DNA of 64,000 nucleotides. Origin: Hysterangium stoloniferum (taxonomy: Eukaryota; Basidiomycota; Agaricomycetes; Hysterangiales; Hysterangiaceae). Of the stretch, positions 1 through 64,000 are shown in pieces (the first letter of the stretch is position 1; every line of letters starts with the position of its first letter). Below the pieces are notes generated by a model. The model did not search any database. It saw only the letters and a program-made list of their open reading frames with translations, and was not told the origin of the DNA. Position numbers and translations under genes: made by a program. The DNA lies in contig WHVD01000073.1 of assembly GCA_015178975.1 (NCBI GenBank), positions 186,001 to 250,000 on the forward strand, in the 5' to 3' direction.

Positions 1-1166
1 TGGCAAAATCGTGCACATAGCTCTTACAAGTACGTAGTCGCTAGTATAGTTCAGCCACGACTTCATCTGTATACGTGACATTAATTACCTTCTCTAAAGA
101 CTCAATTTGACTCCGGTCATCCTGACTGCCATTTCTATATTTGAGTCCTTTCATGCTTTTGATACGCACGGGAGGAGGGTGTTTGGTGTCGAGAAGATTT
201 TTAACGACCTCCCACCGTCGTCTGCCTTCGTTGACACCACGGGCGACCTCCTCGACTTTATCACGTGCCTCGCGTAACTTATCCTTCGCCTCCCCAGGTT
301 CTGTATCATCCATTATTGCGCCAAGAAGAAGAGGGTATTTGAGAAGCCGCTGGACTGGTTTTATAAGTAATGATGGAAGATCCCAAGCATGGGTATAGGA
401 TTGCGCCAGGGTATGTGTTTGAGCTAAATACGTCGTAAGTGCGGGCGTTTGAGGCAGCGAATTTAGATGTGCAAGGGCAATAGGGTGTTTGGTAATATAC
501 GTAGTGTATGGAGGTTTCAGGTGAGGAATCTGTCGGACAGTATTAATATGAGGATCGAAATATCTACAGATGTGCAAAAAAACACACGATTGATATAAAA
601 ACGTCAGCGACATGGTCCTGACCATCACCATTAGGGTCCAATACGCCGTGTAATGCTTCTTCAAGTTTATTACAGAACACTTCAGCAAATACAGCTAATT
701 CTTCAACATTTCCAAAGATTATCCTGGTATCATCTTTCGTCATAGGGGCTACTTGAGGAGTCTGAGGAGGTGATGGCGAGCCATCAGGCAAGGAAGTAGG
801 AAAAGGCGCAGGTAAACCCATGGCAAGCGGTAGGTGGATATCTCGGATTAAAGCCAGATCAGAGGCGTAAGCACGCTCTGAGGAAAGTAATTCATTCAGT
901 GCATGCTTACGTTTAGTGAAGGTGGTATCCTGGCGCGGAATAGGGGTTTCAACCGAGGATCTAGGGGTAGGACGTAAAGGTGATCGTATCGGAACTGGTG
1001 GGGACGAAGGAGGCTCCGGCAATGGTGGTGGGGGGGGCAGGAGAGCGTATCGGCGTGACCGAGCTGATAATGGGGAGTCCTGAGTGTTTATATTAGGAGA
1101 TGTAGGCGAGTCTGTCTGAGGAACCACATCTACTATTGGAGATGCGCACGAAATCATCGTCGTCAC
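1..1166 (-). CDS. RhoGEF (Dbl-homology) protein, N-terminal part, cut by window edge
   Basis: Guanine-nucleotide exchange factor for Rho-family GTPases, acting at the cell cortex in polarity and actin control. Two large coding blocks are visible, about 1156-612 and 555-1. The first is Pro/Ser-rich (a poly-proline stretch near residue 45) and then enters the DH domain with the first conserved helix (motif LNELLSSERAYASDL). The second holds the hallmark helix motif LLIKPVQRLLKYPLLL. An intron of about 55 nt separates them. A BAR or PH domain usually follows in fungal relatives but would lie beyond the window. The first true ATG is at 1156; a GTAAGT sits just upstream on the same strand, so a further upstream exon is possible and the start is uncertain. 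The DH assignment is firm; the subfamily is not. Confidence 0.85.
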
Positions 1167-2339
1167 TTACGAAGGGCGGGGAGTATAAAGGCGGCCAGCA
1201 CAACGACCCACGGCGCCGCGTGCAGGTCACGTGTCACATGTCACGCTATTAATTGGGAAGCGACCAGCCATTGGTTTAAAAAACGACGTTGGAAACGTCG
1301 GCCATCAATATGGGTTCTCGTTACCAACTACTTTTGAGCACAGCCCATTAATCTATTCAGGGCATGGCTTCATCGAATTAGCCGCTGCTATCGCCAACAA
1401 TTACGTTCTGGAGTGTTCAGCAGTTATGTAACTTCAAGCAAATAAATCGTTCGTTGCCGCTGAATATCGAGAATGCGTGTGAGTGAGATGAGGTATGTCT
1501 CGGATCAACTAACTGAGCTTGTGGCAGGATACGGACACCAGCGGTGGCTCAAACCCTTGATCCATATGGAAAGCACGTGGAACGGGCCGTTATGTTGCTG
1601 TTTGAAAGATCTGCTGCCTCCTAAGCGCGGCCTAATCATACAAATTCACACATGAGAATGCTTATGGCGTGGTGGATTCGGTTGCTGTTTGACAATTAGT
1701 AACGGATGCTGCAAAAGATAACTTAAGAAAATCCTTTTGTAAGCTCCTAGTCCGCAGATTGCTAAAAAGGTAATCCAGTGATGATTTAAGGAACTAGGAA
1801 GCCACACATCTAATCTCGACGTAGAGTGGTTTGTTCGATCGTGGGAGTCGACCTGAATGGGAGATCGGTGCCTGGCAGACGCGTTCATTTGGAGAACTCA
1901 GGGTAACAGAGTAGTAATAATGTGTCAGGATAGTAACAAGGTGTCGGCTTGTCACAATGGTCTCTTTTGGTGAAGTTGGGGTGAGGTTATAGGTAGGCTC
2001 ACTCGCCCTCGCCCCCTACAATTGACACCTAGATATTTAGGCGGCAGATTTAGAGAGGGTGGACTCACCTCGTTTGACCCTCATGTGGTTGGTAGTCGAA
2101 TAAAGCTTTTGTCGATATTGGGTGTAATTTGAAATGTTTTTGATCATCGAGCGTACATTAATATGAACACCGACTTGATACCGATTCGTAGTGATTTAGA
2201 ACAGCTCCCATATGCATCGAACGCATTTTCCGCTCACAAATGGGATCTGAGGGAGCTGATTACGACTAAGAATTGAGTTGTAGTAGTCTAGTGTTCAAAA
2301 GACGTGACAACGCGTGACACAGCGCGTCGAAGACTGGGT

Positions 2340-3040
2340 AAATAATTCTCAATTGTCCATTGCAAAATTAACGAATTTAAACCTCAACATACAGTGCCAA
2401 GGGCCAAATTTCCGATCCCAGAATACTCACTCCGAAAACATTATGTTTTTCCACGGGTGCTGGGGATTTCCCAAAGCTAAGAGTTGCGTTATGAACTTGT
2501 GAAGAAGTGGCATAGACATAGAATCCATTTCGCTCCAATTTCAACAAGTCATTTAACAAATGCGACTAGGAAACATTAAATAACTTACCATGGCTACGGC
2601 CAAAGCTGTTTCCTGTTGGGAAACTACTGCCGCCAGAACCCTCGTCTGTAGTTGATGTCATATAAAGTGAATGCTTACATGTGGTATCGTATACGCCCCT
2701 TGTCATACCCCCATCTTGACTAAACACCTGGAATTGATATCCGATTTTGATTACCTTCTGTGAGAAGTCTTGTAAGGATTTCATCTTCAACTGCCATAAT
2801 TCGTGATCCATCTCCCCTGAGCCGGGGAGGAATATCTATTGGGCCAATGTTGAATCTGAGCCAAACAGTTCCGACCTCATTGATATCGAATCTAGATTTC
2901 CTGGATCCAGGAATAATACGGTTTCGACGTTGCCATTTATTTATTTTACCTTTATCAGCGACGCAATCAATGATGTGGAATAGCGTTCTAGTCAAGACAG
3001 GCCTGGTCTGTCGATCCCATTGAACGATCCCATTTTGAAA
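2340..3040 (-). CDS. possible small intron-rich gene, unrecognised
   Basis: Several short minus-strand open stretches (about 3040-2946, 2897-2873, 2811-2755 and 2733-2660) are separated by GT...AG intervals of intron size, and the joined pieces read as charged, non-repetitive protein. I do not recognise a family and could not close the phases across all junctions. It may be a genuine small gene, a decayed one, or chance. Nothing in the neighbours suggests a role. Confidence 0.25.
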
Positions 3041-3131
3041 ACCAGCGGTAGATGTGTGAGAACGAATAGGATGTCATCTGAATTTATTGATACAAAACAG
3101 AGCCTTTCGTGGATGCCTTTCTTATTACGCA

Positions 3132-3250
3132 GAGATGACGGTTATGAGCGCAGGGACAGAGGATAGTTCAAGTTTCACTCCCAAGAGCCCAGGAAGCCGA
3201 AACGACAACTATGAGCGCAGAGACAGAGGATAGTCAAGTTTCACTCCAAG
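3132..3250. repeat. imperfect direct repeat, two copies of about 45 bp
   Basis: Copies start at about 3132 and 3204. Each contains a shared core beginning TATGAGCGCAG and ending in AAGTTTCACTCC, with a few substitutions and one single-base length difference. The offset is 72 bp. No gene overlaps it. Confidence 0.75.
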
Positions 3251-3674
3251 CCGCATAAAAATATAATTCATCGATGAAATTTATGAAATGGGAAGGCGCT
3301 GGAATGTGTCAAGTGGCCTGTCCCTTCAAAATCATGAGCATATTGTCAGTGAGCATCCGCATATACCATAGGAAGGTATAAAGACCCGAGGTTCGTCCTT
3401 AACAAGGTCGTTTGTAAGGTCCGCGGGGGGCTGATCCAGATATGAGAGTGTGAGTGTTCTTATCCTATAAAGAAAATATAATACAGAGTGCACCATATTG
3501 GTTAGGATGGAGCAAGAGTTCGACAAAGTCAATCCAAGTATATACCCCGTACTAAACGAACATGACTTTAACTTCGAGCGCTTAAGCATGATGTAGTGTT
3601 TACATAACGCGCGCTCTTTTCCCGAGTGGAATTATTTGTGCTGTTGGGGTATTCTCTAAAAGCTTTTCGCAGCG

Positions 3675-5769
3675 ATGCTCGCCGCACGATCAGCACTAAA
3701 ACGACAATCACTGCGGGCCCCTTTCGTCTACAACGCTGCCCTCGCTGCCCGGTTCCGCTCTAATAAGGCCAGACCACCCCGGGAGCCCTCCGATGCACAC
3801 TCGCATAGGCTAGATTCGATACCAGAGTCTAGTGCAGGAGCAGGAGCAGGAAAAACGACCCCCCCGCCGTCCTCTACCTCGAGTAAGTCAGCGTTGTCGG
3901 ACACCCCCCCTCCGGGCGCGGTCGCGAGCACGCCGCCCCCGTCTGCAGCGTCTGCACTATCCGATACGCCTCCCCCCGGTTCATCTGCCGACCCGCCTCG
4001 CCCCGCACCGCCGCCCCAAGACGTGGAGACATCGCAGCCGCCATGGCCGCGAGACGGCGCGGCCAAGCACGCCGCTGGAGGGACGCCCGGCGCACTGAGT
4101 CTAGATTTTATCCCCTCAGAGCCTGCCGGCACAGCGCCAGACCGCACAGGTGCACGCTCGTCCAAGGGCTCGCTGTCGTCCATCGAGCGGCGTAGGCGCG
4201 TTATATCGAAGGCGTTTTTGGTGATGGTGGGGTTGGGACTGGCGGCTGGTGTAGTGCACATGGGACGGCCATGGGAAGCGGAGGAGATGGAAGGGAGGAG
4301 TAGTGTTGATATGGTGGGTTGCGTTGAGAGTTTGTTGCTGTCCTGAAGTTGGTGGCTTACTACTCTGGGGGTTTATAGGATGCAGGGAGATGGGCTAGGA
4401 CTGTCTTTCGGTTTAAGCGCTTTACAGGGGTATGCTGTAGCGAGCTTTGAGGTGTGTATATATTGCCAAACTTTTTTTCTTTTTCTGCAGGTTTTCTTGG
4501 AGCCGGCTGGTGACAAACTCCTCCCCCCAAAGGATAGTGATGATCCCAGACGTTATACGCTCGTTCTTTCCATCGATGACCTTCTCGTCAGTTATCAATG
4601 GGATGTGAGAAACTTGGAATGATCCTCACGCCGATAATTACTGATTGTCGACTCAACTGTAGCGTCAAAAAGGCTGGCGGACAGCGAAACGTCCGGGTGT
4701 CGATTACTTCCTGGGGTATCTTAATACGTGGTTTGAAATTGTGATCTTCACTACTCAGCACGATTATGTGGGTGCTTTGACGACGTCTCATACATACATT
4801 GAACCATTCAATGCGTACAGACCGCGGAACCCATCCTCATGAAACTAGATCCGCTCGCTACTAATATTCAAGGCTTCCTGTTCCGCAATGCGACAAAGTA
4901 TCACAACGGTACAATTACCAAGGTTACACCACGATCTTCGCTTCCGTTGAAAATAATGTTCATCTCTGCTGGTTGACATGTTTCTAGGACCTTTCTTACC
5001 TGAATCGAGATCTCTCCCGCGTCATTGCCATTGACACCGACGGTAGTCGGTATGCATTACATCCCGACAACGCGGTAATTGTGCCAAAATGGGATGGCGA
5101 CCCCAAGGACAAAGGGCTCGTTGGTTTAATCCCTTTCCTTGAGTGTATGCATTTATTCCTTCCGTTATGTTTATATTTCTCTCTCTAACACTTTTCCACT
5201 CTACAGCGATCGGAATATTCGAACCCAACGACGTCCGCCCTATTGTAAAAACATACAAGGACAAGGATATCATTGCTGAGTTCTCAAAGTTCGAAGCCGA
5301 GAATAAAAAGCGGCACATCGAAGATTGGGAACGCAAGGGCGGCCGGGAGCGCCAAAAATCATCGGTAGGCTTCCTTGCGAAGCTTTTCGGCCTGCATAGC
5401 TTGGATAAAGAGGTATCCTGCCCCCATCCATATTCTCGTCGTCAGCGCCACTAACGTGCCAAAACTCTCTCCCCACAGACCCCGCAAGGCCCTCCGCTCA
5501 CCTTCCTCGAAAAGAGCCGCCTCCGCGCACAATACCTGTACCAGGTCCACACGCAGCGCATGAAGGCCAACGAGGAGGCGCTCCTGAAATGGCAGAAGGA
5601 CCAGCAGGACGCGCATATCAAGGCGATGGGCGGGAACACCATGTGGCGCGTCATTTCTAACCTGGGCAAGCCGCCGCCGACGATCGAGCCGATCCCGCCG
5701 CCTGTCTTGGTGGAGGTGAAGCCGCCGCCACCACCGCCTGGCTTGGATCCGTCGATTTTGGGGAGATAA
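3675..5769 (+). CDS. TIM50: mitochondrial import translocase subunit TIM50
   Basis: Receptor subunit of the TIM23 inner-membrane presequence translocase; it captures presequences in the intermembrane space. Eight exons close in frame to 547 aa: 3675-4299, 4386-4429, 4491-4604, 4663-4767, 4821-4922, 4988-5144, 5207-5412 and 5479-5769. The N-terminus is an Arg-rich presequence without acidic residues ([16 protein letters not shown]). A long Pro/Ala/Ser-rich segment follows, then one transmembrane helix (about 185-200) and the FCP1/HAD-like domain starting at [12 protein letters not shown], with the family motif KRPGVDYFL and then FEIVIFTTQ. The first HAD aspartates are changed to SIDD, as in other TIM50 proteins that lack phosphatase activity. 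The 3' end is proline-rich. The low-complexity N-terminal region is longer than in yeast. Identification is very secure. Confidence 0.95.
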
Positions 5770-6498
5770 GGCTGGCGGTGTTGGGTCGTGTGGCTATGTG
5801 TGGTGGTGGTGCGCGGGCTGTAGTAAAAGTGTCGTACCATAGAACCTCCACTCTTTGCTAACTTGTGCGAATATGGAGTTGGGCACAGGCAAGGCCCGTG
5901 TAGACTTGTGAAAAAAAGTAAATTGAATTTCGGACAGATTCCCAGGACGGCAATTAATTATATGCTCGGCCCAAGACTGCACAAGGTCCCTATGATTACT
6001 TTATTGTAGTATTATTTCATACCCCGATTAGACAACAGTAACCCCGCGTGTGAGTAATGACAGCGTATACGATAAGATGGCAGCAACAGCAACAGCAAAT
6101 CATCTGAAAACAAATGTCCAGTAGCGAAGAGTCAACAACGCGATATATGATGTGAAACCCAACATGAAAAACCCTGAAATCTAAGACTCTAACCAAAACA
6201 CCCGGGGGTCGGACTCGGACGTCTCGAAAGAAACTTGATAGATAATAATGCGCGCGAGCAAGCAAACAATGCATTTCGGAGTGGAAGGGGAAGGGGAAGG
6301 GGGGGGGCGGGGGATAATCCGTTTGATCTTATCTCGTTCTTGTGATGTGCAACTGTTGAAACATGGACAGTGAAAAAACGCCGAGACCTCGTCGTCCCCC
6401 CTCAAGTTTCGCTGCCTTTTCTGAACCCAAATGATGAGATGGATGACAAGATGTTCCTCCTCCGCGCCACGCCACGTCAAGCCCGATATTTCAACAAC
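5770..6498. other. convergent 3' regions
   Basis: Tail-to-tail interval between TIM50 (+) and the minus-strand gene ending at 6499. It contains AT-rich probable 3' UTR sequence for both genes, a CAGCAA run near 6080-6098 and a G-rich tract near 6280-6315. No gene seen. Confidence 0.6.
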
Positions 6499-8031
6499 TC
6501 ACAACCCGGCATGAGCGACCTTCTCCACAGGCGGCTTCGGACCCTCATCGTCCTCCCTCATGATCGTCCTCCCATTCGTATACTTCCTCGGTGTGGCGGC
6601 GCCGCCTATGCCATGAAACGAGCCCGGAAAGAGGGGCGAGAAGGATTGGCGGCGAAATTGTGAGACGGGTGTGGACGAGGATGAACATGGAGACAAGGGC
6701 AGCGTGGAAGACCCTGCCCGCTGTTGGTGTCGCTGTTGCGGTTGTCCTGCAGGTCCTGGAGCCTTGAGAGGTGCATCCTGCTGCACGGCGATTCCAGGGA
6801 CGTATAACGGCACGGTGCCGAGCCTCAACGCACTCATCCCGTGGTCTTCTTCCTTCTCCTCCAGAATGGCATCTCCGCCACACTCGGCCTCTTCGTCCGA
6901 CTCCCCGATCGTCTCCATCCCAGGACTCGTCATGGTAGCGGGCGAGGCGACCATGTGCACCTGCGCCGGCCACCCGGGCCTCAACCACGCATCAACATCT
7001 GCAGCCTCTTCATGTTCCTCGTGGTTCTCGCTGAGCTCGGCCAAGTCATCAACATGACATGGATCGACTTCATCAAGTTCGGGAGGAACACCAAGAATCT
7101 CCCTCAGCCGTTCCCACATGAGCTCGCTACGGACTCGGATGCACGTTCGGACTTTTCCGACCCACTCCATATCACTGGCGACCTCGCGGGGACAGGTGCG
7201 GATGTATGAAGAGAGGGCGGGATAAGACCACTGTGTAGGGTCTGTATGTTCAGTGTCGATGGAGGGATCACTAGCAGGAGGGGCGCGAAGGTGGGAGGGG
7301 AAAGTGCGGGATATGAGGGTCATGAGAAGGGCATTTGAAGAGTAGTCGAGGAGGAGTGATACCTCCTCTGGGCGGTCGAGAAAGGGAAGATAATATGACG
7401 CGGGAATGGGTCTGAACAGGGAGGGCGCATTGGGGGTGGTTGGGGACACTTTGGAGGCGGCGGTGAGGGAGGAGGCGGCGAGGTCGCATATCTGCTGGGC
7501 TGCGAGGGTAGGGCGGCGGATGAGTGGGGTGCCACGGGCGCCAAAGGAATTCGAGCGGGATTTGGGGGAATATTGGGGACCGGGTGAGCGGCGGCCTAAC
7601 TCGGGCGATGAAGGTGGGGAGGGGACTCGGAAGGCGGAGAGGAAAAAGAACTTTTAGCGAAAGACAGCCTAGTAGGGCGTTGTTTGGCTGTGGGACCGAG
7701 AAAAATAAATCAACGAAAGAGAGTATGGAAGGGAACATAGTAGCTGACCTTCGGCGCCGTCTGCATGTCTCAGCTTCAAGCTGGAGTTAGTTTTATACTC
7801 TGAGGGGGGCAGACGGGGTTTTCCAAGGGTTATTGTTGGGATTTCGTCTGCCAGAGGCTCCTGGGGGGCTCGTATGATTGTCAGCCTGCTCTTGACCTTT
7901 CTCGGGGTATCTGCTGAAGCGTGTCTGGCCAAGGGATCTGGGGCAGCGATGGACCCTTTCCTAGTGGCCACGCGGCGTGTCTGGGGTGGATGAGTGAGAG
8001 GCACGACTGGCGCAATAGTCATAGACGACAT
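6499..8031 (-). CDS. unrecognised Ser/Pro-rich protein
   Basis: Two exons, 8031-7749 and 7625-6499, close exactly in frame to 469 aa. The acceptor at 7627-7626 follows a strong pyrimidine tract and is the only nearby one giving the right phase. Residues 1-130 are basic and Ser/Pro-rich with several SP sites. Residues 150-250 look folded (motif PEEVSLLLDYSSNALLMTL). The C-terminal third is acidic and then Gln/Pro-rich. No signal peptide or transmembrane helix is visible. I do not recognise the family; it could be a lineage-specific regulatory protein. It is convergent with TIM50, and no shared function is implied. Confidence 0.75.
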
Positions 8032-8985
8032 TGATACAGTTGTTGAAGGGTTTTTTTATTTTTTATTATTTGTAGTGGTTATATGGTTGCTGCGGGAGAG
8101 TGGCTGAACCTTGGCTGGACTCGGAAATTCCTGCATGATGATGGTTCAAGCAATTCGTAGCCAAATGCGTACTTCAGAAGGAAAATTTTGTACTCGTATG
8201 ACGAATCTAGAAGTCACGTGACATGTGATTCGGCGAACAGCGAGGGGTTGGCGTTAGCATACAGGAGAACATCAGGAAGTCTGTCAAAAGTACATTCGAC
8301 CGTGGGTGAAGTACTATAGTTGTGTGGGTGAAGTGCTATTTGTGGGTGAAGTACCGTGAAGCTTTGTCAAGGATGAGGGAAATGCGTGTGGTATCAAATA
8401 ATAAATAGTCTTGAGATCAACGTTTAAATGTTCGCCGAGTTTATCGCTTAATTATAGTTCTCAATCCGTACACGCCAAGACATGACATAATCACTCCTCC
8501 TACCATGAACAAACCCCACCAGTCAGATCCACATTGTCAGGCAAAAGGTACAGCCGTTATCTACTACACCGTTTCGCATATAATAATAATAAATAATAAA
8601 TAACATCTCACAAGCATGCAGCCTCCAATCATGCCTCAATAAAAATACATACAGACCAGACCGCTGCCATCCATACCTAATTGCCTTGTATGAATGCTGC
8701 CAGGCCATGTACGAGACAGATCCAGCCGCAGAGTCGGCCGCGTGTCCCATGAAGCAAGTTGTCACGAAACGCTTGCAACAAGAGAGAAAGCCTCCCCCGC
8801 ACCAGAACAACCGCCCCGAGTGAGAGTACATGGTGTCTTACAGCAGTACATTATCATCAGCTAGTCGATATGAGTTATAACAGTAGTACACACCTCTTCA
8901 AGTGCCCTCGCACAATACTACCTATAAAACAATCATCAGTACAACTCTCAATTCAGATAAAACAACCCACATACGCCTCTTCACT
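8032..8985. other. intergenic interval with a short triplicated motif
   Basis: Promoter side of the 6499-8031 gene and 3' side of the C2H2 gene ending at 8986. At about 8302-8355 a motif GTGGGTGAAGT occurs three times with 16-27 bp spacing. A run of TAATAATAAATAATAAATAA lies near 8580. No gene seen. Confidence 0.6.
8302..8355. repeat. three copies of GTGGGTGAAGTRC
   Basis: Direct copies begin near 8302, 8322 and 8342, upstream of the minus-strand gene that starts at 8031. They may be regulatory sites or simple expansion. Confidence 0.6.
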
Positions 8986-10672
8986 TTACCCTTCGCTGTC
9001 CCAACTCGCCCCAAACGCTCCCACCCCCATCGCCTGCGTCTGCAACTCTGACCCCCCTCCCGCACCGCCATCCTCGTACACAAAGCCAGAGTCATATCCC
9101 TGGCCTGACCCGCTGTCCATACTCACATCCATCTCATTTGCGAATTTAAGCGCCGTGCTCTCGCTCTGACCAGAAAAAGCCAACCTCTTGGCAAAAACCG
9201 AGGGCTCCATCCCATTTTGACTTTGACTCTGGTGTCGGTGTTGATTTTTGTGCGGACTTGACGATGGATCCCCCTGGCCGATGCCCATATCCGACCCTTG
9301 ACCCGCGTTAACCATGACACCACGCCCACTACCTGTACCAGCAAATATGACCTCTGGCGAGCGTGAACTTGTCAAGTTCGATATGTCCAACGTCGAGGGA
9401 CTCCCTGGCGGATTGGGCTGCAAGTGCAGACGTCCTGGCCTCGGGCTTGACGTGGCCGCGGATAACGACGCCGTCTGAACCCGATTCTGCGCCGGTGTCC
9501 TTATGGGCGATGACAAAACAGCCCGCGTATCTCGTACCTGTAACTGGCTCGGATCGATGGTAAACGGCAGCTGCGACTCCGGTCTCCACTGCAGCCCTGG
9601 CACGCCTCCGTGTCCGCCCACATCCACATCCACATCCATGACACCAACATCGTCGTCACTCCCAGCGCCACTCCCGCTCCCACTCGTCAGCTGCGACTCC
9701 ACCACATCCACACTCAAATCAGGGCCGATCCCAAACGACATCTCCGCATCATGCCGACATCCAACAGGCGCAACCGTATCCCGCACCCGGCTCGTAGGCG
9801 AGGAAAGTGATGCATGTGCAGGTGAGGCCGAGGAGCGTTGGCAGCGCAGTACGAGCATGGCGGTTTCCGGGCTTGCAGGAACACAAGATGGAGAGGGTGG
9901 TGTCGACCCGCGGAGGGCTTCAAAGGTTAGACGGGGCTGTAGAGCGGGACCAGAGTCCTGCGAACAGATGGGCGATATGGCGATCTGGGAGGGTTGTGGT
10001 GATTGCGATTGCGATTGTAGTACGGAAGGTTGTGTTTGGGACACGCGCTCTGCTTGAGATATGAAGGACGGTGGTTGCGACAACACGAGCCCCTCCCCCG
10101 CTCCCTTTGAATCGGGCGCGGCCGACCCCAATACCGGCGTTGGCGCAGCATGGCGCAACGCCGCCGCAGAGTGTAGCGGGCCATGTGGCATCGGAGGTGT
10201 CGCGCGCATTGCTACTGATGTTGACAGCACTGCAGCTCCATCATCTGTCATAATCCCCCGATCAACCCTCTCCCTCTCCCCCTCCTTCGACTTGCCTCCT
10301 CCGTGCTGGGTATACAGCGACCGGGACGACTGCGAATCAAGCCACACATGAGAAAGCGTCGAGTCTATTAGCACAGTACACAGTCATAAAAAAATCAGCC
10401 CGTCTGTTCATAGGACCACAACACCCACCTCCGGCACTCCCTTCGGCCCGCCTCCATATCTTCAAGTCACCCGCCCTAACAGGGGCGAGAAGCGCGATAT
10501 GGTCGTTCTCCACATGTTCTCGAAGGAGCGCGTGTGTGCTGAATGTTTCGGTGCACCAGTCCCAATGGCATGAGGAGAGAGAAGCTGGAGGGCTATTAGT
10601 ATCAGTGTTAATATTAATAGAGGGATCTTGATGCGCTGGTGGCGGTGAAGGTTGGGGCGTTGCAATAGGCAT
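8986..10672 (-). CDS. single C2H2 zinc-finger protein, mostly disordered
   Basis: Two exons, 10672-10429 and 10364-8986, close in frame to 540 aa. The first exon carries one C2H2 finger at about residues 34-58 (CHWDWC, then a 12-residue spacing to H, then HVENDH), with a C-x4-C spacing. Everything after residue 90 is low-complexity Ser/Pro/Gly/Gln-rich sequence with SP and SQ sites, suggesting a disordered regulatory tail. A DNA-binding or nuclear role is inferred from the finger only; one finger alone may instead mediate protein binding. I cannot assign an orthologue. Confidence 0.75.
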
Positions 10673-11011
10673 TGTGTGCGTTGTGGATTAAAGACGACCA
10701 ACGATGACTAAGCACGAGGAGCATTTGCATGTGTTAGAACTTGATACAATTTTTACAAACTATACAGGAATTCGGTGCGGCGCCGGAGAATTGTAATGCA
10801 ATGGTATTTTTATTGAGAATGAAAAAATGGCCTTGAAAAAGATGAACCGTGTAAAAAAGCAAACCGTGGATACAGGATGGACATCGCGCTGGAAGTTGTT
10901 TATGAGTTGGAATGCAAGCTAGATAGGCCATAATCTGACGTCAGAGTCTCTAATCAATCATCTGGATCCAAACCATTCGATGGTACGTGTGTGGTGTGTG
11001 GCAGTAGTAGT

Positions 11012-12887
11012 TTACCACACTGTAGATGCGGGCGGTCCACGAGCCCATGCGTTCCCTCGAGGGACAGAAGGCAGTCCATGTGCGAGGGAAGGCCAATCAC
11101 GTCCTCGTGTGGCGGCTCGAGGGGGGCTGTTGGCAGCCGTATCATGGTCAATGTGAGCTGAGCCTCCTCTCCCGCCTCTCCCGCCCCCGCCCCTTCCGTC
11201 ACCTGTGCCGCCCCGCCCTCTATTGAAACCGCGAGTGACGAATGGCTGGCCTCTCCCGCTCCCGCCTCTTCCGTCACCTGTGCCTCGTCCACGCCCTCTG
11301 TCGAAACCGCGAGTGGCAAATGGCCCGCCTCTCCCACGCATCCCTGGGCCAAACAGACATGATACATGAGCACGATACAGCGTTAACTTGAGCCCAGAGT
11401 ACGTACCACCGCCACTGGCTGCGAGTTCTTCTTTCAGCCTCTCTCGCTCTATCCTCTTCAGCTGTCTCTTGTAGTCCCCACAGACTTGTTCTTTACAGAC
11501 TATCTGGTGCGTGATGCAGAGGGACTCCTTTGCGGCAACTGTGGGAGGATTGATAGTGAGCGTGCCGAAGTCCTCTATGAAGGTTGAACCGCTTTGATGA
11601 TCTGTGTGGTATGGCAGGGTCAGTTACGTGTTGATTAAAAGTGCAGACATGAATCACACGTCTAGCAACGTACTTTCGCTGCTTTCAGAATCTGCAGGGA
11701 TTCAACACGGCCGTTATAGGTAGATCTGTTATTAGAAACCTAGCAATGCTTACCTGCTGGATCAACGCCATTATACCCTAATGGGCCATTGCTCGTGGAG
11801 TTATTAAGAGAAACCAGGGAGGAGGGTCTAGACATGTTTGGAGGACTGATCATGACGATCTGGCTTTTCCTTGGCTCGGCTAGGAACGCTAGTTCAGAGC
11901 GGCACAATGCAAGCACTAGCGCGATAGCTCCTTACCTCCGGGTGGAAGAAGAGTGGAAGCAGATGCATATGACCCCCGCCGAGGACTCGCGACCGTGCGC
12001 TGTTCTTTCTGTGCAATCCAGGCAGAGGACCCGACTAGAATGATCAAGTAAGTGATATCGTCGCGATCGTCAAAGATGTGCATGTACCAGGAACAGGAGG
12101 CGGAGTTGGGAGGCGGATCTCGAATAGCGTCAGTGGAATAGGACGACAGAGCTTATAGTTAATGTGGTCTTCTGTGGGAGTGTCGCAGTGTGTGGTACGG
12201 GGATAAGGATATTTGATGTATCTTGTTATGGATGAGCTATGCAATGCAATCCCTTTGAATGACTCACTGGTTATTGGGAATAAAACCTTTGAACCAATCG
12301 TCGTCGATGAAAATACGTTTCCAGCCTGCGGTGTATAATTGTATCAATTTCAGCACAGATGGAAAACGACACGTTGTCTCACCCGCTTTCTCAACAGCTC
12401 TAACATTGGCTAATGTGGAAAAATAGATCCGCGTGACTTTATCCTGGATTGGGAAAGAATCACAACGTCATCAACGATGGAGAACTAAGGATTGCGGCAG
12501 TGGCAAGGCATGTGGCGCACATGATGAACGCCGGGATTGAGCACAAAGTCAGACCATTTGTGCGCTCCAAGCAGCTTTCGAAAGTCGGGGTAATGCCGAT
12601 TGACTTCGATAAGGACCACGCTACTAGTAGAGGGCTGTTAAGGACAAAAGGGTGAGCATCATGCGACACGGCCACGAATCGCTTCGTTTGGGGAGATATA
12701 ATGAACTAACTTTATGGAAGACGGCATACAAGTCCTGAGAACGACCCATACAGCACGCGAGCCACCGCACGAGGGCTATGACCTCGCCGGGCATTTCCAT
12801 ATTCAACTGGGGAGGGTAAGGATAGCAAACAGTGAGATATTTCGGTTCATCATCGCCTGGTGGCGGGGTAGGAGGACGTTTAGGCAT
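11012..12887 (-). CDS. multi-exon protein with RGG-rich C-terminus, unrecognised
   Basis: Exons read as 12887-12711, 12681 to about 12495, to 12383, 12325-12268, 12236-12199, 12151-11936, 11879-11754, 11691-11674 (18 nt), 11601-11407 and 11343-11012. Phases close from 12325 to the stop; the intron near 12495-12440 is uncertain. The N-terminus is Pro-rich (MPKRPPTPPPGDDEP). The middle holds a hydrophobic stretch (DDITYLIILVGSSAW) and a Cys-containing block (CITHQIVCKEQVCGDY) followed by a basic helix. The last exon is an RGG box with an internal duplication: two blocks of F-x-TRGF-[DN]-RGRG. RGG boxes usually bind RNA or are arginine-methylated, so an RNA-related role is possible, but no family is recognised. 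It could instead be two genes with the second starting at 11835. Confidence 0.65.
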
Positions 12888-13546
12888 GCTTTGAAGACTG
12901 AGTCTGCAGTTGGGAGAGAGATGAGTATTAGAGGATATAGGGTTTTATATGGCTGTTCGGGAAGGCCACGGGTAACAGGTTAAGGAAAGAACAATGAAAC
13001 CATGCGAATCACTAAATAACGTAAATATTGATGGCATATGAAATCCGATCGTGTATATACTCATTTCGAAGGCATTCTCATCCAGATTCAAGGCTGGGCA
13101 CTCACAGGCTGCTCTTCATTTTGGAAGGCCATGGTAACATCTGATCATGATGATTATTGGGTTAAAGAAGTACCCGTAGATAGGGTAGCTTGTCCTCGGA
13201 TATATCAGTCGTAAAATTAAATGGCACAAACGGTGAATCCATTATTGCAGGCGCCAACCTGGACACAACGATTAGCGTTTCGTTGGCTTGAACAGTAGGT
13301 TCATTTCTCCGCGACCGACGTCGGAAGCGTGCCATATTAATTATTCAAGGCTATCCTCGCCCTGAGTGTCAACAACCATTATATTTACAATCCCCTATGG
13401 CCCAAAAGCTGAGCAAGAACCAAAAGCAGTGCCAGGCACGAGTGTGACTGACGCGTGACTGCACAGATTTGCGATACATCCTGCACGCTCATAAACCGAG
13501 CCCAGCCAGATTTCACCAAAACAAACCTTACTACTCATATAACACA
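12888..13546. other. divergent promoter interval
   Basis: Lies between the divergently transcribed RGG-tailed gene and the penta-EF-hand gene. No gene seen. Confidence 0.6.
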
Positions 13547-15084
13547 ATGTCTCACGGTGGGGTACGTTGCTTTTTTCGGCCTGCCATTCTATGCGTCTTA
13601 TGTCCTATTATTTACACCCTCTTATGTAGTACGGAGGACAACAACAACCAGTAAGTCCCACTCAACTCAATAGAGTTCCAACCATCCGAGCTCAACCAAC
13701 ATTAGTACGGTGCCGCACCTCCTCCCAGTGTTAGTCTGAATGCTTAATCAATTTTTGTGCGTGTTCTAATCCTTACGTGAAGTACGGCGGAGCTCCTGGA
13801 GGTTATCCACCCCCAGGAGGTCAGCCACCCCCAGGAGGTCAGCCACCCCCAGGAGGTCAGCCACCCCCAGGTGGCGCATACGGCCATGCAGGAGCTGGAT
13901 ATGGCCAAACGCCTGGCTATGGCCAAGGACCACCTCCTGGGAGGCCTCATCCCGGAGGATTCGCAGGTGCCACTCAAGGACCCCCTCCCGGTGCTGATCC
14001 TCAGTAAGGATGGCCGTATCGCGCATACCGAATGCAGGCTCATAATGTTACAGGCTCTGGGGCTGGTTCAGCTCCGTAGACGCCGATCGATCGGGTGCGA
14101 TCACGGCTAGCGAGCTTCAGCAGGCTCTTGTCAATGGAGACTGGACACGTACGTCTTGCATGTGCTTCGGTACCATTGCGACTGTGGCTAACCATAGTGA
14201 TGTCGAAAAAATAAGCGTTCGACTTGGACACTGTCAAACTTTTGATGACTATTTTTGTATGTTTCTGTGAAATTCCTGTTGCCCCCTTAAGCACCCACGC
14301 TACCATACAGGACACTGACCGAAGCGGCCATATCGGTTTCAGTATGTAGCTGCATCCTTATATGTCACATTGTTGGCCTTAAATTATCACCTCTAGATGA
14401 ATTTGCTGGTCTCTGGAAATATATCAAGGTATGTTTCAGAATTAATCCGTAAGAGACCAGTGGGACTTCCCACTTATTCGACTACGTTAGGACTGGCAAG
14501 GGTAAGTGTTGGTTCTTTTAAATAGTCGCCATGACCCTTATACTTAACTTGTGTTGTTATTCAGCGTCTTCCGCCACTTCGACAGCGACCGCTCGGGATC
14601 TATAGACGGTCAAGAACTCTCCAATGCTTTGAGGCAATTTGGGTAGGAACATGATCCCATGAGAATGAACTTTTTATCGATAGAAATAATCTAGCTACAA
14701 TTTATCTCCCCTCCTTCTTTCACTCGTCGAGAAGAAATACGGTCAGTAGTAGAGCGTTATCTCGTTTATTTCATCTGACTCCTTCAGATGTCAAAGCTTC
14801 AGCCCCTGTAGGGCATGCAGCACATGGACCACCGGGCATCACTTTCGATCGCTTCGTGAGGGCTTGTGTTGTGGTCAAGACTCTCACAGAGTCCTTCCAG
14901 GTCGGTATAATTCCCCTAATGGATGCGGATTCATTGCTTACTATTATCATTTCGAATAGCGCCTTGACACTGACCGAGATGGATGGGTCCAGGTATGCCA
15001 TCGTTACTCTCAGCCAGACGTTTACTCACGTCTCCAAAGATCAACTATGACACTTTTATGCAAACTGTCCTTTCTGCACCCTGA
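13547..15084 (+). CDS. PEF1: penta-EF-hand calcium-binding protein (Pef1/ALG-2 family)
   Basis: Cytosolic Ca2+ sensor related to yeast Pef1 and animal peflin/PDCD6, known in polar budding and vesicle-coat regulation. Fourteen exons close in frame to 268 aa: 13547-13561, 13630-13650, 13706-13729, 13783-14003, 14054-14148, 14216-14256, 14311-14341, 14397-14428, 14491-14501, 14565-14642, 14695-14741, 14788-14900, 14960-14992 and 15040-15084. The N-terminus is the usual Gly/Pro/Tyr/Gln-rich region with four PPPGGQ-like repeats. EF loops follow: DADRSGAITASE, DTDRSGHIGFNE, DSDRSGSIDGQE and a late loop DTDRDGWVQ. The C-terminus MQTVLSAP is typical. Several exons are 11-24 nt. Identification is secure. 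Confidence 0.93.
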
Positions 15085-15232
15085 GCGTGTACATGATCTT
15101 GATAAGCAATCGTGTGGATTGCCAAACCAAATGAAAGCTGTAATTGTACTGTAGTTCCAGATTGTTATTACCACATTCTGCTACACATCTATAAATTTGT
15201 TTTTTGAGACTGGACAGTTAATTCACGGGGGG

Positions 15233-17207
15233 CTACGATTGACGTCCCTGCCCTTTATCCAATGTATATTTTAGAACATCATCACTCTCGCTCCAAGGTG
15301 CCTCCGCATCCCAATGGCTAACCCAGACAACTGACTGGGTTGGCCTGAGGCGCTCTCGAAGATATTTCGACACAACCTCTATCATCCTTTCATCCATCCC
15401 AGAAAACGCTTCATCGAGAATCAAAAGTTGTGGTTCCGTGACAAGCGCTCTCAGAAGAATTACCAGAGACTGTTCACCAGCAGGTAAATTAGCGAAGAGC
15501 CTTTCTCCGAAATCGGCAATGACAGATGGTTTTGGACTCTCAGACCACCTCGTGGGCCCAAGGTTGTCCAAAAGAGCATCCACTTTTGCACTTTGCTCGG
15601 CTGTGGGTTTACGATAGGTGAAGATTCCGTCGAAGCCTGTTCCTATTGCATCCCGGACGGTAAGACCTTGTGGGCCTGTGCGCCGTGGAAATGCGTTGAA
15701 TAGCTCTGGCGATGATGTTCCAATTCGACGTGCAATTTCTGGCGTGGCAAGGCGTTTCCGGGGAATACCGAATAAATGGAGATGGGCTTGGGTATAAGAT
15801 TGAGGGTGCTGCATAAAGGACTGTCAACGCCCCGTGACAGAATAAAAGAGAAAGTTGACAAACATCTCCGGTTATTATCGACAGTAGAGTAGTCTTCCCC
15901 GATCCTGTTGAGTGTAAGTACAGCAGAACGTACGCAAGAAGGACGTACCATTCGCTCCACGTAGTAGCCATCGTTCCCCTTCACGGATAGTCCAGGTAAT
16001 ATCTCTCAAAATCTGTTGGGACGGACGTAGACGATGAGCAGACACATGGATCAAGCAAGAATAATTTACATGTCGGTCATGGTATGCCACATTAATGTTC
16101 TGTAAATCAACTAGTGTTGGCCTCTGGGAGTCGATCCGCAGTGGCTTGATCGGGGTTTCCTTTGGTATACTGGATATACTGCTTGGGCTGTGACATTCTA
16201 AGTTTGCAAGGATATCGCTTTTGGGGCCGGTGAGGACGCGGCCACCTTGCACCAGGGCAACATGAGTGATCCAAGCCGGAACGGGGTCTTGTATCCTGAG
16301 CGACATGATAATATGGGGGTTCGATGTTCTATGTAGCTCCTCAAGTAACGACATCAGACGCGGTCTGTGATGGACGTCTAATCCAGCTACATAGGACATA
16401 TATAATTTATCGGTGACAGTGAAGTGTAAGCATTGAGGCCTCACTCAGCGGCTCATCCAAGACCAGAACTTTGGGTTTGAGCAATAATGCCTTTAAAATA
16501 CGAGCTCTACGCGTTTGACCGTTGCTGAGCGCAACGAGGGGCAAATTGAGGAGTGTCTGAAGTTCAAGACTTTCCGCCAGTCGGACTATTGTGCTCACGA
16601 TGTCCTTCGAGCCTTCACATCCGACACTCTCGACGAAGTACTGCATGAGTGTGACCTTGTCGCCTTCACGGACGGCACCGTACCGCGCGCTGTAGTTGTA
16701 AAATTCCCCCCCGGTCGCTGCCCGAGGTCGTTGTGCGAACGAGACGCTGCGTACATGCTCAATCGGATCCACACCGAGTTTGGAAAGAAAGGGCCAAACA
16801 CCACACGGCGGCGGCGGGACTATTCGAGTTTGCCCCTTCAATGTCTAAGAGTGAATGAAATCAGACAAAGCCCACTGCACAAGGTCAAGGACGTGCACCT
16901 CAAGCAGGGCTGCCTTTGCTTGGCCTGCGCTTCCAACCAAAACCCAGCTTTCGCCATTGCGGATTGTCCAGTCAAGGGAAAACACAGGCTTATTAGCGTC
17001 AAGTGCCGAGAAGCGAAAGATAGATGCGGAGGGGATGTTCAGTACAGTCACATCACGGCCGGGAGCAGAAGATGAGTAGAAGGATCTGTTGAGAATAGCG
17101 TTGAAGTTTCTCCCAGTTAAAATATCGATCCCTTTAGCCCTGCGAACCATTTGTAACGAATTAGCTGTAACGCGGTTTATGGAGAAGCTATCTGTAGCTA
17201 GCTTCAT
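15233..17207 (-). CDS. soluble twin ABC ATPase (fungal YDR061W/ModF-like)
   Basis: Protein with two ABC ATPase domains and no transmembrane domain. Six exons close to 568 aa: 17207-16899, 16844-16445, 16386-16070, 16012-15949, 15904-15864 and 15808-15233. The first module has an unusual Walker A (GSAGQAKAA, keeping Lys but with Ala in place of the usual Ser/Thr), a signature LSNGQ and Walker B LVLDEPLTGLD. The second has a canonical Walker A, GANGSGKTT, split by an intron, a weak signature LPAGEQ and Walker B LLILDEAFSGMD. The N-terminus is basic and hydroxylated (NRSFYSSSAP), compatible with a mitochondrial presequence. The family's role is poorly known. Asymmetric nucleotide sites are inferred from the motifs. 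Confidence 0.88.
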
Positions 17208-17574
17208 TTATATATGTCGCGTTTATGAACGCGCAAGACGATAATTGACCACGTCATAAATCCAGATAAATTCAAAGACTCAGCCACGATCTATTGCCCT
17301 GGGCAAGTTACGTCTATTAATACTGATAGTAATATACCTACCTTCTGAATTATTGTAGACCACTCCAGTGCACCAGCACTCAATTGGCTTACTGATAATG
17401 TCGGTTTATGCTTTCAAAACATGAATGAGTTGCCATAACCATTAATGCCCATGTACGAAACAAGAAACAACTGTCCATATGTGGCCATCGTGCTTGTGCA
17501 GATGACTGCGGACTTTGGAATCAATCCAACACTAACCATAAGGGGCTGTACATACCGCTCACCCACACTTGCCA
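17208..17574. other. divergent promoter interval
   Basis: About 370 bp between the divergent ABC ATPase and F-BAR genes. AT-rich, no gene seen. Confidence 0.6.
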
Positions 17575-20500
17575 ATGTCTGCTCGACGCACGTCGTCAAC
17601 GACATCTCTATCGAAATATGCTAAAGGGCAAACCAATGCGGAAGATCTTGTTGACCGATCTTTAGACTTTTGCAATGCTTTCTGGGGAGTTGCCGATGGT
17701 GGGTATGAAGTATTACTTACCCGCTTACGAGGTGCGGCGAGGACCACTGAGGAACTTCGTTTGTTCTGGAAAGAAAGGTACGTATTATGCGAGACGAGAT
17801 ATGGTGTGGTTTATTGTCCTCTGACCTCAATCATCAGGGCTGCAATAGAAGATGACTACGCAAAGCGGCTCGCAAAGTTGTCCAAACAACCATTCGGTAG
17901 AGACGAATTAGGGTAATACAATTCATGTCTTTTATCTTGTTCTCACCTCTGTTGGCTAGCGAGCTTCGAAGCGCTATCGATACCCTACGCGGGGAGACTG
18001 ATCGACAGGCGGCCTCCCATGCCAAACTTGCTCAAATCATGCGATCAGAATTGGAACAGCCTGTTGTCGAACGTATAAACAAGCAGGCGCAGTTCAAAAG
18101 ATTAGTATGTGCATAACATCTCCCGCACAACACGCTTGTTAAATCTCTATCTAGTCTCAAGCTAGCATCGAGAAATCGTTTCGGGCAAAGCAAATGCAAG
18201 AGCAATATGTGAGGAAGGCACGGCAAAAATATGAGGATGATTGCATCAGGATCAATTCGTATACAGCACAATCTACTCTCGTTCAAGGGAGAGAACTCGA
18301 AAAGATCCAATTGAGACTTGAGAAAGCTAGACAGACTGTCCAGGCGAATGAGCGTGAGTTCAGCCAGTTTGCCAGGGCCCTTGCCGACACCACAAGTCGT
18401 TGGGAAAAGGAGTGGAAAGTATTCTGTGATGCATGTCAAGATATAGAGGAAGACAGAATTGAATTCATGAAGGATAACATGTGGGGCTATGCGAATGCGG
18501 TTTCTACCGTTTGCGTGACTGACGATGAGGTACGTACAGGATGACCGGTATATTTACAACATCTGACGCCATGCACAGGCCTGCGAAATGATCAGAGTTG
18601 CCTTGGAGCAAGTGGAAGCAGAAAAGGATGTTGAAAACTTTGTACGGGATTACAATACGGGACCTCAGATCCCCGATCCTCCTGCGTTCGTCGACTATAA
18701 CTCGTCAGCGGGTCAACAGCAACAGCGACTGACATGGCGTACCGCCAATTTTGCTCGATCGTCACACCGGGCCGTAGGCATACCTATATTGCCACCGGCT
18801 ACAACGGATGATGAGGTTCCTTCGCCTGGTAATGCTGGCATAGGTGCTGGGGGTGGCCGCTCCGATGCTCGACCAACTAGCCGTCCAAACTCAGTAGTTG
18901 CTATTAGAGGAGGGCCTTCTGGGTTGAATGGTGAATCATCCAGCGATGTGCCATCACCTGGTCGTCCTGTACAACAAGCGCTTCCCCCAACCGCTGGCAG
19001 CAAACCAGCCACTAGTCATTATGGGCCTCTTAGACAACCATCATCAAAGGTGGTCTCGAATGCTGCTCCGCGTCAAGCATTGGCCAAGGCTGCACCACAG
19101 CCAGTCGTTGGTTTAAACTCATCTCCATCAATCCGCCCACCCAGACCGCAGGATCCTACGGCAGAACCTATCGATCCTAGAGCAAAGACAATGCTCAAGG
19201 TCGGTGTCAATGCATACCCCGTGAATCCAAGCGAAGACCCACAGGCTAATGGTAATTCCCACGAATCCGTCAACCCAAACGTCGGGGCACAGGACGACCC
19301 TCTTGCAAGACAGGTCGCGGCGCTAAGAGATGCTTCGAACGGAGGTGTCCGCAGAGGCCCATCTGTCAATGCTCCTGTCCGAGGTGGGATAGTTGATTCT
19401 TTCCAGAACACGAAAGTAGCTGCAGTTGCAGCACCTGCATCAAGCTCCAATGGGCTGCCGGCTCGCTCCCCATCGCCAAACCCACCCACGGCTGCCTATA
19501 TGATACCCCCATCTAATAGATCTGTGTCACCGCTTCCTGCCGAAAATGTCATTGAACAGTATCAACAGCATTTCCCTGGAGAAAGAAGGTCGCTGAGCAT
19601 TAGTCGCCAGAATAGTATAAATCGAGGTCACGAGCCACAGGGACTCAATGCGTCGATATCGGCTGTACGTCCGGTCAGCCCCTCAAGGGATGGCCATGCT
19701 GGAATTGGGGCTCATGGTGGTAGTCGTAGCCCAAGTCCCCAGCCAATTTCAAGAGCTGCGAGTCCTGCTATCCCACACCAGCCGCACCAACAACGTCGAC
19801 TGAGTCACAATTCAGCTGCACCTCCACAAGGAATGAACCGCGCGGCGAGTCCACTTGGTATTGAAATAGATTCCAGTGGACGCGTCGCACATGATGAGCT
19901 CGCACAGCGCATGTATGGTCAAAATCCACCACAGCAAAGAACAAGTTATTACAGTGGTCAAGGTCCTGTTCCTGGTGCTCCTTCACAAACCCCTTACGAT
20001 TATGTTGCTGGACCGACGCAGGGAAATCACTATGTGCCTGCCTCCCAACAACGGCAATATCCACAACAGATACCCCAACAGCAGCAGGCTGTTGCACCTG
20101 CAAATCCACAAGCTACCGGCCCGTATTACCAGCCTCAACGGCAAAATACAACGTCGTCATTATATAACCCGCATCCACCAGCACAACCCCAACCTGGCCG
20201 ACAACCCTTCAACTCTGCGCATACGGGCAACATACCATATTCCGCACCACCTCCTGCTCCTCCTGCGCAACAGCCCCCTCCAGGAAATCCTGTTTATACC
20301 TATCCCGACCAAGACCGCACACAAGGCAACCCGCCCTACTCTGGTTATTCGTCACAAGGATCAATCTCCTCTAAAGGGAATCAGCCAGATGATCGATTGA
20401 ATATGTACGGACGACAGCAAGGCTATCAGTCGCCTAATACGGCCAGCGTGAACAGTGGGGCTAGCATCAACCAATCGCCGTCCCCAGCTCCTCAAGCCCC

Positions 20501-20774
20501 TACAGGCCAGTATACTGAATCCGGCGAACCTGTGTTATTCTACGGTAAGTATAATACAGGGTTATCCATTGACTTGATTTTGACAGTTCTTTCAGTTAAA
20601 GCACTGTATGATTATCGTGCCACCATTGATGAAGAGTTCGATTTCCAGACAGATGATATCATCGCCGTAACCGCCACGCCTGAAGATGGCTGGTGGAATG
20701 GCGAATTACTTGATGAAATGAGGAGGGTTCCTGGGAAGACTACCTTCCCGAGTAATTTCGTATCTCTGTTCTAA
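17575..20774 (+). CDS. F-BAR and SH3 domain protein, Cdc15/Imp2 type
   Basis: Membrane-curving scaffold of the cytokinetic ring and endocytic sites (PCH family: Cdc15/Imp2 in fission yeast, Hof1 in budding yeast). Six exons close to 980 aa: 17575-17777, 17838-17912, 17960-18104, 18155-18529, 18579-20544 and 20596-20774. The F-BAR domain occupies residues 1 to about 290; its start FCNAFWGVADGGYEVLLTRL and later coiled helices are clear. A roughly 600-residue disordered region rich in Pro, Gln and Ser with many SP motifs follows, as expected for a phosphoregulated linker. The C-terminal SH3 domain begins VKALYDYRATIDEEFDF and ends FPSNFVSLF. I chose the ATG at 17575, which begins MSARRTSS. Identification is secure at the family level. 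Confidence 0.93.
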
Positions 20775-20971
20775 TATCCAAGAGACCAATCCTGGGCTCG
20801 ACGAATTTATCGATTTCGGACGTTGTGAACTACACTTTTATATAGGCTGCCCCGCACTCGCTGCCTACACTTGCTGGTGTGGAATACTGATGTTTGCCAA
20901 CTAGCAATATTTTACATCTATATAAATAAATTTTGACATGGTGTAGCCGACAAGACGAAGCATATATACAA

Positions 20972-21690
20972 CTAGAACTGTCCGATCCTCTGTTGCATCT
21001 TCTCTTTTACGGTTTGATATGCGCTCATTAATGTCTGTTCGTTGATGACAATCTCGGTGGTATCTGCTCTTGGTCTGCTCACGCGCGAGGCGATTGTGGC
21101 CGAATCCGTTTCAACGATAATCCTGGGACAATGTATCAGCAGTGTCCAACCATTAACTCAACGGACACACCCATCATCTACAGTTTCGTCCAAACATAGG
21201 AGAACTAGATCAAGGTTTTCCATAACAGCGCGCTTTTCTACTTGATTCCGCAAGACCATGGAGAGCGCATCCGAAAAGGCAGAAAGAGCAGAGTACAACA
21301 TGAGTTCATTTTCTGTTGTGGGGCCAATAACATAGAATATGACGTCGAGCGAATGCTTGTAAAGCGCAAGGTGATTATCGTAGATTATAATGTCCCCTGG
21401 GGTGGTAAATATAAACAGATAGCTGAACATTTACAAGTAGCGAGGACGCACCTCCTGCTTTCTTGGTTTTCTCCCATAGCCCTTTTTCAAATGACCGTTG
21501 GTCTTTCAGTGATGATAATGCCTTGTTCTCTAACTGAGGCTGGTTTTTAGGTCGGTAATACTTTGCCAGCACACGTCCGCCATCTGAATCGAGAATAAGA
21601 AAGGCCGAGATGGAGTATAGTGATAGATTGGCCTGTATCTGATATTAACGAGTGCTCTGTATACGTCTAAGGGTGTCAGAAATTCACCAT
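20972..21690 (-). CDS. RET3: coatomer zeta subunit
   Basis: Small subunit of the COPI coat for Golgi-to-ER vesicles, with a longin-type fold. Exons 21690-21688, 21632-21452, 21396-21171 and 21122-20972 close to 186 aa. The first coding exon is the ATG alone: a GTGAAT donor follows immediately and the next exon reads ANLSLYSISAFLILDSDGGR, the expected zeta start. Further family motifs are LAKYYRP, FYVIGPTTENELMLYSAL and VEKRAVMENLDLVLLCLDE. The gene is divergent from the methyltransferase gene about 70 bp away. Confidence 0.93.
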
Positions 21691-21760
21691 GCTGCTAATG
21701 AGCAACGTTGCAGTTAGAGCAAAGTTGGGTCTGGTCACACGCACACAAGCACCCAGAAGC

Positions 21761-22978
21761 ATGAAGCACAAAAACAATGATGCACCACACTTCGGTCTAT
21801 GCTACTCCCATATTCGTATGCCTCGTATGTTTTCTACTAAAAGGAGGATTTATTTACAGGCTGTACTCCAACGTTATGACCATCATTCATCCTCCCCTAC
21901 GTGGAAACAACCTCCAAGCAGCCGCTGCAGGCTTGAAGCTGTATTCAAACCTTGCCAACCACGAACTATTGCGCATGCGAAATATTTATGCTACAATGAA
22001 CCATCGTCACAAGCGGATTGGTTACGACCTGGGTTACACCCGGAAGCTGAATATGCTTGCTCATACCATAGAAGTTAATGCAGCATTCACAAAGAAAATT
22101 TCTAAGCTGACGATCCCTTCTTCCGGTATCGTCCCAACCCTTCAGCTGACGGCTTTGGAGGAACAGCGATGTCTGGAACGCGTTAGGGATGCTTTAAAGC
22201 AGATAGTCAGAGAATGGAGCTCAGAGGGCGCAGATGAAAGAGCTCAGACATTCTCGCCAATCATGGATGTCTTCAAGAAAGTCCCCCTTGCGGTACGTGA
22301 AGAGACGACTGTGCTTGTGCCAGGGTCTGGCCTGGGCAGATTGGCTTGGGAAATAGCTAGTATGGGTGATTCTCTTTTTTTAAGCGAATAAGTTTTACTG
22401 CTACTCACTTAAATGAAGGTTTTGCGACTACTTCGAACGAACTCTCCCCATATATGAACTTGATTTTCCAATTTTTGACAAGCAGATCAACAACGTTACA
22501 CGTTAATCAACATGCCGTACACCCCTACGCATATTGGTTTTCTCACCAACGTTCAAATGCATCCCTCTTCCGCGCCGTCCAATTTCCAGACGTTCTACCG
22601 TCTATTTCCCCCGTCTCCCGCCTTACCCACAAAGAATCTGATTTTTTAAAACTGTCATCCGTTCACGACGGATTTGACTATATTGTGACCCATTTCTTCA
22701 TCGACACGTCTCCCAATATCGTTACTACCCTCGAAAAAATTCACAGTTTACTGAAAGTGGGTGGCACATGGATTAACCTAGGGCCTCTACTATGGATGGG
22801 CGGTGGTCAGACCACTATGGAGTTAAGCTTAGAAGAAGTCTTTGCACTCAGCGACGTCGTTGGCTTCGATATCCAGTTGGACTCACGGCAGACAGTTCGC
22901 TCGGAATATACTAGGGATGATAAAGCAATGATGCTTTGGATATATGAGGCGGAGTTTTGGACTGCTACGAAGCGTTAG
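21761..22978 (+). CDS. N2227-type methyltransferase (carnosine N-methyltransferase family)
   Basis: SAM-dependent methyltransferase of the N2227/CARNMT1 family (YNL092W in yeast), which methylates histidine-containing dipeptides or related substrates. The main coding blocks are from about 21863 to 22375 and 22419-22978. The SAM-binding motif VLVPGSGLGRLAWEIA lies at the end of the first block, and the family motif NELSPYMNLIFQFLT opens the second. HPYAYWFSHQRS and NLGPLLWMGGG are also typical. The 5' exon is uncertain. Starting at 21761 with a 50-nt intron (21813-21862) gives a sensible frame, but its donor GTCTAT is weak; another start at 21777 would read through a hydrophobic stretch. The substrate is inferred from family only. 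Confidence 0.85.
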
Positions 22979-23417
22979 AAAAACAACCATCTCCTTATTC
23001 TAGACATCGTCCATACCTCCGCAGACCCACCCGCATACACCATAAACCGCGATACCTCCACATTTAGGTGTTGTGATAATCCCGTCGTCGTCTAAAGGAT
23101 GATTGATTTCCTGGGTCAACTGGCTATTCCTGGTGTACGATTATTATTGATGACGTCATGCGTCAAGTATTCAATTTTGAGATATCTTCATATAACGGTT
23201 TTGCTCGGATAATAGTAGTAGATATGGAATGAACTCTAAAAGTCTCTCAAATGGAATGCGTCAAGTAATCATGTAAACTATCCCAACCAGCAAAGACAGT
23301 GACGCAACTTGGAAGTCTCAAGCGGGTGGCGCAGGGAAGAATGACGATTAAAAATGACGAGTTATATAAACCATTTTCTTAGTTGTGGTCCATCTCAACG
23401 CATCCCTTTTTCACATA
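22979..23417. other. intergenic interval
   Basis: 3' region of the methyltransferase and promoter of the TUDOR gene. No gene seen. Confidence 0.6.
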
Positions 23418-24256
23418 ATGACGGTGAGCTGCCAGCCCATTACATGCAGAAGATCAAAAGTTCATCGAATTTCCATCGGGACTTATAGACAGACATTATT
23501 ACAGACAAAGAGGGCGTCCCCATTCATGTCGGTGACACGGTAAAGGTGCGATATCGCGAAGGAAAAGTGGAAGCCATCTTCTTGGACAATGCTACTGAGC
23601 CCGTCGAAAAGGCCGAAGGTCGTGATATTCGTATATCTGTAAAGCATCCTCCCAAGGTTGTTTTTACTGACCAGGTACGCACAGTGACGAGTTGTTGCAT
23701 TGGACTAACCTGGCCTCATATTCCTTGTAGAGGGGTAATCAAGTATCTCACAACCCTTCTGCGATCGTCCACAGTGATTTAGGCGGTGACGAGAAGGCTG
23801 GTGAGGAGACGAAAAAAGATACATCGCACCATTCGATAAAGCAATCGACGGCAACTGAGGTAAACGGAGTGATTCACCCAGTGGATGTGTTTCAACTGAC
23901 ATTCTGTCTAAGGACACTGTCGAAGGAAAAGACAGCGTTCCAATTCATGTGGGGGAGACAGTAATGACCCCCTATAGAGGGGGAGTCCGCCAAGGCGAGG
24001 TAAGAAACCCTAAGACCCCTCGCATATCGTTAAATAATGGCTATAGGTCGAGGCAGTCTACACAGACGACCCAAATCAGCCGACTGAACAGGAAGAGGGC
24101 CATAACATATATGTGCCGGTCTTGTATCCTCCAAAAGTCGTTTTCACGACGCAGGTACGCTTTACACCGCTCGATTCTATGGTCCAAATTATTGAATTTT
24201 GTCGTCAGCGTGATAAACAAGTATCCCACAATCCTTCTGCGCTGACACATGTGTAA
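23418..24256 (+). CDS. tandem Hva1-type TUDOR domain protein
   Basis: Small protein of the hypervirulence-associated TUDOR family (Hva1_TUDOR), of unclear biochemical role. Six exons close to 187 aa: 23418-23423, 23489-23674, 23731-23859, 23913-23999, 24047-24154 and 24209-24256. Two copies of the domain are present. Copy 1 has VPIHVGDTVKVRYREG, PPKVVFTDQ and then QVSHNPSA; copy 2 has VPIHVGETVMTPYRGG, PPKVVFTTQ and then KQVSHNPSA. In both an intron interrupts the domain at the same place, right after the Gln of PPKVVFT-x-Q, so the duplication included the intron. Copy 2 has an additional intron before VEAV. The linker is charged (GGDEKAGEETKKD). Most relatives I know carry one domain. Confidence 0.88.
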
Positions 24257-27237
24257 ACTATTATCCTAAATTCGGATTACGCTGACAATACGTTATATTA
24301 TGTCTCATTCTACAATCACTTTTTCACAGGAGTTCCACCACGGGTACGGGCAATGATCGTATTCGCTCGAATACTTCGTTTTTTCTTGCCCTGAAGTTTT
24401 GAAATAGCTTTATTTTTTGATTCTTTTTCTCCGCAAATCGGGATGTGAGGAAATTTTTGTCGCTTCTTCCGTAACGTATAAGATTAATCCGTTATTCATG
24501 ATATACACAAGGGGAACATGTCATTTATGTAGTATATACATACCACATCCCCGTGTATGAGAGTTCGTGCCTCGATCCGAGTTAGTAAGGAGTAAACCTA
24601 TGAGCCACGACGTTACTCGCCGTTTACCGTAGACATACATTGGTACTGTTGATATGCTGCAGATTAGTATAAGGCCATTAATTCAAACGGAGACAGGACG
24701 CTCTGAGCATCGATTCGACTGCCAGTGCAATATGATGTAGAGTGATTGAGATCGAGACCGCTCACTCGTTTGCAAATAAAGCTATGCAACGTCATAGTGG
24801 ATGAGGCACAAAGTCTTGAGAGAACCACTACCTTGCCAAAGGAAAGAGCACCCGGCGCAGCATTTGCCTATGATGATGACAATCCACCTATTTTGTGGGT
24901 ACTGTCATTAGATATTCTTTCCAAGCCATCGAACCTCCATTACCTACGACATAGACATAACTCACAGCCAGAAACACACCGGTAAAACGGAGAGGAGAAT
25001 AAGGGGAGTAGCATTGCGGCGACTCCGAAGGTAAGGATGCCGACGAATATCACGGGGTCAATCCATGCCTCCCCTAACGTATGTCAGCTAAAATGGTTTA
25101 CACCAAGACGCCGTCCGTGTAATGTATATAGTAACATTTACCCTATTTCAGCGGCCGTGAAATTGGGCTGTTCCCGTCTTGGCAAAAGGGGCCTAGGCTG
25201 CAGGGACTCATACGTGGTCTCGAAGAGAGCTGGTGACAGGTGTGGCAACAAGTACAAGTCCTTGTGATAATGGACAATAAAAGCACCAGTTCGAAATTCA
25301 GGACACGCTTACATACACGTAATAGCTGTGACTATAGCCCCTTGAGAAGAAAAGGTGCGTGGTCTCGTCACATACAAGTATGCAAGGCGGGATAACAACA
25401 CGGCAGGAGCTCCCAACAGCACCGGCCAATAGCTCTCTCTTGTGCCATGCCGATTTGAAAATGCCCTTAAAGATTGCCTGTAGCTCAGTGATGGTGGAAA
25501 TGGCACGACACCAGGTTCTCTAGCATCTTCACCATTTGCTTCTGCCCTTTCATAAGCGGAGGGGCCTCGGCCCTTACCAGCCGAATCCGCATGTTGCTTT
25601 TGGGATACAACTTCCCGGCCATATATACTATCTTTAGCATAAAAATATCTGCGCTATGGGATACTTCACAACCGGGCGGCGATTCAAGACTCACAGATAA
25701 TGACGGTCGCAATCGAAAAAATGCGGGGGCGTAGGTGCTGCAGCACTTGCTCAGCAATAGGAATTTGGATCAGACACAGAGAGAGAAGGGAATATCCCAG
25801 TAGTAAAGGGAACTTGAACCGCTACATAAGAGCAATATTTGTTCCATTCAACAGAGCAAGGTTCCAGATACGACATCCAGCAGGGCGATATACGCTCCTT
25901 ACAGGCCAATTGTTCAACGTACGCTATAGATTCCATATTATCGATGTCAAGTGTAACAGCGAAGGCAGCACCGAGAGCCCTCGACATTAACCATACATCA
26001 AATTCAGCAGCTAGATCACGGCTGCCGACAAACAGGACGGCGTGCCCCAAAATGCCAAACAAAGCACGCTCACAGCGAACGCAGCAACGCACCGCCGTGC
26101 AGAATGGTGCCCTGTAGTCAGCGTTAGAGTACGTTTCTAGCGTGGCCAGTCCACCGGATCATTTCTGACGGACATAAACTGGAGCGGCTTCAAAAGCACA
26201 GAACAGAATCGTGACTCGCGGATCATCTGGAACGAAGGTCATATCCGAGTCTGGGCAATGAAATCGGTACAGTTTTTGGAGGTAAGCGACGCCCCCCGGT
26301 GATGAACGTTTTCCACTTAAGGCGCTAGTGTCTACTCAAGGACTTTTTGGTTTAGATCATCAGACAACAGACATGTGCCGGGGACTTTTTCCTTATCGCG
26401 CGCGGCTCTAGGACACACAGCAGCACGGCGAGCCGTAGGGTTTGTCAACGTTGAGTTGATCCTGCAGCCAGAGATCTATAATAAAACTGGCGAGTATCTA
26501 GCCAGGGCTTCTGCGCAGCCACCGCGGTTACTTGTTTAAGCCAGGCCTTACCAGTTAACCTAGATGTTCACAGGGCGAAAAGGACCGCTTCGATTGCTAG
26601 GAAAAAAGATTAGGCAGATACAGGGATGAAGCAGTCAAGAGTGTCTGGCGACATTGTCGTCATTGCCTTATCATCGGCTCTTCCAAACCCGCAGTGGTTG
26701 TTGGCCGTTATTCGAATTACAAGGACGGCGTCGCCCCCCGCTGGTGCAAGGATAGAGACATCAACGGAAGGCAAACCTGGGTTGATCAAGCAAGCCACAT
26801 GCGTGGAACAGTGTGGTCACGGACTCCCAAAACGCTCACAATCTGGTCAAGTGTCGCAGCGGATAATCAGTCATCGGCGAGCCTCGAGGCTGCAGCGTGT
26901 TGTTGCCCTTTGTTTCGGACCACTCGTTGGTGCCTTTGGATCCGCGAGGGTCCAACACAGCCGAAGCATCGAATGAGAGCCGGTTCATTGTATATTTTAA
27001 ATTAGACTACGTCTGTGTCATGGCTAAAAACTCAGCTTCTCGTCTGAAGCTTATACCTGTTCATGTCGAAGTACGCTGTTGTCGGGCTGGCTTCTCAAGC
27101 AGATGGAACGGGCTAGTTATCACATGAAAGGTCATGAAGGTATTGCCGTCGGGCCCATTGATCACAGCAGTACGAAAGCGGAAAGAATGTAAATACATTG
27201 CGGTCGCACTTTATAAGCGTGTGGCAGCTAATACATC
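24257..27237. other. 3-kb gene-poor interval, possibly decayed
   Basis: Only short open frames without splice-compatible partners are present on either strand. The minus strand at 25485-26110 has hydrophobic short frames reminiscent of broken multi-pass membrane protein, and the plus strand at 26626-27005 has overlapping frames of unusual composition. I could not assemble a gene or match a family. It may hold decayed genes or old transposon debris. No terminal repeats or transposase motifs were found by eye. Confidence 0.4.
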
Positions 27238-27628
27238 TCGAGACTCATTCCATCGTGAATTTCATAGTCGGCCAGCGTGATGTGGTCCTTGAATATTATA
27301 TACCTAATCGAGAGTGAGAGCGTGGTGGATGGAAATAGCGATTATAGACGGTTCCATACATACCATTTCTTTAGTTGGATCTTCTTATGATCTGTGCCAG
27401 TCTGGGCAGCAATGAGCTTCTTCAAATCTCCTACGGTATCATCGGGGCTGCACTTTACTCGAACTGGCGATCGAGGCGATCAGTCTACGGAACAGCAAGG
27501 CGACTGGTACGACGAACCTTTTCTTCCGAGACGGTCATTTGCTATAATCTACAAAACAGACCATACAGACATCAGTCCTCCCGTCTGCTCAAGAGAAAGG
27601 AATTTTATCATGCCTCGATGAGTGGCAT
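27238..27628 (-). CDS. HUB1: ubiquitin-like modifier Hub1/UBL5
   Basis: Ubiquitin-like protein that binds spliceosomal components non-covalently and modulates splice-site choice. Four exons, 27628-27614, 27548-27518, 27473-27364 and 27303-27238, close exactly to 73 aa, the size of yeast and human Hub1. Motifs [20 protein letters not shown] and [19 protein letters not shown] are diagnostic, and the C-terminus ends in a single Tyr after Met as in the family. The first intron appears to begin with GC (GAG then GCATGA) and end with AG. It is head to head with GEP4, with 88 bp between the start codons. Confidence 0.92.
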
Positions 27629-27716
27629 TGTGACTACGAATGTCGCCCAAAGGACAGAGATATGAGCGCTTATATATTGCTGCCACAGATTCAATGAGAG
27701 TTGCTTCCGTTCGGGA

Positions 27717-28672
27717 ATGCCTTTTAATTTTTCTGGAACACTGGCAGCATTCCGCGCGCTGCTGAATCCCCGACTAGTTATTCCAGATCTGATCGTTCAA
27801 GGTGTGTGTGTGTGGCTAAAATATATCTCGAAGCTTTTTATATACGTAGTAGACAGACATTCAAGAAATAAACTTTGCAGCCTTCCGGAAGGCAAACTTC
27901 CAAGCTGTGATATTGGATAAGGACAATTGTATAGTGAGCTACCTTGTGGTAAACTTTGCGGTTGAGATTATAACGGCATCTATCCTTTTGTCAGACCACC
28001 CCTCATAGGGACGTTTTGGTTCGGGAATTGCAGGTTAGCATTCGCCAGTCCCATTTATGCATTCACATGCCAATAATTTACAGGTCTCTTGGAATGAGCT
28101 CAAGACAGAATTCAACCCGGCTAATATACTGATAGTGTCGAATTCAGCTGGTACTCATCATGACCCCGCTGGCCTTGCGGTCAGTATCGTTTAATTATTT
28201 ACGTCCATCCCGTCACAATTATGCCTGCCTCCAGGCCGAGTCTGTGTCTCGCAATTTAGGCGTTCCCGTGTTGCGCCGCGCCTCGATGAAGCCGTCCAAT
28301 CACACCGTTGCTGCCATTCGAAGCCACTTTGCGTCAAAATCACCACCACTCACTGGGGGTGACAAATTAATAGTGATCGGTGACCGCGTCTTCACGGATA
28401 TTGTCCTTGCGAAGAGGCTGGGGGCCTTCAGCATACTCGTCACGCGAGATTGGACCCATACGTTCAGGGCGCGTGTGATCGGCGTTACAGAACGGGCACT
28501 TGTCAGGCTGGCGCAAAAGTGGACGAAGAAGGGCGACGCATCCTCCTACAGATCCTTTATTCAAGAACCGCAGACAAGGAAGGGCGAAGTCGCACTCAAT
28601 TACTCAGGAAGTACCTGGTCATGGGCTGGGAGGGCATTAGGATGGGGATCAAACACGGGGAAGTTCCGATAG
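27717..28672 (+). CDS. GEP4: mitochondrial phosphatidylglycerophosphatase GEP4
   Basis: HAD-family phosphatase that dephosphorylates phosphatidylglycerophosphate to phosphatidylglycerol in cardiolipin synthesis on the matrix side of the inner membrane. Five exons, 27717-27801, 27857-27933, 27995-28033, 28084-28179 and 28235-28672, close to 244 aa. The N-terminus NFSGTLAAFRALLNPRLVIP is family-typical. Motif I is VILDKDNC, motif II ILIVSNSAGT, motif III Lys in RRASMKPS, and motif IV VIGDRVFTDIVLAKRLGA. All HAD catalytic positions are present. Identification is secure. Confidence 0.94.
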
Positions 28673-30004
28673 TTGTTCCCCGTAGGTCAAGAAACGTGCA
28701 TAGTTTTGCAGTCGTTCCCTCGAGTCTATCTCGGTCTAGGCACGCACACCATGCGCCCTGGTTGTGGAAGGGTGGCTTGATATTCAGATCTCAGTCGTGT
28801 GCACGTCTGCATTCAAAAGGTCCCATAGCCCCTTCCTTGTTTCTATGTATTCGTGATGTAAAAGGACTAAATAACCGTGGAGCTTCGTGCATCTATTCAT
28901 CGCCGTAAACGTAGCCTAGCTGATCAGAAGCTTCCCTCATCGGTAGCCTATTCACCCCCTTGTTTGAATCTTACATAGTATGCCGCTTCAAGTGACAAGT
29001 TGAAGCTCGCATTAGTTATTACCACCAGCCGAACATCCGTATTCTTCCCACTAATTTTTTTTAGCAAACTGACTGGCGTGCCTCATATGAATATTAAGAA
29101 CCCGTAATAAATATCCGGTGCGCAAGTACTAGTCTTGTTACTACCGCATGTCAATTAATAGCTTTGTGAGTGTTGTAACCAAGTTAGAAAAGAGCCATGT
29201 TATGACCAAGTGAGTCTTTGTGAATGAAATGCCCTTATGAGGTGGTGCCTTGCTGGCGTTCCTAGTAATTTCTAACACGAGGTCTTAACTCAAGATAGGG
29301 TTTTCTCAGTGTCCTATACTGTGCCATAGTATGCCATTAAGCTATATACGGACGACTTGTATTAGGTGCTCGAAAAACGCCGATAACAAATGAGCGTGGC
29401 CCCATAATTTCAGTCGGAGGCTGAAACAGCCCAATTACCCGGAAGAAGTGACGAGATCCAGCATGGATGGATCTTAGCAGAGTTGCCTGTTGACGAACGA
29501 ATGCGGTCCTTGAACTGCGGCACATCGTCATCGGTCTTCATCGGCTAGAATGGATGTCGATGAACCTTAATACTGTGGGTGGGAGGAGCAGAAGGCCGTT
29601 TTTGAAGGAAATTTGCAAGCCCGAAGGCTACATTCAAGGGTCACCACCGAACCTGGGTTTTGAATGTAGTGCCTCGCACATCACACGTGCGGTTCCTGAA
29701 TGCAATTGATATTCTACCACTGGCACCCTCTAACGTCATGGGCCAGTCGACCGCCGTCTCAGATTAATAGCCTTAACGGTCTCTGACCACTGGCCGTAAG
29801 CGCATATTAGGAACGGGGGGAAGGGGGGCAAAGAGTAATTTACACAGCAATACAGACAGCATCTTTTTCATTGAATAAATTAATAACACTCTTCAAAAGA
29901 AATCGAAGCAGGGATACATTCCTTTAGAGGTTGAGAATTAGTCAAAAGAACGATACATAATCTACTAGAATCAAATTAGACTTGGCTGCGATCTGTGATC
30001 TTGC
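28673..30004. other. 1.3-kb interval without supported gene
   Basis: Only short frames on either strand, including a 64-codon minus frame at 29337-29531 with no recognisable content. It probably holds the 3' UTRs of the two flanking convergent genes plus spacer. Confidence 0.5.
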
Positions 30005-30926
30005 TTATGTTCTGCGAGAAGAAGAGCTGTAGTACTTCTTGGAAGACGAAGGCTCTCCATCTTCGTCGTTCCCTTGACGGCCGTGTGACTGCAGGTGTCT
30101 ATTAAGGTTCGACTTGGAATTGAACGCCTTGGGGCAATAGGAGCATTCAAAGGCTGAAAAATCCCGAGTCAGTTGGTCGAGAACCATCGGCATACAATGA
30201 AACATAACGTACGGCGCTCTCCGGTATGTGTTAGCATATGTTGCTACAAGTAAGCGACTATCATATTAGAGAAAGAAGCTAATTTATTCTTGCTCCTCAC
30301 GCACATTATAGACACTTTGCCTTTCAATCCGTCTTCCACAGATATTGCATTCAAACTTCTTCTTTGGATCGTTGTCATATATCCCCGACGATAATATATT
30401 CTCCCGCACAATTCCGGGCGGTTTCGAGTAAGATTCAGAAACGGGGATCAACTCGTCTTTCTCATGCGACGGAACGAGGACGTGATAAACGGGCTCCCTG
30501 CTCCCAGCACTAGAGCGCGAGCCTTGCGCTGACAGAGGCCTAACCAGTCCTTGACCGTAATGATGAGCATAGGCCGCCGGTCTGTTATATCCATACTCGT
30601 CTTGCCTTCCGCGCAGGGAATGCTCTTGCATCGGTGGCAATCTTGGTCCAGTTTGTCCACCATCGCGACGATGTGCCGGCATTCCATGGTTCATACGCTC
30701 AACGTTGTAAGGCTGGAGGCGGTCTCCACCCCCCTCAAATTGGTCTGAAAAATGTGCTCAGTCTGACAACGTAGAAATAGTGCACGAGGGCGGAATTACC
30801 AGGCAGAACGTCACGAAGGGGCGGCAATTCTTGATAGCGCTCTCTGTCTCTATCGTGTCTGCCAGGGCCAGGTGTCTCTCTGCCACTTCTTGAAGAGCCA
30901 TAGTAGTCGTTGTAGTGCCCAGACAT
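30005..30926 (-). CDS. two-finger C2H2 zinc-finger protein (family member A)
   Basis: Exons 30926-30800, 30744-30305, 30243-30213 and 30153-30005 close to 248 aa. The N-terminal 150 residues are disordered and rich in Arg/Gly/Pro/Tyr. Two adjacent C2H2 fingers follow: FECNICGRRIERQS...HMLTHTGERP, then FECSYCPKAFNSKSNLNRHLQSH, with a standard TGERP-type linker. The tail is Ser-rich and ends KKYYSSSSRRT. An intron splits finger 1 in phase 0 after six residues following RQ, and another splits the linker in phase 1. Both positions are shared with the genes at 42-43 kb and in the 57-62 kb array, so these are paralogues. Likely a nuclear DNA-binding protein; targets unknown. Confidence 0.88.
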
Positions 30927-31713
30927 GTCGGGGAGGTCTGGCTGGCAATTAAAGTTGGATGAAATCTCGATGACTTACTTTCACTTTATATCAGTAAAAA
31001 ACGATCGAAAAGGAGCTATGCGGGTTGGTTGCCACGCGCTCACATAGGCGGGCATATTTGTTTCAATTCCCCTCTTCTTGACGGGGCCGCATAATAAATA
31101 AGCACAGTGTTGTCCGAAATAACAGTACCCGTAAGTTATTGACGCTTGATAGAAGGTGCCACGTGTTTTAGATGAGGCTCTGCAATCGACGTCTTCTGGA
31201 TTGGTTGGTAGATCCCCACCGAAAGCTCTAAATTCATCAAAAGGCGAAATTCCCCGAGATCATCATGCCGAGAGCACTAATGTCATCATGAGACTTACCA
31301 GTAATTTGCTGCTTACATAGCCAGAACCTTGTCCAGGCGCAGGCTATAGACTATTGAATAGGGTGCATTCCGTATCCCAAATGAGATTTGGAGCAGTACA
31401 AAGCCACGCAATAAGATATGATACCCAGGTCCCAGACAATGTTGCAATTTGACAGCTGCAGCAGTGAAGATTTATCTGTATCAGCGTAAGATCATTGTTG
31501 CAAGATGGACGATTGAGCGTACGGCGATACTAGAAGCAACCAATAAGATGTTACATAAGCGAAAGAAGTCCGTGTGCTCCAATTATACAAACAAGGTATA
31601 AGCATGTAGATTAATTGCCAAGATCCAGGGACCATTGCTTGACCTATCAAGATTAACCTGAAATTCATTATTATTTATATGACTGTGTAAATATCTACAA
31701 ATCATATTGTTAG
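30927..31713. other. intergenic interval
   Basis: Promoter of the C2H2 gene and 3' region of the AT-hook-like gene. AT-rich, no gene seen. Confidence 0.6.
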
Positions 31714-34700
31714 TTACACCACGCATCCACCAAATAATGCCTTGAGGTCTTCTGCAAGCTTTATGGGATCCAGAGCATTCTGGCCATCCACTTCCACACC
31801 AATATTATTGTCTCCTGTTCCAAAATAATCGAAGCTTGTCTGATCAAAGTGTAACGTTTGTTGCTCCGCTACCACCCCGACATCCGTCTGTGCCTGGGCT
31901 ATTACAGGTCCTAGCGACTTCCACAACTCATCAACATCCAACTCAATGCCTTCGTGCTCCACTGGGATTTGATCCAGCATACTGAAATCAAAGCCAGCGT
32001 CAGAGAGTGGGTCAAAGTCTGATGTGGCTCCGAGATTTTGGAAGGTAAATGACAAGGGGTTGTCGTGACTAGAGTTAGTTGAGTCATTGTCGCATTTGAA
32101 GGTGGTGCCATGGCTCTGACCAAGAGTTTCATCGCTATCGCATTTCTCATTCGTGTCGTCAGGTTCACTTGTGTTTCCCCAGTCGATTGCTGGTTGATCT
32201 CCCTCCCCTGGGCCGATGTCTGCGCGCGGCGAAATGGGGCTGGTTGGTGGGGGTGGGCTAGAGGGCGGTAAATCCCACCCCGTCCTCACCAGATGGGAGT
32301 CTGATTCACGACCCGCAGTCGCAGGGCCGTCTGTTGTATTTACCACATTAGCCGTAAGGCTGTGATGTTTTTTCCCCCTTACCGGGCTAGGAGAGAATAG
32401 TGAGCTTTCGCTTGCAGTGGCACCGCTATCTAATAGAGTGATAGATTTAGGAGCAGGTGTAAAGAGTGAATCATTCACTGCATCCTCCAATGCCATTTTT
32501 CGTCTTGGTGGTGTTCGAGGTGGCTGTAAAATAACATCAGGGAAATGTGAGGCTGCGACGATTGGCATTGATGTGGACAGATAGTCAGGTTCTGATGCAG
32601 CCATGATGGATATTGCAGTCGTTGTACTCCTGATTGGACTAGATGCAGCAACCATGAAGCCTGTTGCTCCGGATGTGGTAGCCTTATTACCGCCCGTTGG
32701 ACCCATCATCTTTTTAGTACCCAAAACATTAGTGACCTTTGTTTCACCACTGCTGTTGGCTGCCTTGCGCTCATGTTTCCTTTTTTTCCCACCGACCGGA
32801 GATGGGGAACCATCGTGGCTGTCCTTGCCATCCATAAGAGCTGATGAGCACCGTTTCAACCCGCGACCACTTTGGGGAGGTGGCATATTCTCCTTATCGG
32901 GCGTTCCTATGGCGGTGCTCAGTTTAGGCGAATTATTCGCATTCTGATCGGCCTCCTGAGCTGGAGGCGGTGGTGTCGTTGGCTTTGTCGACATAGTAGT
33001 TCGAGGCACCAGATTTTTTCCCCTGGCCCATCCCCCTCCTGGGACAGGATATGCGTCTTCTCGAACTTTTGGAGGATCAGATCTAACAGATGGTGTCCTG
33101 GAAGAAGTCCACCGCTGCTCATGTGGTCCTGTGGAAGCGCGATCTGAACAATTGAATGTTTCGTCTGCAGTTGGGAAGAGGCTTGGTGGTTTGAGCATCG
33201 GAGAAGACCCTCCAGAATAGAATTGTTGCCGGACGTCGTAGTGAGGCAGTCTGAAAGAAGTGGATGACTGTGGCGCAGTGGACACAAGGCCTGATCCATG
33301 ATTACTTGTGACGGGCTGGGGATACACCGTCGGATGAGCTGCACCTGGAAGGAGAGGTATCAGTCGTCCTAGAGCAGCAGCAAGGGCTGCATCGACAACT
33401 GGTACCGCCTCCTTCTCTTTGCCTTTTGCTGTTGTGCTCGATTGAGCTGGAGAAGTGCTGTCGACTTTGCTTAGAACCGAAGTGAGTAAGGAAAGAAAAA
33501 GCTCAGTTCCCTGCTTATTGTTGGACATGGGGTCAGACTTTTCCGATAAATTGTCTTCTGTTGATGCGACTTGGTTTTGAAATTCAGAACCAGAGGCCAA
33601 CGCATTCGCAGAAGAGGCGGAATTTTGCACCTGCTTACTGCACGAATTCTTAGATGACTTTATAGTTGTGGACGATGTTGATACACTCTTGCGCAACGGT
33701 TTCGTTGTCAGCGGGTTGCTCGGCTTGTCGATTATGAGAGGCCTGGATTCCAATTCTTCTAATGTTCTTTTCTGTCGAGCAATATCTGCGTCAGTCACCT
33801 TCGGAGCGTTGAAGTCTGCCTTGTCGACAAAGTCTCCATCGTATGGCTCCCCCCTCTGCATTTTTGCAATGTTCTGCATTTTGTCCAAAGTCTGCTTGTG
33901 CGACTGAATCGCAAGACGTCGAGCTCTTTTTTTAGGATGTGTTGCCGTTCCGGGCGGGCGACCGATTCTAATATTCTGTGATGGATAGACAATATCAAGC
34001 AAGTGGATGAAACTAACCTGGCTGTCGATACTTTGCCACAATCTGGCGTGACACAACCCGAAAGACCTAAGGATGAGAGAGACTCCACGTGTGCCTTCTG
34101 CGTTTGGGGTGCTGTCTACATTTATTGTGTAAATTTTGAAACGGAGCTCGGGAAATTAACACACCTCTCGCAATGACATTACGATTTCCAGGGTCTCTGT
34201 CCCTCTGTCTTTCACCATCCTGCCAACAACATAGCCATCGTCATCATCGGTGTCTGCCCCTTCCATGGGAGTATACTCGCTCGAAAGGCACCAAGAAAGT
34301 AAACCCACGCCGATAGAGACACCGGCCCCCGGGCTGTTATTAGCAACGAATGATCCTGTTTCTGAATTATTGTTGGAAGAATACACGGTCTCTAGAGGAT
34401 CCACAACATAGATGGAATAGTCGCGCGAGCGGTCCGCCAGCAATTCCGGGCTAGAAGTCATGATCAGACCGAATGGGCAGAGAGCTGCGGAGACAATCAC
34501 CTTGAAGTACATACTGCTCCTAGGCATGTCTTTAGAGAGACCTTGGCAAATTTATCTTTACCGATTGCAGGAGAGCTTGCGTGACACATGGGGTCTGTAC
34601 TACTCTCGATGGGCACAACTTCGACTTTACGTCTGTGTCGTGCTAGTAAAGATTGTGTGGACGTATTGAGGGTGTATATAACGCGAACTATGATAATTCC

Positions 34701-34856
34701 ATGAGTGAATAATAGTGCCAGCGCGATACGGCGCGTAGCAAACGCGTCCTCACCTGGAACTGAGAGAGATTTCGCTCGGATGGCTACGCTATCTGTTGGG
34801 GTAACATGAGCCTTCCCCAACGCAAGCATTTCATCTTTTGGAGTGTCCATACGCAA
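31714..34856 (-). CDS. AT-hook-like Ser/Pro-rich nuclear protein, unrecognised
   Basis: The 3' part is firm: exons 34115-34018 and 33967-31714 join in frame, giving about 785 residues. It begins with a Cys pair (GCVTPDCGK) and an AT-hook-like basic block (RIGRPPGTATHPKKRARR), followed by a charged helix and a long Ser/Thr/Pro-rich region with KKRKHERK-type nuclear-localisation sequence and an acidic C-terminus. Upstream, a block ending at 34165 (about 34505-34165, with SRDYSIYVVDPLET and TLEIVMSLRE) splices in phase. Still further upstream, 34850-34760 and 34690-34560 look coding, starting MDTPKDEM, but I could not resolve the junction near 34560-34500. It could be one gene or two. A chromatin or transcription role is inferred from composition only. 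Confidence 0.65.
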
Positions 34857-35126
34857 ACAGCAACAATTACTACAAAGATGGTCGGAGAAAGCTTTACAGC
34901 TGAGGAAAAGGACGCGTCCACAAGCACCCGCTGTATGATGTGGAAGGTCACGTGACTGACGTAACGGGATTTAAACACACTCCATAATAAATAAATTAAA
35001 TTAAATTCAAGAAGCATAAAAGGGAGAACAACTATTGCATTCAAAGCGGATCCAACGGAGAATACACATTTACACTATCAGTCCAATGATACAGAAAATA
35101 CATAGAGGAACAAATTCTCGTACAAT

Positions 35127-38100
35127 TTATGTGGCTGTCTGACCATAGTCGGGCGGAATAACGTCTAGTGTAAAAACATGACCGTACCAATCGTCCAAAA
35201 AGTTCCACTCTTGAGAGTCACCGTTGGCGGATACCTGCATTGGAGCATAATCATTTGAATGTCGCCCATTTCGAGTAGGAGCCTGATGCATGTCAGTGCT
35301 TGCTACGAATCGAACGCCGTCGCCGTTTTGACCAGTGATACCCATGCTTTGTATGGACATGTTCGGCGCATACTCATAGCCAGGCACGCCACGGTAGTGC
35401 ATTTCTACCTCTGAATGGCTGGGTTCTACTGCCTTCATAGACTGATCGTGATATGAACTGGTATCCTGCTGGAATGTTGTATTTGTCGATGGCAAGGGCG
35501 ACATCCCACTACTTACAGAACCTCCTGAGGAGATATGATAATCCGTCAAATCTCCGACCGATGAAGCACCGTGATCTTCCATACGAGACCGATTGCGGAA
35601 TTCTGGTAAGTCTGCCACAAAGGCTCCAGAATCTGATGTAGAACCGGTGTCGGTGGTCCCGGGTGATGCGATACGTTGGGCCGGGGAATTGTTGGAATGA
35701 ACAAGGCCTAGCGATGAAGCTGGCGATGCTGTACTTCTGGGCGGCTTAATGACGCGCGTGTAGCCGCCAAGGAGAGCCAAATCATCATCGCCCTCCTCAT
35801 CAAGTTCTTGCTTAGTGATATCATGGACAGCGTTCAAGCTAGCCTTCGTAAGTCCACGAGATGGACGGCTATGTTCCACTGTATACGCTTGGGCAGCAGC
35901 TTGACTTTTCTCTGTCATACGTGAGACAATGGGCTACTCGATCCAAAAATTATGTTAGGAGTGATGTTGTAGAAATGAACGATGGTTAAACGCACCCCAT
36001 CCGCAGACGCCCGACCGCCATAAGCAGATGCCAGTTTATACAACTCATCAATGTCGTGGAGCCGTTTGGCGGCTAAAGGCGCGAGTCTCGAACCGGGACA
36101 TCGAGTTGTGATTGTTCCAAGAATGAAAACGGAACAAAGGGTATGGCTCCAACATAGCAATGCTCTCGATGACGATGCAGGATGGTTTAGGTACAACTCT
36201 CCGAGAGCTTGTATCAGAGTCATAGCGGACTCGTATGCTCCAGACACGGAGAGACCGTACTTTGTGTGTTGCGGGTCTAAGGGGTTGGTGGTTATAGCTC
36301 TCGCGAAGAATGAGCGGTGTAAATACAACAACGCTGGCAGTAACATGAGTAAATTGAAAACTGATACAATCAGAACCCTTACCGCTCTCTCGGAAGACAA
36401 GCTTGACATAATGTTGCATGGAGGTCGACTCGTCCATACCACCATAGGAGATCGTTTGATTTCCCAAAACACCAACGCCAAAGTCACTACATATTTTACG
36501 TATCTTGCGGTCCAATTCGATGATAGAGGCGTATGCAGGCATCTTAAGACCAAATGCTTGCTTCGTCAACGGCGTGAGACATTCCGCCGCGAACCGATAA
36601 CGAAAGTGGTGAACTTAGTAAAGTAAAATCAGTTCATATGACGTATGATGGCCCAATGTGAAGTTGACAAAGGGAATGTACGCACAGTCAGTGTTCGGAT
36701 CAGAACATGTAGGAAAGGTTACATCTGCTGGAACCAAGGAGAATGTAGAAGGTCGCCCATGAGATAAACATTCGAGAAGTTCGAGAACGTAAAGTTCCCA
36801 GTAAACCTTGCTTCGCCTTTCTACATCAATAGGCTGCAGACCGAACTTCATAGAATTCCGGTCTTATAATAAATTGATGCATGATTACCAGAAGAATATA
36901 AAACATAAAGCGATGACTTACGCAGTCCAATCTACATATTTTACCTTAGCGAGGAGCAATGTATGAAAATATAAGCCAAGAAAACTCACACTTTCCGCCA
37001 ACTTAGTAGCCAAACCTGTAACGGCCCACGCATCGCCGCTACCAATGATTTCACCCCACATAGCCTTCATTAAGATTAGTCAAGTGCACGCTACTCAAGC
37101 CTTTCCACACACCTCAAAATAGCCTAGCAATACCTAAACTATAGATGAGATATGTAACTTCGATGCAGTCCACATTACATACCAATGTCTCAATTGTGGT
37201 GATCGTGGCATTCTGGAGAACATTGATGGTAGTGAGGGCTGAACGCGATAGACATGCATATGCCTCGGCTTCATAGTTGAACGGTGTTAGTTCAAGATCC
37301 ATTAATGCACCCATAGCAAAATAGGCAAAGATCACAGCGAGTTCCTCCACGCTCACTCCCGACTCTGAAAATGCGGCGAGCGGGGTATTTGCAGGTTGGG
37401 CACCTGAGTAAACACGGGTAAAAAGCTCCTCAAACCAGCCATTTTGTGGTATAACATCCGTACTGCGTATAAAACGGATTCAGAACTCGCAGGATTGAAC
37501 TGATAAAAACAGAAATTACATTCTGTAGACCTGACGGCAGTAATTTTGATGTAAAGCCTGTGCTCGGTGCAGAGGCGGTAAATGATGCCATATTCGCTCT
37601 TGAATAAGGTTTGTTGCCTCTCCCAGAGTTAAAAATGGAAAGGACTGATAGATCATCGCTACTTCAGAAGAGACCAAGATGCTGGCTTCTGTGGGTGCCG
37701 CCAGAGAGCCGCTGTTTTGATACTATGAAAAGTCAGCATACATCGTGCACAGGCATACGGCAAGATACTCACTCTGAACAAACGCTACATAGTCTCGACC
37801 ATCAACAAAACAAAAAACACCGAAAGCAAAACAAATTAAGTCACACCTCTATACATGCGCTCCGTCCAAAATAGCGTGTTCGATGACCTTCCATATCCAT
37901 ATTCAAGGAGCCTAATGCTTCATCTAATGTTTCGCTATCTTCGCTATCTTCCCTTTCATCGTCGTCCACGTGGCCATTCTGAGCTTTTTTGCGCTTGGTT
38001 AGTGTTTTCCTCTTTGAGGTATCCGAGGATAACAAAGGGTGCGCCTCTGTCGAAACACAAGCATGCGCGGTTTCAAGGGCCTTTTCCAGCTCAAATACAC

Positions 38101-38690
38101 GACCTCTCAGTTCTGAAAGACGCTGGTATAAATGCTCTTTATCGGTTAATGAAGCGATAGGCTTGTTTCTCGTTGGGAGGGACCCTGTGCAGTAGTCAGT
38201 AAGATTAAGCGGTAGAGGCTAACAAACAACCTTCTGGGCACAATTCGGCGATACCTGCAGCAGAATGAGATCGTCGATACTTTGGATTATCAGATGAAAT
38301 GCATGCCTCGCTTTTGACAGCTCCCACAAGGAAAAACACGATCGCACCTGTGCCAGATGAGGATGTATCACGCCATGTAACAAAGGTATGAACGTACCGG
38401 AGCTTGAGCCTTCATTAAGCAGATTGAATTGATAAATCGCTCCGTTCAATGGCTGAACGACTACCACAAGCGACGTATTCAACTCACCTCCGGCATTCCG
38501 CACAACTCAATGTCTGATTGACTGCTTGTTTTCTCGACGTTCCCGCTCGAGCGGCCTTGGGCTTTGTCGAAGTAGATCCCTTTTCCTCCTGGTCCATGGC
38601 GTCTGGCAGTCCCCAGGACGGTTCAGAATTGAGCATTGTGGTAACCTTTACGATCTTCGGTGCTGACCAACACTCATCCGGACTACGCAT
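35127..38690 (-). CDS. Zn2Cys6 fungal transcription factor with Fungal_trans domain
   Basis: Sequence-specific regulator with an N-terminal zinc cluster and the middle homology domain of fungal transcription factors. The cluster CAECRRLKLRCDRVFPCGSC...LC has spacing 2-6-5-2-8 and is spread over exons 38690-38488, 38409-38398 (12 nt), 38347-38307, 38254-38231 (24 nt) and the one starting at 38184. These phases close. The intron 38306-38255 starts with GC. After the cluster comes a coiled coil (EHLYQRLSELRGRVFELEKAL) and HPLL. The middle domain is recognisable in GSGDAWAVTGLATKLAES, HRDS, DVERRSKVYWELYVLE and HGRPSTF. The last exon (35918-35127) is Ser/Gly-rich. An internal ATG giving MDQEEKG could be the real start. 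The target pathway is not visible; the adjacent divergent dynactin gene gives no hint. Confidence 0.88.
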
Positions 38691-38729
38691 GGCACGTGAC
38701 AACCAGAATCCCGTCTACCTCATGGCACC
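38691..38729. promoter_or_regulatory. very short divergent promoter
   Basis: Only 39 bp separate the ATG at 38690 (minus) and the ATG at 38730 (plus). Core promoter elements of each gene must lie within the other gene's transcribed region, unless the zinc-cluster gene starts at its internal Met (about 90 codons or fewer downstream). Confidence 0.6.
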
Positions 38730-39517
38730 ATGAACATGAACCAGCCACCAATCCATTATATCAAGGCCGAATTTATTGAAACTGTCAGTGTTTTAAGACA
38801 AATTATCACCCCGTCATTTTGACCAAAACTATGCGACTTATCAGGACACTGGCAATAAAGTCTCACGGCGAGCTACTATTGCCGGACCGCAGAATATTAT
38901 CTTAGGTGGTAAAACAATAATTTCCAACGGCGCTATTATCCGCGGCGATCTCAGACGTACAGGTCCGGGTCATGCAGTTGTTATTTCTGTAGGCCGGTAT
39001 TGCCTTATCGGCGAAGGTTGTGTAATGAGGTTGGTCTGACTATTCGGGGCTGGCTTTCGAACATTCAGCCCTCCACAGGCCGCCTTACAAAACCTATCGC
39101 GGAAATTTCAACTATTATCCCATGAAAATCGGTGACCATGTGCATATTGGAGCTAACTCTGTGGTGGAAGCTGCTACTATTGGAAGTCATGTTGAAATAG
39201 GGAAGAATTGCGTCATTGTAATGTTTTTCAACTGATGAGGGATATTTCTAACGGGTCCGTTTCGCAAAGGGAAAATTCACGATTATCAAGGACTGCGCAC
39301 GAATTGCAGATAATACCATCCTACCACCCAATACCGTTGTGCCCGCCCTGGCCTTGTTCTCCGGAAATCCAGGTACTTTCAAAATTTCTCTAGACCATCT
39401 CCCATTTTTCGAATGGATCTAGGTCAATTTATCGAAGACTTACCTGAGACCACACAAGAAACTGTCGAAACATATACCAAGCAGTACTACAGTAGATTTC
39501 AACCCATTGAACAATAA
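38730..39517 (+). CDS. DCTN5: dynactin subunit 5 (p25)
   Basis: Left-handed beta-helix subunit of the dynactin pointed-end complex, which links dynein to cargo. Five exons, 38730-38783, 38845-39029, 39079-39217, 39270-39372 and 39423-39517, close to 191 aa. Hexapeptide-type repeats are evident (NIILGGKTIISNGAIIRGDL, IGDHVHIGANSVVEAATIGS). The end FSGNPGQFIEDLPETTQE with the tail YYSRFQPIEQ matches the family. Its start codon is 39 bp from the divergent transcription-factor ATG. Confidence 0.93.
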
Positions 39518-39727
39518 ATCATCAGTTTTTGTAAAATATCAGCATAATACCCAATTAAGGTCCATTCTATTTCTCCAGTCTAACGCCATAAATGACAATA
39601 TAGCTAGCCATAAATACAGCCAAAATATGTTTGGCATGATACTGATACTCTGAAATCCAAGACGAGTAAACTGTCCTTGTGTCCTTGAACTAGTAAAGGT
39701 ACTTTAGTGGAGGAAAAAACGATCGTC

Positions 39728-41450
39728 CTAATCTTCGGGAATGGAGAGACGTTCGATGCATAACCGGGCGACAACTTCGCCATCGATGGGAATTGAAGTC
39801 CCTTGGAACTCAGGCGGGACATGTACTGCTGGTAAATCAGGAGATGTGAAATATCTATAACGAATGTCAAATAAAGACTGCTTTGAGTCCAGGAATAGCA
39901 TACTCGTTTCCCCAAAATCCATAGTGCTTCATCCCGAGGATCCGCGTGACCATTTCGTAATCGTAAGCAAAGCCGGACGGGTAATAAAATTCCATGACTG
40001 TTGCTCTCTTGGAGAGATTCATCCATAATAATGCGGTTAATCCATTGCCATGCACACCCATTAGGATCTGATATTTGCTCAGCAACACTCATCCAATATC
40101 CCCCCCCCCCCCAACACTTACAGTAGTGCGCGCAGCCAAAAGAATCTGTTCCTTACGAGAAAGCTGTTCCATACTCACAACGTGCACCTCATAGCCATAG
40201 TCCCTTTCTAGTCGTTCTAAAGCTTTAACCAAGCCATCGTGATCCTCCTGTTTCAACATCCTTCGCCCCCAAGCTTGTCGAGACACATATGTAATGACGT
40301 TGCCGCTTTTAGCGAGAGGATCCCCACCTAAGGATTTAATAAGATTGTTTCGAACGGTCTTCCACCAATATGGACTGCCGTTCAGTTTAAAGAGCTCGGC
40401 AAAGCCTTTTTGAGTCGCAGCAGCTGTTGGATTGTGCGTAGCAGCTGCACGATCGCTAAGAACGGCACGCTCCAGAAGAAAAGGGTGACCCAACAGGGCC
40501 CGGTCAGCCCAGTCGTCAGCGTACTCTATAGAGGCCGAGGGCCATACACCTCTTGTGACAAACTGGTTCATTCCAGCATGGTCACGGAACTGTTCATTGT
40601 GTACATGTGACATCATGAAACGTCTAGGTGGTTCAAGAAAAGTGCTCCCGTCTGGTTGAATGTCTGGGTCGAGAAGACTGTATGCCCGCCATAACCCTAG
40701 GAAGGTTTCCGCGGCCCAGTGGTAATAGTGGGCAATGCTATGACCTGTTAGAGTGAATCAGAATATAGAAGTATATAGACTCACAACTGTGGTGCCTCTG
40801 TGACAACAAACTAAAGCATAATTGGTTAAGACTCAAACGATTCAAACGATGCTCACTGAGGTACCACCCAACCAAAGTGCACTGGAACCAAAAATCTCTT
40901 TAGCCTTTTGCGAGGTAATTATTTGTAGGTCAGCATCTGTAGGATCGATTGCCAAAATCTCCTCAGGTTTGTTTGAGAGAGGAGCACCGGATGAAGTCAA
41001 TAGCATTCTATCTGGAATTGTTTTGGGTTCGTCTGTGACGATGAATATTGTTCCATTACAGAGATAGAGTCGTTCAAACACGGTCCAGCCTGGTCGGACG
41101 GTCAGGGGTGCAGTAGTTCAGAGCAACAGATACTAAGACACACCTCCCACATGGATCTTTATTTCCGTGGTTGGAATATCCCCGTCCGCCCAGATGACTG
41201 CGTTCTCGCCGTGGTCTGGGGGTAAATGCACTGGCATCGAATTGTGCTGGGTAGGCCCTACAAATCCAGGACCGTTCTCATTGTGATCGGGACTCTTTGG
41301 GCCTCCCCAAGGTTTTAAAACCTTGTTGCTCCAGTGGTATTCGTCGTGCTCAGTGTCTGAAGTGCCAAGCGCGAATTGGAAGAAAAGAATGAAGGATACA
41401 ACGACTACGAGTACGAAGACTAGCTCTCGTCGAGTTGGTAGTGAGCGCAT
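39728..41450 (-). CDS. family 61 glycosyltransferase (DUF563)
   Basis: Type II membrane glycosyltransferase of the EOGT/xylosyltransferase-like GT61 family, expected in the ER or Golgi lumen. Exons 41450-41144, 41089-40857, 40797-40788 (10 nt), 40744-40122, 40067-39904 and 39854-39728 close to 487 aa. One transmembrane helix lies at residues 10-28 (ELVFVLVVVVSFILFFQFAL) after a short basic N-terminus. The catalytic region has AHYYHWAAETFLGLWRAY and VITYVSRQ, and the family hallmark GVHGNGLTALLWM. A 13-15 base C run lies in the intron at about 40101-40112. The acceptor and donor sugars cannot be read from the sequence. The 10-nt exon is supported by phase and by AG/GT borders but deserves transcript evidence. 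Confidence 0.9.
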
Positions 41451-42223
41451 CCTATGGCAGAGGATAAATCACCTATTGCCGTTGTCGGGAAGGAGCACGT
41501 TGCTTGTCATCCTTCCTTCAAGGTGACAGATACATTTCGCGAGCACAGACCCCAAACTTTGGCTACCAGAGGTCCATCATGTCAGCTTGTGTCAGGATTC
41601 CCTGAAGCTTTCATATACCCCTGAATTTCTTTATAGGAAAGTCACATGAATATATACCAACAATTGCACCTGAATTTTCCCACCAGAAGAAATGTCCGTC
41701 CTATTCTTCTCGTCCGCCTCTAATTTTATTAGTGTACCTCTGCTCTTGATTGAATTGTAACAAGTGAGTCTAATATGACCTGACACTTTAACAACATACA
41801 ATATTCAAGGCAAGAATCCGATGCAGACGATCATCGCTATACTTATTTGACACGAGTCGTCCGACAGTGACGGAATGTTTGGCTTATCATCTCATGGACA
41901 TATTTTACTTATGTACCATACTGTGCTCCATAGCCACTGCGACAGCTCCTTGAATATAAACCCCATCCCACAGAATATTTATGTCGTCTGTGCCAAATTT
42001 GAACTCGACGGGAGCTACCTAGCTTTTCATTGTCTTGTCCTTTGACACACTTGAGAGACATTACGAAGTCATAGCCAAAAAGACGTCATTATGATTATGA
42101 TATATTGAGACGCTACAATTGGGTATCCTGTGAAGTGATGGCGTACATATAAGCAAGATATTTAGTTCGAAGGCAGTGGAATATGAGAGTAATTGTTCAG
42201 GAGTAATGCGTGGAATATAACAT
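41451..42223. other. intergenic interval
   Basis: Promoter of the GT61 gene and 3' region of the C2H2 gene. AT-rich, no gene seen. Confidence 0.6.
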
Positions 42224-43123
42224 TTATCGACGGGACGAAGAGTAGTATGTGTTGGGGGGAGTAGATCTATCGGATGACTCGCGCGATGTGGAGGGATAAC
42301 CGTAGTGACGCCCGCCTGCATCAGATCCTTGTCTTGCATGTACGTTGTTGAAGTGCCGTGTCATATTAGACTTGATAGTAAAGGATTTGTTACAATCTAT
42401 TTGAGGGCAAGCATACACTAATAACATCATTGAGATTAGAGGCGGACGGGAGAAAAAAGGCACGTACATCGCTCCTTAGTGTGGACAGTAGCATGGGCCT
42501 TTAACGAGAAGCATCATTAGCACCTATTGTCTGTGTGGCTAGAAGAATTTGCCTACCTCTAAACCTGACTGACGATCGAAACGTTTGGAACACTCAGAAC
42601 ACTGGAATCTTTTTCTAGGATCACCATTGTCATCCTGATACCTGGATGTTGCGACAATCCCAGGGGGCCTTGTCGACATAGGCAAAACAGGCTCTAGGGT
42701 GGCACCCGCCAGACGAAAAGCTCCGAAAGCATGGTTATTGTCGTTAGAAGGGAACCTGGCACTTGATCTAGTGGCATCGGAGGCCGCAGTACGCCCAGCG
42801 CGATAAGTCGACTCGTTATATTCATGCAAGTGCTGATGGCTCGTCAGCAAAGGTAAAACGAAGAATAATGAGACTAACTTCATGAGATGGTGCGTGCGTA
42901 GTGCGGGGTGTCTCGGAGTAAGTGCGTGAAGACGATGTTCGAGGGTTATATGCATGGTGAGATTGGTCTACTCGATTGGTAAATTAGTCTATTACAGATT
43001 ATCGGAGACAATGAACTCACTGTGACTCCCCGTATAGGGAACATATTCATCTTCTCGCCTGGTTGGTGTACCTTCGCTTCTACGGAAAGTACTATGACTC
43101 GTATATGGGTTGGAATAAGACAT
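42224..43123 (-). CDS. two-finger C2H2 zinc-finger protein (family member B)
   Basis: Exons 43123-43021, 42967-42879, 42832-42557, 42498-42468 and 42417-42224 close to 230 aa. The N-terminal half is Ser/Thr/Arg/Tyr-rich. It contains the segment NDNNHAFGAFRLAG and then SRYQDDNGDPRKRF, also found in the array at 57-62 kb. Fingers: FQCSECSKRFDRQSGLEAHATVH, then ACPQIDCNKSFTIKSNM-RHFNNVH; the second has a C-x4-C spacing. The tail ends NTYYSSSRR, as in the gene at 30 kb. Both intron positions inside the fingers match that gene. This gene, or a close copy, is the likely source of the zinc-finger half of the kinase chimeras to the right. Confidence 0.88.
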
Positions 43124-44837
43124 TTTAGACAGTGAGAGGGGAGTAGCTAGTGTGCGGTATGGGGGGAGCAGGGTGAGGGGAGTCGTTGGCCACCCTCTTC
43201 TTTTATGGACGATGCAAAATCCACTTGACAAATCGCGGCGATGCGTTAGCTTCTCCCAAGGTTAATTCGTTTATAGCAATGGTCAGCCAGATGCGGAGGG
43301 CCCGCAAATGACTCTGGCACGTCGGCCCTTGCAGCAGCACTGGTCACGGTGGCGGACGGGCTTCTAGAAAGAAAATTTGGGGCGTCGGCGGTCAGTCTGT
43401 TTGGAGAACTCTCCTGATAGCCATTTCAGGACAAGCTGAGATCCTAACAACATGCATAAACAAGGGCTGCATAGCCAACACAGTGGCATATTTTATAAAA
43501 AAGCAGACAGATAACGTTTAATCATCTCAGGTTTGTAGTGAAGTATGTAAGCCAATATGATTTGTGGTAAGTCGATTGGACTGGCCGTCGCCGGATGGTC
43601 AAATCAGGAAACCTCGATAGAGAGGAAATTCCCAAAATACACAGCATGTTGGACAACGAACTGAAGGGAACGCGGTAGGCTACGCTGCACAGCATAAGCG
43701 TAGCGAGAATTCCAGAATAGCAAGGCCACGAAGAGTGCGAATAACGTCAACAGGAGCGTGATTTACTGCAATGTCACACACAGGTTGCTGCATTGAAACA
43801 AGATGTAAATAAGGGATTGGCAGGATGCTACATTTACCGCAAGCCAGGCTGTACCCATGTAACCTGAATCCTAAACAGTAAAAGCCGAGTGAGTGTGAGC
43901 ATGAGGGAGGGACCAGCTTAGTAAGCAACTCAGATTCGGAATTGCCATTTCATCGTATCTCTGACTCCTATTCTCGAGTCATGCAAGACCTAGTCACAAA
44001 CCGCCTTTTCTTCGGAAACACGTAAACCAACTGCGGTGGGAATTTGAAGAAATCCCAGACATAACAAACACTTAATCGGAAGCTTAACGTATGCTGTGTT
44101 GTCAGTTCTTTTTTAGGTTGCAGATGCAAGTCGGTTGGGCTCTGACGTTGGAAGGTGTGCCAGATGAAATGCGGCTACGCGAAGCCTGTCTCTTGTCATT
44201 GCCTTGAGCGGCGCTGTGTTCGGTTGCTTTTCGATATTTCGATCGTAGAAGAGTGGCAGTACAGTGACAGCCGCCTCGAAGTTCGTGAGTCCGCACAGTC
44301 AACACGCCGGTATACAATTGCCACACACGACTACGTTTTGCCCACCCTCTTCTGAAGGCTTATGTCCAAATGTAATACGCTTTGGTTACGCAGCCGGATG
44401 GTGCGGATTTTTGCCAATCGCGGTGCCTCACCTTGCACAGGATTCTCTGTTCTTGACCATCTCAACTCCATACATGGCAGTTTCACAAGCTGGGCACAGC
44501 ATCCTCTAAATTTGTGAGAATCTGATCTTGCTCCATGGCAGACACAGTGTCAATATACTTAGTCGTCATCTATTGTTGTGATAGCCGTCAACTCTCCATG
44601 CGACAATTGAGACATGTTTATGTTTTCCTACTGCCTCCAGTTGACAATCCTGTGTAGTGTAACCGCCGCGTTGATTCTGCCTTACATATGCTTGTTTCCG
44701 TGGAAGAGGTTCTGCATAGCATAATTTCCCAAGATGAAAAAAAACAAAATGGGATATTTAAATCTAAATCGGACAATACACAAGCTCCCCTGTGTTGATA
44801 ACATTTTGGGATGTGGTATTAAATGGTATAAGTCTCC
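43124..44837. other. 1.7-kb interval without supported gene
   Basis: Short frames only. The segment 44100-44520 has slightly longer frames on both strands but no recognisable domain or consistent splice pattern. The left part is the promoter of the C2H2 gene; the right part holds the 3' region of the lipase gene. Confidence 0.5.
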
Positions 44838-46271
44838 TCATAATTTGGAATCGACAGCAACTGCGGCTGTGTGCTTCATAATCCAGGTCTTGACCTCGTT
44901 AAGCAAGCGCGACTTCAATTCGGGTTCATTATGCAGCTCATGGAAGCCACCCTGTGTATAAATTATTCGTCAATGACCATAGATATGAGCACTGTTAATA
45001 AAGAAAGAGTTCTATGAAAGTGGCTGCAATGCAGACTGTTTAAAGGAAAGAAACACAGCGCACCTGGAATGAGCTAAATGTCTTATCTTTAGCTCGGATA
45101 TTTTCAGAGAACTTCTCTGTGGTCGCGAAAGAGGTGATCTATAGAACAATTAGCGCCGTTCGGTAATGTAACATATGCATGAAAGAAGTCAACGTCACCA
45201 CAGCGCACCGTTAACGATGAATTACAAAAAAAGCAGAAATTTACTCACCTCGTCAGCTGTTCCGTGAGCAAAAAGCACCTGCAAAATAAGAATTTAATAT
45301 TCAACTTCTGCGCAGACAGGTTAGGAAACGTACAGGCAAGTCTTCGGGCCAGGTTTTATAACCAGTAGCGGAGAGATTATCACCCTGACAACATAACGTG
45401 TAAATTTTAAATGGACAACGTGACCGAAAAGAGAAGTTTACCAGATTAAGCATAGTGCTTATACCTTTCAGAGTGCCATAAAATTGGATCAACGGATCCT
45501 TCATATATGCTTCTCCTATAGCCTTGTCATGCGAAAGTTGCTAATGACATATATTAGCAGAATAGGAGGATGGATTGCTTCCAAACGAACATCCGGATTA
45601 ATGCCTGCGGGGACCGTATTCCATGGCAAAAGTGCACTGGCAAGCCCGCCGACCTTTCTCGTTATTTTCGCGGCTGGATGGGCTTGAGCGATGAGAGGAG
45701 ATGTCGATATAATACCTGCCAAAGCCGGCAAGGACGATGGCGTATCTGACCCAATGGAAAGAACTAGTGCGCCACCCTGTAACAATGATATCAATGCAGA
45801 GTCCATCGTGCTTTGCAAACACATACCATGGAATGACCCATCAAGAACACGGGGACCTTGCTACTTCCATCTGTCCACTCAATAGCATGCGCGTGCTTGA
45901 CGGCCCAGCATATGTCCTCCCTCTGCTGCTGGCTTGAAGTGCGTCCATATCCCTCATTCCGGGAGGCTCTCGCCTTTTTGCGGGCACCGTCTGGCCCAGG
46001 ATCCAATGCAGTCTTTCCGAAGCCACGCTGGTCAAATGCGAATACAGCTATGCCTGATTCAGAATAAGACTGGAAGGTGTCTGTATAGCGCCCAATGTGT
46101 TCTGGCTTGGTGTGAGCAGGTGTCAACCAGGACGCTGGTGCTAGATCACAGACCTATAAAGCCATGTACAAATACCAAAACAGCGTTGACTGTTGAGGAG
46201 GGCTTATAGGTACAAGTATAGAACTCAGTGCCTCCTGGGCCGGTTAGCCATTCTTCAGTGAAAGTAGACAT
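44838..46271 (-). CDS. monoacylglycerol lipase (alpha/beta hydrolase)
   Basis: Serine hydrolase of the MGL/Yju3 family, releasing fatty acid and glycerol from monoacylglycerol, typically on lipid droplets or membranes. Eight exons close to 315 aa: 46271-46154, 46101-45827, 45776-45591, 45540-45442, 45384-45334, 45278-45249, 45138-45064 and 44951-44838. Oxyanion region VFVHGF; FDQRGFG; nucleophile elbow GHSMGG (Ser, with the intron between M and G); acid in LFAHGTADE; and catalytic His in GGFHELHNE. All triad elements are present. Confidence 0.92.
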
Positions 46272-46484
46272 GCACGATTGTTCCCACGGTCACCGGATAA
46301 AATCACACACATTGTTAGTGAAAACAATGCGCCTTCCTTTTTTTTTTTTTTATTGTCGATAATACGGGATGCATGATGTGCAATATAAAGTCAATGCCAT
46401 GTCGCGTCTTCATTACTCTCGCCAGTATACTGCTCATTCTCAACTGTCTTTTTACAGCTCTGGTAGCTGCCCGCCTCTATTTAG

Positions 46485-48704
46485 ATGGCCATTCCTAAAT
46501 TGAAATTGCCTTTGAACGGTTTGACGTGTATCTTCCTCTCCTGTCTTTTCCATGTAAACTCGGCGTTGCCAATTATTCCACTTCATGATACAACATTAAC
46601 AGGTACCCCCACTGCGTCGGCGTCACAGTCGGGTGGCAATCCGAAATTTGTATTCGCCCACCACATCATTGGCAATACGTTCAACTTTACCCCATCTATA
46701 TGGCTCAATGATATCACAATGGCTCATGCAGCCGGCATAGATGGATTTGCTCTCAACGTCGGTAACCAGCCTTGGGAGCCCAGTCAGGTCAGGTCGGCCT
46801 ACGACGCTGCTCAGGCAAGCGGGAAACTTTTCAAAATGTTCCTAAGCCTCGATATGACGTAGGCTGCTGTTTTTAAAATTGGTGGGATATGTGTCGCTAA
46901 TTTAGCTGTTTGCACACGACAGCTCCTTACCCTGCGCTTCTCCCTCCGATGCACAGAAGCTGGTCGCTCTAGTTAATTCTCAAAACTCTCATCCGTCCCA
47001 GTTTCGTTACGGCTCTGGAAATAAAACATTCGTTTCTACTTTTTCAGGTAGGACATATCTATAGGCATAAACTGAGCTTATTAATGTTTACAACTCGATC
47101 CTTTTGTCCTTTTAGGCGAGGCGTGTACATTCTCTTCTCCGTCTCCTTCCCGAGGATGGGCTCAACATTTTGTCGAGCCTCTTGGTCCAGATATCCATTT
47201 TGTTCCCGCCTTTTTCGTGGATGTTTCTCAGCTTTCAGCCGGCAATGCAGAAGGCGACGGAGGATTTGGAGGAATCATCTCCGGCGACTTCAACGTGAGA
47301 GATTATTAGTCGTGATCTGTGCACCTTCCGACATTTTCGTTGCAACAGTGGAATTCAGGATGGCCCACACAAGTGACAACTGCCGCCCTTAGACAATCGG
47401 CCACCGATCCCGCCACATTGGCTTCGTTGCTTAATCTTAATGCGTCTTCAGTAGTACAAATGCCCTCAGGGCCTGGCTTGTCGGGGATTTTGAAGCGTAG
47501 TTTATTGTCATTATCTGGACTTTCCGTCGCATTCAAATCGCCGGGTGGTATCTCTGACAGTGCTCGTTCTGTACTAGCCGCAGTCTCCGGGGCATTTACT
47601 AGTGATGAGCTGCATCTGAAAGCTATAAAGGGCAGAAGTCAAAATAAAAACCAAAAGTCGTTCAAGGTACTAAATTCTATCTATCAAGCCCCCACTAGCC
47701 CTAAAACTTACATGGCAGCGGGTATGGTTCATTACCTGAGGGGGATGCCAACCGCTAATCACTATACTACAGTGTCCCCCTGGTTTTTCACACACTATTC
47801 ACCCCAGACGTTCAATAAAAATGTTAGCCGTTTGATACAATTAATTATTGACCTCTCACCCTTACCATTTCTCTCGGATCCCACAAGTTTTTATTTCTCT
47901 CGGACAATCATTTATATTCAAGAAGATGGGAAACGTTGGTGGACTCCCGTGACGCCGTCGATCTTGTTGAAATCGTAACCTGGAATGGTGAGTGCATCTT
48001 TTGCTGTTGTCTGTGCATCGCCTCACATGTGGTTGAGACTATGGCGAGTCCCATTATGTGGGACCCATCGAAGGTACACAACCCAACTCCCAGGCGTGGG
48101 TAGATGGCAATGACCATACTGGTATATAATAGAATGCCTTGATGCCATGCTTGGAATAATATGTTCAATTTAGGATGGCTAGACCTGACAGCGTACTATG
48201 CACACGCATTCAAAACCGGGGTATACCCCACAGTCACTCGAGACAAAATCGTCATGTGGGCACGACCTCATGCTCGCGACGCAGAAGCGTCGGGGGATGA
48301 TGTTGCGAGACCGACGAATTTTCAATTGGTATGTTTCGATTGATTCACCTTGATGACTTTCCTTTAGACTAATATTACCATTTTTTTTTTTCAAGACGGA
48401 GGATTCTCTATGGGCAACAGTGCTGGTTCCCGCACCCTCCACTGTCGTACTCAGCGTTGCGCCACAATCTAGCAATGCCTCGCCGATTTCCCTCTCGTCG
48501 GGAGTCAACTCAACTACTTCCAAGGTCTTCGATGTTCCTGCTGGTGCCTCACACCTAAAAATTCCGCTGATTGTAAATGGGGGTATGCGAGCAGCTGTCT
48601 TTCGCAACAATGAACTAGTGCTTGATTTTTCCCCCGGGGGGTTCACATTTGACTCCAGTCCGAAGACGTTCAATTTCAATGCATTTGCTGCAGCATCGCC
48701 GTGA
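46485..48704 (+). CDS. secreted GH71 alpha-1,3-glucanase
   Basis: Glycoside hydrolase family 71 (mutanase type), cleaving alpha-1,3-glucan of fungal walls. Nine exons close to 582 aa: 46485-46858, 46923-47047, 47116-47294, 47349-47721, 47773-47822, 47888-47987, 48038-48121, 48174-48328 and 48396-48704. An N-terminal signal peptide is evident (about residues 8-27, hydrophobic core LTCIFLSCLFHVNSA). Family motifs: KFVFAHHIIGNTFNFT, FALNVGNQPWE, and VTWNDYGESHYVGPI near residue 400. The C-terminal domain begins after PTNFQLTED and is a beta-rich Ser/Thr-rich module. Role: wall remodelling or attack on other fungi. Convergent with the reductase gene at 48956. Confidence 0.92.
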
Positions 48705-48955
48705 GATAAACATGTTTGACTTGATAGTATTACTGTATCACTAGCGACTTGTTTTAATCATAAATGTAATTCTAGTTTTACTGGAAAGTTTTTGGCATAG
48801 ATAGTGTAGCAAAAAAAATAAGGAAGCAACTTGGAAAATGTACCGAATGAAATCTGACAGCTTTGAGAGAAAAGTAGAGTTGTTTTTTCTTTTTTTTTTT
48901 GTATAATTCATTTCAAAGTCAAAGATAACCGCAAGGTGTATCGCTTCAAATTTGA

Positions 48956-50411
48956 CTATTCTCTTTTGGCGGCTGCTGCTTCTCGCTCTCTCTTCTTCAG
49001 AGCTCTTCGCCGAATATCTTTGTGTAATCCTGGACAGTACGTTAGCGCACACCCCCTTTGGGCACACGCAAAAAAAGGGCGTACTTAGAGTATATCCCAT
49101 GAAGAAAGCGGGCCAGTCAAGACCGGTGATCACAGCATCCACCAGTGAATGTGACCAGTAGGGTGTACTGGTGTATGGCTTTCCAAGCGCTCCTCCCGGA
49201 ACACCAATTTTAGATAAGGCAGCGCGTACATAAACTTTTGGAGTAGGCGCCGATATGGACGCTCTGCGAATTTTCGACATGGATGATACCTAGGTATGCT
49301 CGTCATTAATGAAGGGAAACGTTGGGGGGAATGGAACGGCCACAGACGACAAAGTAGGTGTTGAGCAATTGAACGACGATGCCTTTCGATTCCACTTCTT
49401 TAGCCAGCGCCTGCGTCCACGTGGAGAGGAAGGCCTTCGAACCAGAGTACGTGGCCAACATGGGGGAGGGCACTGCACCAGAGAAAGAGCCAAGGTTCAA
49501 AATTAAACCTCGTTTCCTGCGACCATAGATATAGTAATCTCAGAAAGGCGATGAAAAGAAAAAAAACCTTTCTATTAATTTTGGCAACACTATCTTGGTG
49601 ACTCTGAGTGTTGAATTTATATTGATTTGGAGGATGTTGGCTATCTCGTCGTCGGGGGTGTCCACGAAATCGACAGGCATCTCGTGGGATTTACCAACGT
49701 TATTGACTAATAATTTTGAGAATATTCAGCTACGAATGAGGAGATTAACGCACCGAGGACACCGATGTCCAAGGGGGCCAAAGCATTGGCGAGTGAACGC
49801 CATGCTGGTTCTTCCACTTTCGAAAAATCGATGGCTTGAATTTGTGTCTTGACACCGAATGACTCTGGAATATTCACATTAACTATTATTATTTCACCAA
49901 TAAATAATCGAGGTCAAACCTAACTCTGCAGCAACTACTGCGAGTTTTTCGGGGCTGCGCGATGCCAGAAAAACATTGAAACCAGCTTTAGCGAGCTGAC
50001 GAGCAAATTCTTGTCCGATACCGTCTGTTGCGCCAGTGACAACTAGGATACACCAATATTTCGACACTAATAATTCGGAAAAATGAAGATGGAAACGGAC
50101 CTGCCCATGCTCCTTTTTTTGCGCCAAATTGTGTCAACTAAATGCCCGTAATCAGAACATCAGTTGAAACAACCTCGAAGACCATACACTTTTCCCAGGG
50201 ATGATAAACGTCTGCAACAGGATAGAAAGAATCCTGATTACTGATTTCCCGAATGTTGCTGTTCCAACCAAACACAATAACAATGAGAGCAAGGGGTAAC
50301 TGTGGGCTGAAGGACCATCGTATGAACAAGGTATATCATACAGGAGGTCGCAGGAGGCTTACCGGCAATCAGAGGTAATGTTTTAAGATCCCAGAACTCT
50401 ACCGCAGTCAT
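48956..50411 (-). CDS. 3-ketoacyl-CoA reductase (Ifa38/KAR, 17beta-HSD12 family)
   Basis: ER short-chain dehydrogenase performing the first reduction in very-long-chain fatty-acid elongation. Nine exons close to 340 aa: 50411-50363, 50306-50188, 50137-50101, 50042-49920, 49864-49754, 49706-49568, 49516-49351, 49289-49085 and 49029-48956. An N-terminal hydrophobic helix ([17 protein letters not shown]) precedes FIIPGKS. NADPH-binding motif [27 protein letters not shown], catalytic YSGSK and SKIRRASI are all present. The Lys/Arg-rich C-terminus (RRRALKKRE...KRE) suits ER retrieval. The end of the mobile element at 50444 lies only 33 bp upstream of its ATG. Confidence 0.93.
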
Positions 50412-50443
50412 GACTGGACAGGTTCAAGCTCCCTAGTTCTTAC

Positions 50444-50543
50444 TCTCTGTCGTTTGTTCGTGACTCTGGGCAAGCGAATAGAGTTCTATTGCGTCGCCAC
50501 CGCTCTTTTGCGTGACCAGAAAAAATCGGGCCGTGCTCAAGCC
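50444..50543 (-). repeat. split direct repeat Y, terminal copy
   Basis: 100-bp copy matching 50834-50933 at about 98 percent; forms the 3' terminus of the element. Confidence 0.9.
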
Positions 50544-50602
50544 GGCGGAAGCGAAAATACATGAAGTCTACCGAATATAAACTAGGGTAAGCGGAAGGGT
50601 GG

Positions 50603-50834
50603 GTAAAAGTTTTGAGCGGAACTCGAAGTCTTTGAAGACGATCGAGTGCGGAATTGAGACGGGACGAGATGGAGAGGTATGTACTATGGAATGCAGTATA
50701 TATGGCCTAAGGACAATAGGAGAGAACAAAGAGGAAAATAGAGTGGGGAGAACAAAGAAATAATGCGCAGCATTGTTTGCTAATGTCACGTGCCTCCTTC
50801 AGAGAAAATGGACAAACTAATTTGTCCAAACCAT
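50603..50834 (-). repeat. split direct repeat X, 3'-side copy
   Basis: 232-bp copy matching 54911-55142 almost perfectly. It is embedded between the two Y copies at the 3' end of the element. Confidence 0.92.
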
Positions 50835-50933
50835 CTCTGTCGTTTGTTCGTGACTCTGGGCAAGCGAATAGAGTTCTATTGCGTCGCCACCGCTCTTTTG
50901 CTTGACCAGAAAAGATCGGGCCGTGCTCAAGCC
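50834..50933 (-). repeat. split direct repeat Y, internal copy
   Basis: 100-bp copy directly after the recombinase frame, abutting the 3'-side X copy. Confidence 0.9.
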
Positions 50934-53900
50934 AAAGACTTAAGCGAGACGAAGGTCCAGCGGGCCGGGAGGTTGAGTGTTAGGAACGGCCCAATGAAGC
51001 CTGGCAGAGGAGGACTCGATGTAAAGTTTGTAGGCGTCGCTGCGCCAACGCCCCAACAATTGGATTTCATAGTCGGTGAACCCTGCTTCAGCAGCGGAGG
51101 AAGCCGCACCTCTACGAAAGGAGTGACCTGCAAAGGAGGCAGAATTGAAACCGGCAGTTTGGAGGAGGGATTTGAGAGAAGACACGAAGAGTGAATACTG
51201 GAGGGGGGACCCATCGCTGTTGCAAAACAGCGGTGAATTGGGAGAGCGTGGATCCACAGTGAAGAGGTATTTGAGGGCCTGCACCGCACAAGTGGTGGCG
51301 GCTACTGCCGCAACGTAAGTGGTGACGCCTTTCCGAAAGGGGTCAGTTTTAGAGGCAGGAAAAGTGATAGTAATATGAGAGGGCTCCTCGAAATTAGGAA
51401 AGAATGAAATGGCATCCCTGGTCAAGTGAGCCGAAGGATCGAAGGCCTGAAATTTGTTCCCTTTGATGGTAAATTCCCCGCAGCGTAAAAATCCTGCGAA
51501 TGCTAGCTTAATGGCTGCGTCGATTGTAGCAGCGAAAAGTGATGAGTGTGGGAAAGAGAAAGTAATGAGGTGTCGAAGAATAGGAAGGGTTATTGGTGCC
51601 ATGGGATGGCGGGCACGCTCACCAAAGTAGCGCTTGATGCCTCTGATGACCCTTTGGATGAGGGGAGCTTCGACGGCCTCGAAAGTGAGATCTGCGTCGA
51701 TGTGGAGTGACTTGACATGTCCAAGATATGCCTTGATTGTCGATGCTTTGAGCTGTCTTGTGAGCCCGAGATGAGCAACCCATTCGACGATGGCGTTCTT
51801 GCTGACGGGGAGGAAAGAACGGTCCTGGTTGAGGAGATGGGGTCGGAGGGTGATGAAGTCGATGAAGGACCGTTGCCCTGTGCTATATGTTTTCCGAGTG
51901 CTGTTGGCGAGGCCATACCAGAGGAAAAAGGCGACTGGTGGGGAGAGGTGAGCATTCGTCTGATACCAACGAGCAGGGGTTGTTCGAGCAATTCTGTTTA
52001 TGCAAGGAAGGTTTAAGAGTAAATAAGCGTGCATATTGAAAACGAGAGGCAGAGTCAGCAAGGGCATTCATATGAGAAGAAAGCCAAGAGGAAGAAAAAG
52101 AGAATCTTAGAAACGATGCTAGCATGACAATATTGCGGACAATGGACATTGTGAAACGGGCGCGGGTGGTTTCTTTTGTAAGTGAAGCGACAATAGCGGA
52201 ATTGTCGACGTGAAAAATAATATGGTGGCCAGACCAAAGAGTACCCCAGCGGGTAATAGCTTGCAGAACGGCGTATATCTCCTTGAATTGGATGTCCCGA
52301 TCTCGAAAGCGGCGGGGTATTCGAGAGGCAAACCACTGGTTACCGAAAATGCCACCAATACCTTTGCGACCACTAGCATCAGTAAATACGTGCAGTGTTG
52401 GGATTGAGGGCTGGATGATAGTGATGCCATTCCAGGCGTGAGAGAAAGCGTGCCACCACCGAATATCTGCACGGGCATAGGCAGGCATGTGGCGGTGGGA
52501 GAATGGGGAAGGGAAGGTCATGGAGAAGTCAATAAGACGTCGGATAAATGCCCGAGCATGGGGGATTACTTGCGTAGAAAAATGTAGGAAACCAACCAAT
52601 TCTTGAATTTGCTTTAATGTAAAAGTATGGGCAGCAAGTGCTGCATTGAGGATGCTGCGGAGATACGTGAGTTTGTCGATTGGTAAGCGAGCTTCCATGG
52701 CGATGGTATCAATTTCGAGGCCAAGATATTCTAATTTTGTGCATGGCCGAATGGTTTTTTCGTGTTGAAAGGAGAGGCCAAGCTGGTGTCCAAGGGCTTG
52801 GCACCAGTCAATGGCAGCATGAGCAGTGTGCAGTGAAGTGCTTGGAGGAAAGATTGGCAAGAAATCATCCAAATAGTGGCAAAGAGCAGCTGGAATGTGG
52901 CGCACAATGATCCAGTGTAATGCTTCAGCGACGAGGTTGAAGATATAAGGCGCGGAACGCAGCCCGAAAACGAGTACTATTGCATAATAGAATTTAGATG
53001 CCCAATGGAAACCAAGGAGGCGCCATTGTGATGGAGCTACGGGGATATGATGGAAAGCTTCCTTAAGGTCGAGTTTGGCTAGCAGGATGCCAGGGCCAAA
53101 TGTCCGAATCGCTTGGAGGGCAGCCATGAAGGGTTCATAAATGATGGAGGCTTCTGAATCAGGAATCCCGTCATTGACAGATGATGACGTTGGCCAAGAT
53201 AAATGGTTGATAAGTCGTCGTTTGGAGCTTCGTTTACGTGTAGCGAGGCCTAGAGGAGAGCAGCGAAAATTTGGCAGCGGAGGGGTGGGGAACGGGACCA
53301 CAGCGTGTGAATGTGATAGGAGCTTATTAATAGTGGAAGATACTTCCTCCGGATGCTCAAATGCGGATGCTAAGTTTTTACAATGTTGCTCATGATCATT
53401 GCCAGTGAAGCCAATGACGGCCCCATGTTTTATTATGTGCAGTAATGACATGACAAAGGTGCGATCAGGGTAGTCCCGAAGATGGAACTCCCAGGCATCT
53501 AAATTCAGCGGGGATGAAACAATGGGAAGAGTGTGGGGGGAGATGGGTGGAATGTTGCAACGGGGGTCAGTATTAGGGCGGAGAGGAGGAAGGGGACCGG
53601 GGGAAAAAAGATCAGGGAAGGGGAGAGGAGGCAGAGACGAGTGAGCTATGGACCAAGTGACCGGAGATAAGCCTTTGGGGCTACAGTGGGGAGACGGCGA
53701 GGGTAATCTCCTCACCAAGCCATGACCCTAAGCGGATTTCTTTGTGGGACAAGAAATAGCCCCATGTTCGGTGCTATCGCACAGCCTGCATTTGTGGATG
53801 CGGTAGCACTTCTCTCGTGAACATTTCCGGTAGTTGAAGTCTAGGCAATGCGTGTGTTTTTGGAAGACTCACTTCCGGTATGAGTTGCTGCAGATTTTGC

Positions 53901-54910
53901 AGGGCGGACACGGGGGTGGCCGACAAGATATTGCCCTTGGAGATAAGAGTCGAGATCGCCCCAATGGGAGAAATCGCCCCGAGCCATTTCGGCCAGACGT
54001 TTGGAATGAAATGCGAAGTGATAGTTCAGGAGAGCCATCCAATCATATTCCAAATACCACGAGCAAAGCAGTGACAGATAACTGGAAGTGCTGAGGATAA
54101 AATTTGTAACGGCGGGGGATGGAGGGCCTGAAAGCACATGGGCGTGGAGTATGCCGAAATAACGGGAAAGAGGGTAGTAAAACGATTCGAAATTAGGAAA
54201 ATCCTTTGTGGACGATCGTTCAGCCTGCACGTAAACGCCATCCCGAAATTCGTAGGTAGGTTTTTGTGGTTTAGAATGAATGCGCACATCCAACTTTGTA
54301 AGTTGGATGGGCCGAAAGGAGTGCCGAATGATTGCCAGCAGCATCGTTTCCTCGATTTCGGGGAAAAGGGAAGTCAAGGAAGAGGACGCACCGGAGCCCA
54401 AAGTCCCAGGGGGAGGCAGGAACCCTGTGGCGGCCGAAGGCGGAGGTATGGGTTGGAAAGCGAAAGGAGCCTGCGGGGGCACCACGAGGGTGGGATGAAG
54501 TGTTGGAGGATAATGGCCAGGATAGGGCAGGGGGGCATGAGGCGGTGGCCCAGCGGTTGAGTGCTGCTGCTGCTGCTCTTGCTGCCGCTGGAGGGCTGCG
54601 ACGCTGGCGGCTAAGTTGTGAATAAAGGCCAGAAGCTGCGAGTTGGAAAATGGGGGTAATGCCGCTGAAGGCGCTGGCTGCTGGTCGGTTGATGGAGGTA
54701 ATGTAGCAATTGGCGATAGCGGCGGGGCTGGCATCTCGTCGGGAGCAGGCGCAATGCCCGTAGAATGGTGTGGATCAGAGCCTGAGGGAAGATTATTAGA
54801 CATCGTCGATCGTGTCTAGGGAATAAGAAAAACGGAAATCAGAGCCAGCGAATGGGTCGGACTTCGCAATGCGTGTGACGAAGATCGTCTGTGAGGTGTG
54901 CGAGTAGTAT

Positions 54911-55142
54911 GTAAAAGTTTTGAGCGGAACTCGAAGTCTTTGAAGACGATCGAGTGCGGAATTGAGACGGGACGAGATGGAGAGGTATGTACTATGGAAT
55001 GCAGTATATATGGCCTAAGGACAATAGGAGAGAACAAAGAGGAAAATAGAGTGGGGAGAACAAAGAAATAATGCGTAGCATTGTTTGCTAATGTCACGTG
55101 CCTCCTTCAGAGAAAATGGACAAACTAATTTGTCCAAACCAT
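54911..55142 (-). repeat. split direct repeat X, 5'-side copy
   Basis: 232-bp copy at the 5' terminus of the element, same orientation as 50603-50834. Its right edge marks the element boundary. Confidence 0.92.
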
Positions 55143-55496
55143 TTATGGCTCGTAGACGCCCACCGGCAACACGATCATCCAATTAGGATGTTTCCCCAAG
55201 AAATGAAATGACTGCGTATTTATCTACATCACTGAGTTTCTGCAAATTTGAACAAGTAAGTCCTCAGATGGTCTCTGTATACAAAGTCGAGTCTTGTCTG
55301 GGGATCTTGTGCGCAGTGACAAGGACTAACAAGCAATGATTGAAATATTGCCTCCACTAATTCATTCTGCATTTCCTTTTTTTTCTTCATAGGGAGATCA
55401 AAAGAGCATTTCATCAAGGGCTCTTCGTAACTAAGTGCCAGAAGTCGCTGTGGTCTGTTGGGTAAGTTAATATCGTTAGCTCGGATTATGTTGATG
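55143..55496. other. spacer between mobile element and tandem array
   Basis: A minus-strand open frame of about 105 codons begins at 55546 and runs to 55229 (Lys/Asn-rich), without recognisable domain. It could be a fragment left by the duplication of the array or chance. Confidence 0.35.
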
Positions 55497-55734
55497 TCGT
55501 GTTTGGATTTTTTTATCTTCATCCACAGGAAATTTAAAGCTAACATCGTAAGATGTACGTATATAGTGAGCTTAGTGTATTATTTTGTGTTGTATGATTA
55601 GCGAGCAGGTGGCTATGTTTAGTTGGGTGTGAGAATCACATACCTAGTCGAGGTACACAGCATATACGCTGGTTGTCTATCTTCCTCTCTAGTCACAGTT
55701 GGCTCCTTCTCCCTCTAATACAACCTATTCGGGC

Positions 55735-57532
55735 ATGTCCAACTACAGGACAGACTCCTATCGTCCCATCAATATCCGCAAAGTAGCCAAGACTCACTTT
55801 GACGAAATACAGGCCTATTTGAGTGAACATGGAAACGGTACGCCTAATCTACTTGCCATGCAGCTTGTCCATTTACGTGTTTGCCGCTGACTATTACCTC
55901 TAGAACCTTTGAACTCGAGGGCAAGTATACGGGAGAAACTCACACGTTTCACAATGCAGCAATTCTCATGGCTGTCAACTGATGTCTACGATGAGCTTAT
56001 GCGCCGAAACAATAACGAGACTGGAAACGAAGGCGAGTTTTCTTGGGGAGTGATGCCTTGAGGCCAACACGTATTTACTATTTTCGTCTTAGTTCCATTT
56101 CTTCCCATACAGCTGGATTTCTCTTTTAAACGAAATAAAGTGAGACGGCAACTCGCAACCTTAACTTGGTTCAAAGATCTTGCTGGAGATGTGTACTTTG
56201 AGCTTAATAGAAGATTTCCGGAGTTCAAAGAACCTGAGGTTCGCTTCTGTTCCATATATCCGCTGAGAACGTGCTTCTTAATTCCATTGTAGCCTATTGG
56301 CACGCCTCCACCTCTTCCATCCCTATACGATGACTCGTGTAGCCCCGAGTACTATGACACTCGCACTTCACAGCCCAGTGAAGAGAACTCTCCCCTTGAT
56401 GTTGCCCCATCACTTCAGGAATCATTTTCAAGAACATCGCCTCTCTGCCTCGATGGTCTTATAACACAACGTAGCAAGTATGTCCAGGCATGCGGGGGTT
56501 ATTCGGACATATGGACCGGTGAATTAGATGGCAAAAAAATTGCCATCAAGTCAATGAGAGGATTCAACAGTATGGGTTTGAGGATTGTGAAGGAAAAATT
56601 ATTCAAGGTCTAAAGCCTCAGATTCTTCACATAGACTACTTGGACTTATTTTTGTGTCACCGTCTAGCGAGCATGGCGAGAATACCTCGTTTGGTCATCC
56701 ATGAGCCATCCTAATATACTCCAATGTCTTGGTTATTTGTATGATTTCGGTCCAGAATCTCAGCATGAGCTACCAGCTTTAATATCCCCGTGGATGTCCA
56801 ATGGCACCGTGATGTCCTACATCAAATGTTGGCCAGCTGTAGATCGACTCCCTTTGGTGTGTGTTAGCAGGTGTGCATAGCTGGACGCTTGATTTTTACA
56901 CAGCCGCCTTTGTAGATTTTTGGCATCGCTGATGGACTTGCATTTTTACACGACCATAATCCTTCGATCATCCATGGTGATGTCCGTGGGGTATGTATTA
57001 TTATGTAAAACAGAGTCTGAGTTTTATCCTGACCTTTCAATTTCCTTGATTTTGTCTGACAGGGAAATATCCTGGTTTCAGACCAGGGAATTCCCTGCTT
57101 AAGTGATTTTGGGCTCTCTAGGATCCTGGGAGATTCAGTAGGACTTACTACATCATCAGATGTGGGCGGATCGTTGCGCTGGATGTCTCCAGAGCTATTC
57201 CAGGACAAAAAAATCGATGAGCAAAGCGATGTCTGGGCATTCGGAATGACGGTAATTGTATGCATATCAAAACTTGAGTCTGCCTTGAGACAAATTCAAA
57301 AGTTTCACAGGAGATCCTTACTCAGCGGCGGCCATATGCAGAGATCTTGCTCTATCCTGCAGCAATGTATAAAATCATAAAAGGAGAGATACCACAACGT
57401 CCTGACAGAACTACTGCACCTGGTTTAACAGAGAAGCTGTGGTCGGTCTGCAGACAATGCTGGGACTCAAACCCTAAGAAGCGACCTGCAATGCGGGATA
57501 TTAGAAGGCTACACGAGCTATCAGAATGTTGA
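55735..57532 (+). CDS. SHD (Spa2/GIT)-protein kinase, array unit 1
   Basis: Exons 55735-55837, 55904-56032, 56093-56238, 56293-56607, 56668-56856, 56916-56990, 57063-57257 and 57311-57532 close to 457 aa. Two Spa2-homology repeats: REKLTRFTMQQFSWLSTDVY and RRQLATL-WFKDLAGDVYFEL. The kinase domain follows: Gly loop GGYSDIWTGEL, Lys in KIAIKSM, HPNIL, catalytic loop IIHGDVRG (Gly in place of Arg of HRD), DFGL, MSPELF, DVWAFGMTV and a TKL-like C-lobe. Compared with unit 2 the first ATG and about 20 N-terminal codons are lost, so an internal Met serves as start. The reading frame stops right after the kinase (RRLHELSEC). The second intron begins with GC (GAAG then GCGAGT). SHD repeats bind MAPK-cascade and polarity proteins in Spa2; a polarity-signalling role is inference. 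Confidence 0.8.
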
Positions 57533-58648
57533 TCCTGGAAAGAAAGCTTTCGGAGCTTTTCATCAGAGAGACTCTCCTTTAAAGCTTATTTTGCACGAGT
57601 ATAACGAGTCAAGTTATCCCGCTGGGCGTATCGCGGCCTTTGATGCCGCTAGATCAAGTTCTAACGACAATAATCATGCTTTCGGAGCTTTTCGTCTGGT
57701 GGGCGATATCTTAGAGCCTGTTTTGCCTATGCTGACAAAGCCACCTGGATTTGTCCCGTCATCCAGATATCAGGATGACAATGGTGATCCACCTTCGTCT
57801 TGCTGCATGGACATCGACAAATCCGATCCAGAGGGAAACCTGCTGGCCTCGGACCATGATCTGTCAGCTTCGGTGATCGCTGATCACGGATTGAAGCCTC
57901 CCTCTCCTGACAGGCGTACCGCCTAACCGTATACTACCCGCCATTGGTTCTCGGATTTCGATGCACGCGTAGAACGGCACAAATTCATTATCTTATCACT
58001 CCCTTTGGTTCTTAGGCCTAGTAGTAGACTCCTAAACAGTAACCCTGGAAGGGCGAAACGGTAGGGGTAGCGGTATCCCCCTGATGAGAGCTTTCGTCGG
58101 CTTGAAACCGTTACAGTCCGTTTCCCCTAGCCACCTTCTACCTTTGCTGACAAAGTTCGATCTTCGGAGACAACTGATTGCGGTGAGTGATAAGGTGGTG
58201 GTCTGCCCAGCGGCGCTCTGGTGGACGCGGGTGACCTTGCGTTGCCATGGTCACCTGGCTAATCCTAGAAAAAAATTTCATTGTTCTGTGTGTTTCAAAC
58301 GTTTCGTTCGTCAGTCAGCTTTAGAGGTAGGCATATTCTTCCAGCCACGCGGACAAAAGGTGCTAATGATGCTTCTCGTTGAAGGTCCATGCTGCTGTCC
58401 ACATTGGGGAGGGATGTACGTGCCTTTTTTTCTCCGGTCCGCCTCTAATCTTAATGATTTTATTAGTGCATGCCTGCCCTCAACCGGATTGTAGCAAGTC
58501 CTTTTATGTCAAATCTAATATGATCCGGCACTTCAACAACGCACATTCAAGGCAAGAATCTGATGCAGACAGGCGTCACTACCATTATTCGTCCGTGTCG
58601 AGTGGGTCTGCTCCCCCTGGAACATACTCTTCTTCGTTCTGTCGATAA
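57533..58648 (+). pseudogene. detached zinc-finger half of array unit 1
   Basis: Continuation of the chimera seen intact in unit 2, but out of frame with the kinase after 57532. It keeps ASN/Gly-rich linker text (SSNDNNHAFGAFRLVG, SRYQDDNGDP), then an inserted segment of about 465 bp (57792-58257) and both C2H2 fingers: FHCSVCFKRFVRQSALE and ACPQPDCSKSF-VKSNMIRHFNNAH, with the two family introns preserved. It could still be transcribed, or joined by an intron I cannot see; a transcript would decide. Confidence 0.65.
57792..58257. other. inserted segment inside zinc-finger linker of unit 1
   Basis: The paralogue at 42-43 kb and unit 2 run straight from the SRYQDDN linker into the first finger; unit 1 has about 465 extra bp here, more GC-rich at its left end. 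No terminal repeats are obvious. Origin unknown: a transposon fragment or filler from repair. Confidence 0.6.
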
Positions 58649-58914
58649 ATGTTATATTCCACGTCACAGCATTACTCCTGAACAACCATTCTCATATCCC
58701 ACTGCAATTAGGTTCAGCACAAACCACCCCGCAGAGATTAATCTTCCGTTACACTTTTGGAGAGGCCTAGGCAAACGAGCATAAATATTCTGTGGGGTGG
58801 GGTCTTAAAAAGGGGACTCTCGCAGTAGCTACGCTCAGATTGCTAACAAGTGAGCTGTCACTTGCGACGTGATGCATAAGGGTGGCCAAGTTTAAAAACG
58901 TGGGATGTGTATTC

Positions 58915-59025
58915 ATCGACAGAACGAAGAAACAAATATGTTTTAGGAGATATATCTGTTGGATGACTTGCGCGATGTGGACGAATAGGCATAGCGATGA
59001 TAGTATATGTTGTTAAGGCGCCGGC
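58915..59025 (-). pseudogene. inverted fragment of the C2H2 3' exon, after unit 1
   Basis: Reads, on the minus strand, like the last exon of the C2H2 family (compare 42217-42320: the blocks ATCGAC, ACGAAGA, TGACT-GCGCGATGTGGA in the same order). It lies tail to tail with the direct copy at about 58560-58650, giving an imperfect inverted repeat. Confidence 0.7.
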
Positions 59026-59307
59026 CCAAAGGGTATTTGTAGTAATGTGTATGGGAAAAAAAGTTTGGGAGGTCATGCACACGTATACCTACCTATAAAT
59101 GCTGTTGTTTCTATAGTTATAGTTATTTGATGTTATGTCTGGATTTTTTTATTGTCGATCGTAACATGTACGTATACAGTGAGCTTAGTATATTATTTTG
59201 TGCTTTATGGTCAGCGAGCAGGGGGTTTTGTGTGAGAATCACATACCTAGTCGAGGTACACAGCATATATACCCTACACTGGGTGTCTAGCTTCCTCTCT
59301 ATTCATC

Positions 59308-61896
59308 ATGGCGACAGTTGGCTCACACTTCCAGAGAGCTCCTTCTCCCTTTAATGCAACCTATTCGGGCATGTCCAACTACAGGACAGACTCCTCTCGT
59401 CCCATCGACACCCGCAAAGTAGCCAAGACTCACTTTCACGAAATACAGGCCTATTTGGGAAAACATGGAAACGGTACGTCTAATCTATTTGCCATGCAGC
59501 TTGTCCATTTACCTATTTTCCGCTGACTATCACCTCTAGAACCTTTGAACTCGAGGGCAAGTGTAAGGGAGAAACTCACACGTCTCACAAAGCAGCAATT
59601 ATCAGAACTGTCAACTGATGTCTACGATGAGCTTATGCGCCGAAACAATAACGAGACTGGAAACGAAGGCGAGTTCTCTTGGGGAGTGATGCCTTGAGGC
59701 CAACACGTATTTACTATTTTCGTCTTAGTTCCATTTCTTCCCATAGAGTTAATTTCCTCTTTAAAACGAAATAAAGTAAGAAGGCAACTCGCAACCTTGC
59801 CAAAACCTCGGTTCAAAGATCTTGCTGGAGATGTGTACTTTGAGCTTAATAGAAGATTTCCGGAATTCAAAGAACCTGAGGTTCGCTTCCGTTCCATATA
59901 TGCGCTGAGAACGTGCTTCTTAATTCCATTGTAGCCTACCGGCACGCCTCGGCCTGTTCCATCCTTATACGAAGACTTGTCTAGCCCTGAGTACTATGAC
60001 GCTCGCACCTCACAGCCCAGTGAAGATCACTCTCCCCTTCATGTTAACCCATCACCTCTTCAGGAATCATTTTCAAGAACATCGCCTCTCTGCCTCGATG
60101 GTCTTATAACACAATGTAGCCAATATATCCAGGCATGCGGGGGTTATGCGGACATATGGACCGGTGAATTAGATGGCAGAAAAATTGCCATCAAGTCAAT
60201 GAGAGGATTTAACGGTATGGGTTTGCGGATTGTTAAGGAAAAATTATTCAAGGTCTAAAGCCCCAGATTCATCACACAGACTACTTGAACTTATTTTTGT
60301 GCCACCGTCTAGCGAACATGGCGAGAATACCTCGTCTGGTCATCCATGAGCCATCCTAATATACTCAAATGTTTTGGTTATTCGTATGATTTCGGTCCAG
60401 AATCTCAGCATGAGCTACCAGCTTTGATATCCCCATGGATGTCCAATGGCACCGTGATGTCCTACATCAAATGTTGGCCAGCTGTAGATCGACTCCCTTT
60501 GGTTTGTCTTAATAGAGGTGTGCATAGCTGGACACTTGATTTTTACACAGCCATCTTTGTAGATTTTTGGCATCGCGAATGGACTTGCATTTTTACACGA
60601 CCGTAATCCTTCGATCATCCATGGTGATGTCCGTGCGGTATGTATTACTATGTAAAACAGAATCTGAGTTTTATCCTGACTTTTCAATTCCCTTGATTTT
60701 GTCTGACAGGGAAATATCCTGGTTTCTGATCAGGGAATTCCCTGCTTGACTGATTTTGGGCTGTTTAGGATCCTAGGAGATACAGTAGGACTTACTACAT
60801 CATTAAATGTGGCTGGATCCTTGCGCTGGATGTCTCCAGAGCTATTCCACGGCGAAAAAGTCGATGAGCAAAGCGATGTCTGGGCATTCGGAATGACAGT
60901 AATTGTATGCATATCAAAACTTAACTCTGCCTTTAGACAAATTCAAAAGTTTCACAGGAGATACTTACTCAGCAGTGGCCATATGCAGAGATCTCACCCT
61001 GTCCTGTAGTAATGTTTAAAATCATGAAAGGAGAGTTACCACACCGTCCTGACAGATCTACTGCACCTGGTTTGACAGAGGAGCTGTGGTCGGTCTGCAG
61101 ACAATGCTGGGACTCAAAGCCTAAGAAGCGACCTGCAATGCGGGATATTAGAAGGCTACTCAAGCTGCATCACAATGTTGATCCTGGAAAGAAAGCTTTC
61201 GGAGCTTCTCGTCAGACAGACTCCACCTTAGAGCCTGTTTCGCCTTTACCGGCAAGGCACCCTGGGATTGTCCCGCCGTCCGGATATCAGGATGACAATA
61301 TTGATCCTGGAAAGAAAGCCTTTGGAGCTTCTCGTCAGACAGACTCCATCTTAGAGCTTGTTTTGCCTTTACCCACAAGGCCCCCTTGGATTGTTCCGCC
61401 GTCCAGATATCAGGATGATAATGTTGGTCCTGGAAAGAAAGCTTTCGGAGCTTTTCGTCAAACACACTCCATCTCAGGACTTATTTTGCCTTTATCGGCA
61501 TGGCTCTCTGGGATTGTCCCACCGTCCGGATATCAAGATTACAATTTTGATCCTGGAAGGGAAGCTTTCGGAGCTGTTCGTCAGACAGACCCCACCTTAC
61601 AGCCTATTTTGCCTCCTTCATGGAAATCGCCCCTTAGGATTGACCCGTCGTTCGGATATCAAGATGACAATTCTGATACTAAAAGAAAATTCCAGTGTTC
61701 TGGGTGTCTCGAACATTTCGATCGCAAGTCAGGTTTAAATGTAAGCATATTCGTGCAGCCACACAGACAATAATGCTAATGATGCTTCTTATTGAAGGCC
61801 CATGCTATTGTCCACACTGGACGTGCCGTTTTACTCGCGTCCAGCTCTGATCTCAATGATGTTATTAATGTATACCTGTCCTCAAACAGATTGTAG
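59308..61896 (+). CDS. SHD-kinase-C2H2 chimeric protein, array unit 2
   Basis: Exons 59308-59473, 59540-59668, 59729-59880, 59935-60252, 60313-60501, 60563-60637, 60710-60904, 60958-61740 and 61798-61896 close to 701 aa. Order: short N-terminus; two SHD repeats (REKLTRLTKQQLSELSTDVY, then RRQLATL-KPRFKDLAGDVYF); kinase domain (GGYADIWTGEL, KIAIKSM, HPNILKCFGYSYD, IIHGDVRAGN, DFGL, MSPELF, DVWAFGMTV, CWDSKPKKRPAMRDI); four 41-residue linker repeats (VDPGKKAFGASRQTDS type); first C2H2 finger FQCSGCLEHFDRKSGLN plus AHAIVH. Kinase C-lobe, linker and finger share one exon, so the fusion is direct. A short deletion removed the donor of the next family intron, and translation ends at 61896, so the second finger is lost. 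The HRD Arg is Gly; Lys, Asp, Asn and DFG are present, so activity is plausible. The second intron begins with GC. Confidence 0.82.
61172..61667 (+). repeat. four tandem 123-bp (41-aa) repeats in linker
   Basis: Copies start near 61172, 61295, 61418 and 61541, each in frame, with core DPGKKAFGA-RQT and IVPPS-YQD. The spacing is 123 bp throughout. The C2H2 gene at 42-43 kb and unit 1 have a single related segment, so expansion occurred in unit 2. Confidence 0.88.
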
Positions 61897-62330
61897 CAAG
61901 TCCTTTACTCTCAAGTCTAATATGACCCAGCACTTCAACAACATACATTCAAGGCAAGAATTTGATGCAGATGGGCCTCACTTGTGTGGACCTTTAGTTA
62001 CTTATACAATCATCCTGTTTTTCCTGCTGCCTAGCCATGTATGTACCCTCTTCGTTAGTTCGTTGAGCAATACACCGTGGTCCTATCAACCTGTGGGACC
62101 AGGACCCAGTGAGCCTATTTGAAGACAGGCTTTCATTGTCCACATCACACAAGTCATCCGACAAATCTACTCCCTCTAAAACATACCATTCTTCGTCCTG
62201 TCGATAAATGTTATATTCCACGTCACCGCATTACTCCTGGACAATCATTCTTATATCCCACTGCAGTTAGGCTCAGTAAAAAAAACCACCCACAGTTTAA
62301 ACTTCCGTTACACTTTTAGAGAGGTAAAGA
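61897..62330 (+). pseudogene. remnant of second C2H2 finger, unit 2
   Basis: Past the stop at 61896 the text CPQTDCSKSFTLKSNMTQHFNN is still legible in another frame, followed by about 150 bp not present in unit 1 (61975-62125) and then the normal family 3' end (TGTCGATAAATGTTATATT). It is untranslated in my model. Confidence 0.65.
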
Positions 62331-62513
62331 CGTTTTAAGTATCTCAGCGGTTAAACGTTAGCTGAGAGATTTACTTACTATACTACGCGTATATAATAGT
62401 ACAATCGAGAGGAGATTGAACATTTATGACCCTTATTGCGTCTTCTCGAGACATTCTGTCTCACCTTTTTCATACGAGCGCTTACTTCTACGATACTCGT
62501 TATATCTAATAAG
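62325..62513. other. about 190-bp extra segment in unit 2 3' flank
   Basis: Unit 1 reads directly from the 3' flank (ACACTTTTGGAGAG) into GCCTAGGCAAA; unit 2 has about 190 bp between these, bordered by AGAG on the left and AAGAG on the right. It could be a small insertion with a short target duplication. I find no coding content. Confidence 0.5.
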
Positions 62514-62654
62514 AGGCCTAGGCAAAAGAACATAAATGATCTGTGAGGGGTCTCAAAAAGGGGCTCTGGCAGTAGCTACGCTTACATCGTTAGTCACTTG
62601 CGAAGTGATGCATAAGGGTGGCCAAGTTTAGAAATGTGGCATATACATTTATCG

Positions 62655-62745
62655 ACAGAACGAAGAAACGAAGTATGTTATATATATATGTTGGACGACT
62701 CGCGCGATGTGGACGAATAAGCATAGCGATGATAGTGTGTGTTGT
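62655..62745 (-). pseudogene. inverted fragment of the C2H2 3' exon, after unit 2
   Basis: Same inverted fragment as at 58915-59025, in the same relative place (ATCGACAGAACGAAGAAACG, then GCGCGATGTGGACGAATA). It shows that the fragment was part of the unit before tandem duplication. Confidence 0.7.
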
Positions 62746-62865
62746 TAAGGCACCGGCCCATTATGGTGTTTGAAAAGTAAAGTATATCATATTAAGGGAA
62801 AAAAACGTTTTGGAGGTCATGCACCGTATACCTACCTACCTATAAATGCTGTTGTTTCTATAGTT

Positions 62866-64000
62866 ATTTTGATGTCATGTCTGGATTTTTTATTGTCGAC
62901 CGTAACATGTACGTATACAGTGAGCTTAGTATATTGTTTTGTGCTTTATGGTCAGCGAGCAGTTAGTTGTGAGAGAATCAAATACCTAGTCGAGGTACAC
63001 AGCATATATACCCTGCAGGCACTGGCCGTCTATCTTCCTTCCTCTCTAGTCATCATGACCACAGTTGGCCCACGCTTCCAGAGAACTCCTTCTCCCTCTA
63101 CTGCAACCTATTCGGGCATGGCTAACTACAGGACAGACTCCTATCGTCCCATCGACACCCGCAAAGTAGCCAAGACTCACTTTGACGAAATACAGGCCTA
63201 TTTGGGCGAACATGGAAACGGTAGGTCTAATCTACTTGCCATGCAGCTTGGCCATTTACGTGTTTCCCGCTGACTATCACCTCAAGAACCTTTGAACTCG
63301 AGGGTAAGTATAAGGGAGAAACTCACACGTCTCACAATGCAGCAATTCTCAGGGCTGTCAACTGATATCTACGATGAACTTATGCGCCGAAAAAATAACA
63401 AGACTGGAAACGATTTTTTCGTCCTAGTTCCATTTCTCCCCATACGGCAGGATTTCCATCCTAAACGAAATGAAGCTAGACAGCAACTCGCCACCTTGCT
63501 CAACCCTCGATTCAAGGATCTTGCTACAGATGTGTACTTTGAACTTAATAGAAGATATCCGGAATTCAAAGAACCTGAGGTTCGCTTCCGTTCCATATAT
63601 CCGCTGAGAACGTGCTTCTTGATTCCATTGTAGCCTACTGGCACGCCTCCGCCTGTTCCATCCCTAAACGACGACTCGTCTAGTCCTGAGTACTATGACG
63701 CTCGCACTTCACAGCCCAGTGAAGATAACTCCCCCTGTTATGTTGCCCCATCACCTCTTCAGGAATCATTTTCAAGAACATCCCCTCTCTGCCTCGATGG
63801 TCTTATAACACAGCGTAGCAAGTATGTCGAGGCACGCGGGGGTTATGCGGACATATGGACCGGTGAATTAGATGGCAAAAAAATTGCCATCAAGTCAATG
63901 AGAATATTTAACAGTATGGGTTTGCGGATTGTGAAGGAAAAATTATTCAAGGTATAAAGCCTCAGATTCTTCACACAGACTACTTGAACTTATTTTGTGC
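62866..64000 (+). repeat. tandem array unit 3, cut by window edge
   Basis: Third direct unit, beginning with the same promoter segment and reaching the N-lobe of the kinase at the window end. More units may follow. Confidence 0.85.
63055..63951 (+). CDS. SHD-kinase, array unit 3, partial
   Basis: Exons 63055-63220, 63287-63579 and 63634-63951 close in frame; further exons lie beyond the window. It starts MTTVGPRFQRTPSPS. SHD repeats: REKLTRLTMQQFSGLSTDIY and RQQLATLLNPRFKDLATDVY, the best-kept of the three units. The GC-started intron of units 1 and 2 is absent: a short residue of it is translated in frame (NDFFVLVPFLP). The kinase N-lobe has GGYADIWTGEL and KIAIKSM and ends at the conserved splice donor after KEKLFK. 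Nothing visible is broken. Confidence 0.85.

Follow-up and report, generated by a model that had tools for sequence, protein, structure and literature searches.

Results

Layout of the array

The window, meaning the whole 64,000-nucleotide stretch of DNA analysed here, ends in an array of three direct SHD-kinase units (55.5-64.0 kb), the third of which is cut by the window end (Table 1). We conclude from the sequence that at least three predicted gene copies lie in tandem. The first-pass annotation had proposed a period of about 3.6-3.7 kb, and the measured start-to-start spacings agree with this (3.64-3.75 kb overall; 3636-3645 for the gene part of units 1-2 and 3699-3747 for units 2-3). None of the three unit models contains an internal stop. 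Intron lengths in the models range from 54 to 72 nt; of the 17 introns, 15 have GT-AG and two have GC-AG borders. Unit 1 is without the start codon common to units 2 and 3, and its next in-frame ATG is at 55735. Intron 2 is absent from unit 3 and the reading frame there is intact, which provides an independent check of the exon join inside the SHD.

Table 1. Features of the array and of the related C2H2 genes in the window
Feature	Coordinates	Strand	Structure	Evidence or remark
Unit 1 SHD-kinase gene	55735..57532	+	8 exons: 55735-55837, 55904-56032, 56093-56238, 56293-56607, 56668-56856, 56916-56990, 57063-57251, 57311-57532 (TGA)	Gene model, Pfam, exon borders
Unit 1 SHD domain	55904..56238	+	Both repeats, one GC-AG intron within	GIT_SHD 62.0 bits, two stretches
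Unit 1 tail, piece 1	57525..57790	+	One partial repeat and third-exon part of C2H2 gene; off the kinase frame (2-nt indel vs unit 2)	Alignment
Insertion splitting unit 1 C2H2 exon	57791..58258	+	468 bp	Elsewhere in window only short matches (16-22 nt, E 4.5)
Unit 1 tail, piece 2	58259..58648	+	Two C2H2 fingers, splice sites intact	37.1 bits
Inverted remnant of C2H2 3' end, downstream of unit 1	58899..58997	-		Sequence comparison
Unit 2 gene	59308..61896	+	9 exons: 59308-59473, 59540-59668, 59729-59880, 59935-60252, 60313-60501, 60563-60637, 60710-60898, 60958-61740, 61798-61896	Model; GIT_SHD 6.3e-20, PK_Tyr_Ser-Thr 1.3e-33
Repeats between kinase and finger, unit 2	61172..61671	+	Four in-frame copies, 123 nt (41 residues)	TRF; related to third exon of free C2H2 gene by alignment
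Unit 2 finger 1	61690..61815	+	Split by intron 61741-61797	17.3 bits vs cut-off 25.2
Unit 2 finger 2, remains	61868..61982	+	Donor of preceding intron deleted, acceptor altered; about 145 bp extra sequence after	Alignment
Inverted remnant of C2H2 3' end, downstream of unit 2	62636..62729	-		Sequence comparison
Unit 3, ends at window edge	63055..64000	+	Exons 63055-63220, 63287-63579, 63634-63951; intron 2 lost in frame	GIT_SHD 82.1 bits; 6LAG E 2.4e-22
Stand-alone two-finger C2H2 gene (free gene)	43123-42224	-	5 exons: 43123-43021, 42967-42879, 42832-42557, 42498-42468, 42417-42224	Closest relative found, probable tail source
Second stand-alone two-finger C2H2 gene	30926-30005	-	Same finger introns	Distant paralogue

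Each unit encodes an SHD, followed by a kinase in units 1 and 2

The first-pass annotation had read two Spa2-homology repeats in each unit, and a domain search confirmed the similarity of these N-terminal repeats to the SHD. Pfam GIT_SHD was matched in two stretches in all three units, with 62.0 bits in unit 1, 70.9 in unit 2 and 82.1 in unit 3, the highest of the three, against a cut-off (gathering score) of 21.1 bits. The two repeats of each unit are, however, parts of one predicted Spa2 homology domain. Residues 38-152 of unit 3 match the solved structure 6LAG (E 2.4e-22) and that of GIT2, 6JMT (5.1e-7). For the six-helix SHD fold with its effector groove, an AlphaFold2 model of the unit 3 SHD exon alone, run on the single sequence, was too poor for use (mean pLDDT 44.7), and an NCBIfam search of the unit 3 part gave no family. 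A C-terminal FAT-like domain, named as a Spa2/GIT feature in the accessible portion of PMC7275032, was not found in units 1 and 2 by Pfam at E up to 1. The Spa2-binding motif given in the excerpted text of PMC12831199 does not occur in those parts of the three unit proteins that the window shows; two loose matches to it in the linker, LPSLY and VPSLY in units 1 and 2, were judged to be chance.

A kinase had been assigned to all three units. Units 1 and 2 match PK_Tyr_Ser-Thr in Pfam (2.2e-34 and 1.3e-33), whereas unit 3 ends early in the kinase and gave no kinase match. The best solved-structure match was RIPK3, followed by LCK and CTR1, with HGD and DFG aligning with HRD and DFG. The catalytic residues were seen directly in both units: the Lys of AIK, the Glu of WREY, the catalytic Asp, the Asn of GNIL and DFG, together with SPE, SDVW and the late Arg. 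By sequence, both kinases are of the TKL/TK-like type, as had been proposed, and have their catalytic residues present. A tblastn search against plasmids returned 199 records. None reached 60% identity or covered 80% of the query, and in the best 20 of the 199 the match started at query residue 179 or later, on the kinase side. These matches are ordinary bacterial-type kinases and are uninformative. Scans of viral and genome contig collections, both without fungal genomes, found no relatives of the locus, as expected.

The kinase runs into a C2H2 finger in unit 2 but not in unit 1

In unit 2 the exon 60958-61740 leads in frame from the kinase through the four repeats into a C2H2 finger, and both this exon and the unit 2 model stood as first drawn. 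This junction is in frame in one of the two units visible that far. The repeats are open in the kinase frame only, with no stops compared with 3 and 11 in the other frames. The claimed finger proved to have its four zinc ligands, but its score lies below the Pfam cut-off and the second finger is broken. The model closes without an internal stop, but its TAG (61894-61896) is reached by reading through a site that is an intron in unit 1 and in the free C2H2 gene. Since the junction is in frame and the 123-nt segment stands at four copies, unit 2 can give rise to a fused protein carrying a single weak finger. It is unlikely that this finger binds DNA by itself.

In unit 1 the kinase stops at 57532, and the fingers lie beyond in another frame, behind the insertion. 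Both score above the Pfam cut-off. An in-frame ATG at 58084 makes a separate finger gene possible there. Splicing from the unit 1 kinase to the fingers was rejected by inspection, as it needs an intron of about 700 nt, far outside the modelled range.

Both tails resemble the free gene, whose two fingers also exceed the cut-off (41.5 bits). They lie about 14-19 kb from it, are 79-83% identical to it in DNA over the main pieces, and share with it the pre-finger segment, the fingers, the finger introns and the 3' flank. Both finger introns are common to the two stand-alone C2H2 genes. Unlike the tails, the stand-alone genes possess a start and N-terminal exons of their own and lack a kinase; the tails are 5'-truncated, without the free gene's first two exons and promoter region. 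The alignment makes the free gene the probable source of the unit 1 and 2 tails.

Gene bodies and tails diverge differently

Gene bodies across the array diverge by 7-10%, which fits the young tandem family that had been suggested. Between units 1 and 2 we counted 131 differences in 1784 positions of the gene body (7.3%) and 55 in 307 of the finger block (17.9%; Fisher p 5e-8 against the gene body). The downstream DNA, at 60/373 (16.1%), did not differ from the finger block (p 0.54). Units 1 and 2 are no closer to each other in the finger block than to the free gene (12.9% and 16.0%), which would be compatible with copying on separate occasions or with conversion. Their 3' UTRs are closer to each other (13.2%) than to that of the free gene (22.2% and 18.5%).

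For the SHD-kinase part, dN/dS pointed to constraint between units 1 and 2 (0.59, bootstrap 0.39-0.92) and between units 1 and 3 (0.47, 0.27-0.83), while for units 2-3 it was 0.65 with a bootstrap range, 0.41-1.09, that reaches above 1. When the changes between units 1 and 2 were simulated as neutral, stop-free bodies had a P of 0.011-0.014; the same test for unit 3 alone was weak (P 0.06-0.16). The introns of units 1 and 2 differ at 28 of 430 positions (6.5%), less than dS (0.12) and less than the downstream DNA (p 2e-5), and gene conversion may therefore be keeping the bodies similar. The dN of 0.07 is no lower than the intron divergence.

For the unit 2 repeats the pooled dN/dS was 0.68 (0.48-0.91), from pairs that are not independent. 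The range stayed below 1 in three of 15 pairs drawn from the repeats, unit 1 and the free gene. Each of the three includes the free gene, and the constraint may therefore belong to that gene; for the free gene and unit 1 the value was 0.24 (0.09-0.68).

Discussion

We consider it likely that the array encodes SHD-kinases in which the SHD addresses the kinase in cis, and that the C2H2 tail is a copied, decaying relative of the free gene that became fused in unit 2. An SHD-kinase gene would first have acquired, behind it, a copy of a C2H2 segment running from the third exon to the 3' flank; tandem duplication of this composite would have come next, and decay of the tail last. In unit 2 the junction would have come to lie in frame and the 123-nt segment to have grown to four copies. 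Unit 2 continues in frame into what is a decaying piece of a nearby zinc-finger gene, so local DNA copying has probably produced its three-part protein by accident; the C2H2 fusion would be young and possibly non-functional.

The first-pass annotation saw polarity scaffolding, phosphorylation and DNA binding joined in one polypeptide. Its observations mostly held, its interpretation in part. The SHD and kinase do occur together by sequence, but DNA binding as a design is not supported. What lies behind the kinase is related to a separate C2H2 gene and truncated; unit 1 has it out of frame, in unit 2 half of it is destroyed, and the finger block has diverged in the manner of downstream sequence. 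A diversifying SHD-kinase-C2H2 family that carries a polarity signal to DNA would account for the in-frame run of unit 2 into a finger with four zinc ligands, and for repeats open in that frame alone with a pooled dN/dS below 1. Yet unit 1 is unfused, unit 3 is out of view that far, the unit 2 fingers are broken or below the cut-off, and the stand-alone relative explains the tail. We regard such a family as very improbable, and a chimera of this kind as a family trait is not supported by the sequences. Another reading takes unit 2 to encode an SHD-kinase-C2H2 protein that is translated and of very recent birth, a polarity-docked kinase that gained a repeat-expanded tail and a neighbour gene's finger. 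This seems to us improbable too, if slightly less so; it would be a fusion caught in the act, as donor, unfused sister and fused copy lie within one 20-kb stretch.

A stronger competitor, though we hold it to be less likely than the copied tail, is that each unit carries two genes copied as a pair, an SHD-kinase and a small C2H2 gene, with the unit 2 run coming from chance loss of the kinase stop with frame odds of one in three. The layout of unit 1 is what this predicts, with its kinase stop, its in-frame ATG before the fingers, and both fingers and both finger introns intact. Against it, two exons at the start of the free gene and its promoter region are missing from the C2H2 copies, and no stop separates kinase and finger in unit 2. 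It is also unlikely, about as much as the newborn protein, that the whole array is decaying as pseudogenes held alike by gene conversion. The missing start codon of unit 1 and an intron divergence similar to dN point that way, but all three SHD-kinase bodies are free of stops and frameshifts, past the start region units 1 and 2 differ by two coding gaps, of 6 and 3 nt, and the intron loss in unit 3 preserves the frame.

If the SHD-kinases are real, a single polypeptide would do what Spa2 achieves in trans with Ste7 and Mkk1. The groove of the SHD in Spa2/SPA-2 and GIT binds an amphipathic helix, and Spa2 recruits MAP kinase kinases (excerpted text of PMC7275032 and PMC12831199). By analogy, the SHD here would bind such a helix in partner proteins where growth is polarised, and this docking would address the kinase there in cis. 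With both in one chain, it would be simple to test whether docking by the SHD suffices to bring a kinase to the hyphal tip. At this locus, moreover, a gene fusion can be seen next to its unfused copy and its probable source gene. A literature search of titles and abstract openings returned no report of an SHD-kinase fusion among the matches listed, and the main text of PMC2838846, on fungal kinases and associated domains, mentions neither Spa2 nor GIT, C2H2 or zinc finger.

The array resembles the scaffolds Spa2/SPA-2 and GIT1/GIT2 (PF08518; 6LAG, 6JMT) in having an SHD with both repeats. It differs from them in that a kinase follows the SHD, and Pfam gave no other scaffold domain in units 1 and 2. 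With the Agaricomycete TKL kinases and the fungi-specific FslK lineage it shares a TKL/TK-like kinase and a recent local duplication; recent species-specific expansions are described in the available part of PMC3937382. An Agaricomycete origin is plausible. According to that same part, most FslK are without a further domain (16 of 241 have one), whereas the array kinases carry an SHD.

A tandem array of SHD-kinase genes

A direct-repeat search of the window revealed three unit copies on the plus strand, each coding for a Spa2 homology domain (SHD). Start-to-start spacing was 3636-3645 nt for the gene part of units 1-2 and 3699-3747 nt for units 2-3, which agrees with the three direct units and ~3.6-3.7 kb period of the first-pass annotation. 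We drew the gene models by hand and found no internal stops in any of the three; the models contain 17 introns of 54-72 nt, 15 of them GT-AG and 2 GC-AG. In unit 1 as in unit 2, the GC-AG intron is the one within the SHD. Unit 3 has lost this intron by a frame-keeping deletion (ORF 63274-63633), and this provides independent support for the exon join inside the SHD.

Features of the array and its neighbourhood
Feature	Position	Strand	Basis or remark
Unit 1 gene model	55735-57532	+	hand-built model
Unit 2 gene model	59308-61896	+	hand-built model
Unit 3 gene model	63055 to window end	+	hand-built model, incomplete
In-frame loss of GC-AG intron, unit 3	63381-63450		few residues added between the two SHD repeats
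Young tyrosine-recombinase retroelement, split direct repeats	50501-55142	-	repeats and ORFs
Glycosyl hydrolase family 71, start	46485-46859	+	neighbouring gene
Stand-alone C2H2 gene (43-kb gene)	43123-42224	-	own start, five exons, two fingers; 41.5 bits
Inverted remnant of C2H2 finger-2 region, downstream of 43-kb gene	41692-41859	+	sequence match
Glycosyltransferase 61	40092-40757	-	neighbouring gene; weak match under cut-off
Second stand-alone C2H2 gene	30926-30005	-	two fingers; 45.3 bits
SH3 protein	18567-20771	+	neighbouring gene

The retroelement has its repeats split in what we take to be the Ngaro-type arrangement. Its A copies (55142-54911 and 50834-50603) are identical at 231 of 232 positions and its B copies lie at 50933-50891 and 50543-50501. 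The first ORF had no Pfam match and is gag by position only; the reverse transcriptase (YLDD) scored 42.4 bits and the recombinase (HSFR) 26.1, slightly below the Pfam cut-off of 27.1. The element ends ~400 bp ahead of unit 1.

The kinase-finger fusion is present in unit 2 but not in unit 1

The kinase of unit 2 had been described as running in frame into a C2H2 finger. We found this in one of the two units visible that far, unit 3 ending sooner at the window edge. In unit 2 the kinase frame stays open into the tail (the C2H2-related sequence 3' of the kinase), but that of unit 1 closes with a stop at 57532. A 2-nt indel relative to unit 2 shifts the unit 1 tail into a different frame, and the tail is split by a 468-bp insertion (57791-58258); both its fingers are intact (37.1 bits, Pfam) and an ATG at 58084 could open their reading. 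In unit 2 the intron before finger 2 has a deleted donor and a changed acceptor, and ~145 bp of additional sequence come after. The protein is therefore left with a single finger and closes at the TAG 61894-61896. This finger scored 17.3 bits, below the Pfam cut-off of 25.2. On present evidence the finger part is a passenger, and the DNA-binding role proposed earlier is not supported.

The tail matches a stand-alone C2H2 gene

Comparing the array with the entire window by tblastn and blastn, we found that it matches the minus-strand locus at 42-43 kb. The main pieces of both tails are 79-83% identical in DNA to the 43-kb gene, the first three of the unit 2 repeats are 74-81% identical, and the tail match extends through introns and 3' flank. 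It starts at 42829 for unit 1, three nucleotides into the third exon (42832), and at 42730 for unit 2; the first two exons and promoter region have no counterpart in either tail. Unit 2 carries four 41-residue repeats (TRF) related to this third exon. Behind units 1 and 2, and likewise behind the free 43-kb gene itself, lie inverted remnants of this gene's 3' part. The second stand-alone gene is a distant paralogue (40% identity over 95 residues); in both genes an intron at the same position splits finger 1 and another lies directly behind it. Since these are two complete genes with common introns, we infer that the free form is ancestral.

Divergence and selection

Between units 1 and 2 the gene body (the SHD-kinase part) differs at 131/1784 positions (7.3%), the 5' flank at 20/178 (11.2%), the finger block at 55/307 (17.9%), the 3' UTR at 15/114 (13.2%) and downstream DNA at 60/373 (16.1%). 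The finger block differs from the gene body (Fisher p 5e-8) but not from downstream DNA (p 0.54). First-finger codons gave dN/dS of 2.1-2.9 in three comparisons and second-finger codons 0.37-0.54, all with bootstrap ranges that take in 1. In the repeat part of unit 2 the kinase frame is the only open one, and pooled dN/dS was 0.68 (0.48-0.91) from pairs that are not independent. Three of 15 single pairs had ranges below 1, each involving the free gene (free-unit 1, 0.24; repeat 2-free, 0.35; repeat 4-free, 0.39). The open kinase frame and these repeat values are the best evidence for present or past translation of the tail.

SHD-kinase codons gave dN/dS of 0.59 (0.39-0.92) for units 1-2, 0.47 (0.27-0.83) for units 1-3 and 0.65 (0.41-1.09) for units 2-3. 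When the unit 1-2 changes were simulated under neutrality, ~4 stops were expected where none was observed (P 0.0108-0.0135); the unit 3 test was weak (P 0.06-0.16). Weighing against constraint, intron divergence between units 1 and 2 (28/430 sites) lies under dS, so the bodies may be kept alike by gene conversion.

Domains and proposed role

A kinase had been assigned to every unit. Pfam bore this out for units 1 and 2, with a protein kinase domain in each, but unit 3 gave no match, the window end cutting it early in the kinase. By sequence the kinase is TKL/TK-like; its top solved-structure match was RIPK3, next LCK and CTR1, and by inspection the catalytic residues are in place in both units. 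No account of an SHD-kinase turned up in the literature searched, with supplements, subscription papers and fungal proteomes outside its reach. Taken alongside PMC7275032, the SHD would dock the kinase to polarity sites in cis. The reverse role, in which the SHD binds substrates and presents them to the kinase, is equally compatible. Docking of the SHD onto its own protein found no support, since the exact short Spa2-binding motif is absent from the unit proteins as far as the window shows them.

The suggested SHD similarity of the N-terminal repeats was borne out by profile search, with GIT_SHD (Pfam) matching two stretches in each of the three units, far over cut-off. The N-terminal part of unit 3 matched GIT2 (6JMT, E 5.1e-7) and, over residues 38-152, the solved Neurospora SPA-2 SHD (6LAG, E 2.4e-22). 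According to PMC7275032, 6LAG is one grooved domain built jointly from two direct repeats; the two repeats are therefore present in every unit as first described, but together they count as one SHD, as in SPA-2.
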